A DNA stretch of 52,773 nucleotides from a virus. The stretch covers positions 1 through 52,773 of IMG/VR virus record IMGVR_UViG_3300044675_003531; one strand, given 5' to 3'. The position numbers were made by a program, and so were the translations under genes. Below the pieces are notes generated by a model. That model worked only from the letters and a program-made list of their open reading frames with translations. It was not told where the DNA came from and made no database searches. Below are positions 1-52,773 of the stretch, piece by piece (position 1 is the stretch's first letter; the number at the start of each line of letters is the position of its first letter).

Positions 1-1
1 G

Positions 2-1786
2 TATAACCAACGGCAAACGCTTATCAAAACATTGTCCGGTCAAGGTAAGGTAACCCAAACGTTTGGTGATGTCTCAACGTTGCTGCGGCCTACGCAGTTT
101 GGCACTCCTGACTTCAAGATGCCTAAACCGATGATTGACCCGGTTCAGTTACGGACAATGACTGATGCAGAGTTGCAAAAAATCATCAAGGCTCCAGCCG
201 CACAAAAAGCAGATGTTGCAGCACAAGCGCGTAAACGTTTAGAGTATTACGCTGACCCATCATATATTGATGCTAATATCCCAGCGGTTGGCGCAGATAT
301 GGGTTTTGGTGGTTCAAAAGGTGCCAAGCCTCTTGAGAATCCAGCGGAATTCTTTCAACAGAATCCTATGTTTCAACAGGGTGTTGGCGGCGAACGCATT
401 CTACCTACTGGCGCGAAACAAGTTGTCAAGTATGTCAATGGCGTTCCTCAAGTTGAATATCAACGACCGCTAAAGGCTGATTATGTAGCCCCAGAAGCCG
501 AGTCACTTAAGTCTGGAATCTTGAATAGGCAGTTAGAGTTTCTAACTAAGTCGATGGATTCTCGTGTTGCTAAGTCAGTAGCAGAAGCCGAAAAAGTTCG
601 ATGGTCAAACCTGTTATCTGGAAAGCAATACGATTGGTACGACAAGATAGCGTCAGCCAAAGCGGCAAAACTTAGGTCGAATGGTTCTGGTGCATCTGAT
701 TCATTACGCCGCCTGTCGATTATGTTGGCGCACAATGACCGTGTTGCTGCATTAGGTCAACGCCAGCGTGAATTCAAACTAACTGAAACTAAAGCATGGA
801 ATGACACGGTCACAGAGTTTGATAAAAATCTAAGTGGCCTTAAAGCAGAACGAGATGCGATGCTCGGTAAAGTTGGTAGTGCCCAAGATGCAGGAGCGGG
901 AGCCACTAGAGCAGCAGCACAACAAGGTGTGGCCCGACTTGACAAAGAAATTCAAAGACTTGAATCTCTCGGTGCCAAAGTTAAAACGCAAAACCTTGGT
1001 GCAGCAAGTGAGGTCATTGGTACTAACTTTACACCTGCGGCTGAACTAGATGCAACGACTATGTATGCTGACCAACAGACTCAACAACAGCAAGCCTTGT
1101 TGGCTGCTCAGATGGGTATGGCAGGACCGCGATATCAGCAACAACCTGCACCGCAAGCACCAGCGCAAGCCCCAATGGTTTTCGCTCCAAACATCAGTCT
1201 TGGAGGTATGGCGGGTGGTGCTGGTATGCCGGGAGCCGCAGCAGCCGCAGGTGGTGGTGGGTTTGCTGGTGGCGGCGGAATACTGCCGCCTACAGGTGGT
1301 AAACCTGCTGTAGATAAAAACGGTAAACCATTAGACCCAGCAGCACAACTTGCAGCAATATTGGCTGCCCTCACCGCAGAAAAAAGTAAAGGCGATGGTA
1401 AAAATACTGATGCTGATGGGTTCTTGATAGATAAAAATCGCAAACGATATAGGCTTGATGCATCAGGTCGTGCTATTTACGTTGATGCAAAGGGTAAAGA
1501 TATTGGCACACCATTACCTGCTGCACCTCCAGTTAAAAAACCTACTGCTGCTACCGCGTCACAAGCGGGTATTCCAGATAACTATGAAGGTTGGGTGAAG
1601 GATGGAAAACCATATACTGGACCTCAGTATCAAGGTTATCCAATGACTCAAGCGCAATTTGAAGAAATGGCTCGGTCTGGTCGCCCAATGAAGCAGTTGC
1701 GTTTACAATATAAAACGCGTAAAACATCATCAAGGCCTGTAAGAGTAACACCGGACTACGGTGACACAAGTAGTTTTGGAGACTAA
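2..1786 (+). CDS. Probable internal virion or structural protein, 5' end cut by the window edge
   Basis: The frame is open to the left edge; the first possible start inside the window is a TTG at 32 with no clear ribosome site, so the true start almost certainly lies outside. At least 584 residues are visible. The first half is charged and helical, with long Lys/Glu/Ala-rich stretches suggesting coiled coils (around residues 150-320). The middle has a Gln/Pro/Ala-rich tract followed by a Gly/Ala-rich low-complexity segment (about residues 385-430), and the C-terminus is basic. No enzyme motif was seen. It ends 9 bp before the giant polyvalent protein gene, so the two are surely co-transcribed and probably both virion or ejection proteins. 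The function is inferred only from this position; I do not recognise the family. Confidence 0.7.
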   Translation, partial: YNQRQTLIKTLSGQGKVTQTFGDVSTLLRPTQFGTPDFKMPKPMIDPVQLRTMTDAELQKIIKAPAAQKADVAAQARKRLEYYADPSYIDANIPAVGADMGFGGSKGAKPLENPAEFFQQNPMFQQGVGGERILPTGAKQVVKYVNGVPQVEYQRPLKADYVAPEAESLKSGILNRQLEFLTKSMDSRVAKSVAEAEKVRWSNLLSGKQYDWYDKIASAKAAKLRSNGSGASDSLRRLSIMLAHNDRVAALGQRQREFKLTETKAWNDTVTEFDKNLSGLKAERDAMLGKVGSAQDAGAGATRAAAQQGVARLDKEIQRLESLGAKVKTQNLGAASEVIGTNFTPAAELDATTMYADQQTQQQQALLAAQMGMAGPRYQQQPAPQAPAQAPMVFAPNISLGGMAGGAGMPGAAAAAGGGGFAGGGGILPPTGGKPAVDKNGKPLDPAAQLAAILAALTAEKSKGDGKNTDADGFLIDKNRKRYRLDASGRAIYVDAKGKDIGTPLPAAPPVKKPTAATASQAGIPDNYEGWVKDGKPYTGPQYQGYPMTQAQFEEMARSGRPMKQLRLQYKTRKTSSRPVRVTPDYGDTSSFGD

Positions 1787-1795
1787 AAAGTAACT

Positions 1796-4700
1796 ATGGC
1801 AACAGAACAACAGCGTAAAGCATTCCGAGGCGCGTTATCACAGTTACTGAAAAATGAACAATACCTGTTCAGTACGCAGGGCAAAACTCAACTTGCTGAC
1901 TTTTTAAAACAAGGTAAAACGCTAGGCGTTGTTGATGACGACCTTATCAAAGGCATTGAGACGTATAAGTCTAGCCGTTTACAGCAAATTCAAAATACGC
2001 CTCTTGTGAATCCGCAGACTGGCCAGCCTGCACTAAAGGTCAATGCGCGTGGGCAGACAGTTCCTCAAACTGGTAAAGACTTGTTTGTGGGCGGCCAGTT
2101 TGTTCCACAGGCAAATGCACAACAGGTTGCACAGGCTCGTGCCCAACAACTTGGGGAACAAACACAACGTACACAAGCAGACCTTGCACGTCTTAAGGGC
2201 GTTACTGATGTACTTGCACCACCAATGTCAGACGTTGGTGGCAATATGCGTCAGTTTGGCGCAGCAGTGCAAGGTGTCATGGGTGGTATTGGTGAAGGTG
2301 CCAAGGCTACTAACTTGTTGGGCATTGGCTCACTTAGTAAGGCACTTGGACGTGGGCCAATGTCTGCGGCTGAGTTGCAGGCTGGACTACAGCAAACATC
2401 TGTCAATGAACTGACACCAGAAAACGCATTAGAAGACCTTTCCAAACCTGCTCGTTTTGGAGGATTTAGATTTGGTCAAGGTGTAGGTGGAACTATCGGC
2501 GGTATGGTTGGCTCTGAAATTGGAGCCGCCGCTATGACTGCGTCTGGTATTGGTAAGACTGCGGCTGCGCCATTTGTTCTTCCACTCGCTGCTGCGGCTG
2601 CGTCCTTTGGTGGCGGTGCTGTAGCCAACTACCTTAGTGAGGGTGCTATGAAGGGCACCTATGGCGAACAGGGGTACAAAGACGTACTCCGTGCGTTGCA
2701 AGCGGCTGAACAAGAAAACCCCGGCATTGGAATGGCCGCCGATTTTGGAAACGTTCTACTACAGGGAAATCCTGTTTTAACAAGTGGCACAGGTGCCCGT
2801 CAAACACTTGGGATGATTGGTAAGAGTGTTCTTGGTAATGCCCCTTCGTATATCCGTGGCACTGCTAGTCAATTAGGTGCAAATGCACCAAAGATTGCTA
2901 ATGCTATTGAGGCTGGCGTTGCGCTTCCACAGGCTGCTGCGTCTGTTACAAAGTACGACACGTTAGTCAGTAACTTCTTGCGCAAGACTGGAGCCGCTAG
3001 TGGCGAGGCTATTGATAGGTATGCGACATTCACTCCAACTGGTGGCTTAGGTAGTCGCATCAAGCAGTTTGGTCAGTTCTCTAGGGATACGCCCGGAGTC
3101 AATGAGTTTCTTGCTGACGCTATTGGCGAGCAGGCTGTCAACTTTGGTCAGGCTGGTGCTGACTATTACAAAGAACTACGTGAAGCCCAAGAGACGGGTG
3201 CCGAACCACCAAGCGCAACAAAGGCGTTGGCCAACTTGGCATTCGGTTCTCTGTTCATTGGCAACAATAAGATTACTGAAAACTTTGGCGGCAAGGTCCG
3301 TGGTATCGGTTCATTAGGTCTGGACATTGCAGGTAAGGTGCCCGGAGTAAGTCGTGGTGTAGATGCATTACGAAACCGCTATAACGAGAATCTTGCATTC
3401 CAAAACTTGCAGGGTAGACGTGCTGATGTTCTTCGTGGAATTACATCAGAAGCACCAACAGATACTGAACTTGCATCTGGAATACGTTCACGTATTGGAG
3501 TTGCGCCGGGAGCCACTCCTGCTGCGCCGGTTGTTGCCCCAGAAGAACGTCCAATCTCTCTTGGTGCTGGGCGCGTTGCCCTGTGGAATAGCACGTCTCA
3601 GACTGCACGCATTGTCCCATTTGCCTCGGTGTATGGCGGGATTGATGATGCGGCTAATGTTGATGATGGCAAAGCCATTGGTGCTGGCATTTCAACGCTA
3701 GAAACAGTCAACCCTAATCGTGGAATTAATCGATTTATTCCGGGTCAAGGTGAACAGGTTTTACCAACTGAGGGGCCTTCTAAGCAACAAGTTGTTGGTG
3801 CTACTGATACAGGACACGTAATGGTGCGTGAGGTCCCTGTGAGCGCAGAAGGTGGTCGTACACAGTCTCCTGTATACGACATCGTGCGTATAGAAGACCT
3901 TGAGGAAAAGAATAAAGCCCGTGGTTTGGCGATTCTAGAAACGGCTGGCATCCCTGCAAATACTGAAATGTATGAAGCAACTGCAACCGGACCAATGGGA
4001 GGCACTGCCTTTGACCAGATTACTGGATTCCAAAGAGGTGTTGAAGCAATTGGTACTTCTGTAACAACTGCAATCAACAAAGAGTTTCCTACGGTTGTAC
4101 AGTTTGGACAGGGTCAAGAACTTCGTGGACGTATAGTTGGAGTTGAAAACAACAAAGATATCCAGTTCCAGTTGATGACTCCGGGTATGTCTATTGTTCG
4201 TGTTGACCCCGGCAACATCCTTAAAGATGCAACATCACCCAAAGAGCCTATGGCAATTGCTGACATCCTGAGCGAATCAGATTTGTCTGACAAAGCACGG
4301 CCTAAGCCATCTAAAAGTTATGATGTCTTCGATGGTTCACAAACCAAGTTCCATACCGTTTTAGGTGGCAACGTACACCTGACTACTGAACAACAAGCAA
4401 AAATTGGTCCTGCTGTAGCGGCTATTGCAGCAGCCAAACGTGACGCGGCAACACGCTCAACTGACGCACGCATCATCAATCAAGCGGTCACAAACGAAAC
4501 CAACAAGCAACTCAAAGACATTTTTGGTGGACGTGTTCAACCAGTTGATGCAAGAAATGACTATGAGATTGGAACGCCAATCATTGTCAATGGTCCGAAC
4601 GGACGCGAGGTTGGACTTGTTATTGACAATGCGGATGCTGGTCCTGTTGTCCACTTGGATAGCATGGACGGTGACCCTGTAGTTATTCAAGAGTCTGATG

Positions 4701-7700
4701 TTGTCAGTGGAACGCCTATTGCTCGTCCAGAGCCAGAGACGCGTGCTACGACGACTGAGGAATCCAGTGCGGCTATTCCAGCGCGAACTGAACGTGACCT
4801 TTATTCTGAGAACTTCTTCCAAGACATGGCGGATATTACAGATAAAAAAGCAAAGGCGATGTTTATTGCCCGTCAGTTGTTGAAACGTAAAGAAGACGAA
4901 GATGGTGGATATCCTGTACCCCCGGCACTTCAACGCGTCTTGGGTTTTGCAGTAAACGCAGAAGGTAAAGTAAACGCTACTGACGCACAGGTTCAACAGC
5001 GCGTTAATGCTTTGTACAACGCTATGGTGTTCCAGTACAACCGGGCTGGTCGTAGCGCACCAACAGAATCTGAAAAGGCCGAAATCCTTGATGCCCTTAA
5101 CTATCTAGACGATATGGAAAAACAGGCAATGGATGACCCGACCCGTATAAAAACACGGGCACGTCGGCCTGCTACTGGAGCAGCGGCAGCATCTGCGGCA
5201 GCATCTGCAACTACAACAACTCCTATTGCACGACGTACGGCAACAGCAGCAGCAAGACCAGCACGAGCAGCAGTAGCGACACCGGAGCCAGCAATAACAG
5301 TTGAAGGCGCAGATGCGACTGCTTCTACGACTGCTCCAATGCCAGCGGCTGTAGAAACGCCTGCACCTACTGCTGTATCACCTCTAGGATTAAATCCTGC
5401 TGAACAAGCCGTTTATGATGCAGTCAAAAAATTGCTTGAACCTCGACCAGTTGAGGGTAGGCCCCCATTTGTTAACTATGGTGCTGCAATGCTTGAGGCA
5501 TCAGGTAAAGGCAGCGATGACAGAGGTGTTTGGGGTGACCAATCTGACGCATACCGAAAGGCTATAAGAGAATTATTTAAAGAAGCAGATGCTGAACTTA
5601 TAGAACCTAAAGTTGGTGACCCGGTTGAAGCCGACAGTGCAGGTAAATATCCTTTTGACGTGCTTTGGATTAATCCTGCACCTGATGGGAGTTTGCCAAA
5701 AACCGTTGCAAGAGTGATGGGCCCCGGCGTTATTTTTCCTGAATTCGTAATGGGAGAAACAAAGCGTAGCACGTTTCCGCCAAAAATCGGTGTAGGTGTA
5801 CCAGAGGCCGGTCGTGTGCCTGAGCCGTTTACTGATACGGTTGTAGAAACTCCCACCCCGTTAGACCTTACACCTGAGAATCCTGTCGTTGTTGCGGCTG
5901 AACTAGGTGTGACACCGCCAAGCCCAGAAGCAGATGAGAATATTGTAGATAGTCCTGCTGCAAGTGCAGACATTGCATTGACATCATTGCAGGCAAGAAC
6001 GCTTGCTGGACTTGTGCCTTCAGTTAATGGACGCAATGTTTTTGCAACACGCCAACGTGATGGTCAGCCACGACAATATAACCAAGCGCAAGAAATTGTC
6101 CGCAAGTTAATCAAGGGTTTGACATTGACTCGTCAAGAGAAAGCCTTGGCAACAGACCTAGATTTTCCAGATTATGATGGGAATCAGGCTTGGTACAGGA
6201 ACGCTTATCAAGGTATTCAATACCTCAATGATGGTCAAGTACGCGGTATCGTAAGCGGACTTATAACTTGGATGGACCAGTCTCCATCTAATACTTTGCA
6301 AAAAGCCTTGGCGGTTTTGACTGACGGACAAAAATCTAAACTTCAATCTGCCATGTTTATTGACGAAAATGGCAATTTTGATGCTCGGTCATTAGTAATT
6401 TACGGACGTACAGAACGCGGTTTAGTGTTTGGTGCATTGGCGCAATCATCCACAAATACTGCAACCGCTAATGTTGGTGACCTACCAAACCAGATGATTG
6501 CTGGAACCAGTGGCAAGATACAAGATTTTCTTGGTATTGCCAATTTGGATTTTGGTACTTTCCGTGTAACAAGTAAAGCATCGTTCACCGCAGCACTGAC
6601 TGGGATTATGAAAAAAACCCGTCAAGGCAAAACTGAATCTGCTGAAACGCTTGAGATTCAAGCCAAAGCCGTTGCAGATATGTTTGACACATTTGTGCAT
6701 GGAGCAACGGCTAGACGCGTTGACTTGATGATGGAAGGTGTCAACAAGGGATACTTTAGTACACGTAGTCAAGCAGGCCAAGTTCGTACGTTGGCTGGAA
6801 CACGAAGTAGCACTGTAGAGTTCACGCAATCGGTTGAAGAAGACTTGCGGCCTTTGTATAACCGTCTTCGAGAAATACTTGGACTCAGTCGGCAGTCAAA
6901 TTTAGCAACGTATCTCACAAAGCCACAACACGCAGTGGCAGTAGCAAACGCATATGCACAGTTAGCAGAAGAAGAAAGCAAGCGTTTCTATTCAGAACGA
7001 TTGCCAGCATTTGCAAACTTTGATGTATTGCCAGATGTTGTGGATGCTAACGGTGCCCTGCTTAACATCTATGACCCAGACCAACAAACTGCATTGTCTG
7101 TCATCATGGCGTTTAGTGCGGCAGATGTGTCTACATTCGTTCACGAGGTCGCTCACGCATATCTAGAGGCCCTGCCATTACCATTACAGCAAGACATCTC
7201 GTCTGGCTTTAGTAGGTCATTGCGTGCGCCAACACTATCCCACCCGTCGGTCTTGTCATATGAGGTCCAAGAAGAGTTTGCGTATGGTCTTGAAATGACA
7301 TTAGCAAACAGAGCCGATGAATATTGGAAAGGCACTAATCTTGGGGCAGACCGTGGCGCAACAATACCATTGAAAAAAGTATTGAAAGCCGTCAGTGATG
7401 CAGTTAAGGCAACATATGTCTCACTTGTAAATAGCGCGGTAGTCCATGCAGAAGATGGAGTTTTGACTAGGGACTGGGCAGTTCCATATACTAGGTCACC
7501 ACAAGATAATCCAACCGGACGCGTCAAGTTATGGATGAACGCTCCGGTAATCCTACACGATGGTTCTTACGCCATAGTCAAAGAGAGTTTTGGTACAACC
7601 AAAAACGGAAAACGTCTTGTGCGAATCGAACAAAACGCAATCCCAATTGATATTCCTAACGGAGAAATTAAAGCCATTGGTGCGCCCACTAGAGGGTTGA

Positions 7701-10700
7701 CACCGGCTGTGATGCAGATTATGTCTATGTGGATTGGGTACTCCACTGATGCAACCAAAGGAAAGGTTACATCAACACCCGAAGCACGTATGACATCGAT
7801 TGTTTGGGATGGTGACAAGGTAGTTCATATCAATCGTAGTGGCCCTGTTACAAGTGGTGACATTACATCGTCTAATGTCAACAATATTCTTACGGCACTA
7901 GGAATTACAGATATTGCTGACTTGCAGCATCGAATTATCTTTGAACGAGTTGGCCGTGCTGCATTGCGCGATATGAACAATCGTCTGCCAGATATTAACC
8001 GTAAGTTTAGTAATGGCACAGCACCGTTAACTCAAGAAGATAACCAGTTGCGTGCGCTTGCTTCTGCCTATGCTGAAGCAAGACTTGCTGCTCGTTTGAC
8101 GGATGTGGCAAATCGTGGCAACATCACTCAACAGGACCGTGCAAAGAAAGCCATAGCCGGGGCACCTGATTCAACACGCAGTTTAGGTGGACGACGCTAT
8201 TGGGCTGCTGTATCTGCAATCGAACGCCAAATTCATGCAAACCGAAGCGTCCTTGGAACGGTTGCTCGTGACATTGCTGCGATTACTACAAAGAGTCGCA
8301 CCAACTGGGCAATCAAACGTGACGGCAACAAGTTTGCTTATAACTCCCAAACTGGTGAAGTTACCATCGTTAAAAAAGAACGACGTGGTGGTCAAACCCG
8401 AGAGGTTGAATACAAGGTAAACCTAAAGACTGGTGCTGTACAGCGACCGGATACTGCAACACCTGTTATTGTTCCGGACACATTTTATTACCATGACCCA
8501 CAATTCCGAACACGGATGCCGGGCGGTTTGATAAGTGACATCAATGCTCAAGTTGAAACTGACTTGAAAGCGGTTGGTCTGGATGGCGCATACACCATGC
8601 GTGTTGCGGAACCTGAGTTCCATATTGCAAGAGCATTGGTTAGTGTGATGATGCCTGAAGGTATTCCAACTTCTCCAAGCGTTGTCTTCCAGTCTAGTGG
8701 TGTTAGTACTAGAGATAATGAAGAAGCCACTCCAATGGTTCAGTTGTCACGAGACCAGCAGAAAGCGTTTGTCACACCTAGCATTGCGGTAGCACCTGTG
8801 CCCACAGGAAACGCATTGGTGACCATGCAAGAAGCAGAGGCTATTGGTCGTGCTGACCAAGCAATGCAGCAGTCTGCCGGAGTCAAGGTAGTTTCGCAAA
8901 GCCCTGAAGTTCGTCAGCGACAAGCCCAGTTCGTTCAGGGGATTATTGACCGCTTGACGACAGACATTGACAAGAAGTTAGATGCGGCTCGTAGTGTATA
9001 CGAGAAGAAAAACGCTGGTGAAACCCCAGTCTTGTACGCATATGAAGCCTATGAACTACGTGATGTTTACGACGTAGAACGTGGCGAACCAATGACGGAA
9101 ATGGAAGTCACCGAGAGCGGTGAATCCATACCTAAACTGCGTTGGGATGCAAAGGCGATGGACTATGTGCCGGTTACAAAAACCGCCCGTGTTCGTACCA
9201 CTATCTATTCCTACGAAGACCTGACAAAACTTAAGGTGCCAGTAAAGCAATCTGCAAACCTGTACGAGACCGACCGTCATTCATCATCTACTGAATCCAC
9301 AAGCAAGGAATTCAAACGCCTTGAGTTTGGTAGCGACCGCCCAATCTGGATTAACATCAAGGGTAAAGAAGTCCCATCGAAGAACAAGGCCAAAGTTGTA
9401 TCCACAATGGTTGGCAATATTGAAGGTCGTGTCCGTGATGTCGCAACACGATGGACATCTGAATACAACGACGCTCTTGCTGGTGATGCTATTAATCCTA
9501 CAGAAGCATGGAAGCCGCAGGAATTTGATGCTGAAGTCAAAATGCGTGAGTCTGATGGCATTACGATTCTTGCACCAAGTGTCAAGGTTCGTGGACAGGG
9601 ATACGCCATTGACACAGTCGAAGGCAATAAGGGTTGGAACTCTCTGACAACCAAGGAGATAAAGCAACCCCTATCAATTACACAAGCCAGAAAAGAACTG
9701 CTTGACATACGCAAAGTGGATGGCACAGAAAACAAGCACCACGCAATTTCCTATCCAATTGAAGTAGATGCCAAGGGTAAACCATCCAAGTGGGGCTACT
9801 CTCTTATGGTCCGCACTACTGATGTAGACGCGAAGACTGGCACATTCCAATGGAAGATTGAGAACGACTGGGGTCCACTCAACACTGGTTTTGCTTCCAG
9901 TAAGGATGCTCTCAAAGAAGCGCAGATAGAACACGACAAACTGTTTGGTCTTGCTCGTGAAAAGCAAGAAGAAGAAGTGTCTCGGCATATTGCGCGTGAA
10001 GTCATCGACATTATTGACGCTGGACGCAAGGCGTTGGATAAGTGGAACGCGGACAACAACTACAAGTTCACGGCTGAAGAAGCCAATGCAGTCAACATCC
10101 TTCGTCAGTTCCGCTGGTACAAGGGTATGGAGGAGCGTCTCAAGGGCACGTATGGCCAGTTCACAACGGTCATGGCTGATGTTCTTGGTGCAACGTCTCC
10201 ACAGACTCCTGTTTGGCAGAACTATGCCGCTACCCTGTACTTGATGCAAGGCGATAAGGGTGCCCATAGCAGACGTGTCAAACTGTCCGCGCAATCGATT
10301 GCACGCAACCCAGACTTATTGAACTACTTCCCTGATGATTCCAGTCAGAAGAAGGCAATGGTTGTCGTCAAGGCTGATATGAGTAGGACAATAACCGTCC
10401 TAAAAATGCACTCGATACTTGTGAAAGCACTGGACAAGAGTTTCGGAACAAACCCGCAACTTACAGTTGACGGCCTACGAGAGCAGATTGCTGACAGACT
10501 ACGCAGCGTGTATGAGCGGGATGGCGTTGATGATACGTCTGCGGCTGAAGCAGACTTGTTTATGTCGCTGATGGAAAGAGATGTTCCGGCTGCAAAGCGG
10601 CAGGAAACCTTGGACCAATTCAATCGCTACGCTGACAAGTCTCTACCATCCCGTATGGGCGGAACCATCAAGAAGGATACACAGTTCCGGTCCTTTGTAA

Positions 10701-13700
10701 ATGAAGTTGAGGACTGGATATCACCCAAGGGTGAGATTACTAAGTTCGGCGGAAAGACAGCAGTGACCACAAAACTTGCAGACATTCCAAAGGGAATCAA
10801 GTTATCACTGTCTGAAACGATTGTTCCACGCAACCTTGTGACGGGTGCGCTATACGGAAGTAATAGCGGAAACATCCTGATGGCATTGACCAATGAGTGG
10901 TTGACGGTTACGGAAGGCATGAGCGCAAAGGCACGTAACTTTGCAATGAACTTTGTTGGCCTGTCCCGTGGCGCAACCATTGACGTATGGGCCGCTCGTT
11001 TGACCCGTAGGCACCTCAATGAGGTGTACATGGGAGTTTACACAACTCGTGATGGTGAGTCTCGTGTTGAGGACGTAGCGCGTTATGGGGCATGGAGCCA
11101 ACTACCAGAGTCAGAGCGCAAACAGTTCTTCCGTATGAGTCCTCTTCAGGAGCAGGGTGTTGCTGGCGGATACGTTACCAATCTTCCAAAGAAGGTCTCG
11201 TCAAACGGATACTTTACTGAGACGGATGCAGAAACTGACCCTGTCAAATTTGCTCCGGCTAACCGAGAGCAAGTTGATGTAACCAACGCGGAGTTCATCG
11301 GTGAGTTTGGTATGGCTAACCGTGTGTTTGACCGCACGGCTGAACTCATCAATGGATACATCGGAGAAGCCGGGTTCATGTCTCCTGCGGACCTGCAAGC
11401 AGTTGTTTGGTTCGCTGAGAAAGAACGCTGGGTCCAGAACGGTTGGACAACGGCGGCTGGTGCTGGCGGTTCGTTTGAGCAGATGTATCACGAGATGATG
11501 GAACGTGCTGGCGCGTACGAACGTGTCAGTGGAACCGTCTATCAGCCACGTATGAGAATGCGTGGTGCGGCTGCCGCTAACCTATCGGTTGATGAGCAAA
11601 AATCTCTGTTCGATATCGCAACGTGGCCGTTCCTCCGACATCGCCGCGATTCCTATCAGGAAGGCATGGGAGACCTGCAACGAGAAGAACTTGTTGACGG
11701 AACAAACCGCCATCCAGTACAGAGCGTTCAGGCACTGGCCGTTACTGTTAGTAACGACGGTATGTATACAGAGTCTGCTGAAAATGCAAACAAGACAAAC
11801 CTGTCTGTTACATACCTGACTGGCGCAGGCCGTGAAGCCAAGGAGCGTTCATACACAGAGCCGATACCAACAGTCATAGTTCCAGAGGCTGATGCAGACA
11901 TCATGTTCAAGGGCATGACAAATTCAAGCCGGACGATTTACTTGCCTGTCGAGAATAGTAGTCGAGTCCTTTCTGGATTACACAACTATGCGGTTGGCGC
12001 ACGTACATCATTTGGCATTGCTGGCACAAACGGTACTCGATTGTTGGGTACGGGCGTTATTGATGCAGTTGCAATCCTTGATGCTGCTGATGTTCCGGAT
12101 GATGCGCCAGCAAAGGTCAAGCATCAGTCTGAGAAGTATGTCCGCATACAACTCGCTGAGACACAGCCAATGACAGACTCTGACGTTTATCTGTGGAACA
12201 ACAGTGGACGTTCAGAAAAGTTGGATACTCGGACGAATGAATATACATGGGGCTTACCATTACAGGCGTTTGATTCGGCTCCAAGTTTCAACGCTGATGC
12301 TGATAGAGGCGTATCAGAGAATCGTGTTTATGTAGGACAAATACCTCTTGGCGCAATCAAGAATGCTAATGGAAAGAAGGAAAAGAAAAATATCCTTCCT
12401 AAGCCAGCCGGTATTCCTGCGGCGCATCCTGCAAACCGTGTCATGGTTATTGAAAGTACTGCATCATTGTTGTCGGCCATGCGTGATGCCACTGATGTAT
12501 TCATGACAACTACCCGTGCTGTTGCAAGCGCGGATGACCCATACGCATCATTCCTTGATGTGCCTTCCAGTGCTATTGGTAAGGTTCCGATGGGTGAGGC
12601 ATGGAAGAACAGTAAGCCGGACAGCAATATGCGATTTGGCGCATATATGCTTCTGCGGATGCCTGTCGGTGCAGAGCGGTTGATTGCAGGGTCCAGACAG
12701 GCAGCAGACAACGCTCATCGTCGGTTGATGACAAGCCTCCGTGATTCCATGCCGGATGTCGGATACATGGTTCGTATTGACGCAGACGTTCGCGACTGGG
12801 TCAGTGACATCACGGGCAATGTTGGTATGCCATATGTCGAGATTGTCTTCTCGCCAGAAGAGTTCATCCGCAACTACAACCCAATTACTGAGGTAAATGG
12901 AGAGTTGCCAGCAAACGCCGCAGAGCGTAGCGCGTTGTTCAATGCGTACATCAATGGTGACATTGATGCTATACGTGCAGCAGAAGAGAAATTTGCTGAT
13001 GCGTATGAAAGTTGGATGCGCCGTGTTACAACTGACCCAGACCTTAGCGCACAGGTCATGTTGCCGGGTCTGACTGTTTACGACCTACAAGTTATCCCGA
13101 AGGAGAAATTACTAAATGCGCCGTCCATCAGAGAGTTTGCAGTCAGTGAAGTCGAACGACAGGCAGCCAACACAAACATCGGAAATGCCGTTCGCGAATA
13201 CGCAGAAGCCATCGGCAAAACAGTCGATGTCGAAATCACAGACGAGTTCTACGCCAGCCCAGACCAACCAAGAGTTGCTCAACCTGATTCTATCCTCGAG
13301 GATTGGAGCGATTTCCGCGAATATACGGTGATGGCGCAGAGTGGCCGCCCGCGTATTGCGGAGGTCACTGTATCGGCATATGCAGGCGAGAGCCGGATGG
13401 GCTTCCAGAACATCTACTCAGCCGCATTGTCAGACATCCGTAACGGTTCATATGCGGAAGCACAACGCAAGTTCGGAGTGATATCCGAGGCTGCTGGCAT
13501 TGAACTTGAGAATGCGTTCGGTGAGTTTGCTACGTCAATGTCCGCAGACATTACGGCTAGTGTTATCGCCGGTGATGCAAAGCCATCTGTTACCGCAACC
13601 GTTAGTGTTACAGCAGACCGACTAGGAACTGTCATCGGGCGTGCTGCACTGATAGGCCGGAAACTCGGGCAGGCTAACACATTCGTCACTGAGAAGGCAG

Positions 13701-16700
13701 GGCGTACTCGTTACGGTATCGAAGCGGACGGGGCAATGATTGTCCCATCACTGTCTATCACTCTCAACGAACCGCTGGATTCTGTTGGATTGCGAACACT
13801 CGTGGACAGTGCGCCAGCCATATTCCAAGGTGCAACGCAATCGCCTGACAAGCGAACCCTGACAGTGTTCATGGTTCCAGATGCAAACATTGCAACAGCC
13901 GAGGCAAAGGACTGGACCAATCAAGCGACTACGTTGCTCAATGACTTTGTGCAAACGTACACAACGCCTGCGGATTCCTATTCCGACGATATGCTTGCGC
14001 GGTTGTCTATGGAGGTTGCTCCGGGTGAAGGTTCACCTGCGCACGCTCTGGTCGGCGATGCGTTCTATGAACTGTCTACTGAGAAGCAACATGATGTCAA
14101 TCGCAACTTGACTGAGACCGCTATTCGTGAGGTGGAAGCCATCATGGGTATCAGGTTGAAGTCCGTTGTGTTTGGGCTTGGTGGATGGCAGCACTACCAA
14201 AATGCATCAACTGTCTTGCAGGCAAACCTTACGCCGAAGCAAGCAGAGATTGCAGCGCATATGCTTGGATATACATTGCAGCAAACCGCAGTGTGGTCCA
14301 ATAAAATTAAACCGTTCAGTAAAGCATCATCTGCATATGCAGTGGACTTCATTGAGGTCGGAGGCAAAACTCTTGCCGATAGCGATAAACTTTCGCAAGT
14401 ATGGGCACGGTTGGTGGAAGCCGATGATACATCGACTGACCTTGACAATAAACTATTCCAAGGGTTCCAACCTATCCGTACCGCGACAGGTCAGGTAGGT
14501 ATCCGCGTCATCATCAAGTCTCCTGATGCAAACACAGGCGACCAAGTAGAGCGGTTATTGAATGGGCCAATCAAGAGTGCGGTCAAATCACTTGACATTG
14601 AATTGGACGTAGATGGTTATTCCTGCGACTTAGTGGAGGCAGAGAATGACTGGAAGGAACAACGGAATGGGGAATCTTACGTGGCGCGGTTGGGCGACCT
14701 CTTGGGACCAAGTGCGCAAAGCACCATCGCCAAACTCGATACTGCTCGGCAAAAACTTGAACAGCAACTCAAGTCGGCAATCGACACAACTGGGGTCAAA
14801 CCAAAAGCAATTGCCGCTGGTCGAAGAAGACTCTGGAATCTCGGAAGCGTCGAACTCGGAGCCAAAGGGCGATTCATCGAATATGAAACAGTACGAGATA
14901 TCGTTTCCAACGTCGCCCCGGATGATTCCTTACCGACGGCAGAAAAAGTAGCAAACACGGTCAACCAAGCACAACGTCGGGAGGTTGAGGAAGCGTTGTC
15001 GGTCGTGGCTGGTCAACGTATCAATCTTCCGAAACGGGTGCGGTTCAAGCGTACGCCAGAACACTCCATCTTCCAGATGCACGTTGGGCGGCATTATGAA
15101 AATATGCCTAAGAATGCACTGAAGTCAGACCCATATGTCAAGGTGGCATATGAGGCGTTGGTCAGTGAACTGGATATGCAGTATCGGTCGTTGAACCTGT
15201 CGGTAGACTTCATGCAGCCTGTCCTTGACCGTGACGGAAAGCCAGCAGTTGACGCATCGGGCGACCCGATGTACATAGACCCTTACACCAACGCTGAAGG
15301 CAAACTTGACTCAACACTGGCCATCCGTGATGTCCGTGAGAATCGTCACCTCTACGTGTATCCAACAACGGAAGGAACCGTTGGTGATGCTGGGGACAAG
15401 GCTGACTTTGATTATCTTGCCAAGAATCACCCTCTGTTTCAACAGAGCGGATTCAAAACCAAGACCGGGCAGCCGATGATGTGGAACGACGTGTTACGTG
15501 CTGTTCACGATGCGTTGGCTCACGGCATCTATGGTTCATCGTTCAATGAGAATGGTGAAGAGAATGCGTTCGTTGCACACGCAATCCTGACGCAAAACCC
15601 ATGGGCAATCTGGGCATTGGCAACCGAAACCCGTATGCAAAACTCGTGGGTCCATTACGGACCGCACCGAGTACTTACGGATGGCTCGTTCGTAACAACC
15701 AAGCCAGATGGGTTTGCTTCCCAGAAAGTTGGACTGTCTTCACTGGAGTGCCTGTACACAGGATGCTCTACGGTAGACGACAGGCTGCGAGTATTCAGCC
15801 AAAAACTCCGGACTGACTTTGGTGGATACAACGGAACAATCTCGTACCTGTCTGGACAAACTGGTGCAACTGTTCCGAACATGGGTTCACAGACAGGCGC
15901 AGTTCAATCCGAGATGAAGCGCAAACTGTACATCATGCGTGGGCTACCCGGAAGTGGGAAGTCTACCAAGGCCAGAGAACTTGCTGGCAACCTTGGTCAG
16001 ATTTTCTCTACCGACGAGTACTTCATGCAGGATGGCAAGTATCAGTTTGATGCGAGTCGCCTGCCTGAATACCATCGACGCAACCTTGATGATTCCACGA
16101 TGGCTATGCGTCGCGGTACGGGTGTGGTCGTTATCGACAACACGAACATCGAACCATGGCACTTTGAAAAGTATTTGGAATCGGGACGGCTTTACGGATA
16201 TCAGGTTGAGTTCGTCGAGTTCGACCCGACTAACTATTCGGACGCAAAAATTAAGGAACTGGCATCACGCAACACGCATCAAGTTCCAGAATCCGCAATC
16301 CGCTCAATGCGCGATAAGTGGGTGAAGATAGATGCGAAGAAGTATCGTGACGCTAAGACTATGGCGATGACCGGAACAGACCTGCCTACAGCGATGTCGT
16401 TTGGTCCAACGCTTCTCCATAATGCTGACGCTAAAGAAGCAACCATCGACCTCAAGAACGGAACGGTTGAAGGAAACATCACCCCTCAAGTAATTGATGA
16501 GGCTGGCAACCAGTCCACATTCATTCCGAACCCGAATGGCACTCAAGAAGATATCAACAAGGGTATCTACGAAGAGCCAGACAGTCCGAACTTGATGGCG
16601 CAGACCGGGCGTATCGCTGAAGCCGCACGTCGTGGAGCAGCCGCTGCTGTATCTGCAATGCGTCCTGCACCGGTAACATCGCCAACGACATCGACTCGGA

Positions 16701-18415
16701 CTCAGCCAATCAAGAATCCTGCGGCACGCGCAGTGTTCATCCTGAACCAAATCCTGAAGGCTGGAGCCGCCGGTGATGCTTCACCTGTGCTGATGCAGAA
16801 CTTCCCGTTGGCATTGGATAAACCGGACCTCTTCTTGCGACAACTCCGGTTGCAGGCACAGGTCATCTTCAATCCAAACCTTGGATGGGCTGGGCGTAAT
16901 GGTCGGGCCACTTCAAAGAGCCTGATGTATGGGCGCAAACTGGCCCAAGATGTTTGGGATAACGAAGTCCGCAACCGTGCATCGTACGACTTGGCTAAGG
17001 TGTCCGGACTAAGTGTCTCCGCCATCTCCAATGAGAAGGACCTTGAAGACGCTAAACTGGTTGACCCGCTGATTCAACTGATGGACATCAGTGAACTGGG
17101 ACACAACTCGGATGTTGCTACAGAAGCAGACTTCCTCCAGCACCTGCCGGGTCAGGGCCAGTCAGAACGCTTCTTCATGCTGTCCAAGGACGTAGTCAAG
17201 ATGCGTCAGTTCGATGACATGGTCCAGCACCTTGTGGACATCGGATACAACCCAACGGAGTTCAAGTTGGACAAGGACGGCAAACTCATCGAGACGCACT
17301 GGACCCGTGCAGTCAAGGACATCGCGCATATCCTGAACGTCATCAGTGGCGATGTGCGTATCATCGAAGAGGACGAGACAGACGAAGCGGTCATGCGTAT
17401 CGCTAAACTGTTACTGTTCTCTCCACGGTGGACCGCAAGCCGCCTGATGGTAGACCGTTCGGGCCGTAGTGTGATGTCGTTCGTCGCCAAAAGCGTTCCG
17501 GGTGGAAGCGAGAAGGTAGAACAGATTCTCCGTATGAACGGAATGTCTGAACTGCAACTGAAGAATCGAGACCCTCGAGTTGGTGCCCTTCATGCTCGAT
17601 TGTTGTGGAAATCGTGGTCCCTGTGGCTCGGCGTGCTTGCTGGCATCTACGCCATGCGGGCAACCAATCCACGAACCATGGCCGTGTCCATCGACAAGGG
17701 TGGGACTCGATTCAAGATTGGAGACTACTCTTTCCGGATGCCGGGCGCATTGATGACACAGATTGAAATCATGACATCGGTGATTGATGGCTGGGGTGAA
17801 TGGCAGGCCCAAAAGGGAACCGTGTCAGACAAGCCTCTAGGCTCAGTGGTCTGGGAGAAGGTCAACCAGACATTGATGTCCAGAGCAAGCCCTATCTTGT
17901 CCACAGGGGTGGAAGCCATAACGCAGAGAGACGTGCTTGGGCAACCTGCGTTCGTAACCGATGAGGCCATCAAAGTCTTCTATGAAGAAGTCATGGAGCC
18001 AATGGGACTCAAGGGAGTGCCGTCCGAATGGAACAAGGCCCTGACCAAGCGTGTTATGTGGTGGTGGGTGCGAGACTGTATGGAGATGTATCAAACGCAA
18101 CGCGAGTTTGGTGTCGAGGCATCGGAAGCATTGATTGCCGCAGCCGCGACGGCAGCCTACTCCGCAGAAGGTGGACGTGTCAATTACTTCCCCAAAGCAT
18201 TGACGCAGAGAATCAAGGCTGGCCAGAAAATGGAAACCCAGTTCGACGCACCGACAGACTTCTTCACGGGAGGTAAGGCGGTCATCCCAGAGGTGGACCT
18301 CTTCAATCCTGATAAGGGACCGCAGCCACAGGACATCAGAGAGCCGCTCTTTGGTGGAACAGGAACGGACCTGAACGCAGACATCCTGCGGAGAACAGAA
18401 CCGCCTAAGAAGTAA
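1796..18415 (+). CDS. Giant 5539-residue polyvalent (multidomain) phage protein
   Basis: One uninterrupted frame of 5539 codons. Visible parts in order: Gly/Ala-rich hydrophobic segments near residues 149-180 and 227-282; an Ala/Thr/Pro-rich linker near 1119-1197; a zincin motif HEVAH at 1783-1787 with a probable third ligand in the QEEFA stretch at 1825-1829; a segment with LGATSPQTPV near 2796 followed by TIDVWAARL near 3061, a pair I recall from phage polyvalent proteins (DUF7178-like); an LGYTLQQ segment near 4155; a VHDALAHG segment near 4570 followed by a conserved WALATETR stretch; a P-loop GLPGSGKS at 4716 with VVIDNTN near 4778, like polynucleotide-kinase-type domains; and a C-terminal domain beginning FSPRWTASRL at 5208 with a hydrophobic helix near 5271-5288. 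Such proteins are thought to be packed in virions and injected to protect phage DNA or alter the host. The gene fills almost a third of the window and ends at a strong terminator. Individual activities are inferred from motifs. Confidence 0.9.
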   Translation: MATEQQRKAFRGALSQLLKNEQYLFSTQGKTQLADFLKQGKTLGVVDDDLIKGIETYKSSRLQQIQNTPLVNPQTGQPALKVNARGQTVPQTGKDLFVGGQFVPQANAQQVAQARAQQLGEQTQRTQADLARLKGVTDVLAPPMSDVGGNMRQFGAAVQGVMGGIGEGAKATNLLGIGSLSKALGRGPMSAAELQAGLQQTSVNELTPENALEDLSKPARFGGFRFGQGVGGTIGGMVGSEIGAAAMTASGIGKTAAAPFVLPLAAAAASFGGGAVANYLSEGAMKGTYGEQGYKDVLRALQAAEQENPGIGMAADFGNVLLQGNPVLTSGTGARQTLGMIGKSVLGNAPSYIRGTASQLGANAPKIANAIEAGVALPQAAASVTKYDTLVSNFLRKTGAASGEAIDRYATFTPTGGLGSRIKQFGQFSRDTPGVNEFLADAIGEQAVNFGQAGADYYKELREAQETGAEPPSATKALANLAFGSLFIGNNKITENFGGKVRGIGSLGLDIAGKVPGVSRGVDALRNRYNENLAFQNLQGRRADVLRGITSEAPTDTELASGIRSRIGVAPGATPAAPVVAPEERPISLGAGRVALWNSTSQTARIVPFASVYGGIDDAANVDDGKAIGAGISTLETVNPNRGINRFIPGQGEQVLPTEGPSKQQVVGATDTGHVMVREVPVSAEGGRTQSPVYDIVRIEDLEEKNKARGLAILETAGIPANTEMYEATATGPMGGTAFDQITGFQRGVEAIGTSVTTAINKEFPTVVQFGQGQELRGRIVGVENNKDIQFQLMTPGMSIVRVDPGNILKDATSPKEPMAIADILSESDLSDKARPKPSKSYDVFDGSQTKFHTVLGGNVHLTTEQQAKIGPAVAAIAAAKRDAATRSTDARIINQAVTNETNKQLKDIFGGRVQPVDARNDYEIGTPIIVNGPNGREVGLVIDNADAGPVVHLDSMDGDPVVIQESDVVSGTPIARPEPETRATTTEESSAAIPARTERDLYSENFFQDMADITDKKAKAMFIARQLLKRKEDEDGGYPVPPALQRVLGFAVNAEGKVNATDAQVQQRVNALYNAMVFQYNRAGRSAPTESEKAEILDALNYLDDMEKQAMDDPTRIKTRARRPATGAAAASAAASATTTTPIARRTATAAARPARAAVATPEPAITVEGADATASTTAPMPAAVETPAPTAVSPLGLNPAEQAVYDAVKKLLEPRPVEGRPPFVNYGAAMLEASGKGSDDRGVWGDQSDAYRKAIRELFKEADAELIEPKVGDPVEADSAGKYPFDVLWINPAPDGSLPKTVARVMGPGVIFPEFVMGETKRSTFPPKIGVGVPEAGRVPEPFTDTVVETPTPLDLTPENPVVVAAELGVTPPSPEADENIVDSPAASADIALTSLQARTLAGLVPSVNGRNVFATRQRDGQPRQYNQAQEIVRKLIKGLTLTRQEKALATDLDFPDYDGNQAWYRNAYQGIQYLNDGQVRGIVSGLITWMDQSPSNTLQKALAVLTDGQKSKLQSAMFIDENGNFDARSLVIYGRTERGLVFGALAQSSTNTATANVGDLPNQMIAGTSGKIQDFLGIANLDFGTFRVTSKASFTAALTGIMKKTRQGKTESAETLEIQAKAVADMFDTFVHGATARRVDLMMEGVNKGYFSTRSQAGQVRTLAGTRSSTVEFTQSVEEDLRPLYNRLREILGLSRQSNLATYLTKPQHAVAVANAYAQLAEEESKRFYSERLPAFANFDVLPDVVDANGALLNIYDPDQQTALSVIMAFSAADVSTFVHEVAHAYLEALPLPLQQDISSGFSRSLRAPTLSHPSVLSYEVQEEFAYGLEMTLANRADEYWKGTNLGADRGATIPLKKVLKAVSDAVKATYVSLVNSAVVHAEDGVLTRDWAVPYTRSPQDNPTGRVKLWMNAPVILHDGSYAIVKESFGTTKNGKRLVRIEQNAIPIDIPNGEIKAIGAPTRGLTPAVMQIMSMWIGYSTDATKGKVTSTPEARMTSIVWDGDKVVHINRSGPVTSGDITSSNVNNILTALGITDIADLQHRIIFERVGRAALRDMNNRLPDINRKFSNGTAPLTQEDNQLRALASAYAEARLAARLTDVANRGNITQQDRAKKAIAGAPDSTRSLGGRRYWAAVSAIERQIHANRSVLGTVARDIAAITTKSRTNWAIKRDGNKFAYNSQTGEVTIVKKERRGGQTREVEYKVNLKTGAVQRPDTATPVIVPDTFYYHDPQFRTRMPGGLISDINAQVETDLKAVGLDGAYTMRVAEPEFHIARALVSVMMPEGIPTSPSVVFQSSGVSTRDNEEATPMVQLSRDQQKAFVTPSIAVAPVPTGNALVTMQEAEAIGRADQAMQQSAGVKVVSQSPEVRQRQAQFVQGIIDRLTTDIDKKLDAARSVYEKKNAGETPVLYAYEAYELRDVYDVERGEPMTEMEVTESGESIPKLRWDAKAMDYVPVTKTARVRTTIYSYEDLTKLKVPVKQSANLYETDRHSSSTESTSKEFKRLEFGSDRPIWINIKGKEVPSKNKAKVVSTMVGNIEGRVRDVATRWTSEYNDALAGDAINPTEAWKPQEFDAEVKMRESDGITILAPSVKVRGQGYAIDTVEGNKGWNSLTTKEIKQPLSITQARKELLDIRKVDGTENKHHAISYPIEVDAKGKPSKWGYSLMVRTTDVDAKTGTFQWKIENDWGPLNTGFASSKDALKEAQIEHDKLFGLAREKQEEEVSRHIAREVIDIIDAGRKALDKWNADNNYKFTAEEANAVNILRQFRWYKGMEERLKGTYGQFTTVMADVLGATSPQTPVWQNYAATLYLMQGDKGAHSRRVKLSAQSIARNPDLLNYFPDDSSQKKAMVVVKADMSRTITVLKMHSILVKALDKSFGTNPQLTVDGLREQIADRLRSVYERDGVDDTSAAEADLFMSLMERDVPAAKRQETLDQFNRYADKSLPSRMGGTIKKDTQFRSFVNEVEDWISPKGEITKFGGKTAVTTKLADIPKGIKLSLSETIVPRNLVTGALYGSNSGNILMALTNEWLTVTEGMSAKARNFAMNFVGLSRGATIDVWAARLTRRHLNEVYMGVYTTRDGESRVEDVARYGAWSQLPESERKQFFRMSPLQEQGVAGGYVTNLPKKVSSNGYFTETDAETDPVKFAPANREQVDVTNAEFIGEFGMANRVFDRTAELINGYIGEAGFMSPADLQAVVWFAEKERWVQNGWTTAAGAGGSFEQMYHEMMERAGAYERVSGTVYQPRMRMRGAAAANLSVDEQKSLFDIATWPFLRHRRDSYQEGMGDLQREELVDGTNRHPVQSVQALAVTVSNDGMYTESAENANKTNLSVTYLTGAGREAKERSYTEPIPTVIVPEADADIMFKGMTNSSRTIYLPVENSSRVLSGLHNYAVGARTSFGIAGTNGTRLLGTGVIDAVAILDAADVPDDAPAKVKHQSEKYVRIQLAETQPMTDSDVYLWNNSGRSEKLDTRTNEYTWGLPLQAFDSAPSFNADADRGVSENRVYVGQIPLGAIKNANGKKEKKNILPKPAGIPAAHPANRVMVIESTASLLSAMRDATDVFMTTTRAVASADDPYASFLDVPSSAIGKVPMGEAWKNSKPDSNMRFGAYMLLRMPVGAERLIAGSRQAADNAHRRLMTSLRDSMPDVGYMVRIDADVRDWVSDITGNVGMPYVEIVFSPEEFIRNYNPITEVNGELPANAAERSALFNAYINGDIDAIRAAEEKFADAYESWMRRVTTDPDLSAQVMLPGLTVYDLQVIPKEKLLNAPSIREFAVSEVERQAANTNIGNAVREYAEAIGKTVDVEITDEFYASPDQPRVAQPDSILEDWSDFREYTVMAQSGRPRIAEVTVSAYAGESRMGFQNIYSAALSDIRNGSYAEAQRKFGVISEAAGIELENAFGEFATSMSADITASVIAGDAKPSVTATVSVTADRLGTVIGRAALIGRKLGQANTFVTEKAGRTRYGIEADGAMIVPSLSITLNEPLDSVGLRTLVDSAPAIFQGATQSPDKRTLTVFMVPDANIATAEAKDWTNQATTLLNDFVQTYTTPADSYSDDMLARLSMEVAPGEGSPAHALVGDAFYELSTEKQHDVNRNLTETAIREVEAIMGIRLKSVVFGLGGWQHYQNASTVLQANLTPKQAEIAAHMLGYTLQQTAVWSNKIKPFSKASSAYAVDFIEVGGKTLADSDKLSQVWARLVEADDTSTDLDNKLFQGFQPIRTATGQVGIRVIIKSPDANTGDQVERLLNGPIKSAVKSLDIELDVDGYSCDLVEAENDWKEQRNGESYVARLGDLLGPSAQSTIAKLDTARQKLEQQLKSAIDTTGVKPKAIAAGRRRLWNLGSVELGAKGRFIEYETVRDIVSNVAPDDSLPTAEKVANTVNQAQRREVEEALSVVAGQRINLPKRVRFKRTPEHSIFQMHVGRHYENMPKNALKSDPYVKVAYEALVSELDMQYRSLNLSVDFMQPVLDRDGKPAVDASGDPMYIDPYTNAEGKLDSTLAIRDVRENRHLYVYPTTEGTVGDAGDKADFDYLAKNHPLFQQSGFKTKTGQPMMWNDVLRAVHDALAHGIYGSSFNENGEENAFVAHAILTQNPWAIWALATETRMQNSWVHYGPHRVLTDGSFVTTKPDGFASQKVGLSSLECLYTGCSTVDDRLRVFSQKLRTDFGGYNGTISYLSGQTGATVPNMGSQTGAVQSEMKRKLYIMRGLPGSGKSTKARELAGNLGQIFSTDEYFMQDGKYQFDASRLPEYHRRNLDDSTMAMRRGTGVVVIDNTNIEPWHFEKYLESGRLYGYQVEFVEFDPTNYSDAKIKELASRNTHQVPESAIRSMRDKWVKIDAKKYRDAKTMAMTGTDLPTAMSFGPTLLHNADAKEATIDLKNGTVEGNITPQVIDEAGNQSTFIPNPNGTQEDINKGIYEEPDSPNLMAQTGRIAEAARRGAAAAVSAMRPAPVTSPTTSTRTQPIKNPAARAVFILNQILKAGAAGDASPVLMQNFPLALDKPDLFLRQLRLQAQVIFNPNLGWAGRNGRATSKSLMYGRKLAQDVWDNEVRNRASYDLAKVSGLSVSAISNEKDLEDAKLVDPLIQLMDISELGHNSDVATEADFLQHLPGQGQSERFFMLSKDVVKMRQFDDMVQHLVDIGYNPTEFKLDKDGKLIETHWTRAVKDIAHILNVISGDVRIIEEDETDEAVMRIAKLLLFSPRWTASRLMVDRSGRSVMSFVAKSVPGGSEKVEQILRMNGMSELQLKNRDPRVGALHARLLWKSWSLWLGVLAGIYAMRATNPRTMAVSIDKGGTRFKIGDYSFRMPGALMTQIEIMTSVIDGWGEWQAQKGTVSDKPLGSVVWEKVNQTLMSRASPILSTGVEAITQRDVLGQPAFVTDEAIKVFYEEVMEPMGLKGVPSEWNKALTKRVMWWWVRDCMEMYQTQREFGVEASEALIAAAATAAYSAEGGRVNYFPKALTQRIKAGQKMETQFDAPTDFFTGGKAVIPEVDLFNPDKGPQPQDIREPLFGGTGTDLNADILRRTEPPKK

Positions 18416-18420
18416 ACAAA

Positions 18421-18445
18421 AGCCCCGGGCATCACGCTCGGGGCT
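18421..18445. terminator. Bidirectional intrinsic terminator between convergent operons
   Basis: A GC-rich inverted repeat (AGCCCCGGGC, short loop, GCTCGGGGCT; 10 pairs including one G-U) sits 5 bp after the stop of the giant gene and 5 bp before the stop of the last minus-strand gene. On the minus strand the stem is followed by TTTTGTTT, on the plus strand by TTCTCTTTATT. It can therefore end transcription from both sides. Confidence 0.88.
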
Positions 18446-18450
18446 TCTCT

Positions 18451-18684
18451 TTATTCTCCGTCCTCGGTCCTGAACCGGATGCCTTGGTCCAGTAGTTCCT
18501 TGGCTTCATATACGCTCTTGGCTCTCAGTGCTTTAAACGCCCGGTACAACGCGTCGTCCAGAGTTCGCTTATTGATGCCGAGGTCCTCTGCGGCCAAACC
18601 TCGATGCCCAACCTCAGCAACTTTGTTGATAATGAGTCGCTGGTAGTTGCTCACCTTGCCGATACCCGTCAATGTCTTTGCCAT
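18451..18684 (-). CDS. Small helix-turn-helix DNA-binding protein
   Basis: 77 residues from the ATG at 18684, which has GGAGAG 5 nt upstream; a TTG 12 nt further upstream would overlap the preceding gene's stop and is less likely. The stretch GLAAEDLGINKRTLDDAL (about residues 29-46) has the spacing of a LuxR or sigma region 4 type helix-turn-helix, followed by a basic helix. It is the last gene of the leftward early operon and begins just after the TAA of its upstream neighbour, so translation is probably coupled. The role, as regulator or replication accessory, is unknown. Confidence 0.75.
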   Translation of the reverse strand: MAKTLTGIGKVSNYQRLIINKVAEVGHRGLAAEDLGINKRTLDDALYRAFKALRAKSVYEAKELLDQGIRFRTEDGE

Positions 18685-18685
18685 G

Positions 18686-19201
18686 TTACTCTCCAATCAT
18701 CCGAATGGTTGCCCCTTCAATGGCAAGCATCGGTTCAGTAAGGACCTCGTCTACACGAGGGTCGTCGTCGATGTTTTCCTGTACGGATTCCACCGCACGG
18801 ACCAGCCTGTCCTCGGCCATCATCCCGATGTTGTTCCATCCGCCAAGGTTGGCCACCAGAATCGGAACAGCAGGGCTGACCTTGCCTTCCTTGACCATCC
18901 GCTCGGTGTACTCTCTGCGGGTGGCTGGTGGGGCGTACAGGACGATGTGGCGAATCTGCTGGGCCGCCTGTCCGGTCGGGACCTTGACTCGCTTCAGGGA
19001 CAACGCGACCTCACGGAGTTCGCTGACCGTCGGACGGAACTTCTTGGTCATCAAGCAGTGCATGACGGACCGTTCCACGAGGTCGTCTGACCACTTCTGC
19101 ATCCCGATGGCATACACGGTTGCCATGCGCTCGTCCCAAGGTTGGCCTGATGGCATCGTACTCAAGATGTTGGCGGCTGTTGCAAATGATTTCTCTGTCA
19201 T
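18686..19201 (-). CDS. Probable replicative helicase loader-like protein
   Basis: 171 residues from the ATG at 19201, which sits behind GAGGAG and just after the TAA of the upstream initiator gene; longer in-frame starts would run into that gene. An N-terminal helical region (about residues 10-60) containing FRPTVSELREVAL resembles the G39P-type loader/inhibitor fold, where a P-T-[IV]-x-E/D-L helix is common. A second helical half follows with no Walker motif. Its position directly downstream of a winged-helix initiator-like gene matches phage replication modules in which the initiator is followed by a helicase loader. The name rests on order and weak motif resemblance; another replication accessory protein is possible. 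Confidence 0.5.
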   Translation of the reverse strand: MTEKSFATAANILSTMPSGQPWDERMATVYAIGMQKWSDDLVERSVMHCLMTKKFRPTVSELREVALSLKRVKVPTGQAAQQIRHIVLYAPPATRREYTERMVKEGKVSPAVPILVANLGGWNNIGMMAEDRLVRAVESVQENIDDDPRVDEVLTEPMLAIEGATIRMIGE

Positions 19202-19203
19202 CG

Positions 19204-20025
19204 TTATTCTCCTCTCACACGGCGCAGGGCGGCGATAGCACCCTCCGTGATGTCCATGACCGCTTCCTGTGCAGTCGGCTTGGTTGTCGCTGTTCCTGTG
19301 GTGGCCGCGCTCCAGTGGTTCCACAGGCTGTTCATCGTAACCATCTCACGCTTGGCCCATTTGCGTATCAGGTTCTCTGTTGACTGTCGCACTTGGTCCG
19401 GCGTGATGTCTGCATGAGACATCTGGTAGGCGATGTGCTTGACTCGGTTCCACTCTCCCAGTGTGAACTCTGATGCAATGAGTTCAGGGTAGGCCGTCAC
19501 ACGGTAGGCCTCGAATATCAACCGTCCCGCATCATCAGGTCCGGGAAGTGCGGACTTCTTTATACTCTTAGTTCCTTGTGATTCTCGTTCCTTATGATTC
19601 TTGTTAATAGGGGTATCGTTTTTGATACCCTCCACCCTACTAGATTTGATACCCTCCCCCGTATCACTTTTGAAACCCTCCGCATCCGGAAACAGGATGT
19701 ATCCGTTGGATGTCTGCCGCCCAGATGCATCGTGTCGGACCTTCTTGGCGAGGACCTTGGAACCGGAAATGGTTATGTTGCACAGGCTCTCAATCGACCG
19801 TCGCACCGTTGCTTCCGAGAGGCCGGTAGTGGCCACCAACTTGCCCATACTGGGCCAGCAGAAGCCCGTGCTGTCCATGTGGAGGGCCAGCGTTGTGAAC
19901 ACCATCCAGTCGCTGGACCCGAACTCCTTCAGGTGCGGCATGATGGTGTGGTGAACCTGCACGAACGTATCAGCAGGCGTTGAATGCAACAGGGTCCGAG
20001 ACCCGCCATTGAATATAGAAATCAC
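19204..20025 (-). CDS. Winged-helix replication initiator-like protein
   Basis: 273 residues from a GTG at 20025 preceded by GAGGAGGAG with 8 nt spacing. Residues about 35-85 form a helix-turn-helix (SMGKLVATTGLSEATVRRS) of the type found in phage O-like and replisome organiser proteins. A Lys/Ser-rich linker (about residues 115-160) follows, then a C-terminal helical domain (about 165-245) with the layout of DnaD-like domains. It lies 3 bp after its upstream gene and 2 bp before the loader-like gene. It may bind the iteron arrays at 31.4-31.9 kb, though origins of O-like proteins often lie inside their own gene. Replication initiation is the best guess; a transcription factor is the alternative. 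Confidence 0.62.
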   Translation of the reverse strand: MISIFNGGSRTLLHSTPADTFVQVHHTIMPHLKEFGSSDWMVFTTLALHMDSTGFCWPSMGKLVATTGLSEATVRRSIESLCNITISGSKVLAKKVRHDASGRQTSNGYILFPDAEGFKSDTGEGIKSSRVEGIKNDTPINKNHKERESQGTKSIKKSALPGPDDAGRLIFEAYRVTAYPELIASEFTLGEWNRVKHIAYQMSHADITPDQVRQSTENLIRKWAKREMVTMNSLWNHWSAATTGTATTKPTAQEAVMDITEGAIAALRRVRGE

Positions 20026-20028
20026 GCG

Positions 20029-20628
20029 TCACTCTCCTCCTCGCGTTCTATGCGGACAGCCCTCACACAGGATGCAGTCCAGCCCGGTTGCCTCGACCTC
20101 CACCGAGTCTCCCGGGTTATTACTCTCGGCCTTCGCACGGGCCTTGGCGTAAGCCTCCAGCACCGTCTGGGCCTCGGCAGGCGTGATGCCCGCAGGAACC
20201 GTCACAGAGGCCGTAGAGCGGCTCTCACGGCCGGACAGGTGCTGTTGCAGGGTAGAGGCTGATGCCTCGTGTTCTATGGCCCATTGCAGCGCGTCCACTT
20301 GTTCATCCGGCGGCAGGCCAGCCACCGCACGGTGATGCGTCCAAGACAGGCCCTGTATCCGGTTGTGGACCGGAACGTGCTTGGATACCCAGACACAGTT
20401 GGCCAGCGTCTGATACGCCATGCCGGTCAGGTCCATCGCTTGGCTGTACTTCTCGCCGTAGGTTGCCTCGCCGTAGACCAGAGCATCCCCGATGGCGAAC
20501 TGGACCGCCGTGTCGAGGGTGGATAGGGTCTGCACGAGGTTCAGCCATGCGTCGTAGGCAAGCGGCCCTGTGAAGGTCAGCCCGACCGAGGTCAGGCTGA
20601 CGTTAGGGGTTGCTAGGATGTCACTCAC
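20029..20628 (-). CDS. Conserved phage protein with Cys-rich tail
   Basis: 199 residues from a GTG at 20628 that overlaps the stop of the upstream gene by 8 bp; no strong ribosome site is visible, so coupling is likely. The N-terminal 130 residues contain AIGDALVYGEATYGEKY, then a TGMAYQTLAN segment and SWTHHRAVAGLPPDEQ. I recall this order from a family of phage and plasmid proteins with YGE..YG, TGYSYQTLAN and SFSHH blocks and a ParB-like flavour, but know no function for it. The C-terminus has four closely spaced Cys/His (CILCEGCPH), a possible metal site. It lies between the Gam-like gene and the initiator-like gene, which suggests a DNA-related role. Confidence 0.7.
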   Translation of the reverse strand: MSDILATPNVSLTSVGLTFTGPLAYDAWLNLVQTLSTLDTAVQFAIGDALVYGEATYGEKYSQAMDLTGMAYQTLANCVWVSKHVPVHNRIQGLSWTHHRAVAGLPPDEQVDALQWAIEHEASASTLQQHLSGRESRSTASVTVPAGITPAEAQTVLEAYAKARAKAESNNPGDSVEVEATGLDCILCEGCPHRTRGGE

Positions 20629-21208
20629 TGCTGGACACCGTCGTAACCTTCACAGAGTTCCGCCCGGGTTCGATGGTGAAGCCCCACGGAGTGTTGGACT
20701 CGCCGAACTCGTTGCTCGCCCACCGTTCGATGAACGTCTCTGGAAGTTTAGATACCAGCACCGACTCGACGGTCTTGACCGACTCGGGTGCGTTCAACTT
20801 GGCCCACGCCACGGCAAGTTGTTGGTTGTCAACAACTACCTTGGGCTTGACCTCACGGAACGCGACCTGTCCCCACGGGCAGGTGTAGGTCTTGGTCCGG
20901 AACGTGCCATCCGGCTTGCGTGGAAGCAGGCCCTCGGCCACGTCGCTGGCACTCCGTTCGTAGCGTGCCTTGAGCCACTCCACGCGGCGGTTCTTCAGGG
21001 CCAGCATCTTCTCCACGTTCGCGACAACAGCCTGCAACCGCTTGGTCTCGGCCAGCACGTCAGCCTCGGCACTGCTCAAACGGTTGAGGTAGGCCAGCAG
21101 TTCCTCCTCTGTCTCCAGAGCGCGGTCCGGCAAGGTGCTGTTGGCTGGACCGGCATACTCGCCGGTCTCTGTGTCGAACAGGTCATCCCCGATACGTTCA
21201 ATTGGCAT
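20621..21208 (-). CDS. Gam-like host-nuclease inhibitor or DNA-end-binding protein
   Basis: 195 residues from the ATG at 21208; an ATG at 21214 in the same frame is equally well placed behind GGAGAAGGAG. Both starts lie inside the end of the upstream annealing-protein gene, so translation is coupled. Residues about 40-110 form a long coiled coil, followed by a beta-rich stretch KTYTCPWGQVAFREVKPKV and a helix with AWAKLNAPESVK. This layout matches the Gam-like or Gp157-like proteins that guard DNA ends in phage recombination cassettes. Its place next to a single-strand annealing protein supports that reading. Family assignment is from memory of pattern, without a search. Confidence 0.6.
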   Translation of the reverse strand: MPIERIGDDLFDTETGEYAGPANSTLPDRALETEEELLAYLNRLSSAEADVLAETKRLQAVVANVEKMLALKNRRVEWLKARYERSASDVAEGLLPRKPDGTFRTKTYTCPWGQVAFREVKPKVVVDNQQLAVAWAKLNAPESVKTVESVLVSKLPETFIERWASNEFGESNTPWGFTIEPGRNSVKVTTVSSSE

Positions 21209-21824
21209 TGCCATTCTCCTTCTCCAACTGTTGCAGGACGGCCTCGTACTCACTTGCAGGCACGTCGTACAGGGCCTTGGTGGCCTCTGTCAGATTCTCC
21301 ACCGTTCGCTCTGCGTTGTTGGTCAGCAGTGAGAACACCTCCTTGATGCGGGCACTGTCAGCATCCGGTTCGTGATGCTTGACCGCCGCACCAAACGCAA
21401 CGCCGGACCCCTTGATGTCAAGGACCTGCGGGCGTGGTGGGGTGGCACGCTTGAGTTCCACCGGAGCATCCACGATGCGCGGGTTGGCCACGCCATCGAC
21501 GACCTCGTCGAATTCGGGAGCGAACTGGGTTCCGTAGCCCAAGATACCCAAGGCGCGACCGATGGCCCCGGTCTCAGCCTTCTCCAAGTAGTCTGCGAAC
21601 CCTTTCGCATCCTCCATCTTGGTGCCTTCAGCAACGACCCTGCCTGTCGCATCGGTGATGGTTGCCTTGACGACGGCATACCTCTTCTCGATGCTGTGTT
21701 CGACAATCTGCGTGCTGATACCCCAGTCTGGATGTTCCTGTCGGAACCAGACCAGCCGCCACTTAACCTCGAGGTAGTCCTTACCCTTGAGGCTCATGAG
21801 TTTTTCGTTCGGATTGAACGCCAT
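21198..21824 (-). CDS. Rad52-like single-strand annealing protein
   Basis: 208 residues from the ATG at 21824, with AAGGAG 8 nt upstream. The N-terminal domain begins KGKDYLEVKWRLVWFRQEHP and continues with a VVKATITDATGRVVAEG hairpin, then the stretch DYLEKAETGAIGRALGILGYGTQF (about residues 79-102). EKAETGAIGRAL followed by GYGTQF is characteristic of phage Rad52/22-type annealing proteins. The C-terminal half is variable and ends in an acidic helix. It would coat and anneal single strands in phage recombination, working with the Gam-like protein whose gene overlaps its 3' end and perhaps with the nearby VRR-NUC nuclease. Confidence 0.75.
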   Translation of the reverse strand: MAFNPNEKLMSLKGKDYLEVKWRLVWFRQEHPDWGISTQIVEHSIEKRYAVVKATITDATGRVVAEGTKMEDAKGFADYLEKAETGAIGRALGILGYGTQFAPEFDEVVDGVANPRIVDAPVELKRATPPRPQVLDIKGSGVAFGAAVKHHEPDADSARIKEVFSLLTNNAERTVENLTEATKALYDVPASEYEAVLQQLEKENGNAN

Positions 21825-21881
21825 ATCGATTCTCCTTCAAACGGTATGACCCAGCCCTTGCGGGCCGGGTCGTCCAGTGTA

Positions 21882-22586
21882 TCACTCGCTACTAAGTCTC
21901 GCGAGGAAGTCCTCCTCTGCGTCCTGTCGGTGCGCAGGGTTCATGTCTACGATGCCCATCAGCGGGCAGAGTTTCCGGTCCACGTACAGGACGGGATACT
22001 CCGCAGCCAGCCGCAGGATGCAGTGCGCCTCAATGATGCAGTCGCCGACCAGCCGCTCGACATCGTGCCCGAGTTCCAGTAGGTCCTCAATCACCCCGTT
22101 GATGCTGCTGCCAGCAACCGGGACCGTGAGGTCGGTGTTGGGGATAGGCCGCTCGATGATGCCTGTGTCTGGGTCACGGGCGATGTAGAGCCATCCGTTG
22201 CGGACAGGTGCAGGCAGGCCGTTCGGAAACGCTAGTGCGTTCGTTGGGCTATGCGTTGAACACTCGAGTGCGACGACCTTGTTGCCGTTGTAGCGGATGC
22301 ACCGCCACGACTCAATCAGTTCGTAGACAGAGATGCCTTCGATGTTCAGGTCGTTGAGGTCCACCGCCGTGTCCAGTTTCCCGGATTCTTTCATGCGCTG
22401 GATGTCAGCGCGGAACCCCTCCGGACTGTCTGCCACGATGATGTAGACCCACGGGCCGACACGCTCGGTGATGCATCCGCCCGGGCTGTTCTTCGGCTTG
22501 CCGATGTAGACCTTGTCGGTGGCCGACTGGCTGAACACATAGTCCCAGCAGTCCACTTCGAGTTCAGGTACGTTGATTGATGCCAT
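21882..22586 (-). CDS. Unknown protein in the recombination cluster
   Basis: 234 residues from the ATG at 22586, with GGAGG 7 nt upstream. I do not recognise the family. It is a soluble mixed alpha/beta protein with several Cys (in GGCITERVGPWVYI and in a CIIEAHCILRLAAEY stretch) and an acidic C-terminus. It overlaps the end of the VRR-NUC gene by 23 bp and is followed, after a 57-bp gap holding a hairpin and a TGATACACTGG element at its stop codon, by the annealing-protein gene. Confidence 0.8.
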   Translation of the reverse strand: MASINVPELEVDCWDYVFSQSATDKVYIGKPKNSPGGCITERVGPWVYIIVADSPEGFRADIQRMKESGKLDTAVDLNDLNIEGISVYELIESWRCIRYNGNKVVALECSTHSPTNALAFPNGLPAPVRNGWLYIARDPDTGIIERPIPNTDLTVPVAGSSINGVIEDLLELGHDVERLVGDCIIEAHCILRLAAEYPVLYVDRKLCPLMGIVDMNPAHRQDAEEDFLARLSSE

Positions 22587-22980
22587 GCCAAACCTCCATC
22601 TGTTGCAGAACTTTGTCGATGCGGTCCACTCGGCTCTGCCTCCCGAGTGTCGCCTCCGCTCGCCGAACCTCGTGCAGTGCCTCTGCCACCGTTCGGACGA
22701 TAGTTGTGATGTGTGCGTCGGCCAGCGACTGCTGGACCGGGGTGACCGCCGTCTTAGGTCCCTTGAGTTCGAGGCCCACGGCCATGCCGAACCAGTCAGG
22801 GTGATGGACGTAGATGTCCGGCAGGCCGGGAGTGTTGCCCTGCCATCCGGTGGCGTACGTCTTGGCCCCGCAGGCTCGGCAGGTGACCTTGCTCCTACTC
22901 TTCCCGCTCTCCATCGCTACATAGCCAAGGGAAGCGATGGCGGTTGTTATCGCCTTCTGTAGTTCCGCCTCCGGTTTCAT
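22564..22980 (-). CDS. VRR-NUC type nuclease with zinc-ribbon
   Basis: 138 residues from the ATG at 22980, which overlaps the upstream stop as ATGA. A CRACG motif near residue 35 suggests a metal-binding knuckle. The core then shows NTPGLPDIYV, GLELKGPKTAVTPVQQSL and a C-terminal helix, matching the G-x-P-D, E-x-K and Q pattern of VRR-NUC (PD-(D/E)XK superfamily) nucleases, which cut branched or flapped DNA. In a phage it would resolve junctions or replace a RusA-type resolvase. The Asp of LPDI and the Glu and Lys of LELK are the likely catalytic residues. Its neighbours in recombination and replication support the call. Confidence 0.78.
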   Translation of the reverse strand: MKPEAELQKAITTAIASLGYVAMESGKSRSKVTCRACGAKTYATGWQGNTPGLPDIYVHHPDWFGMAVGLELKGPKTAVTPVQQSLADAHITTIVRTVAEALHEVRRAEATLGRQSRVDRIDKVLQQMEVWHGINQRT

Positions 22981-23065
22981 CCTTCGCAAGGACGTGCCTC
23001 ATCACCAGTATCACCGCCAACAACAGGCTCACGAACCCCGCCAGCCTTCGCACGTTTTGCTTCAC
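22895..23065 (-). CDS. Possible overlapping small membrane protein
   Basis: A 56-codon frame starts with GTG at 23065 behind GGGAGG with 6 nt spacing. It reads through the 3' end of one neighbour and the 5' part of the VRR-NUC gene in another frame. The product has a basic N-terminus (KQNVRR) and then a hydrophobic helix (GFVSLLLAVILVM), with a polar tail. A strong ribosome site plus a clean positive-inside membrane helix are unusual for a chance frame, but overlap with two confident genes lowers confidence. A lysis or membrane-modifying role is possible but not shown. Confidence 0.35.
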   Translation of the reverse strand: MKQNVRRLAGFVSLLLAVILVMRHVLAKDETGGGTTEGDNNRHRFPWLCSDGEREE

Positions 23066-23546
23066 CGTGTACCTCCCGCCATAAGTATTTCGAGATGTAT
23101 GACGGCCATCCCGTGCCGGATTGTTGGACCGCTCGGGACCATTGCGAGAACGTAGAAGACCGCAGGCACAGGCTGAACAGCCTGCTGTGCAGTAGGTCGG
23201 TGTATGCCAGCCGATAGGCAGGCAGGGCATCCTGCGACACGTCAGGCAGGCGGGCCTCCGAGAGTTCGGCCTGCGTGTGCGTCCGTCGGTACAAGTACTT
23301 GGTCAGTGCGCCGTCCTCCCATTCCGCGTGCATCATAACGATGCGGGGCATGGTGCCGTTCATGATTGTGCAGATGGCTCCCGGGCCACGGCGATGCGCC
23401 CGGCTTAGGTAGTACATCACCTGCGTGACACGGGCGGTTCCGATGCCTCGGACCACGAGGTCCTTGGCTGCTGCCATCGCGGAGTCCAGCGCAGCATCCG
23501 CACCGGAACGGTCAGGAGACCAGACGCTGTGCGTCCGGCCTCCCAT
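22977..23546 (-). CDS. Unknown soluble protein
   Basis: 189 residues from the ATG at 23546, chosen because GGAGACAACC precedes it, the same start leader used by many genes further upstream in this operon. A GTG at 23597 that overlaps the upstream stop (GTGA) would add 17 residues but has no good ribosome site. I do not recognise the family. The middle contains a helix with RVTQVMYYLSRAHRRG and a hydrophobic strand PRIVMMHAEW; the C-terminus is basic and then acidic. It overlaps the next gene by 4 bp. Confidence 0.72.
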   Translation of the reverse strand: MGGRTHSVWSPDRSGADAALDSAMAAAKDLVVRGIGTARVTQVMYYLSRAHRRGPGAICTIMNGTMPRIVMMHAEWEDGALTKYLYRRTHTQAELSEARLPDVSQDALPAYRLAYTDLLHSRLFSLCLRSSTFSQWSRAVQQSGTGWPSYISKYLWREVHGEAKRAKAGGVREPVVGGDTGDEARPCEG

Positions 23547-23593
23547 GGTTGTCTCCGTCTGCCATACACGGCTAAGGCCGCCGCTGTAGCCCT

Positions 23594-23839
23594 TCACAGG
23601 CCGAGTTCCCGCAGGTGCTGGGACACAACCCTGTAGTTGCGGTCGCCTTCCCGGGTTTCGATGTCAGCGCGGATGGCCTTCTTCTGGTCAGCCCACGCCT
23701 GCTCTTCAGCCACCAGCCTCTTGCGGAGCGCGTTGACTTCGTTCTTCTGCATCACGCCGATGGTGAAGAATGCGATACCGGCGAGGCATATGATGATGCC
23801 TATTTGTGCGTCTGGGTTGTTGATGAATTTCTTAAGCAT
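23594..23839 (-). CDS. Small membrane protein with coiled-coil tail
   Basis: 81 residues from the ATG at 23839, with AAGGA about 8 nt upstream and an 8-bp overlap with the upstream gene's end. A single hydrophobic helix (IGIIICLAGIAFFTIGVM, about residues 13-30) is followed by a charged helix with heptad character (NEVNALRKRLVAEEQAW). This topology is common in phage spanin-like and other membrane-anchored small proteins. No lipobox or holin signature was seen, and the endolysin lies elsewhere, so the role stays open. Confidence 0.75.
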   Translation of the reverse strand: MLKKFINNPDAQIGIIICLAGIAFFTIGVMQKNEVNALRKRLVAEEQAWADQKKAIRADIETREGDRNYRVVSQHLRELGL

Positions 23840-24251
23840 TTTCGTGTTCCTTGTCTCTCCACGAGTCCAGTGAAATGTCAGCCTCTGGCTCCTCTGAAAC
23901 ATCCTCGCTGACGGCCGCCTCAATCCTTGCGATGAACGATGGGATGTCCACCGCCCCTGTGTGGAACGCGTCGTAGGTTCCTTCCCAGAGCGTCTCCGTC
24001 AGGATAGCCTCGGTATTGTCCTCCGCCCATGACGGGGAGAACGGGTCGCCCGAGTTGTTGTGGAGCCGTTCGACCTTGGCGGTGAAGGTTGCCCGGCCGT
24101 ACTGGACCCGGGCGGTAAACGTCACCCGCAACCGTGAGCCGTTGCAGACGCAGTGGGCATGGCGCGTGGCTTCGGTGAGCGTGGTGAACCGGACGATGCT
24201 GGATGCGACCGCCGCCGAGTTGGCGATGTCGCAGATGTCATTTACTTGCAT
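23832..24251 (-). CDS. Unknown protein with acidic C-terminus
   Basis: 139 residues from the ATG at 24251 behind AGAGGAG (9 nt spacing). The first half has a Cys-containing stretch HAHCVCNGS and beta-strand-like RVTFTARV repeats; the last 35 residues are strongly acidic (SEDVSEEPEADIS). The family is not recognised. Upstream lies a 54-bp spacer with two partial copies of the sequence GATA-x-x-CTGGGCCACA, one of the repeated elements of this operon. Confidence 0.75.
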   Translation of the reverse strand: MQVNDICDIANSAAVASSIVRFTTLTEATRHAHCVCNGSRLRVTFTARVQYGRATFTAKVERLHNNSGDPFSPSWAEDNTEAILTETLWEGTYDAFHTGAVDIPSFIARIEAAVSEDVSEEPEADISLDSWRDKEHENA

Positions 24252-24305
24252 GATGTCAAACTCCTCTGTGGCCCAGTGTATCGCACTGGCACGGTGTGGC
24301 CCAGC

Positions 24306-24695
24306 CTATCGGCCGGGGATTGGTTTCAAAGTAACCGAGGAACCTTGCTCGGTCCGTCCGTCTGAAATGTTTACAGAGCAGAAATTTCCGGGGTGATTGT
24401 CGGACACGTCAAAGATGCGGACGGTGTGCTTGCCAACCGTGTAGGTGTGGAAGTGTGAATCAAAGCGGTCCGTCCCGATGAACGTAACATTCTCGGACTT
24501 GGTGAGGTCGAGGCCGACGAGGTCCGCGCCTTGGCGCAGGTAGTGCAGCCGGTATGCCTTGCGGGCGATACGGGAGGCCGTAGCGGCCACGTTGCGGCCC
24601 GCTGGGGTCATAGGTGTCTGCGGTTCGGACTTCAGCCAACCGTACTGGGACGTGCTGTTGTAGCGGATAACAACGCCAATGGTTCTGAATTTCAT
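24306..24695 (-). CDS. Unknown protein
   Basis: 129 residues from the ATG at 24695, behind CGGAGATACCT, a variant of the operon's GGAGAC start leader; an upstream in-frame start would have no ribosome site. The N-terminus (MKFRTIGVVIRYNSTSQYG) and the region TPMTPAGRNVAATASRIARK suggest a short beta/alpha protein; the C-terminal half is rich in His, Asp and Thr. No family is recognised. It sits between two small unknown genes in the GC-rich cluster. Confidence 0.75.
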   Translation of the reverse strand: MKFRTIGVVIRYNSTSQYGWLKSEPQTPMTPAGRNVAATASRIARKAYRLHYLRQGADLVGLDLTKSENVTFIGTDRFDSHFHTYTVGKHTVRIFDVSDNHPGNFCSVNISDGRTEQGSSVTLKPIPGR

Positions 24696-24754
24696 AGGTA
24701 TCTCCGTGAGGGTAAAAGTGTCCCGGTGTTTCGCCCCGCCGGGAAGGCACGGGG

Positions 24755-25156
24755 TCACAGGATGCGGGTCAGGGACCGGCAACCGACAACGTTCCCAGCG
24801 TCGTCCCGGATAAGGTCCCCGGGAACCAGCACATCCATCCGGCCCCGGATGCTGGGGTGGCTGGCCACCACGCTGGACACGATGTAGGCGACCTGCCCGC
24901 TGTGTGACTGGGCGGTTTCAGGCAGGGTGCATTCCTCTGTCTGTCGGACCCACTCGCCATCCTTGGACAGGATGCCGTCTGTCACAACGCGCTCGGCCTT
25001 GGAGCCGACCACGAGGACGTGCTGGCCGCAGACGAACAGGGACCCCACCGGCTCGGAAGCGGTGCGGACCCGGGCGATGCCGACGCTCGGGATGACGATG
25101 TCGGACGGGCCGATGATGGTGATGCTGTGAGGGGTCAGGTTGATAAGTGTTGTCAT
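24755..25156 (-). CDS. Conserved small protein of the LTPH family, function unknown
   Basis: 133 residues from the ATG at 25156, 7 nt after AAGGAG; an ATG at 25162 is too close to the ribosome site. It starts INLTPHSITIIG and ends with DVLVPGDLIRDDAGNVVGCRSL. This combination, N-terminal LTPHxIxI and C-terminal aPGD..RD..G...GCR.L, is one I recall from many phage and plasmid proteins of unknown function. The fold appears beta-rich, with a VAYIVSSVVA strand in the middle. Confidence 0.8.
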   Translation of the reverse strand: MTTLINLTPHSITIIGPSDIVIPSVGIARVRTASEPVGSLFVCGQHVLVVGSKAERVVTDGILSKDGEWVRQTEECTLPETAQSHSGQVAYIVSSVVASHPSIRGRMDVLVPGDLIRDDAGNVVGCRSLTRIL

Positions 25157-25200
25157 GTTCATACTCCTTGAATAGCCGCAGGGCGGCAGTGTGTGACGGT

Positions 25201-25395
25201 TCAGCGGGCTTGTTCGTAACCGTCGAACCAGCGGCCCAGACGCTTGGTGCGGGCCTTACCTGCGGCCTTGGTGCAGGTGCTGGAAGATGTCTCCGGGTCA
25301 GAGCAGTGGGCCTTGGCCTGCTCGAGGGTCAGCCCGGTGGCGATGGTGCGGCGGCGGATGTTGGCCGACTCGTAGAAGCGGATGATGTGATACAT
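25201..25395 (-). CDS. Small conserved protein of a type common in actinophages
   Basis: 64 residues from the ATG at 25395 behind GGAGATTTCACC. It reads YHIIRFYESANIRRRTIATG, then LTLEQAKAHCSDPETSSST and a basic stretch before GRWFDGYEQ. I recall very similar small proteins from actinobacterial phages (R-T-I-x-T-G-L-T-L-E-x-A-x-x-H-C followed by DPETSSST and a WFDGY ending), where no function is known. This is one of the few hints about host group in the window. Confidence 0.82.
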   Translation of the reverse strand: MYHIIRFYESANIRRRTIATGLTLEQAKAHCSDPETSSSTCTKAAGKARTKRLGRWFDGYEQAR

Positions 25396-25448
25396 GGTGA
25401 AATCTCCAAAGTGTCTGGCCCGGGCGGTGAACCCGGGCCGGGGTGATG

Positions 25449-25886
25449 TCAAACCTCGATGTCGTACTTGCGGCCAGCGTCCGCGACAGCCTTTTGCCAT
25501 ATCGGCTCGAACCACGCCTCAAGGCCCGTCCGGTCAGCCTCGGTGTCGGTGCGTGTGGACCAGTCAGATACCACGTCCGGGCCATCGTTCCCGTACACGA
25601 GGGATAGGGTCAGGAAGGTCATCGCGGTCCTGCCCTCCGGGTTGTCTACGGTTGCGAATGTCTCGGCCGGGAAGGAGAACATCAAATCCTGCACCTCAGT
25701 GTCGTGCATCCGGGCCTTGACCTCGTACCAGTCAGCCACCTTGCGGAACGAGTCCTCTTCGTCGCGGAGGGAAATCTTTGCGCGCTTGGCAAGTGCGGCG
25801 TATACAATCTGCCGCACCACAAAGTGTTCGGCGCGGACGCGGGTCTGGATGTCTGGGTGAAGGCCCAGAAGTTCGGAAGATGTCAT
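25449..25886 (-). CDS. Unknown acidic protein
   Basis: 145 residues from the ATG at 25886, behind GGAGACTTACACC. The N-terminal third is helical (TRVRAEHFVVRQIVYAALAKRAK); the rest is acidic with aromatic residues (EAWFEPIWQKAV). I do not recognise the family. It is flanked by intergenic hairpins on both sides (25417-25439 after it, 25924-25945 before it), typical of this gene array. Confidence 0.75.
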   Translation of the reverse strand: MTSSELLGLHPDIQTRVRAEHFVVRQIVYAALAKRAKISLRDEEDSFRKVADWYEVKARMHDTEVQDLMFSFPAETFATVDNPEGRTAMTFLTLSLVYGNDGPDVVSDWSTRTDTEADRTGLEAWFEPIWQKAVADAGRKYDIEV

Positions 25887-25960
25887 GGTGTAAGTCTCCG
25901 GCCCGTCAGGGCTGGGGGTCAGTGCCCCGGCCGTGAGGCCGAGGCGGGAGCAACGATGGC

Positions 25961-25971
25961 CCAGTGTATCA
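25961..25971 (-). promoter_or_regulatory. TGATACACTGG element, possible extended -10
   Basis: On the minus strand TGATACACTGGGCC overlaps the TGA stop of the gene ending at 25969. The same element recurs at 21874-21884, 24273-24282 (CG instead of TG) and, with two changes, at 28149-28159. TG-A-TACACT fits an extended -10 (TGnTAnnnT). The copies at 25951-25965 and 28139-28153 also share the next 15 bases. Promoter function is inferred from the pattern only. Confidence 0.35.
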
Positions 25972-26391
25972 CGACCGGGCGGGGCTATCAGGTGCCTCAA
26001 GCATCCCGTACCAGCCATCTGGGTCCAGAGCGGCCTGCACGGCGGCGACGTGTCCCTCGGCTACCATCCGGGCGTGCGCCCCCCAGTGTGGAGCGGACAG
26101 GACCGCGAGGGCATATGGCATCGTGTCGGCCGCGTACCATTGGCGGGCCAGCGCGTCGTAGTGTTCGACGACATCCTCCTGCACGGGGTCCAGCACGCCG
26201 TCGGGGATATCGCACGGAGCGTCAAACTCGGTCAGTTCGTCGTTCTGGCATACCAGCGTCTTGGGGCCGATGGCCACAACGATGCGGTCGGGCTTGGTCG
26301 TCGTGAGTATGAGCCACACGTCGTAGTTGGTTGTGAGGGCGGCCATGCGTTCGGCCTGTGCGACGTAGGGGGTGCGGCGGGTTATCCACAT
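25969..26391 (-). CDS. Unknown protein
   Basis: 140 residues from the ATG at 26391, with AAGGAGACAACCATC before it. It begins MWITRRTPYVAQAERMAAL, has strands YDVWLILTTTKPDRIVVAIG, then an acidic helix QEDVVEHYDALARQWYA, and ends with a Gly/Ala-rich segment. The family is not recognised. A perfect DnaA-box nonamer overlaps its start codon but is read here as chance coding sequence. Confidence 0.75.
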   Translation of the reverse strand: MWITRRTPYVAQAERMAALTTNYDVWLILTTTKPDRIVVAIGPKTLVCQNDELTEFDAPCDIPDGVLDPVQEDVVEHYDALARQWYAADTMPYALAVLSAPHWGAHARMVAEGHVAAVQAALDPDGWYGMLEAPDSPARS

Positions 26392-26447
26392 GATGGTTGT
26401 CTCCTTGGGGGTCAGTGCCCCCGGGGTGTCCGGGGGCTGGGGGGGTG

Positions 26448-26783
26448 TCAGAGTGCGGCGGCCTTGACGCGGATGTCGAGGCGGGCGGATGTCAGGAACG
26501 GCGGCAGGCCGGACGTTCCGGCGGCGAACCCGCGAGTGGTCCGCGCCCAGTTGTTCAGATACTCCCACGCCGCGAACTCGGACCGCACCGCGAGGTACCG
26601 GCGGGCACCGCTTGCGCGGTTCAGGGTCAGGGCGTAGCGGCCATCCGGCAGGGCGGCGGCCTCGGCCCATGTCCACTCGTTGCGGCGGGTGTGGAACACG
26701 GCCACGCCGATGCGATGCTGGCCAGCGGCCGTGAAGGACTCGTCTGTCTGGAACAGCCGGGCGGGCTTGCGGTAGGTTGTCAT
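26448..26783 (-). CDS. Unknown small protein
   Basis: 111 residues from the ATG at 26783, preceded by AAGGAGACACCTGAC. It contains NEWTWAEAAALPDGRYALTL, then SEFAAWEYLNNWARTTRGF. The pattern W-x-W, LP-x-G, L-x-N-x-x-R is loosely shared with the product encoded at 30373-30714 (RWTWSNRRHLPQGYEVWLT and LTNILRYG), so the two may be distant paralogues. Function unknown. Confidence 0.75.
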   Translation of the reverse strand: MTTYRKPARLFQTDESFTAAGQHRIGVAVFHTRRNEWTWAEAAALPDGRYALTLNRASGARRYLAVRSEFAAWEYLNNWARTTRGFAAGTSGLPPFLTSARLDIRVKAAAL

Positions 26784-26918
26784 GTCAGGTGTCTCCTTGG
26801 GGCGTTGCCCCGGGGTATGTGGCCCGCGTTCGGTCGGGCCGTTCGTGATGCAGCAGCACGGGGCTGCGGGGCTGCGGGGCGGGGAACTGGCATCGCCAGC
26901 CCCCAGTGCAGGCCGGGG

Positions 26919-28076
26919 TCAGGCCGCCTCTTGGGCGACCTCCTCCCACTTTGTCGGGCGGCTGAAGAATCCGAACCCGGGTTCCTTGGGTTCAACCGTG
27001 GCGGTGAACCGGACCGGGGTGCCAGCCTCGGGTGCAACCGCCGAACTTGGCAGGGAACCGTACAGGCGGAACCCGTCGCATTGCACCAGCACCTTGGTCG
27101 TCCAGCCCCACTGGGTCTCGATGGACTTCGTGTTCAGGACCTGCCCGGTGATGGCACGGCGGCCATCCTGCGGGGTGACCAGCGGCGCGTCGGTCTTGGG
27201 GGCCGAGGTGGCCTTGCGCCATGCCCCGACAAAGTAGGCCACGCCCCGGCGGTCCAGCCAGCCATCGGCCTCCCAGCGTTCCATGATGCCCGGGGCATCG
27301 GCCATGGCCTCGCGGATGCTGGCCAGCACGGACCAGTCAGCGGCAGGCAGGGCCGACTCCAGCAGTTGGTCCGCGACCTTGGCCGCCTCCCAGACGATGC
27401 GCCATGTGGCGTTGGAGTTGGGGTTGCCATCGGGACCCTTGCTGGCCACGTAGGGCTGGCCATCCATCGATGCCAGCGCACGCAGGACCGTTTCGAGGCG
27501 GACCCACTTTGGCTCGTACCATCCGCCGCCGCCGCACTCGTCAGGGTCCCCGGTGCGGGACATGATGGCCGTTGCCTCGGCGAGGCTGGCCAGCGCAGAG
27601 CGCAGGGCGTTGGGGACATACTTGGCAACGCACGCGCCGCCGACTTGCAGGGCGTTGCCCATGCGGTCCCCGAGTATGACCGTGGTGTAGCGGGTGCGGT
27701 TCAAGCCGCAGGACTCGCAGGCGGTGTGGGTGTCCGGGAGCATGGCCATGATGGCGGCGGCCTCTGCGGCCGTGGTGCTAGGGCGGACCCACGACACCAA
27801 GGTGGCCTCGCGCTCGCCGAGGTACCGCCACCCAGCGGTCAGGTCGATGTCGGGTATGCCGACGGTGACGGGGACCACGGCCACGGTCCAGCGGGCGACG
27901 GGGACCTGCTCGAACCGGCCGCGTGCGCCCTCCTGCATCTCATAACGGGTGACGCGCAGGGGTTGCTCTTCACCGACGGTGATGGTCAGGCCGGGGATGC
28001 CTGCGGCGGCGCGGCGGAGCAGGGCCTGCACGCGGGTCAAGTTGTCGGGGGTGACTTTGTAGGTTGTCTCGGTCAT
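26919..28076 (-). CDS. Zinc-ribbon containing phage protein, function unknown
   Basis: 385 residues from the ATG at 28076 with GAGACACTGACC upstream, the local start leader. Residues about 120-155 read CESCGLNRTRYTTV, then GNALQVGGACVAKY. The spacing C-x2-C-x4-R and then VG-x2-C is one I recall from a widespread phage/plasmid family in which two Cys pairs form a zinc site next to a VG-x-x-C loop. The C-terminal 90 residues look like an OB-like beta domain (RRAITGQVLNTKSIETQWG, RLYGSLP, PVRFTATVEP). It is the largest protein of the GC-rich cluster. A nucleic-acid-binding role is plausible but inferred. Confidence 0.8.
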   Translation of the reverse strand: MTETTYKVTPDNLTRVQALLRRAAAGIPGLTITVGEEQPLRVTRYEMQEGARGRFEQVPVARWTVAVVPVTVGIPDIDLTAGWRYLGEREATLVSWVRPSTTAAEAAAIMAMLPDTHTACESCGLNRTRYTTVILGDRMGNALQVGGACVAKYVPNALRSALASLAEATAIMSRTGDPDECGGGGWYEPKWVRLETVLRALASMDGQPYVASKGPDGNPNSNATWRIVWEAAKVADQLLESALPAADWSVLASIREAMADAPGIMERWEADGWLDRRGVAYFVGAWRKATSAPKTDAPLVTPQDGRRAITGQVLNTKSIETQWGWTTKVLVQCDGFRLYGSLPSSAVAPEAGTPVRFTATVEPKEPGFGFFSRPTKWEEVAQEAA

Positions 28077-28190
28077 GGTCAGTGTCTCGGGGCTTGCGGC
28101 CCGGGGGGTCAGTGCCCCAGCAGAGCCGGGGCGTGGTGCAACGATGGCCCAGTCTACCATCAGGCGGACCGGGCTGGCCAGTTCGGCGGG

Positions 28191-28436
28191 TCAGACTTGC
28201 TCTGGGTCCCAGACCTCGCGGCATCCGGGGTTCGCACATCGGAGTTCGCCGGTTTGATGCCCGTCGGTTCCGACGGCGTGCGGCACTGGGCCGTCGCAAG
28301 CGCAGAACGGGCAGGGCCAGCCCCAGATGCGCTGGGAGGCGGTGCGGCGGCTCTTGGGTGCGGAGTGGGCCGCGACGCAGGCGGCGGTGTAGGTGCGATA
28401 GGTGCGGCCGGTGGCCGAACGGCGGGTTTCAAGCAT
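28191..28436 (-). CDS. Small zinc-ribbon protein
   Basis: 81 residues from the ATG at 28436, with GAGGAG 8 nt upstream. Four Cys in two knuckles (CPFCAC near residue 42 and CANPGC near residue 67) suggest a zinc ribbon, preceded by a basic N-terminal half (RRSATGRTYRTY). It could bind nucleic acid or a protein partner. No specific family is recognised. Hairpin 28460-28480 lies just upstream. Confidence 0.75.
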   Translation of the reverse strand: MLETRRSATGRTYRTYTAACVAAHSAPKSRRTASQRIWGWPCPFCACDGPVPHAVGTDGHQTGELRCANPGCREVWDPEQV

Positions 28437-28492
28437 GAGAATTCTCCTCGGGAAGAAAGGCCCCGGCGGGCGGCCGGGGCAGGGTCAGCGGG

Positions 28493-29023
28493 TCAGAACT
28501 TGCGGCGGGCCGAGAAGCCCAGCGATGCGCCGCGATACTTGGGAGCCAGCGCGGTGTCGGTCAGCCCCGGCGGCAGGACGGGCCGCTGTTCGAGTTCGCC
28601 GGTCAGCGACATGGCCCCGACATCGTGGCGGTAGCCATCGCGGTACCGGGGGGCCAGCCGAACGGTCAGCCGATACTCGAGTTGGACCCCGTCAGGGGTG
28701 GCCGAGGTCCACTCCAACTGCCAGTGGATGGACCGGAGCGGGAGGGTGCTGGTTTCGATGGGCCCGTCGCCGGATGCGACGCTGGCGGCGGCCTTGGCGG
28801 TCATGTCGTCGATGCTCTCGGGTTGCGCCCAGATGACTCCGGAGTATCCGGCCCGCTTGGGTGTCACGCCCTCCGGCAGGGCGACCGTCGCGAAGAAGTG
28901 CCGGGCCTCGGTCATGGCCAGCAGGATGCGCTCTGGGGTCAGCAGGCGGCGCAGAACGGTCAGAGCGGACGCAGGTGCGGCCACGCCGCCAAACTTGCTA
29001 TCGTGGGTGTCGATGTCGAACAT
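28493..29023 (-). CDS. Unknown protein
   Basis: 176 residues from the ATG at 29023, with GGAGACAACCCACT before it. It begins with an acidic stretch (FDIDTHDSKFGG), then a helical part (LTVLRRLLTPERILLAMTEA), a beta-rich C-terminal half (RSIHWQLEWTSATPDGVQL, YRLTVRLAPRY) and a basic tail. No recognised family. Confidence 0.75.
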   Translation of the reverse strand: MFDIDTHDSKFGGVAAPASALTVLRRLLTPERILLAMTEARHFFATVALPEGVTPKRAGYSGVIWAQPESIDDMTAKAAASVASGDGPIETSTLPLRSIHWQLEWTSATPDGVQLEYRLTVRLAPRYRDGYRHDVGAMSLTGELEQRPVLPPGLTDTALAPKYRGASLGFSARRKF

Positions 29024-29119
29024 AGTGGGTTGTCTCCAGCCCGGTCAGGGGCGGGGGTCAGTGCCCCGGCAGGACCGGGGCGGGGGCGGCGGGAACTGGC
29101 ATCGGCCAGCGGGCGGGGC

Positions 29120-29452
29120 CTACTCGGCCACGATGTCGTCAAGCAGGACCGTGTCGGTCCCGCCGTCAGGGTTGGTGGCAGCCCGGGGGGCGACCAGAGC
29201 ATCGGCAATGCCACGGGCCACGGTGGACCGGACCAGCGGATGCAGCCGGTATCCCTCGAGAATGGCCTGCCCGTGGTACCGGGAACCGTCAAGGGCCGAG
29301 ATGGCCACGCGGCCGAACCGGCCATCAAGGGGGCCGTGCGGGTCCCGCAGGTTCTGATTGACGGCCTTGGTCACGAGGCCAGCAACGCGGGAGGCATCAG
29401 GGGTGCGGCCGGTCAGGTCGCCCCGGTCGTTGTGAACATAGAACATCGGCAT
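29120..29452 (-). CDS. Unknown small protein
   Basis: 110 residues from the ATG at 29452, 9 nt after GGAG in the leader GGAGACACGCACC; a second ATG at 29446 is possible. It contains FYVHNDRGDLTGRTPDASRV and a C-terminal acidic end (TVLLDDIVAE). No family recognised. Two hairpins (29467-29481 and 29494-29511) stand directly in front of it. Confidence 0.72.
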   Translation of the reverse strand: MPMFYVHNDRGDLTGRTPDASRVAGLVTKAVNQNLRDPHGPLDGRFGRVAISALDGSRYHGQAILEGYRLHPLVRSTVARGIADALVAPRAATNPDGGTDTVLLDDIVAE

Positions 29453-29517
29453 GGTGCGTGTCTCCAGCCCCCGGCGGGGGCGGTGGGGTAGGTGCCCGGG
29501 GCTGGCCGGGCGGGGTT

Positions 29518-29598
29518 GACTGATAGGGCTTGCCATCATCAGATGCTGGGGGGCCACCCCAGACACGACCCCCGGGCGGGGGTTTCGGCAGGTCAGCG
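29518..29598 (-). repeat. Copy 1 of an approximately 82-bp intergenic direct repeat
   Basis: Begins GACTGATAGGGCTTGCCATC and ends TTTCGGCAGGTCAGCG; the second copy is at 30282-30364. Inside are two hairpins: CTGGGG-GGCCA-CCCCAG (29546-29562) and CCCCC-GGGC-GGGGG (29569-29582). In the other copy both hairpins keep position but use different paired sequences, which points to selection for RNA or DNA structure. Confidence 0.8.
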
Positions 29599-29823
29599 AT
29601 AGAAGCGGGTCAGGGCCTCGGTCGTGGCCTTGGAACTGGCATCGGCCCGGGTGGAGAGTTCGGAGCCGATGTAGGTCAGGACCCAGACGGTCGCGACCAG
29701 CGAACCGTACCAGCCCCAGTGCCCCTTGACGTGGAGCAGGATGCTGACCGTGGTGAGCAGGTGAACGATGGCCACCGTCAGGGCGGCGTGCAGAGTGTTG
29801 TCGGAAATACGGGTGATGCGCAT
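29593..29823 (-). CDS. Small two-helix membrane protein
   Basis: 76 residues from the ATG at 29823 behind CCGAGACATCTGCC. Two hydrophobic segments, ALTVAIVHLLTTVSILL (about residues 14-30) and GSLVATVWVLTYIG (about 40-53), are joined by a short polar turn, with a basic and polar tail. The size and topology would fit a class II holin, but it lies in the early operon far from the endolysin, so another membrane role is as likely. Confidence 0.75.
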   Translation of the reverse strand: MRITRISDNTLHAALTVAIVHLLTTVSILLHVKGHWGWYGSLVATVWVLTYIGSELSTRADASSKATTEALTRFYR

Positions 29824-29901
29824 GGCAGATGTCTCGGGGCCGGATGGCCCGGGGTCAGTGCCCCGGGGTGAACCGGGGCGGGAGGGGCGAGGTGCGGCAG
29901 G

Positions 29902-30219
29902 TCAGGCCTGCGGGGTGGAGGTGTCCACGATGGCCCAGCCCTCGGCGGCGGCCGCGTCGAATGAGCGGACGGCTGCCACCACGGTGCGATACAGGGCGCG
30001 GGGGTGGAGTTGGACCGCCGAGAGGGTGATGGCGGCGAGGTCCTGCCCGCCGTGGCGGAGGGTCAGCGTCACCGGCGGGAGGGCCGGGCCGGTCCAGCGG
30101 ACGGTGGAGGAGCGCAAGACCTGATTGACGCGGAACGCAACCGCGCTCGGCAAGTTTTGGGTGACATAGGATGTTGCGCCGTCGAAGGACGCGATGCGGA
30201 CGGTGAACGGGTTCAGCAT
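29902..30219 (-). CDS. Unknown small protein
   Basis: 105 residues from the ATG at 30219, with GGAGACTCCGCATC upstream, a leader identical over 14 bases to that of the next upstream gene. It contains strands VRIASFDGATSYVT and VTLTLRHGGQDLAAITL and a helical C-terminus. The family is not recognised. The shared leader and a direct repeat on its upstream side suggest that this gene and its neighbour arose by local duplication of a cassette. Confidence 0.72.
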   Translation of the reverse strand: MLNPFTVRIASFDGATSYVTQNLPSAVAFRVNQVLRSSTVRWTGPALPPVTLTLRHGGQDLAAITLSAVQLHPRALYRTVVAAVRSFDAAAAEGWAIVDTSTPQA

Positions 30220-30281
30220 GATGCGGAGTCTCCGGCCCCAGAGGGGCGGGGGGTCAGTGCCCGGGGCTGGCCGGGCGGGTG

Positions 30282-30364
30282 GACTGATAGGGCTTGCCAT
30301 CGTCAGGCATCAAGGAGCCACCTTGACACGACCCCGGGGCGGCCGGGGTTTCGGCAGGTCAGCG
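30282..30364 (-). repeat. Copy 2 of the approximately 82-bp intergenic direct repeat
   Basis: Matches 29518-29598 at both ends. The internal hairpins are TCAAGG-AGCCA-CCTTGA (30310-30326) and CCCCGG-GGCGG-CCGGGG (30332-30348). The first stem differs from copy 1 at most positions on both arms yet still pairs fully. Confidence 0.8.
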
Positions 30365-30372
30365 GGTGCGGC

Positions 30373-30714
30373 CTACTTGTTGGCCCAGAGGGTGGCCAGC
30401 AGGGCGCGGACGACACGGTCAGGGTCAGGGCTGGCCATCAGGGTGTCGGTGTCGATGTCCACCGTGCCAAGGAGGGTGGCACCCTGCCAGAGGCTAATGG
30501 ATGTCGCGGTGCCCGGGATGGGCTCGGCACCGTAGCGCAGGATGTTGGTCAGGCGGGTGATGGTCCGGAGGCCAACCCGGCTGAAGATGTCAGCCAGACC
30601 GGGCCGGGCGGTCAGCCAGACTTCGTAGCCTTGCGGGAGGTGGCGGCGGTTGGACCAAGTCCAGCGGCCGGTGGATGCTTCGAGGTGTGCGAATTCGCGG
30701 GTCAGGTTTTGCAT
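30373..30714 (-). CDS. Unknown small protein
   Basis: 113 residues from the ATG at 30714 with leader GGAGACTCCGCATC. It contains GRWTWSNRRHLPQGYEVWLT and TITRLTNILRYG, and ends in an Asp-rich beta stretch and a helix (RVVRALLATLWANK). It may be distantly related to the protein encoded at 26448-26783. No function can be assigned. Confidence 0.73.
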   Translation of the reverse strand: MQNLTREFAHLEASTGRWTWSNRRHLPQGYEVWLTARPGLADIFSRVGLRTITRLTNILRYGAEPIPGTATSISLWQGATLLGTVDIDTDTLMASPDPDRVVRALLATLWANK

Positions 30715-30781
30715 GATGCGGAGTCTCCAGAGGGGGATGGCCCGGGGTGAACCGGGCCGGGGTTGTCGATGCGGGGAGGGC

Positions 30782-30994
30782 TTAGAAGTCGCCGCCAGCC
30801 GAGATGACCCGCTCACCGGGGGCGGCGATGGTGTAGAGGGTTGTCGGTACACCGTAGGTGGCGAGGTAGTCTCGCTCAGCACGGGCCTTGACTACCTCGG
30901 CGGTCGCCCTATTGTGGCACTTGACGACGACCAGCGGGTAGCCGCTTGGCGAGAGGACTGCAACGGCGTAGGTTGGAAGGGTGATGGTTGACAT
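30782..30994 (-). CDS. Unknown small protein, first gene of the leftward operon
   Basis: 70 residues from the ATG at 30994, with GAGACAACCGACAACC upstream, a longer variant of the operon leader. It begins TLPTYAVAVLSPSGYPLVVV, then a basic helix TAEVVKARAERDYLATYG and a short C-terminal strand. No known family. Being the promoter-proximal gene, it should be among the first expressed. Confidence 0.7.
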   Translation of the reverse strand: MSTITLPTYAVAVLSPSGYPLVVVKCHNRATAEVVKARAERDYLATYGVPTTLYTIAAPGERVISAGGDF

Positions 30995-31371
30995 GGTTGT
31001 CGGTTGTCTCAGGGCACGAGGGCCCGGGGTCAGGGCCAGTGGACTAGACTGGCAGGGTGTAGGTTTCGCGGTGCTATCCGCCGGGGCCGGGTCAGGGCTC
31101 ATCAGGTGGCCAGCATCAGGCCACGACATGGTTTCCAGCAGGTCCCGTGGAGGTGTTGATATCACCTATCTGCTGGTACACCCCGCCACACGGTGGAGGG
31201 TGTCTCTTATGGTGCGGGTCGTTGCATCGATTGAGGGGGGCCGAACGGCCAAGGTGCCCGGGATGGGCTAGGGAGAGGATGCTACCGCGTCTAGGATAAA
31301 GTGCCGAACCTGCCGGACCCGCGAGGGGTCCCAACCGCGACCCAGTGGACTTGGCCACCGGACACAGGAAC

Positions 31372-31401
31372 ACTCTACTCGGACCTGGTGGCCCAGTGCA
31401 A
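31372..31401 (-). promoter_or_regulatory. Possible leftward early promoter
   Basis: On the minus strand TTGCAC (31401-31396) and TAGAGT (31377-31372) are 18 bp apart, a weak fit to -35 and -10 boxes. They lie just downstream of the iteron array in the transcription direction, where a promoter for the operon that begins at 30994 would be expected. The fit is poor and other sites are possible. Confidence 0.22.
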
Positions 31402-31410
31402 GCATAGTTG

Positions 31411-31479
31411 TTGACACTCATTGACACTCATTGACAGTTATTCACACTTGAGTGCGCTGTTGATAGTTATTGACACTCA
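31411..31479 (+). repeat. Iteron-like array A, 10-bp units TTGACACTCA
   Basis: Units at 31411 and 31421 (both TTGACACTCA), 31431 (TTGACAGTTA), 31441 (TTCACACTTG), a degenerate unit at 31451, then 31460 (TTGATAGTTA) and 31470 (TTGACACTCA). The 10-bp period places all units on about the same face of the helix. The pair at 31460-31479 is repeated in inverted orientation at 31863-31882 with 17 of 20 matches. Confidence 0.82.
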
Positions 31480-31764
31480 CATTTATTTTGTTTAGTGATG
31501 TGAAGTATTTCAGAGGGCTGTGGAACCGATGCGGGACCGGGGCGGCAGTGTCCGGGACCGATGGCAGGGCGGCAGGATGCAGAGGGGAGTTTTTGAGGCA
31601 TAGTAGGAATCGCACACGTCACACGCATGACGCGTCACACACACGCACGTACACACGGGCACACACGCGCACGCGTTGGGATAGAACGCACGCACACGTA
31701 CGAGCAGGCGCAACGCGCCTGCGAGTATGCGAGCGCGTAGCGCGAGCAGGCTCCGGGGCTGCCA

Positions 31765-31820
31765 CCAAGCAGAGGTGACAAGAATACAAGGGGGCCGTTT
31801 CACACCAAGATGAGGTGACA
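31765..31820 (+). repeat. Two 16-bp direct repeats CCAAGnnGAGGTGACA, first pair
   Basis: Copies at 31765-31780 (nn is CA) and 31805-31820 (nn is AT), starting exactly 40 bp apart. A second pair with the same 40-bp spacing is at 32039-32094. Fourteen of the 16 positions are invariant in all four copies, which suggests binding sites for one protein. Confidence 0.85.
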
Positions 31821-31840
31821 GCGTCGCAGGGCTATGTTGC

Positions 31841-31882
31841 AACAAGTATCAACAAGTATCAACGAGTGTCAACAACTATCAG
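31841..31882 (-). repeat. Iteron-like array B, inverted relative to array A
   Basis: On the minus strand the units read CTGATAGTTG, TTGACACTCG, TTGATACTTG, TTGATACTTG, with a fifth degenerate TTGCAACATA further on. They are the same 10-bp family as array A in opposite orientation, about 360 bp away. Inverted flanking arrays are typical of origins or of looping regulatory sites. Confidence 0.8.
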
Positions 31883-32038
31883 AACAGAGGGGCAGTTATT
31901 ACCCGTACGATAGCAACCCCGCTGTATGGGCCCTGTGTGGCCTCACAGCCCTACCCGTCAGAGTCAGCCCACGCCCGGCTGGGGACCCCCTTTTATAATA
32001 GGGAGAACAACTGTTTGAGGACTCCAAATCGCAGCGCA

Positions 32039-32094
32039 CCAAGGCGAGGTGACACCCCATTGGCAAGCCCCCGCCACCCCAAGGCGAGGTGACA
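32039..32094 (+). repeat. Two 16-bp direct repeats CCAAGnnGAGGTGACA, second pair
   Basis: Copies at 32039-32054 and 32079-32094 are identical (nn is GC) and start 40 bp apart, matching the spacing of the first pair. They lie between a TATAAT at 31994 and the extended -10 promoter at 32196. Confidence 0.85.
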
Positions 32095-32195
32095 GGGGGG
32101 ACTCCAGAACCAATATTCACATCCCCCCAATCTCATTTCTCCCTACGGGGAACACACATCATCAAATGTATTCGTATGCGTATTCGTTTACCTTA

Positions 32196-32204
32196 TGGTA
32201 TACT
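32196..32204 (+). promoter_or_regulatory. Extended -10 promoter for the rightward regulatory genes
   Basis: TGGTATACT fits an extended -10 (TGnTATAAT) with no clear -35. The start of transcription would be near 32211, giving a short leader that contains GAGGAGG ahead of the ATG at 32231. Similar TGnTA motifs precede the genes at 33123, 36099 and 39318. Confidence 0.55.
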
Positions 32205-32230
32205 ATTGTATGCACTGAGGAGGTGTAGTT

Positions 32231-32617
32231 ATGAAACCTACGGTAAGAGAGTTGTTTGAGACGGGTAAGTACACGTTCTATATGAGCGGTGTTGAACTGC
32301 CTAGTGAGAGTGTCGAGCGTTTGTTTGATACGGCTGTCACGTCGCTTGTGTTGACCGACACGGTCATTCTGTCTGTTAGTGTTATGGGTGGCAGCCCACT
32401 GTCGTTTGATATCCCTTATGAACTGATGCTTGGCGGGACAGTGTTCTGCCGCAGCGCGATTCCGGGTGAGTGGGAGTTTAGATGGCGTAAGACGTTTGGT
32501 GTATTGGAGGAGTGGTTCACTCTGACCAATGAGTGGAACGTGGTGGATGTCATGCAGTTGCCGCTTGGTGCGCGTTGTACGTGGGCTGTAGAGCGTATAC
32601 CGCTGGTGGGTAAGTGA
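32231..32617 (+). CDS. Unknown protein, first gene of the rightward regulatory pair
   Basis: 128 residues from the ATG at 32231, with GAGGAGG about 7 nt upstream. The sequence is beta-rich with Leu/Val/Ser strands (TSLVLTDTVILSVSVMGG) and a Trp-rich stretch (EWEFRWRKTFGVLEEW). No family is recognised. It overlaps the next gene, an XRE-type regulator, by 4 bp (GTGA), so the two are made together. A role as partner or co-regulator of that protein is possible. Confidence 0.75.
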   Translation: MKPTVRELFETGKYTFYMSGVELPSESVERLFDTAVTSLVLTDTVILSVSVMGGSPLSFDIPYELMLGGTVFCRSAIPGEWEFRWRKTFGVLEEWFTLTNEWNVVDVMQLPLGARCTWAVERIPLVGK

Positions 32618-33021
32618 TAGTTCTTGCGGGGCACCGCACTGCATTCCTGAACGCTAACAACGAGTGGGAAGATAGCGATGGCAATGTACTTATCCGTCTT
32701 ACTACGCTTGGGGATGTCATCCGTAAGCGTCGGTTGGAGTTAGGTATTTCCCAGCGTGATGTGGCTGCTATGATTACGGGGAGTAGGACATCGTTCTGCT
32801 CTCCTCAGACTCTCAACAATATCGAGCATAACGACCGTACGGGCGAACAGTATTGGGCATCAATCTCCAAGAAGTTAGATATCCCTTTGTGCGTGCTTAT
32901 GTACTACGGATTGTTGGCACCGGCTGGATATGTGCATCCATATGAGTATCCATATGAGGTTATTGAGAAAGCATTTGACAAAATGCGCGACAGTCTCTTC
33001 GACCACATTTACACACTTTGA
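32614..33021 (+). CDS. XRE-family transcriptional regulator
   Basis: 135 residues from a GTG at 32614 that overlaps the preceding stop. A helix-turn-helix of the Cro/cI (XRE) type spans about residues 30-85: LGDVIRKRRLELGISQRDVA, then SPQTLNNIE, with the usual Q-R-D-V-A turn and N-I-E recognition-helix end. The C-terminal part is Tyr/Pro-rich with a charged helix. It may control the promoters on either side of the 31-32 kb region. It is followed by a terminator. Confidence 0.82.
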   Translation: MIVLAGHRTAFLNANNEWEDSDGNVLIRLTTLGDVIRKRRLELGISQRDVAAMITGSRTSFCSPQTLNNIEHNDRTGEQYWASISKKLDIPLCVLMYYGLLAPAGYVHPYEYPYEVIEKAFDKMRDSLFDHIYTL

Positions 33022-33066
33022 TGTATAATTTGTCTGTTCGATATTACTAACAACTAACCAAATGGA

Positions 33067-33097
33067 CCCTCGCAGTCAGCCACACTGCGGGGGTTTT
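33067..33097 (+). terminator. Intrinsic terminator after the regulator gene
   Basis: CCCTCGCAGT and ACTGCGGGGG (10 pairs with one G-U, 7-nt loop) are followed by TTTTGTTAT. A TATAAT at 33024 just upstream could drive a very short transcript ending here, and an extended -10 starts within the T-tract region. Confidence 0.88.
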
Positions 33098-33105
33098 GTT
33101 ATACT
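33097..33105 (+). promoter_or_regulatory. Extended -10 promoter for the HNH gene
   Basis: TGTTATACT directly follows the terminator stem. Predicted transcription starts near 33112, only about 11 nt before the ATG at 33123, so the GAGG at 33112-33115 would sit at the very 5' end of the message. Confidence 0.5.
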
Positions 33106-33122
33106 AGGGCTGAGGTACTGCT

Positions 33123-33401
33123 ATGCCATATGTAACCAAACCTAGACCCTATAAGAAGGAATACGAGCAACAGGTCGCCAGAGGGGAACATCCTGCGCGT
33201 ATGGAACGCCAGAAGGCTCGTAGGGCCATGGATGCCAAAGGTGTTGAACGTACAGGCAAAGACATAGACCACAAGAAACCATTGAGTAAGGGTGGGACCA
33301 ACACGGCTAGTAACTTGCGAGTAGTGAAGCCTAGTACTAATCGGTCATTTGCGCGTAACAGTGACGGGTCGGTAAAGAAAAATGGAACTAAAAAGTCGTA
33401 A
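33123..33401 (+). CDS. Small HNH-type endonuclease-like protein
   Basis: 92 residues from the ATG at 33123, with GAGG 7 nt upstream. The stretch IDHKKPLSKGGTNTASNLRV, followed by a TNRSF motif, is the usual core of small HNH proteins: D-H as the first catalytic pair, then G-G-x-N and N-L-x-x. The first half is very basic. It lacks the CxxC zinc pairs found in many HNH enzymes. In phages such proteins are often near the terminase and can aid DNA cutting during packaging; here the terminase is about 6 kb away. The next gene starts 20 bp inside its end. Confidence 0.75.
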   Translation: MPYVTKPRPYKKEYEQQVARGEHPARMERQKARRAMDAKGVERTGKDIDHKKPLSKGGTNTASNLRVVKPSTNRSFARNSDGSVKKNGTKKS

Positions 33402-33681
33402 ATCTGCCGAGGACGTAGCCAACTGGATACTCGATAGCGAGTACGAAGAGGTTGTGCTAATTGATGGTTTAGACGATGCTTTCATTGGATGTACCTCTGC
33501 TGGGGTTGCCATCTACAACATTGACCGATGCGCGGAAATCGTGGCCGAGGACAACAATATGTCCATTGAAGAGGCTATTGAGTACGTCGAATATAACGTC
33601 GTAGGGGCCTATGTAGGGCCGCAGACACCGTTGTTCATTGAGGTTATGAATGAGTACAGCAGTCAAGAAGAATCCGGCTAA
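33382..33681 (+). CDS. Conserved acidic phage protein, function unknown
   Basis: 99 residues from the ATG at 33382. It reads VVLIDGLDDAFIGCTSAGVA, then EEAIEYVEYNVVGAYVG and TPLFIE. I recall this order (DGLDDA-IG, EEA-EYf-YNv-GAYvG) from small phage proteins found next to replication or regulatory genes, without known function. It is strongly acidic, overlaps both neighbours, and belongs to the same short operon. Confidence 0.78.
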   Translation: MELKSRKSAEDVANWILDSEYEEVVLIDGLDDAFIGCTSAGVAIYNIDRCAEIVAEDNNMSIEEAIEYVEYNVVGAYVGPQTPLFIEVMNEYSSQEESG

Positions 33682-34036
33682 ATGGAAGGCTATTGTTGCT
33701 TCAGTCAAGGCTAGTACCAAGGGTGGAGACCCCGGTGAATGGTCGGCTCGCAAAGCACAACTAGCAACACAGAAGTACAAGGCCTCTGGTGGTGGATATG
33801 AAGGCCCAAAGAAGGCCGATAACAGTCTGTCTAAGTGGTCTGACCAGAAGTGGCGCACTAGTGATGGGAAACCCAGCGAAGGCAAGAAACGCTACCTGCC
33901 TGACAAGGCTTGGAGCGGTTTAAGTACCGGTGAAAAGGCTGCTACTAACAAGGCTAAAGCAGCAGGTAACGCGGCTGGTAAACAGTTTGTGGCCCAACCC
34001 AAAAAGATTGCGGCTAAAACAGCACGCTATAGATAA
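33650..34036 (+). CDS. DUF5872-like basic protein
   Basis: 128 residues from the ATG at 33650, with GAGG 7 nt upstream. It contains KWKAIVASVKASTKGGDPG, WSARKAQLATQKYKASGGGY, then WSDQKWRTSDG, RYLPDKAWSGLS and a basic Ala/Lys-rich tail. The block KGG.PG.WSARKAQLA..Y...GGGY followed by RYLP..AW is the pattern I associate with DUF5872, a family common in large viruses and phages. Its function is unknown; the high Lys/Arg content suggests nucleic-acid or virion packing. Confidence 0.7.
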   Translation: MSTAVKKNPAKWKAIVASVKASTKGGDPGEWSARKAQLATQKYKASGGGYEGPKKADNSLSKWSDQKWRTSDGKPSEGKKRYLPDKAWSGLSTGEKAATNKAKAAGNAAGKQFVAQPKKIAAKTARYR

Positions 34037-34043
34037 ATAAAAA

Positions 34044-34071
34044 CCCCTCTAGCCATGCAAAACTAGAGGGG
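34044..34071 (-). terminator. Terminator between convergent regulatory operons
   Basis: CCCCTCTAG and CTAGAGGGG form a perfect 9-bp stem with a 10-nt loop. On the minus strand the stem is followed by TTTTTATTTAT, a strong terminator for the gene ending at 34105. On the plus strand the tail is not T-rich, so ending of the rightward operon there is less certain. Confidence 0.85.
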
Positions 34072-34104
34072 CTCGGCTGACAGGAGAATCAGTCGGGATT
34101 CGCA

Positions 34105-34443
34105 CTAAGATAGGACAGAGGAGGAGTCTTGGTGCATTTCTACCGTACCACAATCTTTCAATAATGTGTCTTTTAGACGATGGAATATTTCATCGGCTAT
34201 ACCGTAGAACGCGCCCATATCCATCTCTAGTCCTACAACTACAATCTGCCGCATGATGTCGATGCCTACCGACCTACGGCCGCGCTCAATGTTGGTCATG
34301 TGAGTACGATTGACGTTGCTTTTATAGGCTAGTCTCTCTTGACTGATATTCTTGTCTGTGCGGCACTTTACGATAGCCCAACCCACTGCAACGCAGTACG
34401 GTGAGGCAATATCTTTCAATGCTTTACGTTGACCCTTTACCAT
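34105..34443 (-). CDS. XRE-family repressor-like protein
   Basis: 112 residues from the ATG at 34443, preceded by AGGGGA. A Cro/cI-type helix-turn-helix spans about residues 20-70 (VKCRTDKNISQERLAYKS, then VNRTHMTNIERGRRSVG), with the classic IERG ending. It is the last gene of the leftward group that includes the endolysin. It is a candidate for binding the three repeats upstream of that group, which would make it an autoregulator. No integrase is seen, so lysogeny by integration is not supported by this window. Confidence 0.82.
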   Translation of the reverse strand: MVKGQRKALKDIASPYCVAVGWAIVKCRTDKNISQERLAYKSNVNRTHMTNIERGRRSVGIDIMRQIVVVGLEMDMGAFYGIADEIFHRLKDTLLKDCGTVEMHQDSSSVLS

Positions 34444-34445
34444 GC

Positions 34446-34715
34446 TTATTCCCCTAAAAAGGCTGGTTTGTTGCGCAGGTTAAACTTCCAGTTGTCGCTA
34501 CGTTGAGTCATCATTGTTATAAGTTCTGCTTCAGTCATCTGTCCAAATCGCCAAGGTGATTTAGACTTATCCTCACGCTCACTAATCAAGACCTGCAACG
34601 CGCCAGAAGGTGTACGCTGCGTCATAACACAACACTGTTCACACTCTGAATAGAGAGACTTGCCAGCATCTAAGTGCTGGATAGCCTCTACGAGATTTAC
34701 AAACGGCTCTGTCAT
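34446..34715 (-). CDS. Unknown small protein with Cys cluster
   Basis: 89 residues from the ATG at 34715. It has a CEQCC cluster in the middle (about residue 27) and a C-terminal basic stretch (WKFNLRNKP). Its stop lies just before the regulator's ATG and its start overlaps the upstream gene by 4 bp, so all genes of this group are coupled. No family recognised. Confidence 0.75.
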   Translation of the reverse strand: MTEPFVNLVEAIQHLDAGKSLYSECEQCCVMTQRTPSGALQVLISEREDKSKSPWRFGQMTEAELITMMTQRSDNWKFNLRNKPAFLGE

Positions 34716-35044
34716 TTGGTGCGTGCCGCAATATGCGTATCAATCTCAACAAAGAGATGTTTGAGCCATGCACCATCACCAAGTCCAAGAAGGATTGGAG
34801 TCTTTCCCCAGAGCCAGCCAACACGCTCGACAAAGACACCAACCACAATGTTCTCAGTCATAGGGCTTTCATGACGCAGACGTACTGGTACGCCGTCACG
34901 CTCGAGCAATACTTCTTGTGTTGCATCGGCCGTCGCTCTCCACTGAACCAACTGCTTATGGAGTTTCTGTTCGGCCGTCATACCGACCGGTGCTTGCTCT
35001 ACTACTTCTACTACAGGGCTTACTACAGCCTTACGTCTTGCCAT
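34712..35044 (-). CDS. Unknown small protein
   Basis: 110 residues from the ATG at 35044, with AGAGG 8 nt upstream; an ATG at 35050 is too close to that site. The N-terminus is basic (ARRKAVVSP), the middle charged and helical (AEQKLHKQLVQWRATADA), the C-terminus hydrophobic (VGVFVERVGWLWGKTPILL). It is not convincingly membrane-spanning. No family recognised. Confidence 0.72.
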   Translation of the reverse strand: MARRKAVVSPVVEVVEQAPVGMTAEQKLHKQLVQWRATADATQEVLLERDGVPVRLRHESPMTENIVVGVFVERVGWLWGKTPILLGLGDGAWLKHLFVEIDTHIAARTK

Positions 35045-35360
35045 TTGCATATCCTCTCATGCCACGCCATTCTTTGGAGTGGAATTCATTAGTAACAATA
35101 TCGGCTTCTTCACCGGTCAAAATGCGCCATTCGAAAAATGTAGGTGCAGACTTTGCTGTGACCATGATGAACCAAGGGTTTGTTTCAGTTGGATGCTTCA
35201 ACCGTGTATGAACACCGGAGATATTCAACTTATACTTCAACTCGCGGCATAACTTCGGCATTGCTACTTCATCAGCATCTAGCACCATTTTTTTACGGGC
35301 TATCTCTCTGTCCTCAATACCGCTGCGTAACTTGGTTACGACTTCAACAACACAACCCAT
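35031..35360 (-). CDS. Unknown small basic protein
   Basis: 109 residues from the ATG at 35360 with a strong AGGAGG 6 nt upstream. It contains LRSGIEDREIARKKMVLDAD, then PWFIMVTAKSAPTFFEWRIL and a C-terminal basic tail. It lies 9 bp after the endolysin gene and overlaps the next gene by 14 bp. No family recognised. Confidence 0.75.
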   Translation of the reverse strand: MGCVVEVVTKLRSGIEDREIARKKMVLDADEVAMPKLCRELKYKLNISGVHTRLKHPTETNPWFIMVTAKSAPTFFEWRILTGEEADIVTNEFHSKEWRGMRGYANGKT

Positions 35361-35369
35361 TCTGGCCTC

Positions 35370-35930
35370 CTAAAAACCTATCTGAACGAATCCGCCAAAC
35401 TTACCAAATTCACTCCAGTGCCGAACCTTGCGATAGTATCCATCACCATCTCGTTCTACTTCTGCGGACATTTCTGGCTCAGGATTAGTGTTGCCTTCAA
35501 TGGTAATCAAACCCCAGTCATGAACTTCTTCAATGACTCCAATATGTCCAATCCTGCCAAGCGCAGAGAAATAAAACAATGCTAAATCACCGGGTAATAA
35601 AACACGGTCAATTCCGCGTGCATCTAAAACACGTATCGATGAAATACTAACCCATGCGTTGTTAGCCTTAGCCCAGCGAGAATAGTCTGGTGTCCAACCG
35701 GTGCGTGGAAATGTCTTGTCATAGACCTGTCCAAGGGCCGTAGCGGCTTGTTTCAACCGAAACCGCACTACTGCTGCACACCATGGAGAACCGACGGGTA
35801 GCGGGGGAATACACGATTCTTGATAAGCACGTACAGCATCACCAGCATTGTTGCCAACCTCGGTGACACCAATGTTAGCGCGTGCAAATTCTAGTGCTTT
35901 GAGGGCAATAGGTCTATCTTCATTTCTCAT
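35370..35930 (-). CDS. CHAP-domain endolysin
   Basis: 186 residues from the ATG at 35930. A CHAP (Cys/His amidohydrolase-peptidase) domain fills the protein: the nucleophile Cys51 in GSPWCAAVV, His129 in RIGHIGVIEE, and Glu145/Asn147 in TIEGNTN. An N-terminal helix (ALKALEFARANIGVTEVGNN) is typical of this family. No separate cell-wall-binding domain and no signal peptide are seen, so release would need a holin. Upstream are three TGAGACCCTC repeats but no clear ribosome site. The gene is the first of the leftward group ending in an XRE regulator. Confidence 0.82.
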   Translation of the reverse strand: MRNEDRPIALKALEFARANIGVTEVGNNAGDAVRAYQESCIPPLPVGSPWCAAVVRFRLKQAATALGQVYDKTFPRTGWTPDYSRWAKANNAWVSISSIRVLDARGIDRVLLPGDLALFYFSALGRIGHIGVIEEVHDWGLITIEGNTNPEPEMSAEVERDGDGYYRKVRHWSEFGKFGGFVQIGF

Positions 35931-35932
35931 TG

Positions 35933-35990
35933 GAGGGTCTCATTTCTGTAAGGGTGAGGGTCTCAAAATTAACAGGGAGGGAGGGTCTCA
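35933..35990 (-). promoter_or_regulatory. Three direct operator-like repeats upstream of the endolysin
   Basis: TGAGACCCTC on the minus strand occurs at 35933-35942, 35956-35965 and 35981-35990, spaced 23 and 25 bp. A TGTTAATTT at 35966-35974, possibly an extended -10, lies between the second and third copies. Sites flanking a -10 are a usual layout for repressor control; the regulator encoded at 34105-34443 is the natural candidate. Confidence 0.6.
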
Positions 35991-36059
35991 TATTTACTAC
36001 CCCTTATTAACAAGAATCATTTATGAATAAGAATCAGATTAACTAAGTGTATGGCTCCC

Positions 36060-36068
36060 TGCTAATAT
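36060..36068 (+). promoter_or_regulatory. Extended -10 promoter for the rightward SSB operon
   Basis: TGCTAATAT fits an extended -10, with TTAACT 18 bp upstream (36039-36044) as a partial -35. It would start transcription near 36075, ahead of the gene at 36099. A palindrome GGTA-ATA-TACC at 36073-36083 overlaps the predicted start site and could be an operator. Confidence 0.45.
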
Positions 36069-36098
36069 TACAGGTAATATACCATGGGAGGCCTAATA

Positions 36099-36437
36099 AT
36101 GGTAACAGTTATTTCCGTTGTAATAGCAGTGTTTGTCACATGGGTAGTCGCGAAGGTGATGGTATCCCGTAAGTGGTACGAAGCAGGCCGGTTATGCGTT
36201 ATCACCAATGAGCGTACTGGTGTGCAGGCATTGGCTAAGTTAGGTCAGTCGGTTTACTGCGACCAAGAATATGCAGTCATTGCACACAATAAAGGACTCG
36301 TGTATTGCAGGTTAGATAGCGTTAGGTTTTATACTTTTGACGGTGAAGTTATTAATGAAGTCAACTGGAAACATTGTAATCCTGCACTAACTCCGTTTAG
36401 TTTACTTGAAGATGATGATACAATAGACCAACACTAG
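36099..36437 (+). CDS. Membrane-anchored small protein
   Basis: 112 residues from the ATG at 36099, 7 nt after GGGAGG; an ATG at 36084 lies upstream of that ribosome site and is not used in this reading. The N-terminal segment VTVISVVIAVFVTWVVAKVMV is a membrane helix. The rest is a soluble beta-rich domain (NERTGVQALAKLGQSVYC, YAVIAHNKGLVYC) with an acidic C-terminus. It is the first gene of the rightward operon and 32 bp upstream of the next gene. No family recognised. Confidence 0.76.
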   Translation: MVTVISVVIAVFVTWVVAKVMVSRKWYEAGRLCVITNERTGVQALAKLGQSVYCDQEYAVIAHNKGLVYCRLDSVRFYTFDGEVINEVNWKHCNPALTPFSLLEDDDTIDQH

Positions 36438-36469
36438 TTCAGGAATAGTGGGTTGATAAGGAGAATCAG

Positions 36470-36709
36470 ATGACGTTACTACGGAAGTCTACATCAAGCG
36501 ATGTAGAAGTGGAGTTGGTATCCACGAAGAATGGCGAGGTCTACAACGTGAAAATTGAAGGCCGTGAAGACCAGAAGAACCTGACATCGACAGATGCATA
36601 CGAAGCACTTGCAGAATGTTTCAACGATGCAAATCTTCGGGTGCCATCACGCTTCATTGTTGAGTTTGGGCAGCACGTACTCAATCAACTGTTGCAGAAG
36701 ATTCGTTAA
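36470..36709 (+). CDS. Unknown small protein upstream of SSB
   Basis: 79 residues from the ATG at 36470, behind AAGGAG. It begins basic (TLLRKSTSSDVEVEL), then an alternating beta stretch and a helix (DAYEALAECFNDANL). The stop overlaps the SSB start by 1 bp (TAATG), so it is co-translated with SSB. A DNA-metabolism role is suggested only by this coupling. Confidence 0.72.
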   Translation: MTLLRKSTSSDVEVELVSTKNGEVYNVKIEGREDQKNLTSTDAYEALAECFNDANLRVPSRFIVEFGQHVLNQLLQKIR

Positions 36710-37095
36710 TGAATCGCATCTGCATCGTTGGCCGGATTACGAAAACACCGGAAGCAAAAACGGTTGGCAGTGCTGGAGCGCAGGTTTCTGAGTTTGGCTG
36801 CGCTGTCAACAAGATGCGTAAGGATGATGGAGCCGACTTCTTCAATGTAAAGGTGTGGGGCAAGCAGGCAGAGTACGCATCCAAGTACCTTGAGAAAGGT
36901 CAACGCGTATCTATCTCAGGCCGGATGGAGTCTCGGGACTATGAGAAGGATGGTGTAAAGCGCACTGTCTGGGACCTAGTAGCAGACCAGATTAATGGCC
37001 TTGATAAACCCGGTGACCGTAACGGTGAAGAACGACCTGCAAAAACATCGCAGGACCCTACTAAGTGGGGTGAAATCGAAGACCCGTTTGCATAA
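36709..37095 (+). CDS. ssb: Single-stranded DNA-binding protein
   Basis: 128 residues. The OB-fold is clear: NRICIVGRITKTPEAK at the N-terminus, then FFNVKVWGKQAEYASKYLEKG and QRVSISGRMESRDYEKDG, then VWDLVADQI. The C-terminus is acidic and ends EIEDPFA, resembling the DDDIPF tip that contacts replication partners. It would protect single strands in phage replication and recombination, alongside the annealing and initiator-like proteins encoded leftward. It is followed by a strong terminator, so its expression is limited to the short operon that begins at 36099. Confidence 0.92.
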   Translation: MNRICIVGRITKTPEAKTVGSAGAQVSEFGCAVNKMRKDDGADFFNVKVWGKQAEYASKYLEKGQRVSISGRMESRDYEKDGVKRTVWDLVADQINGLDKPGDRNGEERPAKTSQDPTKWGEIEDPFA

Positions 37096-37101
37096 AGAAA
37101 G

Positions 37102-37123
37102 CCCTCCGAAAGGAGGGTTTTTT
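37102..37123 (+). terminator. Intrinsic terminator after ssb
   Basis: CCCTCC-GAAA-GGAGGG is a 6-bp stem with a GAAA tetraloop, followed by six T. The GGAGGG arm is also the only ribosome-site-like sequence near the next gene's start. Confidence 0.87.
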
Positions 37124-37138
37124 ATTGCGACTCGTGAT

Positions 37139-37411
37139 ATGGCCGGTCATACTACTGGCGTGGGCGTAATCAAAAAATACCAAAACCCTAAAGGTGGTTT
37201 GAATGCTGCTGGAAGAGCGCACTTCAAACGTACTGAAGGTAACAACCTAAAGCCGCCTGCCCCTAATCCGAAGACAAAAGCGGATGCTGGCAGGCGTGCG
37301 TCGTTTTGTGCCCGGATGTCTGGGATGAAGTCTAAACTAACCTCGGCCAAAACAGCCAATGACCCTAATAGCCGCATCAATAAATCGCTGCGTGCATGGA
37401 ACTGCAACTGA
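37139..37411 (+). CDS. DUF6321-like basic protein
   Basis: 90 residues from the ATG at 37139. It contains KKYQNPKGGLNAAGRAHFKR, then DAGRRASFCARMSGMK and DPNSRINKSLRAWNCN. The order GGL.a.GR, RR.SFCAR and DPNSR...R.W.C is the pattern I know as DUF6321, small basic phage proteins near structural genes. No ribosome site lies at normal distance from this ATG; an in-frame ATT at 37124 is 6 nt after GGAGGG, inside the terminator. The start is therefore uncertain by 5 codons. Confidence 0.75.
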   Translation: MAGHTTGVGVIKKYQNPKGGLNAAGRAHFKRTEGNNLKPPAPNPKTKADAGRRASFCARMSGMKSKLTSAKTANDPNSRINKSLRAWNCN

Positions 37412-37905
37412 TGGCCAAACCGCCTGTTAAAAAACGTGAGCCAACTCTCCGTGAGTTACTTGAACGTGATGCTAGAAATCCGTTGCGTACCATTGGTATT
37501 AACGACAATTTTAATGACACACCTGTAGGAAATGCAATGGGCAATATTCAAGATGAATTAACCGCAAACGCATTACTGGCTCGCGCAAAACAAGGTTACA
37601 ACGATTTCCAAAAACGGCAAGTTCCATTAGGTCCACCAAGTGAATACAATCCGAATACTCCTGCCCCAAAACCCATAAGTACAACTGCACCAAAACTACT
37701 GTTTGACATTCTGACTATGGCTGGTCCAGCAGGACAGCGAAAAGATACTGAAGAAGCCATTGTGCGACAGTATGAAAACAAAAAAATGAAAGATAGACAG
37801 CGTGCTGGGTTTATAAATCAAGTTGGGCAAGGTTTTGCGCCACGACCAGAAATGGGAAGGCTTAGGGATTTACTAGGTGTGACAAATAAGAAAGTAGGTA
37901 AATAA
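37411..37905 (+). CDS. Unknown virion-associated-looking protein
   Basis: 164 residues from the ATG at 37411, overlapping the previous stop by 1 bp (TGATG). It is rich in Pro, Lys, Arg and Asn (KPPVKKREPTLRELLERDAR, PSEYNPNTPAPKPISTTAPK) and looks largely disordered with short helices. No family recognised. It begins a run of small basic genes that leads into the terminase, perhaps minor virion or packaging proteins. Confidence 0.72.
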   Translation: MAKPPVKKREPTLRELLERDARNPLRTIGINDNFNDTPVGNAMGNIQDELTANALLARAKQGYNDFQKRQVPLGPPSEYNPNTPAPKPISTTAPKLLFDILTMAGPAGQRKDTEEAIVRQYENKKMKDRQRAGFINQVGQGFAPRPEMGRLRDLLGVTNKKVGK

Positions 37906-38387
37906 TGGCAAAGAAACGTGATGTTGGAATGGCTGGCTCTTCTGGATATGACAGCGAGTTCTATACGACTGATATGCAAGGCAATCCGGTAAGAAATGAC
38001 CGGACTATGCGTCTTCAAGGCATGGACCCAATGAAGCGCATTGCTGATTCTCAGCGACAAGAATCTCGCATGGAAACCATGATGGACAACGGAGTTCCCG
38101 TCAGTACTCGTGATAGAGCAAGGGCACTGGCGACTCGTGCATCAATGAATGAAAAACGCGGCACATATAGTGAAAGCAAATTGCAAGACACGATTGAACG
38201 AGACGATAATAAACGTATTGATTCAGCCATGAAACGTGGTGAGCAACAAGCCGAGACTATTGCAACACAGGCACGTAAAGCCTATGTAAAAAAACAAGTT
38301 GGTGATAACTCATTCAAGCCATTTACCAAAACCGCGCCTACTCTGTCTAAGCAGATTATGGCAGCGAACGCAAAGAAGAAACGGTAA
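37905..38387 (+). CDS. Unknown basic protein
   Basis: 160 residues from the ATG at 37905, overlapping the previous stop as TAATG. It is rich in Arg, Lys, Gln and Met with long helices (RDRARALATRASMNEKRG) and a Lys-rich end (AANAKKKR). No enzyme motif. It probably works with its neighbours as a small structural or DNA-binding protein, but this is inferred from composition and place. Confidence 0.72.
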   Translation: MAKKRDVGMAGSSGYDSEFYTTDMQGNPVRNDRTMRLQGMDPMKRIADSQRQESRMETMMDNGVPVSTRDRARALATRASMNEKRGTYSESKLQDTIERDDNKRIDSAMKRGEQQAETIATQARKAYVKKQVGDNSFKPFTKTAPTLSKQIMAANAKKKR

Positions 38388-38401
38388 CAGGTACATACGC
38401 C

Positions 38402-38710
38402 ATGATGGGTAGTATGAATAAGCATATTAACTCGCTTTCAAACCGTGACTTGTTTGCATTGGAAAAAGGCGAGCATAATCTTAAGCGTACTCCGTCGCTT
38501 GGGCAACTTCTCCGCAACGAGATGCAAGAACACAACTTGAAGAAACAGCCAACGTTAGCCCAAGTCAAAAAAGCCGAAGCCAAAGAACACGCTGAAGATG
38601 ATAAAAACGAGTATGAGAGCGACGACGAAAGCATGGGCGACCTTGTAATCGAAGGCACATCTCGTAATCGACGTGCAGCAACTGCGGTGTATGGAAAGAA
38701 AGGAAAGTAA
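38402..38710 (+). CDS. Unknown charged helical protein
   Basis: 102 residues from the ATG at 38402; ATGs at 38405 and 38414 are alternatives, and the ribosome site is weak. It consists of charged helices with two similar blocks (LKRTPSLGQLLRNEMQEHN and LKKQPTLAQVKKAEAKEHA), an internal duplication of about 19 residues. An acidic stretch and a basic tail follow. No family recognised. Confidence 0.7.
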   Translation: MMGSMNKHINSLSNRDLFALEKGEHNLKRTPSLGQLLRNEMQEHNLKKQPTLAQVKKAEAKEHAEDDKNEYESDDESMGDLVIEGTSRNRRAATAVYGKKGK

Positions 38711-38712
38711 TC

Positions 38713-38880
38713 ATGCCAATGGGAATGCCTTACCCGAAAGGGGATATGGCTATGCAAAAAGGGAAGAAGATGTCTATGTCCGAGATGATGGGCGTAGAGA
38801 AGAAAATGTCTGGGCCTGAAATGCAAATGAAGGCAAAGGGCAAGGGCAAGAAGTTGCCTCCATTCATGAAGAAGAAGTAA
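38713..38880 (+). CDS. Short Met- and Lys-rich protein
   Basis: 55 residues from the ATG at 38713, with AAAGGA about 8 nt upstream and a TAATG overlap with the next gene. About a quarter of the residues are Met and another quarter Lys (for example MPMGMPYPKGDMAMQKGKK). Composition, ribosome site and tight packing between two genes make it a real gene. Its role is unknown; small Met/Lys-rich phage proteins are sometimes virion components. Confidence 0.72.
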   Translation: MPMGMPYPKGDMAMQKGKKMSMSEMMGVEKKMSGPEMQMKAKGKGKKLPPFMKKK

Positions 38881-39080
38881 TGCCAAAAGAACCAACGCAG
38901 AATACTCCTCAAGGAGAACAACGGGCTGTGCCGTTTAGGCAGTTCGGTCGTATTCTTCAGGCGAACAATGCGTTACGTCAAATGCACAGCCCATATCGAG
39001 TTGGGAATCTAATGAATCCTGCATTGATGCAGAGTCGCTGGGACCAGAGTAATCTGAAAGACGCTTCTGAATCAGAGTAG
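38880..39080 (+). CDS. Unknown small protein with antisense overlap
   Basis: 66 residues from the ATG at 38880, coupled to the previous gene by TAATG. It starts with a polar stretch (PKEPTQNTPQGEQRAVPF) and has a helix QFGRILQANNALRQM. Its last 146 bp overlap the end of the minus-strand DUF3310-like gene. Translational coupling supports it. No family recognised. Confidence 0.62.
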   Translation: MPKEPTQNTPQGEQRAVPFRQFGRILQANNALRQMHSPYRVGNLMNPALMQSRWDQSNLKDASESE

Positions 39081-39318
39081 TAACATCATCAGCCAACTCC
39101 CTAGCCTCAGAGTGGGACAATGTACGCCGACCCGATTCGTATGTCAGATACCAAGTAGCCTTGCTAAGGTCTTTGACATACGACTCGGTTGTTTTTTTAC
39201 CAGCACGCTGTAGGTACTTTAAAGCAAATCCAATAGCCAGCGATACATCCCAATGTTGTGCTACCCACAACGCATCGTGTACTGTTGCACGGTAATGGTT
39301 GTATAGTTGATTATTCAT
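38935..39318 (-). CDS. DUF3310-like protein, antisense in the late block
   Basis: 127 residues from the ATG at 39318. The N-terminus reads YNHYRATVHDALWVAQHWDV, then IGFALKYLQRAGKKTTESYV and DLSKATWYLTYESGR. This is the DUF3310 pattern (NHY, nucleus of AxKY..RAGKK, DL.KA.WYL), common in phages and sometimes fused to nucleotide kinases. The C-terminal 50 residues are polar and lie antisense to the gene at 38880. A TGCTATTAT extended -10 at 39325-39333 (minus strand) would start transcription at the ATG itself, and no ribosome site is present, so a leaderless message is likely. Confidence 0.75.
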   Translation of the reverse strand: MNNQLYNHYRATVHDALWVAQHWDVSLAIGFALKYLQRAGKKTTESYVKDLSKATWYLTYESGRRTLSHSEARELADDVTTLIQKRLSDYSGPSDSASMQDSLDSQLDMGCAFDVTHCSPEEYDRTA

Positions 39319-39324
39319 CGCCAC

Positions 39325-39333
39325 ATAATAGCA
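39325..39333 (-). promoter_or_regulatory. Extended -10 promoter of the DUF3310-like gene
   Basis: On the minus strand TGCTATTAT matches TGnTATAAT in all but one position of the hexamer. Its first transcribed base would fall at about 39318, the A of the start codon. It lies within 2 bp of the divergent gene at 39335. Confidence 0.5.
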
Positions 39334-39334
39334 T

Positions 39335-40096
39335 ATGGAAGAATCTGAAGAACGATTTGGTTTGACACAAACGGGCGGCCTCGCTAGGCTATGCCATGCC
39401 AATCTAAACGGTAAAGACTGTGGTCGGTTTGCATTAAAAGGTCGTAATTTTTGTGCGCGTCATGGAGGTCGAACACCATTGGGTCCAGACAATCATTCAT
39501 TCACAACCGGGCTTGAATCAGTAAACCGCAAACGGTTTGCTGGTATTGGCAAGCAGTTGTTGAATCGTCTGGATGAGTTACGTGATGACCCACAACTGTT
39601 CTCCCTAAAGGATGATGCTGCATACATTACGGCTCTTATTGACCGGCGTGCTGAAGCCGCAGAAGAAGGGCTAAGTGTTGAAACGCTCAACCAACTGCGT
39701 AGCCTATACCGCGAATGCGCCAGTGCGTTAGAAGATGGCAAGACACAAGACTTTGACAAAGCGTTTGAACAGTTAGGTGGAATCATTAGGCAAGGCATCT
39801 CGGATGCAAAAGCAACAGATGAGGTTCTGCACCTTATTGAAAAGCGCGTTGATATTATTGAGGCTGAACAACGCATGACACAGGTCAAGGCGTACACGCT
39901 AGAAGTAGACCAAGCGTACGCTCTGATACAGCAAGTACTGAAAGTGGTTGTTGATTCTGTTCAGGATGTGAACTCACTGCACGCAATCCGAACCGGGGTA
40001 CAACGCATTCTGCGCGTATACCGTAACGTGGAAGACATTATAGATGTGGAGGTAGTCGATGAAGAAAGTTCAACTGAATACCAAAACGCCACGTAA
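39335..40096 (+). CDS. Probable terminase small subunit
   Basis: 253 residues from the ATG at 39335. The N-terminal 50 residues hold a Cys/His cluster: C in RLCHANLNGKDCGRF, then C and H in NFCARHGGRTPLG, probably one zinc site. A G-x-x-N/S linker (GPDNHSFTTGLES) precedes long helices and coiled coil (residues about 95-220). The overlap of its end with the large terminase gene by 38 bp and the helix-rich oligomer-like C-terminus fit a small terminase, which recognises the packaging site. I also recall this HGG.TP.G zinc-type N-terminus in phage proteins next to TerL. The call depends mainly on position. Confidence 0.6.
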   Translation: MEESEERFGLTQTGGLARLCHANLNGKDCGRFALKGRNFCARHGGRTPLGPDNHSFTTGLESVNRKRFAGIGKQLLNRLDELRDDPQLFSLKDDAAYITALIDRRAEAAEEGLSVETLNQLRSLYRECASALEDGKTQDFDKAFEQLGGIIRQGISDAKATDEVLHLIEKRVDIIEAEQRMTQVKAYTLEVDQAYALIQQVLKVVVDSVQDVNSLHAIRTGVQRILRVYRNVEDIIDVEVVDEESSTEYQNAT

Positions 40097-41789
40097 CATG
40101 AAGAAGTTTGTCCGCCCTGACAAGGGGTTGGACATTGCACTGCTTGAGATGTTGGACCAGCAACTTGGTGAACACATTGAGAGTGGTGACTTTAGTAGTT
40201 CCGGTGCTTTCCCTATCGATGGGAGTGAACTCCAATATGAGTCGTGGTTACGCGCTTATGTGTCGAATGCTACATCATCTCCTCTGGCTGAACATCATAA
40301 ACGAGCATGGGAATGGGCAGAAGGAATTGTTGAAGGTAATCCTCCGCCTGCATTGATTGAGTGCTGGTTCCGAGGTGGCGGCAAGTCCACAACAATGGAA
40401 CTCATTGCTAGTCGCATCGCGGTTAAAGCGTCAAGACGTTTTCTCCTCTACGTCTGTGCTACTCAAGATGCTGCCAACCGTCACGTACAAGACATCGCAT
40501 CAACAATGGAACGATGCGGGATTGAACGTGCTGTCAATAAATATGGATTCAGTAAGGGTTGGAACGCAAGCAAACTGAGAACGTCCAATGGGTTTAACGT
40601 CTTAGCCTTTGGACTTGATACCGGCGCACGCGGTGTAAAACTTGATTACCTTCGTCCTGACTTCATCATCTTTGACGACATCGATGAATTAGATGACAGT
40701 GTCACACGCGTTGACAAAAAGATTGCGACAATCACGCAGACTATTCTCCCAGCAAAGTCTACCGATTGTGCGATTGTATTTGTCCAGAACCGTATCCACG
40801 CTAACTCTGTTATGTCCAAGGTATTGAGCGGTGAAGTAGATATGCTTCAGCACCGTGTGCAATCACCTATCGTGCCTGCGGTTGAGAACCTCACATATAC
40901 AACAGAGGAAAAAGAAGACGGACGCATTGGCTACAAGATTACAGGTGGCACTCCTACATGGAGCCACAAGTCAATGACAATCTGCCAACGTGAGATAGAT
41001 GACTATGGACTCATCTCATTTCTGCGAGAGTGCCAACACGAAGTTGGTGTCGGTGGATTGTTCTTCCCTGACTTCAAAGAGTGGGGTCCAGATGGAGAAC
41101 CATGGCACGTTGTAGATGCTGTTCATGTGCAACCGTGGTGGCGTGTCTGGGCAAGCCATGACTTTGGTATTGGTGCGCCTTGTGCCTTCATTCTGTATGC
41201 CTCGGATGACAAGGAGAACATCTATGCTCTGGCAGAGATTTACGAAAAAGGTCATGTGTCAAGTTCACAGGTCCAACTGGTACTGGACCTTTTACAATCT
41301 CGTGGCATGGCAGAGCCGACGAGCAAAACAAACCGACTAGGTAAATGGCAAACCAGATTAGAGGCAATTGCTTTTGACTACGCCAACACATTCCCGCCTG
41401 AAAATTATGCGCAGCGAATTGGTGAATACCCTGTTGAGGTGTGGTGGGAGCGTGGGTTGCCTGCTGTACGTGCGGTGAAAGACCGTAAGGCTGGATGGCG
41501 ACGCATCAAAGAACATTTGTGCGCAACCTATATGCACGATGGAAAACCTGTCCCGAAACTACGCATAACGCGTAACTGCCCAAACCTTATCAAAGAATTA
41601 AGCAGGACAATGGCCGACCCAAAAGACCCGGAAGAAATTGACCACGGCACAAAACATGACCACGCTATAGACTCATTTCGATACGGAATGATGTGGCGTG
41701 AATACCCCGTGGCTTGTCCTGAAATTGATGCAAGTCGAGCAAAGCGGCCGTCGTGGCTAAATGAAGATAGGAAGCGCGAATGGATATAA
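40059..41789 (+). CDS. terL: Terminase large subunit
   Basis: 576 residues from the ATG at 40059, with GGAGG 6 nt upstream. The ATPase part has a Walker A RGGGKST at residues 105-111, a YVCATQDAANRHVQD coupling region and a Walker B FIIFDD at 202-207. The nuclease part has ASHDFG with its Asp as a likely metal ligand and a C-terminal DHAIDSFRYG. These fit the RNase H-like nuclease of phage terminases. It would cut concatemers and drive DNA into the prohead through the portal encoded downstream. It overlaps the genes on both sides, an ordinary sign of translational coupling. Confidence 0.93.
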   Translation: MKKVQLNTKTPRNMKKFVRPDKGLDIALLEMLDQQLGEHIESGDFSSSGAFPIDGSELQYESWLRAYVSNATSSPLAEHHKRAWEWAEGIVEGNPPPALIECWFRGGGKSTTMELIASRIAVKASRRFLLYVCATQDAANRHVQDIASTMERCGIERAVNKYGFSKGWNASKLRTSNGFNVLAFGLDTGARGVKLDYLRPDFIIFDDIDELDDSVTRVDKKIATITQTILPAKSTDCAIVFVQNRIHANSVMSKVLSGEVDMLQHRVQSPIVPAVENLTYTTEEKEDGRIGYKITGGTPTWSHKSMTICQREIDDYGLISFLRECQHEVGVGGLFFPDFKEWGPDGEPWHVVDAVHVQPWWRVWASHDFGIGAPCAFILYASDDKENIYALAEIYEKGHVSSSQVQLVLDLLQSRGMAEPTSKTNRLGKWQTRLEAIAFDYANTFPPENYAQRIGEYPVEVWWERGLPAVRAVKDRKAGWRRIKEHLCATYMHDGKPVPKLRITRNCPNLIKELSRTMADPKDPEEIDHGTKHDHAIDSFRYGMMWREYPVACPEIDASRAKRPSWLNEDRKREWI

Positions 41790-41926
41790 AATTATTTGTC
41801 TGGGCATTGTTGATATACATCGCGTTTTCTTCCATGGGGATATATTCAGTTTATTGTGTCTGGACAGAATTACGCAGGTTAACTGGTCCTAAAAAACCAA
41901 CTAAGTCGAAACAGGAATACATCTAA
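41780..41926 (+). CDS. Very small membrane protein between terL and portal
   Basis: 48 residues from the ATG at 41780, with AGGAAG about 5 nt upstream. The first 30 residues form a hydrophobic helix (LFVWALLIYIAFSSMGIYSV) and the rest is basic (TGPKKPTKSKQEY). It overlaps the terminase stop by 10 bp and the portal start by 1 bp (TAATG), so it is held in a translational chain and is not a chance frame. No family recognised. A membrane role in head assembly or lysis timing is possible. Confidence 0.75.
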   Translation: MDIKLFVWALLIYIAFSSMGIYSVYCVWTELRRLTGPKKPTKSKQEYI

Positions 41927-44112
41927 TGGCGATTGGCGATATCCTCGGCGAACTGGCCCGCAAGATGCAGCCAGAAGCACGAATGACGGCTCTGAAGAAA
42001 CCAAACAATTCTGGTACACCGGGCAGTTTTAAAGATGGTGATTACCGACTACGGAACCCAGAAGACCTTACTCTAGACCATGGTCGTCAAGATTGGGACA
42101 AAGAACCTAACCTTGATGAAGGTGAAAAAAAGCGCATCTATATGTTTGTGCGTGATGCGTTTCAGAGCGCATATGCAGCACGGCAAGAGATGGAACTTGA
42201 ATGGGCGTTGGCTACGTCATTTTTTGAAGGTCGTCAGTGGATTCGCATTGCATCTCAAACGCGTAACCTTATTCAACTGCAAAATACTGATGAGCCAAAT
42301 CGATATGTCACAGTGCAAAAGATGCGACCGCTCATTGATGGAGTTGTTGGCAAACTAACGCAGGTTTCTCCCGATGCGTACGCAATACCATTATCAGATA
42401 CAGAAACAGACCGGTTTGCATCTGACGAGGCAAACATCATCTGTAATCACTTTAATCGAAAGTTTAAACGTGAGACACAGTTGAAAGAGCGTGTGCGTTG
42501 GGCTTGTGTCTGTGGCACGTCTTATCTAAAAGTCTATTGGGATGCTAAAGGTATTCAGACCGTCCCGTACTTTGACCCTATGACGGGTGAGATTGCTGGT
42601 TATGAACAGATGGAAGTTGGCGATGTCCGTGAGGAAATCTTGCCTGCTTTTGATATCTACATTGACCCTACGGCTAAACGTGATGAAGATATCCGGTACA
42701 TGATTCACGCAAGTGTGCGGCCTATGTCGTGGTTTGTAGACAACTATGGTGAAGCCGGGCGCAAGGTTACAGCGGATGCTTTGTCAGGTCAGAATTCATC
42801 GTATGTAGATGCATACCTTGAAGGTGGCAATGGAAGTGGCAACGGCTGGGTGCCAGCCAGTAGCGCAAGACTTGGTCAAGCCGAGAGCCGTAAACACGCA
42901 GCGGTTCTGTATGAATACTGGGAAAAACCAAATGCCCAATATCCAGAAGGCAGATACATAGTCAGCACTAACTCTGCATTGTTGTACGCCGGTGATTGGC
43001 CATACGAAAAGAAGGATACATTCCCATTCATTCCTATCCGTTGGCAACCAAGGTCGGGAACCACGTATGGATACTCACTTGGATTTGACCTGTGCCCATT
43101 GCAGTTGACTTATAACCGCATTTACAGCCGTATGGTAGAGCAGTTTGAAGGTCAAAAAGACTATGTGATGATTCAAAAGTTGAGTGGCATCGGAGCCGAT
43201 GCATTCAACAATATGAGTGATTCGGTTGATGAAGCCGACCGCATATATCGAAAGATTTACTACAACCAAGCAACGCAACCGCCAATCATTCAAAGGGCAC
43301 CGGGCATTGGTCAGGACCTATTCCCGATGTTACAGATGCTTGAAAAAGACATGATGGACATTGCTGGATTGCATGACGTGTCTCAAGGTATGGCTCAAGC
43401 AGGAACGCCTGCCGAATCAGTACGTTTGCTGCAACGCGCAGATAACACCCAACACTCTTTTATTCGAGCAGACATGGAAATCAGCAATGCTCATATTAAA
43501 GAGTGGGAAGTTGCGTTGGTAGCGCAGTTTGGCGTTGCCCCATTTATTGGTCAGATGGAAGAAAAACAATCGCCTGCTGATGAGTTGCGGACCGGATTGA
43601 TTACGTTTGACCATATCCGTCAAGGTGGTCAGTATCGTATTGAGTACGTTCCGGGTTCTGCGCAAGAAGATTCACCAGACCAGAAGTTGCAGAAACTTAT
43701 GGCGTTTAGGCAGATGGGATTGTTTGGTGACCCAGCAGACCCAGAAACCAATATGCTTGTTGTAAGGATGCTGAAACTACCAGAGACCTCGTTGATTATG
43801 GAACACCTTGCTTCACAGAATCAAAAGGTCCAAGAAATGCAGCAGTTTGCTATGGAGCAACAGCAGGCACAAAACCAACCACCGGCATCGACGTTCGACC
43901 CAGAAGCCGAACAGATGAAGTCACAACTTGACATCGAGAAGATAAAGGCCCAACAGGGAGCAAAGATGGAAGCCGATATCGTCAAGATGCGAGAACGCAG
44001 TCGCCTCCTCCAAGAGAACGACGCATCCAAGTCTATGGTGAAACTGTCTGAAGAAACCCTTCGACAGAATATTTTGCCATCAGACCAGCCAAATAGTGGC
44101 AAAACAAGATAG
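41926..44112 (+). CDS. Portal protein, P22-like
   Basis: 728 residues from the ATG at 41926, the usual size for P22-type portals. It has an N-terminal helical segment (RDAFQSAYAARQEMELEWAL), the stretch FEGRQWIRI, then RPLIDGVVGKLTQ, a middle domain with DIYIDPTAKRDEDIRYM, and a DGxxDP-type turn with LQLTYNRIYSRMVEQ. The long C-terminal part is Gln/Met-rich and coiled coil (QQFAMEQQQAQNQ), as in portals with a barrel. It forms the 12-subunit ring at the head vertex on which the terminase docks. It sits between the terminase and the scaffold gene, the normal order. Confidence 0.88.
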   Translation: MAIGDILGELARKMQPEARMTALKKPNNSGTPGSFKDGDYRLRNPEDLTLDHGRQDWDKEPNLDEGEKKRIYMFVRDAFQSAYAARQEMELEWALATSFFEGRQWIRIASQTRNLIQLQNTDEPNRYVTVQKMRPLIDGVVGKLTQVSPDAYAIPLSDTETDRFASDEANIICNHFNRKFKRETQLKERVRWACVCGTSYLKVYWDAKGIQTVPYFDPMTGEIAGYEQMEVGDVREEILPAFDIYIDPTAKRDEDIRYMIHASVRPMSWFVDNYGEAGRKVTADALSGQNSSYVDAYLEGGNGSGNGWVPASSARLGQAESRKHAAVLYEYWEKPNAQYPEGRYIVSTNSALLYAGDWPYEKKDTFPFIPIRWQPRSGTTYGYSLGFDLCPLQLTYNRIYSRMVEQFEGQKDYVMIQKLSGIGADAFNNMSDSVDEADRIYRKIYYNQATQPPIIQRAPGIGQDLFPMLQMLEKDMMDIAGLHDVSQGMAQAGTPAESVRLLQRADNTQHSFIRADMEISNAHIKEWEVALVAQFGVAPFIGQMEEKQSPADELRTGLITFDHIRQGGQYRIEYVPGSAQEDSPDQKLQKLMAFRQMGLFGDPADPETNMLVVRMLKLPETSLIMEHLASQNQKVQEMQQFAMEQQQAQNQPPASTFDPEAEQMKSQLDIEKIKAQQGAKMEADIVKMRERSRLLQENDASKSMVKLSEETLRQNILPSDQPNSGKTR

Positions 44113-44130
44113 TAGGGAGCAATAATCAAA

Positions 44131-44970
44131 ATGTCAGAAGAGATGGCGATACAGACACCGGCCTCGCCGAACGGTGCTTTGGACACAGCGGGCACTTCCA
44201 GTGCAATTATGGGTATGGTCCGGGATATCGTCGAACCCGGAACAGGTGGACAAGACGTAAACAACAGTCCCACACCCGAGTCATATGACGTATATGACTT
44301 ATTGGGAGTTGAAAAAACTTCCGTCACCGACCAAGGTGAACCCGGCCCTGTACCTTATGACAGGTTCAAAGAAGTCAATCAAAAAGCAAATGATGCAAGC
44401 AGTAGGTTAAATCGTTGGAACGATGTAATCTCCGAGTTTGAATCAAATGGTTATAATTCAGCACAAGACCTCCAAGCAGCGATGCGGCAGCGAGAAGTGC
44501 AGTCTCAAGAAGATGCGATTGTAAGTCGTTATCGAGACCTTGAAGCAAATGACCTGATTGACCCTACGACCAGTCAGTTGCAGTTGCAAGCGGAGTTGGA
44601 AAGATTCCGATACCAGCAAGCAATGCAACAAGTGTCTCAGTACATGGTTGGTCAACAGAAGCACAATGCTTTTGCCCAGTATCCACTGGCGCGTAAGAAC
44701 GAAGCGTTTGTAGACCAACTTATTCAACGAGGCATGGACGCACAGGAAGCGGCTTCTCTTGTTCATTCGCAAGTTGAGCAACTCACAAAATCGTTGGCTC
44801 CTGAACTGCTTGCTAGGCTTCAATCTGGTCGTACCGCTCCTACACCAAGTGGAACCGCACAAACAGTTAATCAACCAACGGCTCCAACAAACAATCGGGC
44901 TACTGGAAACGGTGGTCGTTCTGCCCTAAGCCAACTGCTGGGGATTACTCGTAGTCGTAACAACATCTAA
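44131..44970 (+). CDS. Scaffold protein
   Basis: 279 residues from the ATG at 44131; an ATG at 44143 is possible. It is acidic at the N-terminus, then strongly helical and Gln/Glu-rich (SRLNRWNDVISEFESNGYN, ELERFRYQQAMQQVSQYM), with a disordered Thr/Pro/Asn linker and a short basic C-terminal helix (RSALSQLLGITRSRNN) of the kind that binds the capsid protein. Composition and place between portal and capsid are typical of scaffold proteins, which guide prohead assembly and then leave. There is no protease signature. Confidence 0.82.
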   Translation: MSEEMAIQTPASPNGALDTAGTSSAIMGMVRDIVEPGTGGQDVNNSPTPESYDVYDLLGVEKTSVTDQGEPGPVPYDRFKEVNQKANDASSRLNRWNDVISEFESNGYNSAQDLQAAMRQREVQSQEDAIVSRYRDLEANDLIDPTTSQLQLQAELERFRYQQAMQQVSQYMVGQQKHNAFAQYPLARKNEAFVDQLIQRGMDAQEAASLVHSQVEQLTKSLAPELLARLQSGRTAPTPSGTAQTVNQPTAPTNNRATGNGGRSALSQLLGITRSRNNI

Positions 44971-44981
44971 GGTGAAAAACA

Positions 44982-46010
44982 ATGGCAATTGATTTCAATG
45001 GTGCTTTAACGCTGGCAGACCATGCCGCACTTAGCAATGACCCTCTCGTCAAAGAGATTACAAAATCTCTTCATCAGACTTGGAATGCCCTTAAGGACAT
45101 CCCACTCTTTACCAGCCCTTCGCTCAAGCAGGTTGGTATGCGCTACCTCAACCAAGGTATTCCTGCTCCTAACTGGACCGGTGTAAACTCCGAGCCTGTA
45201 GCAGTCAAAGGAAAGCCAAAGTCTTACGAAGAGTCTCTGTATCTTGTTCGTAACAAGATTCTGGTTGACCATGTTCTGCTTGACCAGCCTACGAACATCA
45301 TTGACCCAATTGAAGCACAGGTACAAATCTTCCTCGAAGGTTTTGCGTATGACTTTAATGACAAGTTCATTAACAATGACCCGTCTTCGGTGTCCGCAGG
45401 CAACACCGCAGACTGTTTCCCGGGTCTCGCCTACCGCATGAACAACACGTCGGACTATGACATTCCTACTGAAATGGACTTGGCACTTACTGGTGGCTCG
45501 GCTGACCTGTATACCAATACCTCCACAACAGGCAACAACTTTATCTTCAAGTTGCAGGAAATGCTTGACAACATGAACGCGCCAGACGGCGACGGTGTCG
45601 TCTTGTACATGAACGAAGCAACTAAACGTCGTATCGAACTCAATATCCGTGTCATGGGTATTGGTGCTGGTTTCGACATGACACAGGACAACTATCAACG
45701 TCCTGTTGAGAAGTACAAGAATGCAACCGTGCGTACTGTTGGACGTAAGTCTGATGGAACAACCCACATCATTCCTGACAACCTTAACAACGGTGTTGCT
45801 GGTGACGCTGGTAAGTGTTCACACATCTATGCTGTTCGTTACGGCACGGGTTATGTACAGGGTTGGCAGAGCGGTCCATTCAAGCCACAGTATCTTGGCC
45901 TGTCCAAGGAAAATGGCATTATGCACAATGTCGTATTCGACTGGGGTGTAGGACTTTGGGTTCCACACGTCCGTGCAATCGGCCGCATGAAGGTTCGCGT
46001 CTCCGCATAA
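44982..46010 (+). CDS. Major capsid protein
   Basis: 342 residues from the ATG at 44982, with AAGGTG about 8 nt upstream. The size and the position directly after the scaffold fit a HK97-fold capsid protein. Visible features are an N-terminal helix (NDPLVKEITKSLHQTWNAL), the FTSPSLKQVGMRYLNQG stretch, an Asn/Gly-rich middle, and the C-terminal VVFDWGVGLWVPHVRAIGRM that resembles the last strand of this fold. No separate head protease is encoded nearby. It would form the shell; the next genes probably add outer decoration or head completion. Confidence 0.86.
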   Translation: MAIDFNGALTLADHAALSNDPLVKEITKSLHQTWNALKDIPLFTSPSLKQVGMRYLNQGIPAPNWTGVNSEPVAVKGKPKSYEESLYLVRNKILVDHVLLDQPTNIIDPIEAQVQIFLEGFAYDFNDKFINNDPSSVSAGNTADCFPGLAYRMNNTSDYDIPTEMDLALTGGSADLYTNTSTTGNNFIFKLQEMLDNMNAPDGDGVVLYMNEATKRRIELNIRVMGIGAGFDMTQDNYQRPVEKYKNATVRTVGRKSDGTTHIIPDNLNNGVAGDAGKCSHIYAVRYGTGYVQGWQSGPFKPQYLGLSKENGIMHNVVFDWGVGLWVPHVRAIGRMKVRVSA

Positions 46011-46028
46011 TAAGAAAGGAGAGCAACA

Positions 46029-46865
46029 ATGGCTCGAGATAGTAAACAAGTTTTTAAGTTTGCCCAGCAAACATATGCTGCGGCTAACCTCCTCACGGTC
46101 AATAACTACGCAATGGGTACAACACTGTCCACTGGCGCAGCGTTTATCCAAACTACTCTTGGTACTGCAAGTCATTATTATCAAGGCGTATCCAACACAA
46201 TCAACCGTGGTGGATTCCGTGATACTAATGCCGACCAGAGCATTATTGTCAGTGGTGAAACATCAGCAATTGCAAACGACCCTGCACTGTTTGGTAATAC
46301 CAATGGTGCAGAGCGTTATGTACACGCTGTTATCCAGACCTACGGTGTAATGTCTACAAGTAACTTTGAGTTACTGTTGCAAGGTGCATCTGATACTGGC
46401 GTTGGCGCAGCAGGTACAGACTGGACTCAGATTAGCGGTTCTGTGGGATGTGTTTCACAGGTTGCTAATACCGTGCTTTCTACATCAACCATGACTGCTG
46501 GAACACTTACGAGTGTTGCTGCTCACGGCTTGAGTGTTGGTGATGTAATCCTTGCAACAACAGCAGGAACAGGCTTTGCTGCATACCAGCCTCTGATTGT
46601 AGTAGCAGTAACGGCACTAACGGCTGACCTGTCACTCGTTGCTGGTGGTGTAAAGAATACAGCACTTAGTGGTTCAAGTATTACTTACTTGCGTCCTACA
46701 GTCCGTCGTGTTGTAAGTGTGCCAATCGGTCCAAGTGCAAAACCTTGGGTGCGTGTTATGGTACGTGCTACAGCACCTCCTGCTGGACAGGTTCCTCTCA
46801 ATACTGGAGTCTTTGTTGACCAAGTCTACTTGACTATGGGTCGTGACACTGCCGCAGTAGGTTAG
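46029..46865 (+). CDS. Beta-rich virion protein, paralogue A
   Basis: 278 residues from the ATG at 46029, behind AGGAGAG. It starts MARD and ends VYLTMGRDTAAVG, the same ends as the protein encoded at 46915-48252 (ending EFSMGKDSAAVS). Both share an N-terminal domain with AIANDPAL or AIVNDPAL, an IQTYG/VSPVG strand, and KPWVRV/RPWVRM near the end. The middle has a short beta repeat (AHGLSVGDVILATT, like the FCCH-type repeats of some phage proteins). It directly follows the capsid gene, so it is likely a head decoration or head-surface protein; this is inference. Confidence 0.75.
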   Translation: MARDSKQVFKFAQQTYAAANLLTVNNYAMGTTLSTGAAFIQTTLGTASHYYQGVSNTINRGGFRDTNADQSIIVSGETSAIANDPALFGNTNGAERYVHAVIQTYGVMSTSNFELLLQGASDTGVGAAGTDWTQISGSVGCVSQVANTVLSTSTMTAGTLTSVAAHGLSVGDVILATTAGTGFAAYQPLIVVAVTALTADLSLVAGGVKNTALSGSSITYLRPTVRRVVSVPIGPSAKPWVRVMVRATAPPAGQVPLNTGVFVDQVYLTMGRDTAAVG

Positions 46866-46878
46866 TCGATTAATGTGA

Positions 46879-46900
46879 GGGGAGGTGGAAACATCTCCCC
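46879..46900 (+). other. GNRA-tetraloop hairpin between the two paralogous virion genes
   Basis: GGGGAGGTG-GAAA-CATCTCCCC gives a 9-bp stem (one G-U) with a GAAA loop, 14 bp after the stop of the first gene. It is followed by TTATGG, not a T-tract, so it is not a classic terminator. It could act as an attenuator or RNA-stability element that sets the ratio of the two genes. Confidence 0.6.
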
Positions 46901-46914
46901 TTATGGAGAAATGA

Positions 46915-48252
46915 ATGGCAAGAGATTACGAACTCCGGCTGTCGTTTAGTGATGTTACAGCAGCGACTAACATCTCGGCAGTTGTGAATGACTTGAGTGC
47001 TACCAACCGAACTGGCCTTGTTACTTTGACAAGTACTGCAAACCAGTGGGCTGTTGGTTTTTCAGATGCACTAAACTTTACTCACTTCCGCAACCAGATT
47101 GCTGACACCACTAACTTGGTTAGTGGAACAGTAACGAGTGCGATTGTAAACGACCCTGCGCTAAACAACAGTACGTCGCAAGCCAACTATTACCTGCGTG
47201 CGTCTGTATCGCCCGTAGGTTTTGTAGGCCCAGAACCCTGCCAGTTTATTGTTCAGGGTGGAAATGACGTAGGAACTGGAGCCGCACCAGCACAAACTTC
47301 ATCCTCGTTATGGTCGCAGATTTCAGGTGTATCAACCTGTCCTGCAACTTGTACGGCGCAGTCTGTTGGGTATACGGGTGTGTCTCCAACTGTTGCAACT
47401 GTAACAGCAGGTGCTGCACCACCAACTGGTTCCCTTGTAATGTTTACGGGACTTGGTGCAGGTACTGGCCCAGCACTTCGCGTACCGTATGTGGTTATTC
47501 AAACGGGTGCAACTACATATACATTGAGTAGTACGTTTGGTAGCAATACTGCTGTCAATGCTACTGGTGCTGGTACAGCCGCGACAACACTTGTAGGCAC
47601 TAACGCATCAAGGCTTACAGCCGTAAGCCTCAATGATGCAGCAGACCGTATTGCATTTGCAGAACCGGTTCAGGTTGGTGACACTATCATGTTGGGAGCC
47701 GCAGGTTCTATTACAGGACTTACGGTTGGCGTGGTGTATTACGTTACTTCAGTTACAACTGATGGTGCTACGATTGCTACAACTTCGGGTGGAACAACAG
47801 TAGCCGTTGCTGGAACTGTAACGAGTTCGTTCTGGGGCAAGATTGACTTCAATAACTTGAATGCTGTATTCGCTGCCTCTGGTACCAGCACAACGATTAC
47901 AACAAGTGCGCCACACAACCTTACGGTTGGACAGGTTGTTGTACCTAGTGCAGCGGCAGCGGCTGGTGGACTGACAAACGGAGTTGCTTACTATGTCATT
48001 GCAACGCCAACGCCAACAACCTTGCAGGTTGCTACAACCATCAATGGAACGGCTGTTGCCATTACAGCAGCAACTAACCCATTGTTTGTAGGTCGTCCAC
48101 CAAAGATTGCCAATGCGCCTGTTGTTGCTACAACTCGTCCATGGGTAAGAATGGGCGTACAGCAGTTGAACGGCGCGGCAGCACAAGATGGTTACATCGT
48201 TGTGTATGGCGCAGAGTTCTCGATGGGTAAAGACAGCGCGGCGGTATCGTAA
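46915..48252 (+). CDS. Beta-rich virion protein, paralogue B
   Basis: 445 residues from the ATG at 46915 behind GGAG (6 nt). The N-terminal 130 residues and the last 50 match paralogue A in layout. Between them is an extra region of about 170 residues, with three similar Gly/Thr/Val-rich stretches (for example HNLTVGQVVVPSAAAAAGG, GVAYYVIATPT and GVVYYVTSVTT) that look like repeated FCCH-type beta domains. This suggests duplication of the gene followed by domain growth. Its stop overlaps the next start by 1 bp (TAATG). It is presumably on the outer capsid or tail. Confidence 0.75.
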   Translation: MARDYELRLSFSDVTAATNISAVVNDLSATNRTGLVTLTSTANQWAVGFSDALNFTHFRNQIADTTNLVSGTVTSAIVNDPALNNSTSQANYYLRASVSPVGFVGPEPCQFIVQGGNDVGTGAAPAQTSSSLWSQISGVSTCPATCTAQSVGYTGVSPTVATVTAGAAPPTGSLVMFTGLGAGTGPALRVPYVVIQTGATTYTLSSTFGSNTAVNATGAGTAATTLVGTNASRLTAVSLNDAADRIAFAEPVQVGDTIMLGAAGSITGLTVGVVYYVTSVTTDGATIATTSGGTTVAVAGTVTSSFWGKIDFNNLNAVFAASGTSTTITTSAPHNLTVGQVVVPSAAAAAGGLTNGVAYYVIATPTPTTLQVATTINGTAVAITAATNPLFVGRPPKIANAPVVATTRPWVRMGVQQLNGAAAQDGYIVVYGAEFSMGKDSAAVS

Positions 48253-48902
48253 TGACAAGAGCGCAACTCAAGCAACGTATACGGGTCCTTGGCGGACATC
48301 TCTTCAATGGGATGGCCGACCAAGACCCGTTTGGCTTGGACTTGCTCTTAATTGAAATGGCTAACCAGATAGCACGGTCTACCGACTGTCTGGTTGGCAG
48401 ACGATACTTAGACACTGTTGCTAATCAAGACGAGTACTGTGCCCCGGACATCTATAAGATACGGGGCATTTACTTCTTAGAGGGCAGTGACTATAACCGA
48501 GTAAGACAAGTCAACTGGTCCGCACGAATCTTTGATAGCCAGCGAAACAATACAACAGCATCAGTCCCAGACATTGTGGCTGTATATGGCATGAACCGCA
48601 TACGATTTAAACCTGCACCCGATTCTGTAATCACCAGTGGAGTCATGCTGGAAGGGTTTATGCAACCGGGCGATATCTGGCAGTACAACTCATCTGGCAC
48701 TATAGACACATCCGTAGCAGCAGAAGACCACGAGTGCCCGTTACCTAACGTAGCACACGACTGTTTAGTTTATGCAGTTCTTATGACTCGCTCTGTGCAG
48801 ATGCGAGACCAAGCAGGCATACAACTCTATTCAGCGGAATACCAGCGCAGGTTGGGCGACGTGGAGGCCTACGCGGCCATGTATCACACAAGGGCAGTGT
48901 AA
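48252..48902 (+). CDS. Head-tail adaptor-like protein
   Basis: 216 residues from the ATG at 48252. It begins TRAQLKQRIRVLGGHLF, has acidic helices (FGLDLLLIEMANQIARST), then beta strands (RYLDTVANQDEYCAPDIY, RIRFKPAPDSVI) and a final helical part. Size, position after the capsid-associated genes and helix-then-beta layout fit adaptor proteins below the portal in podoviruses (P22 gp4-like). No direct motif proves it. The stop overlaps the next start (TAATG). Confidence 0.6.
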   Translation: MTRAQLKQRIRVLGGHLFNGMADQDPFGLDLLLIEMANQIARSTDCLVGRRYLDTVANQDEYCAPDIYKIRGIYFLEGSDYNRVRQVNWSARIFDSQRNNTTASVPDIVAVYGMNRIRFKPAPDSVITSGVMLEGFMQPGDIWQYNSSGTIDTSVAAEDHECPLPNVAHDCLVYAVLMTRSVQMRDQAGIQLYSAEYQRRLGDVEAYAAMYHTRAV

Positions 48903-49648
48903 TGGCAACTCTAGTAAACCTGCGTAACGACACTCTTATACTTCTGAATGAAATCGGAACAGTCGCAACAAACGTTATTGGCTCACTGCCTGTCAGCACA
49001 GGCGGGTCAGAGATTGTTACCACCGAGACCACTATCGACCAGTACATCAATGAAGCAGCGGCTGAGATGGCTAGGTCATGCGTCTACATTCCTGTGTCCG
49101 GGACTAAATCAGCACACACGGGTTCAGTAGTTGACTTGTCTGGCTTAACAACAAATACAACTATCTGGTTCCCAATGAGTGTGTCGGTAGGCTCTTCATT
49201 CTTGCAACACACATCGGATACAAGACTCCGTGCATGGCAGCCAAACTTTGAAACATTTACCGGTACGTTTACGTTGCCAAATGGTGCGTCTACTGCCTCA
49301 CCAACCTACTGGTATAAACGCCAGTCGCAAACAATTGGTATCTTCCCAACAGTTGCTACCTCGTCTACAATAACCGTTTATGGGGCTGGATTACCTCCAA
49401 CAATCACAACGTCTGTTGATGCTGTGTTTGCTCCAGACGACATACTTCGTAACGCATTACCTGTGTACGCAGCATTTAAACTTGCTATGAAGAATATTGA
49501 CGACCCGTCGTTAGCCGCACGAGTACAACTCTGGCAACAATGGTGGTTCGACACTAAGCAGTCACTTTGGAATCAGTTAGATTCATCGCTTAAAATGGAT
49601 GGAAGTCCATATCAAACGCCTCCGGTTGCACCCCCGGCGGTGAAGTAG
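48902..49648 (+). CDS. Head-tail adaptor or connector-like protein
   Basis: 248 residues from the ATG at 48902. A helical N-terminus (NLRNDTLILLNEIGTV), then an IDQYINEAAAEMARSC helix, a long beta-rich middle (VVDLSGLTTNTTIWFP, QTIGIFPTVATSSTITVY) and a helical end (RVQLWQQWWFDTKQSLWNQL). The initial NEAA-type helix and FPxx...VYGxxxP strand pattern recall podovirus adaptor proteins of the DUF6682-like kind. It is the second in a tandem of such genes, as in the head-completion region of many podoviruses. Confidence 0.6.
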   Translation: MATLVNLRNDTLILLNEIGTVATNVIGSLPVSTGGSEIVTTETTIDQYINEAAAEMARSCVYIPVSGTKSAHTGSVVDLSGLTTNTTIWFPMSVSVGSSFLQHTSDTRLRAWQPNFETFTGTFTLPNGASTASPTYWYKRQSQTIGIFPTVATSSTITVYGAGLPPTITTSVDAVFAPDDILRNALPVYAAFKLAMKNIDDPSLAARVQLWQQWWFDTKQSLWNQLDSSLKMDGSPYQTPPVAPPAVK

Positions 49649-49656
49649 AGGTGAAT

Positions 49657-49887
49657 ATGCAGATTAATCCAGACTGGTTCTCAGCCGGTATACAGATATT
49701 AGTTACGCTTACAAGCATTGCCGCAGGATACACAGCCCTAATCGTTAGGCTTGTAAAGATAGAAACATCGTTAGTCAACATACTTGATAGCCTCATATCG
49801 CAGGGTAGTGAAGTCAGACGTATAGAAGAACGGCTAGGGAAACTTGAAAGCCGTGTAGCCAAGATAGAAGGAAGCCTAGAACGATGA
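49657..49887 (+). CDS. Small membrane protein with coiled coil, holin-like
   Basis: 76 residues from the ATG at 49657, 5 nt after GAGG; a GTG at 49651 overlaps that site. A hydrophobic helix (SAGIQILVTLTSIAAGYTALIV) is followed by a charged coiled coil (RRIEERLGKLESRVAKIE). The layout resembles small phage proteins next to holin or spanin genes. The next gene overlaps its end by 4 bp (ATGA), so the two membrane proteins are made together. Lysis is likely but not proven; the endolysin gene is far away on the other strand. Confidence 0.65.
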   Translation: MQINPDWFSAGIQILVTLTSIAAGYTALIVRLVKIETSLVNILDSLISQGSEVRRIEERLGKLESRVAKIEGSLER

Positions 49888-50135
49888 ATACGATTAGCAT
49901 TAAAAGACTCGCAGTGGTTGTGCTTGTAGCCTTTATCGCCGCTTTTAGTTCTGTGTTCGGCGATGGAGTACGCACCGCTGAAGCCAAAGATATATCTGAA
50001 CTCGGCGCAGTGCTGGCACTCTACGGGAGCAAGGCGGTAGCGGCTGGGGTCTCCGCTGCGGTGAGTTCTGTGCTGGCGTTCCTCACGATGCCGTTCAAGG
50101 GTGTAGGGGCGAACAGTTTGAAGGTGGGCAAATGA
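49884..50135 (+). CDS. Small membrane or secreted protein, possible holin
   Basis: 83 residues. The N-terminal segment (RLAVVVLVAFIAAFSSVFGDG) could be a membrane helix or a signal peptide; a second Ala/Val/Leu-rich stretch (AAGVSAAVSSVLAFLTM, about residues 53-69) could also span the membrane. Two such helices in a small protein next to another membrane protein fit a holin pair. It overlaps both neighbours by 4 bp. Confidence 0.6.
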   Translation: MNTISIKRLAVVVLVAFIAAFSSVFGDGVRTAEAKDISELGAVLALYGSKAVAAGVSAAVSSVLAFLTMPFKGVGANSLKVGK

Positions 50136-50359
50136 CGCTTCAAAATGTACGCATCGAAAAGGAGCCTGCACCATCGACAGACTGGCGTGTATACGGTGAC
50201 ATCCAAGATGACTACGGAAATCCACTCGGAGACTTTGGAGTGGATGGAACATCTGTAAACCAGTGGTGGGTTACTCAGGATGAAGTATTCCAGTCGAATA
50301 TCGTGTCTATGTTTCAGGTGATTATGGCAACGCAGATTGTTTCAGGAGACGCTGAATAA
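50132..50359 (+). CDS. Small tailspike-associated protein, copy 1
   Basis: 75 residues from the ATG at 50132, overlapping the previous stop as ATGA. It reads DWRVYGDIQDDYGNPLGDFG, then VDGTSVNQWW, and ends in a helix. The gene at 52017-52238 encodes a clear paralogue (DWNVKGDVVDDAGNVLSTFG and VDGTSVNNWW). Each copy sits directly ahead of a tailspike gene, overlapping its start by 1 bp, so it is likely a chaperone or base connector for that spike. Confidence 0.72.
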   Translation: MTLQNVRIEKEPAPSTDWRVYGDIQDDYGNPLGDFGVDGTSVNQWWVTQDEVFQSNIVSMFQVIMATQIVSGDAE

Positions 50360-52020
50360 TGGCGATTTATTATGTTCGCCCAGACGGCAATGACTCGAAT
50401 ACTGGTTTGGGTTCATCTGCCGGACAAGCGTGGTTAACAATTACTAAAGCAATGGGAGCCACCGGCATTACTTCTGGTGATACCGTTTACGTTGCTCCCG
50501 GTACTTATCGTTCCGCTACAGGATTCACGATTGCAACGGCGTACACTTCCGCTACGCAAATGCTTGCTGACCCTACTGGCGCACAGTTTAGTGGTATACC
50601 TGCTGGTCCTGTTCGATTGTCTGTATTTACACCAACCGATACATCTGCTGGTACTAGTGCAACGGTTCTAAGTGGTACGACAGATAACCTAACAATTAGT
50701 GGTTTTGAGATTTATGCTTTTACTGGAAGCGGTATCAACTTAACTGGAAGTTTAAGCATTGTAATTAATAAATGTGTTTGTTTCGGTCAGATGGTAGGAG
50801 CATCCTACGGTATTAGAGTTCTAGCAAATGTAGCAAATACAATAGGAACAAAAATACAAATTCACAATAATATTGTGTTTGGATTTGGTTTTGGGATAGT
50901 AATAAGACCACCTGTTACGGCTATTTATGTGGATACATATGAATGCCTCTTGGTTGGTCAGTCAGTAGATGGAATTACCATTAGCAATGATGCTAATTTT
51001 GCATTAGCCGTATACATCGTTGTTCACAATTGCTATAACAATACAATTTTATGTCCAGTCGGCAATGGTATAAGTAGTTGTGCAACTGGCACAAATAATA
51101 TTTTTAATAACTTAGTTTGCAACGCAGCAATCGGGTTACGAAATTTTGTTTCAGTAAATGGAAGTTACAACAGAATCATAAACTGTACAGTAACGACTTC
51201 GGGTACTGGATTTTCATTAAACCAAAGTTCAGGTATACCCGGCATCGATATCGGGCAAGGATTATTGCATAGTCTTGCAAGTCTTCAATTTGCTGGTTCA
51301 TTTTTTGGGTCACCAAATACATCATTTGGTACGACTGGACTAAATACCACCGACTTATTTGGAGTGACGTATTCTGGAGCAACGCCGGACGCTGGAGCAA
51401 TTACATACAGGTCTCTTGCAACACTTACTCCAACCTATCAACCAACCGATAGACAAGCATCCGCCATCACCATCGCTCCAGCCTCAACCTCCCAAAGCAT
51501 CGAACTCTACCTTGGTGCTACAGGGCTAACCTTTGCTACCTCCGGTCTAGCCGCTTACTACGTCCGCAATCAAAGCGCACCGGTGGCTATAACGCTGGTC
51601 ACGCAGACAGCAACAGGCGCGTGGACATCAGGTGGCTTTGCTGAGATTGATTCCTCCCTCGTGCCGGGCGTGTATCGTTTGGATGTTCCTGATGCGGCAT
51701 TTGCCGCTGGTGCATCAGATGTCACGATAGTGGTCAGAGGTGCTTCTGGTACAAATGGAGCAGTCTTGACCGTTACACTTTCAAGTGGTGGCTTGACGGC
51801 AGCGCAGACAGCAGACGCTATTCTCAACCGTAAGTTAGACAGTTCAGGTGACGGTACTGACACACTGAACGAACGTACCGTTCGTAGTGCATTGCGAGCA
51901 ATGCGTAATAAAGTATCTGTAGGTACAGGCACAATGAGTGTATACAAAGAGGATGACTCAGCGGTAGCGTGGACTGGTTCGTTGTCTAACACTGCTGATG
52001 TAACGGTAGACCCATCATGA
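50359..52020 (+). CDS. Tailspike with right-handed beta-helix
   Basis: 553 residues from the ATG at 50359. It begins MAIYYVRPDGNDSNTGLGS and has DTVYVAPGTYR, the usual start of DUF1565/pectate-lyase-like right-handed beta-helix proteins; repeated Asn- and Ile-rich strands follow through about residue 310. The C-terminal part (from about residue 370) is a Ser/Thr-rich beta domain, ending with a module ILNRKLD.., TVRSALRAMRNKVSV, YKEDDSAVAWTGSL that I recall at the ends of many phage tail proteins. It would recognise or cut host surface sugars. Its middle is visibly more AT-rich than its ends, as if exchanged. Confidence 0.82.
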   Translation: MAIYYVRPDGNDSNTGLGSSAGQAWLTITKAMGATGITSGDTVYVAPGTYRSATGFTIATAYTSATQMLADPTGAQFSGIPAGPVRLSVFTPTDTSAGTSATVLSGTTDNLTISGFEIYAFTGSGINLTGSLSIVINKCVCFGQMVGASYGIRVLANVANTIGTKIQIHNNIVFGFGFGIVIRPPVTAIYVDTYECLLVGQSVDGITISNDANFALAVYIVVHNCYNNTILCPVGNGISSCATGTNNIFNNLVCNAAIGLRNFVSVNGSYNRIINCTVTTSGTGFSLNQSSGIPGIDIGQGLLHSLASLQFAGSFFGSPNTSFGTTGLNTTDLFGVTYSGATPDAGAITYRSLATLTPTYQPTDRQASAITIAPASTSQSIELYLGATGLTFATSGLAAYYVRNQSAPVAITLVTQTATGAWTSGGFAEIDSSLVPGVYRLDVPDAAFAAGASDVTIVVRGASGTNGAVLTVTLSSGGLTAAQTADAILNRKLDSSGDGTDTLNERTVRSALRAMRNKVSVGTGTMSVYKEDDSAVAWTGSLSNTADVTVDPS

Positions 52021-52238
52021 ATCTAGTCAACGTAGAGATTACTCGGATTACTCAACCTGTGCCTGACTGGAACGTCAAAGGTGACGTTGTAGATGATGCA
52101 GGCAATGTGCTTAGTACGTTTGGTGTGGATGGTACATCTGTGAACAACTGGTGGAACAGCCAGAGTCAAGAGTTTCAAATTCAGTATGTAAGTATCTTTA
52201 TGTCAATTATGGCACAGCAATCGGTGGGTGCTGAGTAA
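52017..52238 (+). CDS. Small tailspike-associated protein, copy 2
   Basis: 73 residues, overlapping the stop of the first tailspike gene by 4 bp (ATGA). It is paralogous to the protein encoded at 50132-50359, matching in DW-V-GD---D--GN-L--FGVDGTSVN-WW and in the IMA-Q ending. It precedes the second tailspike gene, so the two-gene unit has been duplicated. Confidence 0.72.
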   Translation: MNLVNVEITRITQPVPDWNVKGDVVDDAGNVLSTFGVDGTSVNNWWNSQSQEFQIQYVSIFMSIMAQQSVGAE

Positions 52239-52773
52239 TGGCAACATACTACGTCAAAACAACTGGAAATAATGCATCTGCTGGTACATCTACTGGTACA
52301 GCGTGGCAGACCATAAACTATGCCCTTGGTGCTACTTCTGGTGTAGCCGCTGGTGACACTATCTATATAGCCGCTGGTGTCTATCGTGAGATTGTTACAG
52401 TTGGCATGACTACATCGCCATCAACGACTAACATTATTGGTGACACAGATGGTTCTATCTTTGGCACTGCTGGTGAAGTTAGACTTACCGCATTCCTGAC
52501 AAACGATGACACCGCTGGTTCCGCTAGTGACACGTTAGGGATGACGGCTAAGACATACTTGTCATTTAAAAACCTACGGATTGAAGGTTACACTGGATAC
52601 GGTGTTCGTGTGCAGGGCGCAAGTACAAATCTTACTTTTGATAAATGCCACATAACTTCAACTGGTAGTAACGCCGCTTTACGGCTTGATATCACAACAG
52701 GTATTACGGCAAATCACGTTATAAAAAACTGCATACTGATTGCTAGAGCAAACACATTGCAAGTTGCACCTGT
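52238..52773 (+). CDS. Second tailspike, 3' end cut by the window edge
   Basis: At least 178 residues from the ATG at 52238 (overlap TAATG) to the edge. It begins MATYYVKTTGNNASAGTST and continues WQTINYALGA and GDTIYIAAGVYRE, the same layout as the first spike, then beta-helix-like strands (YLSFKNLRIEGYTGYGVRV, NLTFDKCHIT). It is a paralogue with a divergent body, probably for a different or alternative receptor. Confidence 0.78.
   Translation, partial: MATYYVKTTGNNASAGTSTGTAWQTINYALGATSGVAAGDTIYIAAGVYREIVTVGMTTSPSTTNIIGDTDGSIFGTAGEVRLTAFLTNDDTAGSASDTLGMTAKTYLSFKNLRIEGYTGYGVRVQGASTNLTFDKCHITSTGSNAALRLDITTGITANHVIKNCILIARANTLQVAP

Follow-up and report, generated by a model that had tools for sequence, protein, structure and literature searches.

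Why should so many genes of a GC-rich phage early operon each carry their own hairpin and the same few letters before the start codon, and what might such a repeated leader do? In the window (i.e., the whole 52,773-nucleotide stretch of viral DNA analysed here), about eleven genes have on their 5′ side a copy of one arrangement, namely a stem-loop (hairpin A), then YGACC, then a ribosome-binding site (Table 1), an anatomy that is well supported. Two GC hairpins precede 30994, 30219, 29823, 29452, 29023, 28076, 26783 and 25886, and a single one precedes 30714, 26391 and 25395. A preliminary description had placed these cassettes over 24696-31050 and called their hairpins GC-only; the leaders do recur across that span, except for its 24.7-25.2 kb end, which is without the full element, and one or two hairpins are indeed there, with stems that are GC-rich rather than strictly GC-only. 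All 11 starts said to share (G)GAGAC, 23546 included, have GAGAC at the distance given in Table 1. Just 5′ of the ATG, this motif is found at 11/17 early-operon starts versus 1/22 late (plus-strand) genes, its background frequency among all 16-mers of the operon's sense strand being 2.7%. Since the first G of GGAG is absent at 28076, 29823 and 30994 (CGAGAC, TGAGAC), GAGAC is kept beyond the plain Shine-Dalgarno core. A further shared piece, ACTGACCCC, has six copies on the minus strand and none on the plus strand, with exact ones 5′ of 25886, 26391, 28076, 29023, 29823 and 30219, and variants 5′ of 29452, 26783 and 30994. The hairpin before 28436, the only leader hairpin with a T-rich stretch behind it, resembles a terminator and was not counted in the family.

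Table 1. Leader elements, ribozymes and putative promoter boxes of the early operon
Feature	Positions	Strand	Basis
(G)GAGAC 4-11 nt 5′ of ATG	23546..30994	-	starts 30994, 30714, 30219, 29823, 29452, 29023, 28076, 26783, 26391, 25886, 23546
Candidate type III hammerhead, first leader, GUC/stem I/CUGAUGAG...CGAAAC	31063..31127	-	RF00008 17.4 bits, E 0.017
Hairpin A of 30994, then CCTGACCCC	31035..31053	-	stem survey
Hairpin B of 30994, adjoins TGAGAC	31012..31025	-	sequence
Hairpin A of 30714, no hairpin B, 24 nt to ATG	30739..30758	-	stem survey
Type II hammerhead ribozyme 1, leader of 30219, predicted cut after C30330	30287..30356	-	RF02276 32.6 bits
Hairpin A + ACTGACC of 30219	30249..30282	-	R1 31.2 bits
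Hairpin B of 30219	30235..30247	-	MFE
Hairpin A + ACTGACC of 29823	29850..29883	-	R1 43.2 bits
Hairpin B of 29823	29837..29850	-	MFE
Type II hammerhead ribozyme 2, leader of 29452, predicted cut after C29567	29523..29590	-	RF02276 33.3 bits
Hairpin A + ACCTACC of 29452	29484..29517	-	R1 31.3 bits
Hairpin B of 29452	29468..29480	-	sequence
Hairpin A + ACTGACC of 29023	29053..29085	-	R1 38.8 bits
Hairpin B of 29023	29039..29052	-	sequence; whole-leader MFE pairs stretch differently
Terminator-like hairpin GCCCCGGCCGCCCGCCGGGGC-CUUUCUU before gene 28436	28460..28480	-	fold + terminator scan
Putative extended -10 box TGG-TAGACT, 5′ of hairpin A of 28076	28151..28156	-	sequence
Hairpin A + ACTGACC of 28076	28104..28136	-	R1 33.0 bits
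Hairpin B of 28076	28090..28102	-	sequence; MFE pairing slightly different
Hairpin A-like + ACATACC of 26783	26811..26844	-	R1 26.4 bits
Hairpin B of 26783, GGGGCAACGCCCC	26811-26799	-	sequence
Hairpin A + ACTGACC of 26391, no hairpin B, 25 nt to ATG	26407..26441	-	R1 35.0 bits; z -3.0
Putative extended -10 box TGA-TACACT, 5′ of hairpin A of 25886	25963..25968	-	sequence
Hairpin A + ACTGACC of 25886	25914..25949	-	R1 35.7 bits
Hairpin B of 25886	25901..25912	-	MFE
Hairpin A of 25395, 21 nt to ATG	25417..25439	-	MFE + stem survey

Relatives of the phage were recovered in IMG/VR through a shared nuclease-like gene (22989-22564); neither the nucleotide nor the protein sequences matched any of 50,697 phage records, a terminase-alignment scan of genome contigs found no relative, and an IMG/VR scan with 14-20-base leader pieces returned unspecific or zero matches. 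The same leader is present in at least three of these relatives (G011, G032 and G009), with different stem sequences. The base of the stem is GCC/GGC in the window and G011 and GGGG/CCCC in G032, where its polarity is reversed (G-rich arm first) and pairing, position and tail are retained. What the four phages conserve at the level of sequence is YGACC, stem and loop being variable; no hairpin B was seen in any of the three relatives. The early genes themselves are mostly not conserved: window and G011 have only one in common among those compared above the conserved block, so that common leaders stand before different genes, a pattern compatible with modular exchange.

Few single leader folds are significant, because the DNA is about 73% GC. 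Jointly, the intergenic segments fold better than shuffles (mean z -1.27, versus +0.06 when windows are taken from the coding parts of these genes; Mann-Whitney p 5e-5), and the best stem per leader is stronger than in shuffled sequence of the same composition in all four phages (Fisher p 3e-8 in the window, 5e-17 in G011, 2e-10 in G032 and 1e-11 in G009). The covariation score is 0.322, versus 0.073 +/- 0.026 when shuffled and at most 0.145 when slid, a count biased in favour of the hairpins by their having been selected for pairing beforehand; the structure-fitted alignment A4 was counted too, since MAFFT had misaligned some left arms in alignment A2. This bias is absent from the polarity reversal across phages and from the fixed spacing of the element: in 13/14 leaders of G011, 23-25 nt separate the end of the stem from the start codon, and in this phage the spacing of hairpin A has a standard deviation of 1.2 nt to the ATG as opposed to 9.0 nt from the upstream stop. 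With the distance to the start near constant and that to the stop variable, the leader element is tied to the start and not to the stop. The earlier proposal that the stems differ in sequence yet stay paired, structure being what is kept, is thus supported by covariation and by the comparison of four phages, and since covariation is positive, the element recurs in relatives and the stems also beat their shuffles, the hairpin-plus-leader cassettes stand as an observation. Some window leaders allow an alternative GGGG-CACUGA-CCCC pairing, which could act with hairpin A as a switch; this idea was dropped because G011 does not retain the pairing.

Two of the intergenic blocks previously seen as hairpins are paired structures of a more particular kind, which had gone unrecognised: by their sequence they are type II hammerhead ribozymes, with cleavage predicted. 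Both have the core in type II order (GAAA - stem III - UH - stem I - CUGANGA), which in ribozyme 1 is intact as GAAA / GUC / CUGACGA, and the unconstrained minimum free energy structure of both is the type II three-stem fold with stems I and III loop-closed. Stem I differs between the two copies by compensatory changes. Their leaders share about 81% identity over 157 nt, and ribozyme 2 starts about 3 nt past the upstream stop codon. An Rfam search at gathering threshold gave nothing, the ribozymes surfacing only in a permissive search (E 0.0015 for ribozyme 1 and 0.001 for ribozyme 2; 1.9e-6 and 1.3e-6, respectively, for this genome alone), as both copies score below the RF02276 gathering cut-off of 37 bits, which is a curation threshold and not a structural feature. 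In both, moreover, one extra U separates A9 from stem II. Direct joining of A9 to the first stem II pair is usual in hammerheads, if not universal, and De la Pena and Flores reportedly described, in 2001, a viroid hammerhead with one nucleotide more in its core; here the additional U may slow cutting. Other self-cleaving classes in Rfam gave no covariance-model match up to E 10 in 22.5-32.5 kb.

The type III hammerhead of the first leader is a candidate, less secure than the two type II. Its core and a 6-bp stem I are present, stem II and inner stem III have 2 bp each, and an outer stem III (GGCGGGGUGUA/UACACCCUGCC) with an inserted hairpin is possible; the minimum free energy structure has the outer helix and stem I, and forcing the hammerhead core costs 11 kcal/mol. 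Clear type III hammerheads are found at the same place in G011 and G032. Altogether, 16 hammerheads are present in seven relatives, at the corresponding end of this operon, nearly all in sense and 10-74 nt before a start codon (one lies 130 nt from a start that was called automatically). Five relatives have type II copies, among them a match of 37.5 bits (RF02276) in G041, and a relaxed descriptor found 11 of type III, all in G011, G032, G041, G060, G061, G068 and G069; in 4.05 Mb, both strands, it found none outside these seven, and none in shuffles. The Rfam type III search missed the ribozymes of G011 and G032, the former probably because of the UU inserted between A9 and stem II. Type II descriptor matches in L049 and L061 looked like chance and were discarded.

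Promoters are the other device met upstream of the hairpins. The six best sigma-70-like matches on the G011 operon strand all lie in leaders, five of them just 5′ of hairpin A. In the window, the putative extended -10 boxes before 28076 and 25886 have no -35 match, and that of 28076 was not scored as a promoter. Most leaders of the window lack both a ribozyme and a convincing promoter, so that for these the making of 5′ ends is only putative.

We consider it fairly probable that these, standing before nearly all genes of the early operon, are modular 5′ leaders which, with a ribozyme or promoter upstream, turn the early genes into independently initiated or processed, 5′-protected messages. 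The constant part, toward the gene, would comprise hairpin A, YGACC, an optional hairpin B, the GGAGAC ribosome-binding site and the start codon, and the upstream side would take devices that make a new RNA 5′ end: here the two type II hammerheads and the first-leader type III candidate, in the relatives types III and II, and in G011 the sigma-70-like promoters, with an expected start within a few nucleotides of hairpin A. If the ribozymes cut in vivo and the promoters are used, a long early transcript would most likely be cut and, together with internal starts, give one- or few-gene messages, each opening with a stem-loop and, after ribozyme cutting, with a 5′-hydroxyl. Such a stem-loop would hinder 5′-dependent decay and, with a possible effect on translation, set the ribosome site of the new gene apart from what lies upstream. 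After a type II cut, the upstream product would have the stem III hairpin and a 2′,3′-cyclic phosphate at its 3′ end, which would thereby be protected. Given leaders that join hairpin and ribosome site, some of them with hammerheads, each early gene probably has its own protected message.

Hairpin A and YGACC could instead be an RNA operator, by which a phage or host RNA-binding protein, recognising stem and tail, would switch the translation of all early genes off or on together, much as T4 gp43 acts on its own message. The conservation of YGACC in four phages where stem and loop are not conserved, as well as the fixed distance from hairpin to start, agree with this, and the operator hairpin of T4 gene 43 lies about 40 nt 5′ of its start (PMC3014915). 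We nevertheless regard it as unlikely: the base of the stem differs between phages, no candidate RNA-binding protein was identified (a Pfam search with ten early proteins gave no match above cut-off), and the adjoining ribozymes and promoters would be left unexplained. Lower still stands the idea that the hairpins mainly protect the 3′ end of the upstream gene, or weakly terminate it, in the manner of REP sequences. They do sit between a stop and the next start, the hairpin before 28436 resembles an intrinsic terminator, and stem III of a type II ribozyme would form the 3′ end of the upstream product. However, the G011 hairpins keep their distance to the downstream start and not to the upstream stop; as intrinsic terminators (GC hairpin plus U tract) the leader hairpins fail, only that of 28436 having a U tract; and terminator-like sites are no commoner in the window region (3) than in shuffles (3.8), all of which makes a 3′-end role improbable. 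That the leaders are recombination cassettes, i.e., repeated GC-rich homology shuffling the early genes with any RNA role secondary, would suit phages that have them in common before mostly unrelated early genes, as well as the similarity of the two ribozyme leaders; stems that vary while keeping their pairing are good for RNA structure and bad for homology, though, and the ribozyme cores are retained, so we judge it very improbable. Finally, that hairpins are a by-product of about 70% GC and GAGAC a mere Shine-Dalgarno site would account for most single-leader folds not being significant, and is hardly tenable against the joint tests, the fixed spacing, the covariation, the relatives and the ribozyme matches.

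Hammerheads are common in phage and bacterial DNA, and their purpose has been called unclear or unknown (PMC3088659, PMC10085705). This lineage offers conserved hammerhead positions (the first early leader, then later ones), a repeated companion element and several relatives, which make the idea that hammerheads cut early transcripts into gene-sized, end-protected messages testable. It also offers an RNA element, associated with starts, that across phages conserves its stem by pairing rather than by sequence. It is tempting to go further and see in stem-loop, YGACC and ribosome site a standard leader of the whole lineage, whose interchangeable 5′-end makers split the early operon into separately stable and separately translated messages; this extension is, on balance, somewhat doubtful. 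If true, it would amount to a phage-wide grammar of RNA processing, perhaps read by a dedicated phage factor, and phage hammerheads would gain a definite task. The parts are of known kinds, and their combination is apparently new.

Stem-loops of the ompA type at the 5′ end reportedly stabilise mRNA, as Emory et al. and Bouvet and Belasco are said to have described in 1992. The leaders resemble them in having a stem-loop near the RNA 5′ end and 5′ of the ribosome site, with the promoters of G011 just before it, and differ in being repeated before each operon gene, their stabilising effect being putative. Like the RNA operators and RegB sites of T4 (PMC3014915), they would place early-gene control at the ribosome site, with the hairpin upstream of gene 43 and GGAG sites as counterparts; unlike in T4, no RegB- or gp43-type regulator was identified in this phage. 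Cutting at GGAG of the RegB type was considered and set aside, GGAGAC misfitting the consensus GGAGRAYARAA at its sixth position (PMC3014915).

The nearest parallel named in the preliminary description, the start-associated sequences (SAS) and extended SAS (ESAS) of cluster K mycobacteriophages, holds for position and little beyond it. According to Pope et al. 2011 (PMC3203893), SAS recur where the ribosome binds in many non-structural genes, an inverted repeat lies immediately upstream of about half of them, and they are common to related phages across different gene families; our leaders likewise sit just before starts of non-structural genes and are common to related phages. Their sequence is different, as had been stated: the SAS consensus GGGATAGGAGCCC, with at most two mismatches and 3-7 nt before starts, has one match, on the plus strand, with 0.77 expected, and is not enriched. 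Moreover, the ESAS arms form an imperfect 17-bp inverted repeat with a conserved sequence, whereas the stems here are mostly 6-9 bp and vary in sequence while keeping their pairing; the text available mentions neither ribozymes nor promoters beside ESAS. The broader interpretation, control of translation or message processing through a kept structure, gains support from leaders that are tied to starts, occur in four related phages and are found together with hammerheads or promoters. A precedent for cutting messages is the clustered prophage hammerheads of Perreault et al. 2011 (PMC3088659), which are likewise of types II and III, several per phage, in sense between operon genes and with the same core. 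The present ones differ in the extra U (window) or UU (G011) before stem II, in scores below the cut-off, in their cleavage being a prediction and in being joined to a repeated start-associated hairpin leader. As in the prophage hammerheads (PMC3088659), loop I may pair with the tail (GGC with GCC).

The 52,773-base IMG/VR virus record encodes a large terminase, a portal and a major head protein, and no relative of it was found among the named phage records searched. Its GC content is about 47% except between 18 and 32 kb, where it reaches up to 70%, and this GC-rich stretch is an operon of small genes on the minus strand; the hump (18000-32000), with its sharp rise to 70%, is also seen in the related phages G009 and G011. 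Since the operon runs into a gene with a Mu Gam-like match (uncertain, below the Pfam cut-off) and a replication initiation protein, it is probably early. Ten of the genes in its upper part gave no Pfam match that passed the cut-off. A single 5,539-amino-acid reading frame (1796-18415, plus strand) takes up nearly a third of the record.

The GAGAC described at the starts of this operon is real and specific, being found at 11 of the 17 operon starts and at 1 of the 22 late starts, against a background of 2.7%. The hairpins preceding them are stronger than in shuffled sequence and hold as a group, with a mean z of -1.27 for the intergenic segments and +0.06 for coding windows of the same genes (p 5e-5), and a joint p of 3e-8 for the best stem per leader. 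Taken singly, most are unremarkable against shuffles, because the DNA there is so GC-rich.

The search of related phages suggested at the outset recovered the element in G011 (locus L127), G009 (L108) and G032 (L270), where hairpins precede almost all genes of a similar operon. The leader tails are ACTGACC in the window and ACCGACC, CCCGACC and ATTGACC in these three, so that YGACC is common to all four. A covariance model made from 28 copies recovers 8 window leaders and 16 leaders of G011, each on the operon strand and 5′ of a start (as expected by construction), and just one weak match each in G032 and G009 in the 1.07 Mb outside these two genomes. Two-sided changes occur in 6 of the 7 pairs of its alignment. 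The covariation score is 0.322, where shuffles give 0.073 +/- 0.026 and slid alignments reach no more than 0.145; the 0.322 is inflated because the hairpins were picked for pairing. Two observations are free of this bias: of 14 leaders measured in G011, 13 have a hairpin that ends 23-25 nt 5′ of the start, whilst the gap between the upstream stop and the hairpin differs widely from leader to leader, and the G032 stem has its G-rich arm first, opposite to the window and most of G011, and is still paired. Of 12 G032 leaders, 10 have the stem 21-26 nt from the start. In the window, hairpin A lies 21-27 nt from the start where the optional hairpin B is missing and 36-41 nt away where it is present.

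Two window leaders, those of genes 29452 and 30219, contain hammerhead ribozyme candidates, found by a permissive Rfam search over the operon region and scoring below the curated cut-off. Both adopt the type II fold under unconstrained folding, with a UGCC/GGCA stem II, GAAA, a GC stem III, GUC, stem I and CUGAUGA or CUGACGA. The free N of CUGANGA is their sole core difference, and stem I carries compensatory changes (U-A to A-U, G-C to A-U). The GGC of loop I could pair with a GCC 3′ of stem II, like the contact described between loop I and sequence downstream of stem II in type II hammerheads (PMC3088659). The copies depart from that type in one point, an additional U that separates A9 from stem II.

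Among 46 related loci, collected via the nuclease-like gene downstream (22989-22564 in the window), type II hammerheads are found in five phages (G041, G060, G061, G068, G069). A type III descriptor that demands an intact core together with stems I and III picks out 11 hammerheads in seven relatives. All lie at the upstream end of this same operon; the rest of the 4.05 Mb (a total in which some sequences overlap) and the shuffles contain none. In G011 and G032 the site is the first leader, matching the place of a weaker type III candidate in the window. In the G011 copy inserted U's separate A9 from stem II, much as in the window type II copies, and that of G032 (L270 1509-1594, plus strand) has, in its predicted fold, two small hairpins instead of stem II. 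Nearly all the relatives' hammerheads lie in sense, a short distance 5′ of a start codon. A canonical type II hammerhead (61.7 bits; L240 8171-8237, plus strand) was also seen in an unrelated viral contig retrieved by a leader 14-mer.

On the operon strand of G011, all six best sigma-70-like matches fall within leaders, five of them ending 9-18 nt 5′ of hairpin A, so that a transcript from there would open with the hairpin or nearly so. The extended -10 boxes in two window leaders, which the promoter scan of the window does not score, are only suggestive.

Features of the early operon and its surroundings
Feature	Location	Strand	Remark
Hammerhead_II	29590-29523	minus	E 1.3e-6 for this genome alone
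Hammerhead_II	30356-30287	minus	E 1.9e-6 for this genome alone
Type III hammerhead candidate	31127-31063	minus	first leader; weaker than the two type II
Extended -10 box	25968-25963	minus	leader; no -35 match
Extended -10 box	28156-28151	minus	leader; no -35 match
TGTCACCTCNNCTKGGTG, 3 exact copies	31763-31780, 31803-31820, 32037-32054	minus	upstream of operon
Close form of TGTCACCTCNNCTKGGTG, 4 copies	L127 11470-11486, 11528-11544, 11711-11727, 11754-11770		G011
GATRCCAGTTCC, 4 exact copies	26883-26894, 29092-29103, 29632-29643, 16255-16266	minus	
GATRCCAGTTCC, 2 copies	L127 4521-4532, 8753-8764		G011

On the simplest interpretation, the leader is a start-associated element that would supply every early gene with a stem-loop 5′ region, and devices upstream of it would make 5′ ends. 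Cleavage by the type II ribozymes is predicted to leave a downstream message beginning with stem I and a 5′-OH, and an upstream message that would terminate in stem III and bear a cyclic phosphate. Emory and Bouvet, both in 1992 and both cited in PMC3997798, are said to have found E. coli messages stabilised by 5′-terminal stem-loops. The main rival takes the leader for an RNA operator common to the early genes; the conserved tail would fit that role, and the ribozymes would be left unexplained.

Hammerheads clustered around phage genes are already known, as is the proposal that phage transcripts are cut by them (PMC3088659). The proposed parallel with the start-associated (SAS) and extended start-associated (ESAS) sequences of cluster K mycobacteriophages extends to position alone: start-associated repeats with inverted repeats are described there, and ESAS differ from the leader in sequence and arm behaviour (PMC3203893). 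The SAS consensus is absent from the window. The parts of the leader are of known kinds; what is, to our knowledge, new is the combination of leader, ribozyme and promoter.

The TGTCACCTCNNCTKGGTG copies 5′ of the operon, and those of the close form in G011, compare with 0 expected and look like an operator or repeat array. GATRCCAGTTCC, with 0.45 copies expected in the window even with one mismatch allowed, falls inside leaders in several cases. Short iteron-like direct repeats of the type GTGTCAATAACT / TGTTGATACTTG also lie upstream of the operon (minus strand, at about 31410-31500 and 31850-31880) and are possibly an origin or regulator site. An ArdC-type anti-restriction protein is encoded within the G011 operon (L127 4876-5835, minus strand; Pfam), and G032 appears, judged by eye, to encode one as well (L270 about 4034-4940, plus strand).
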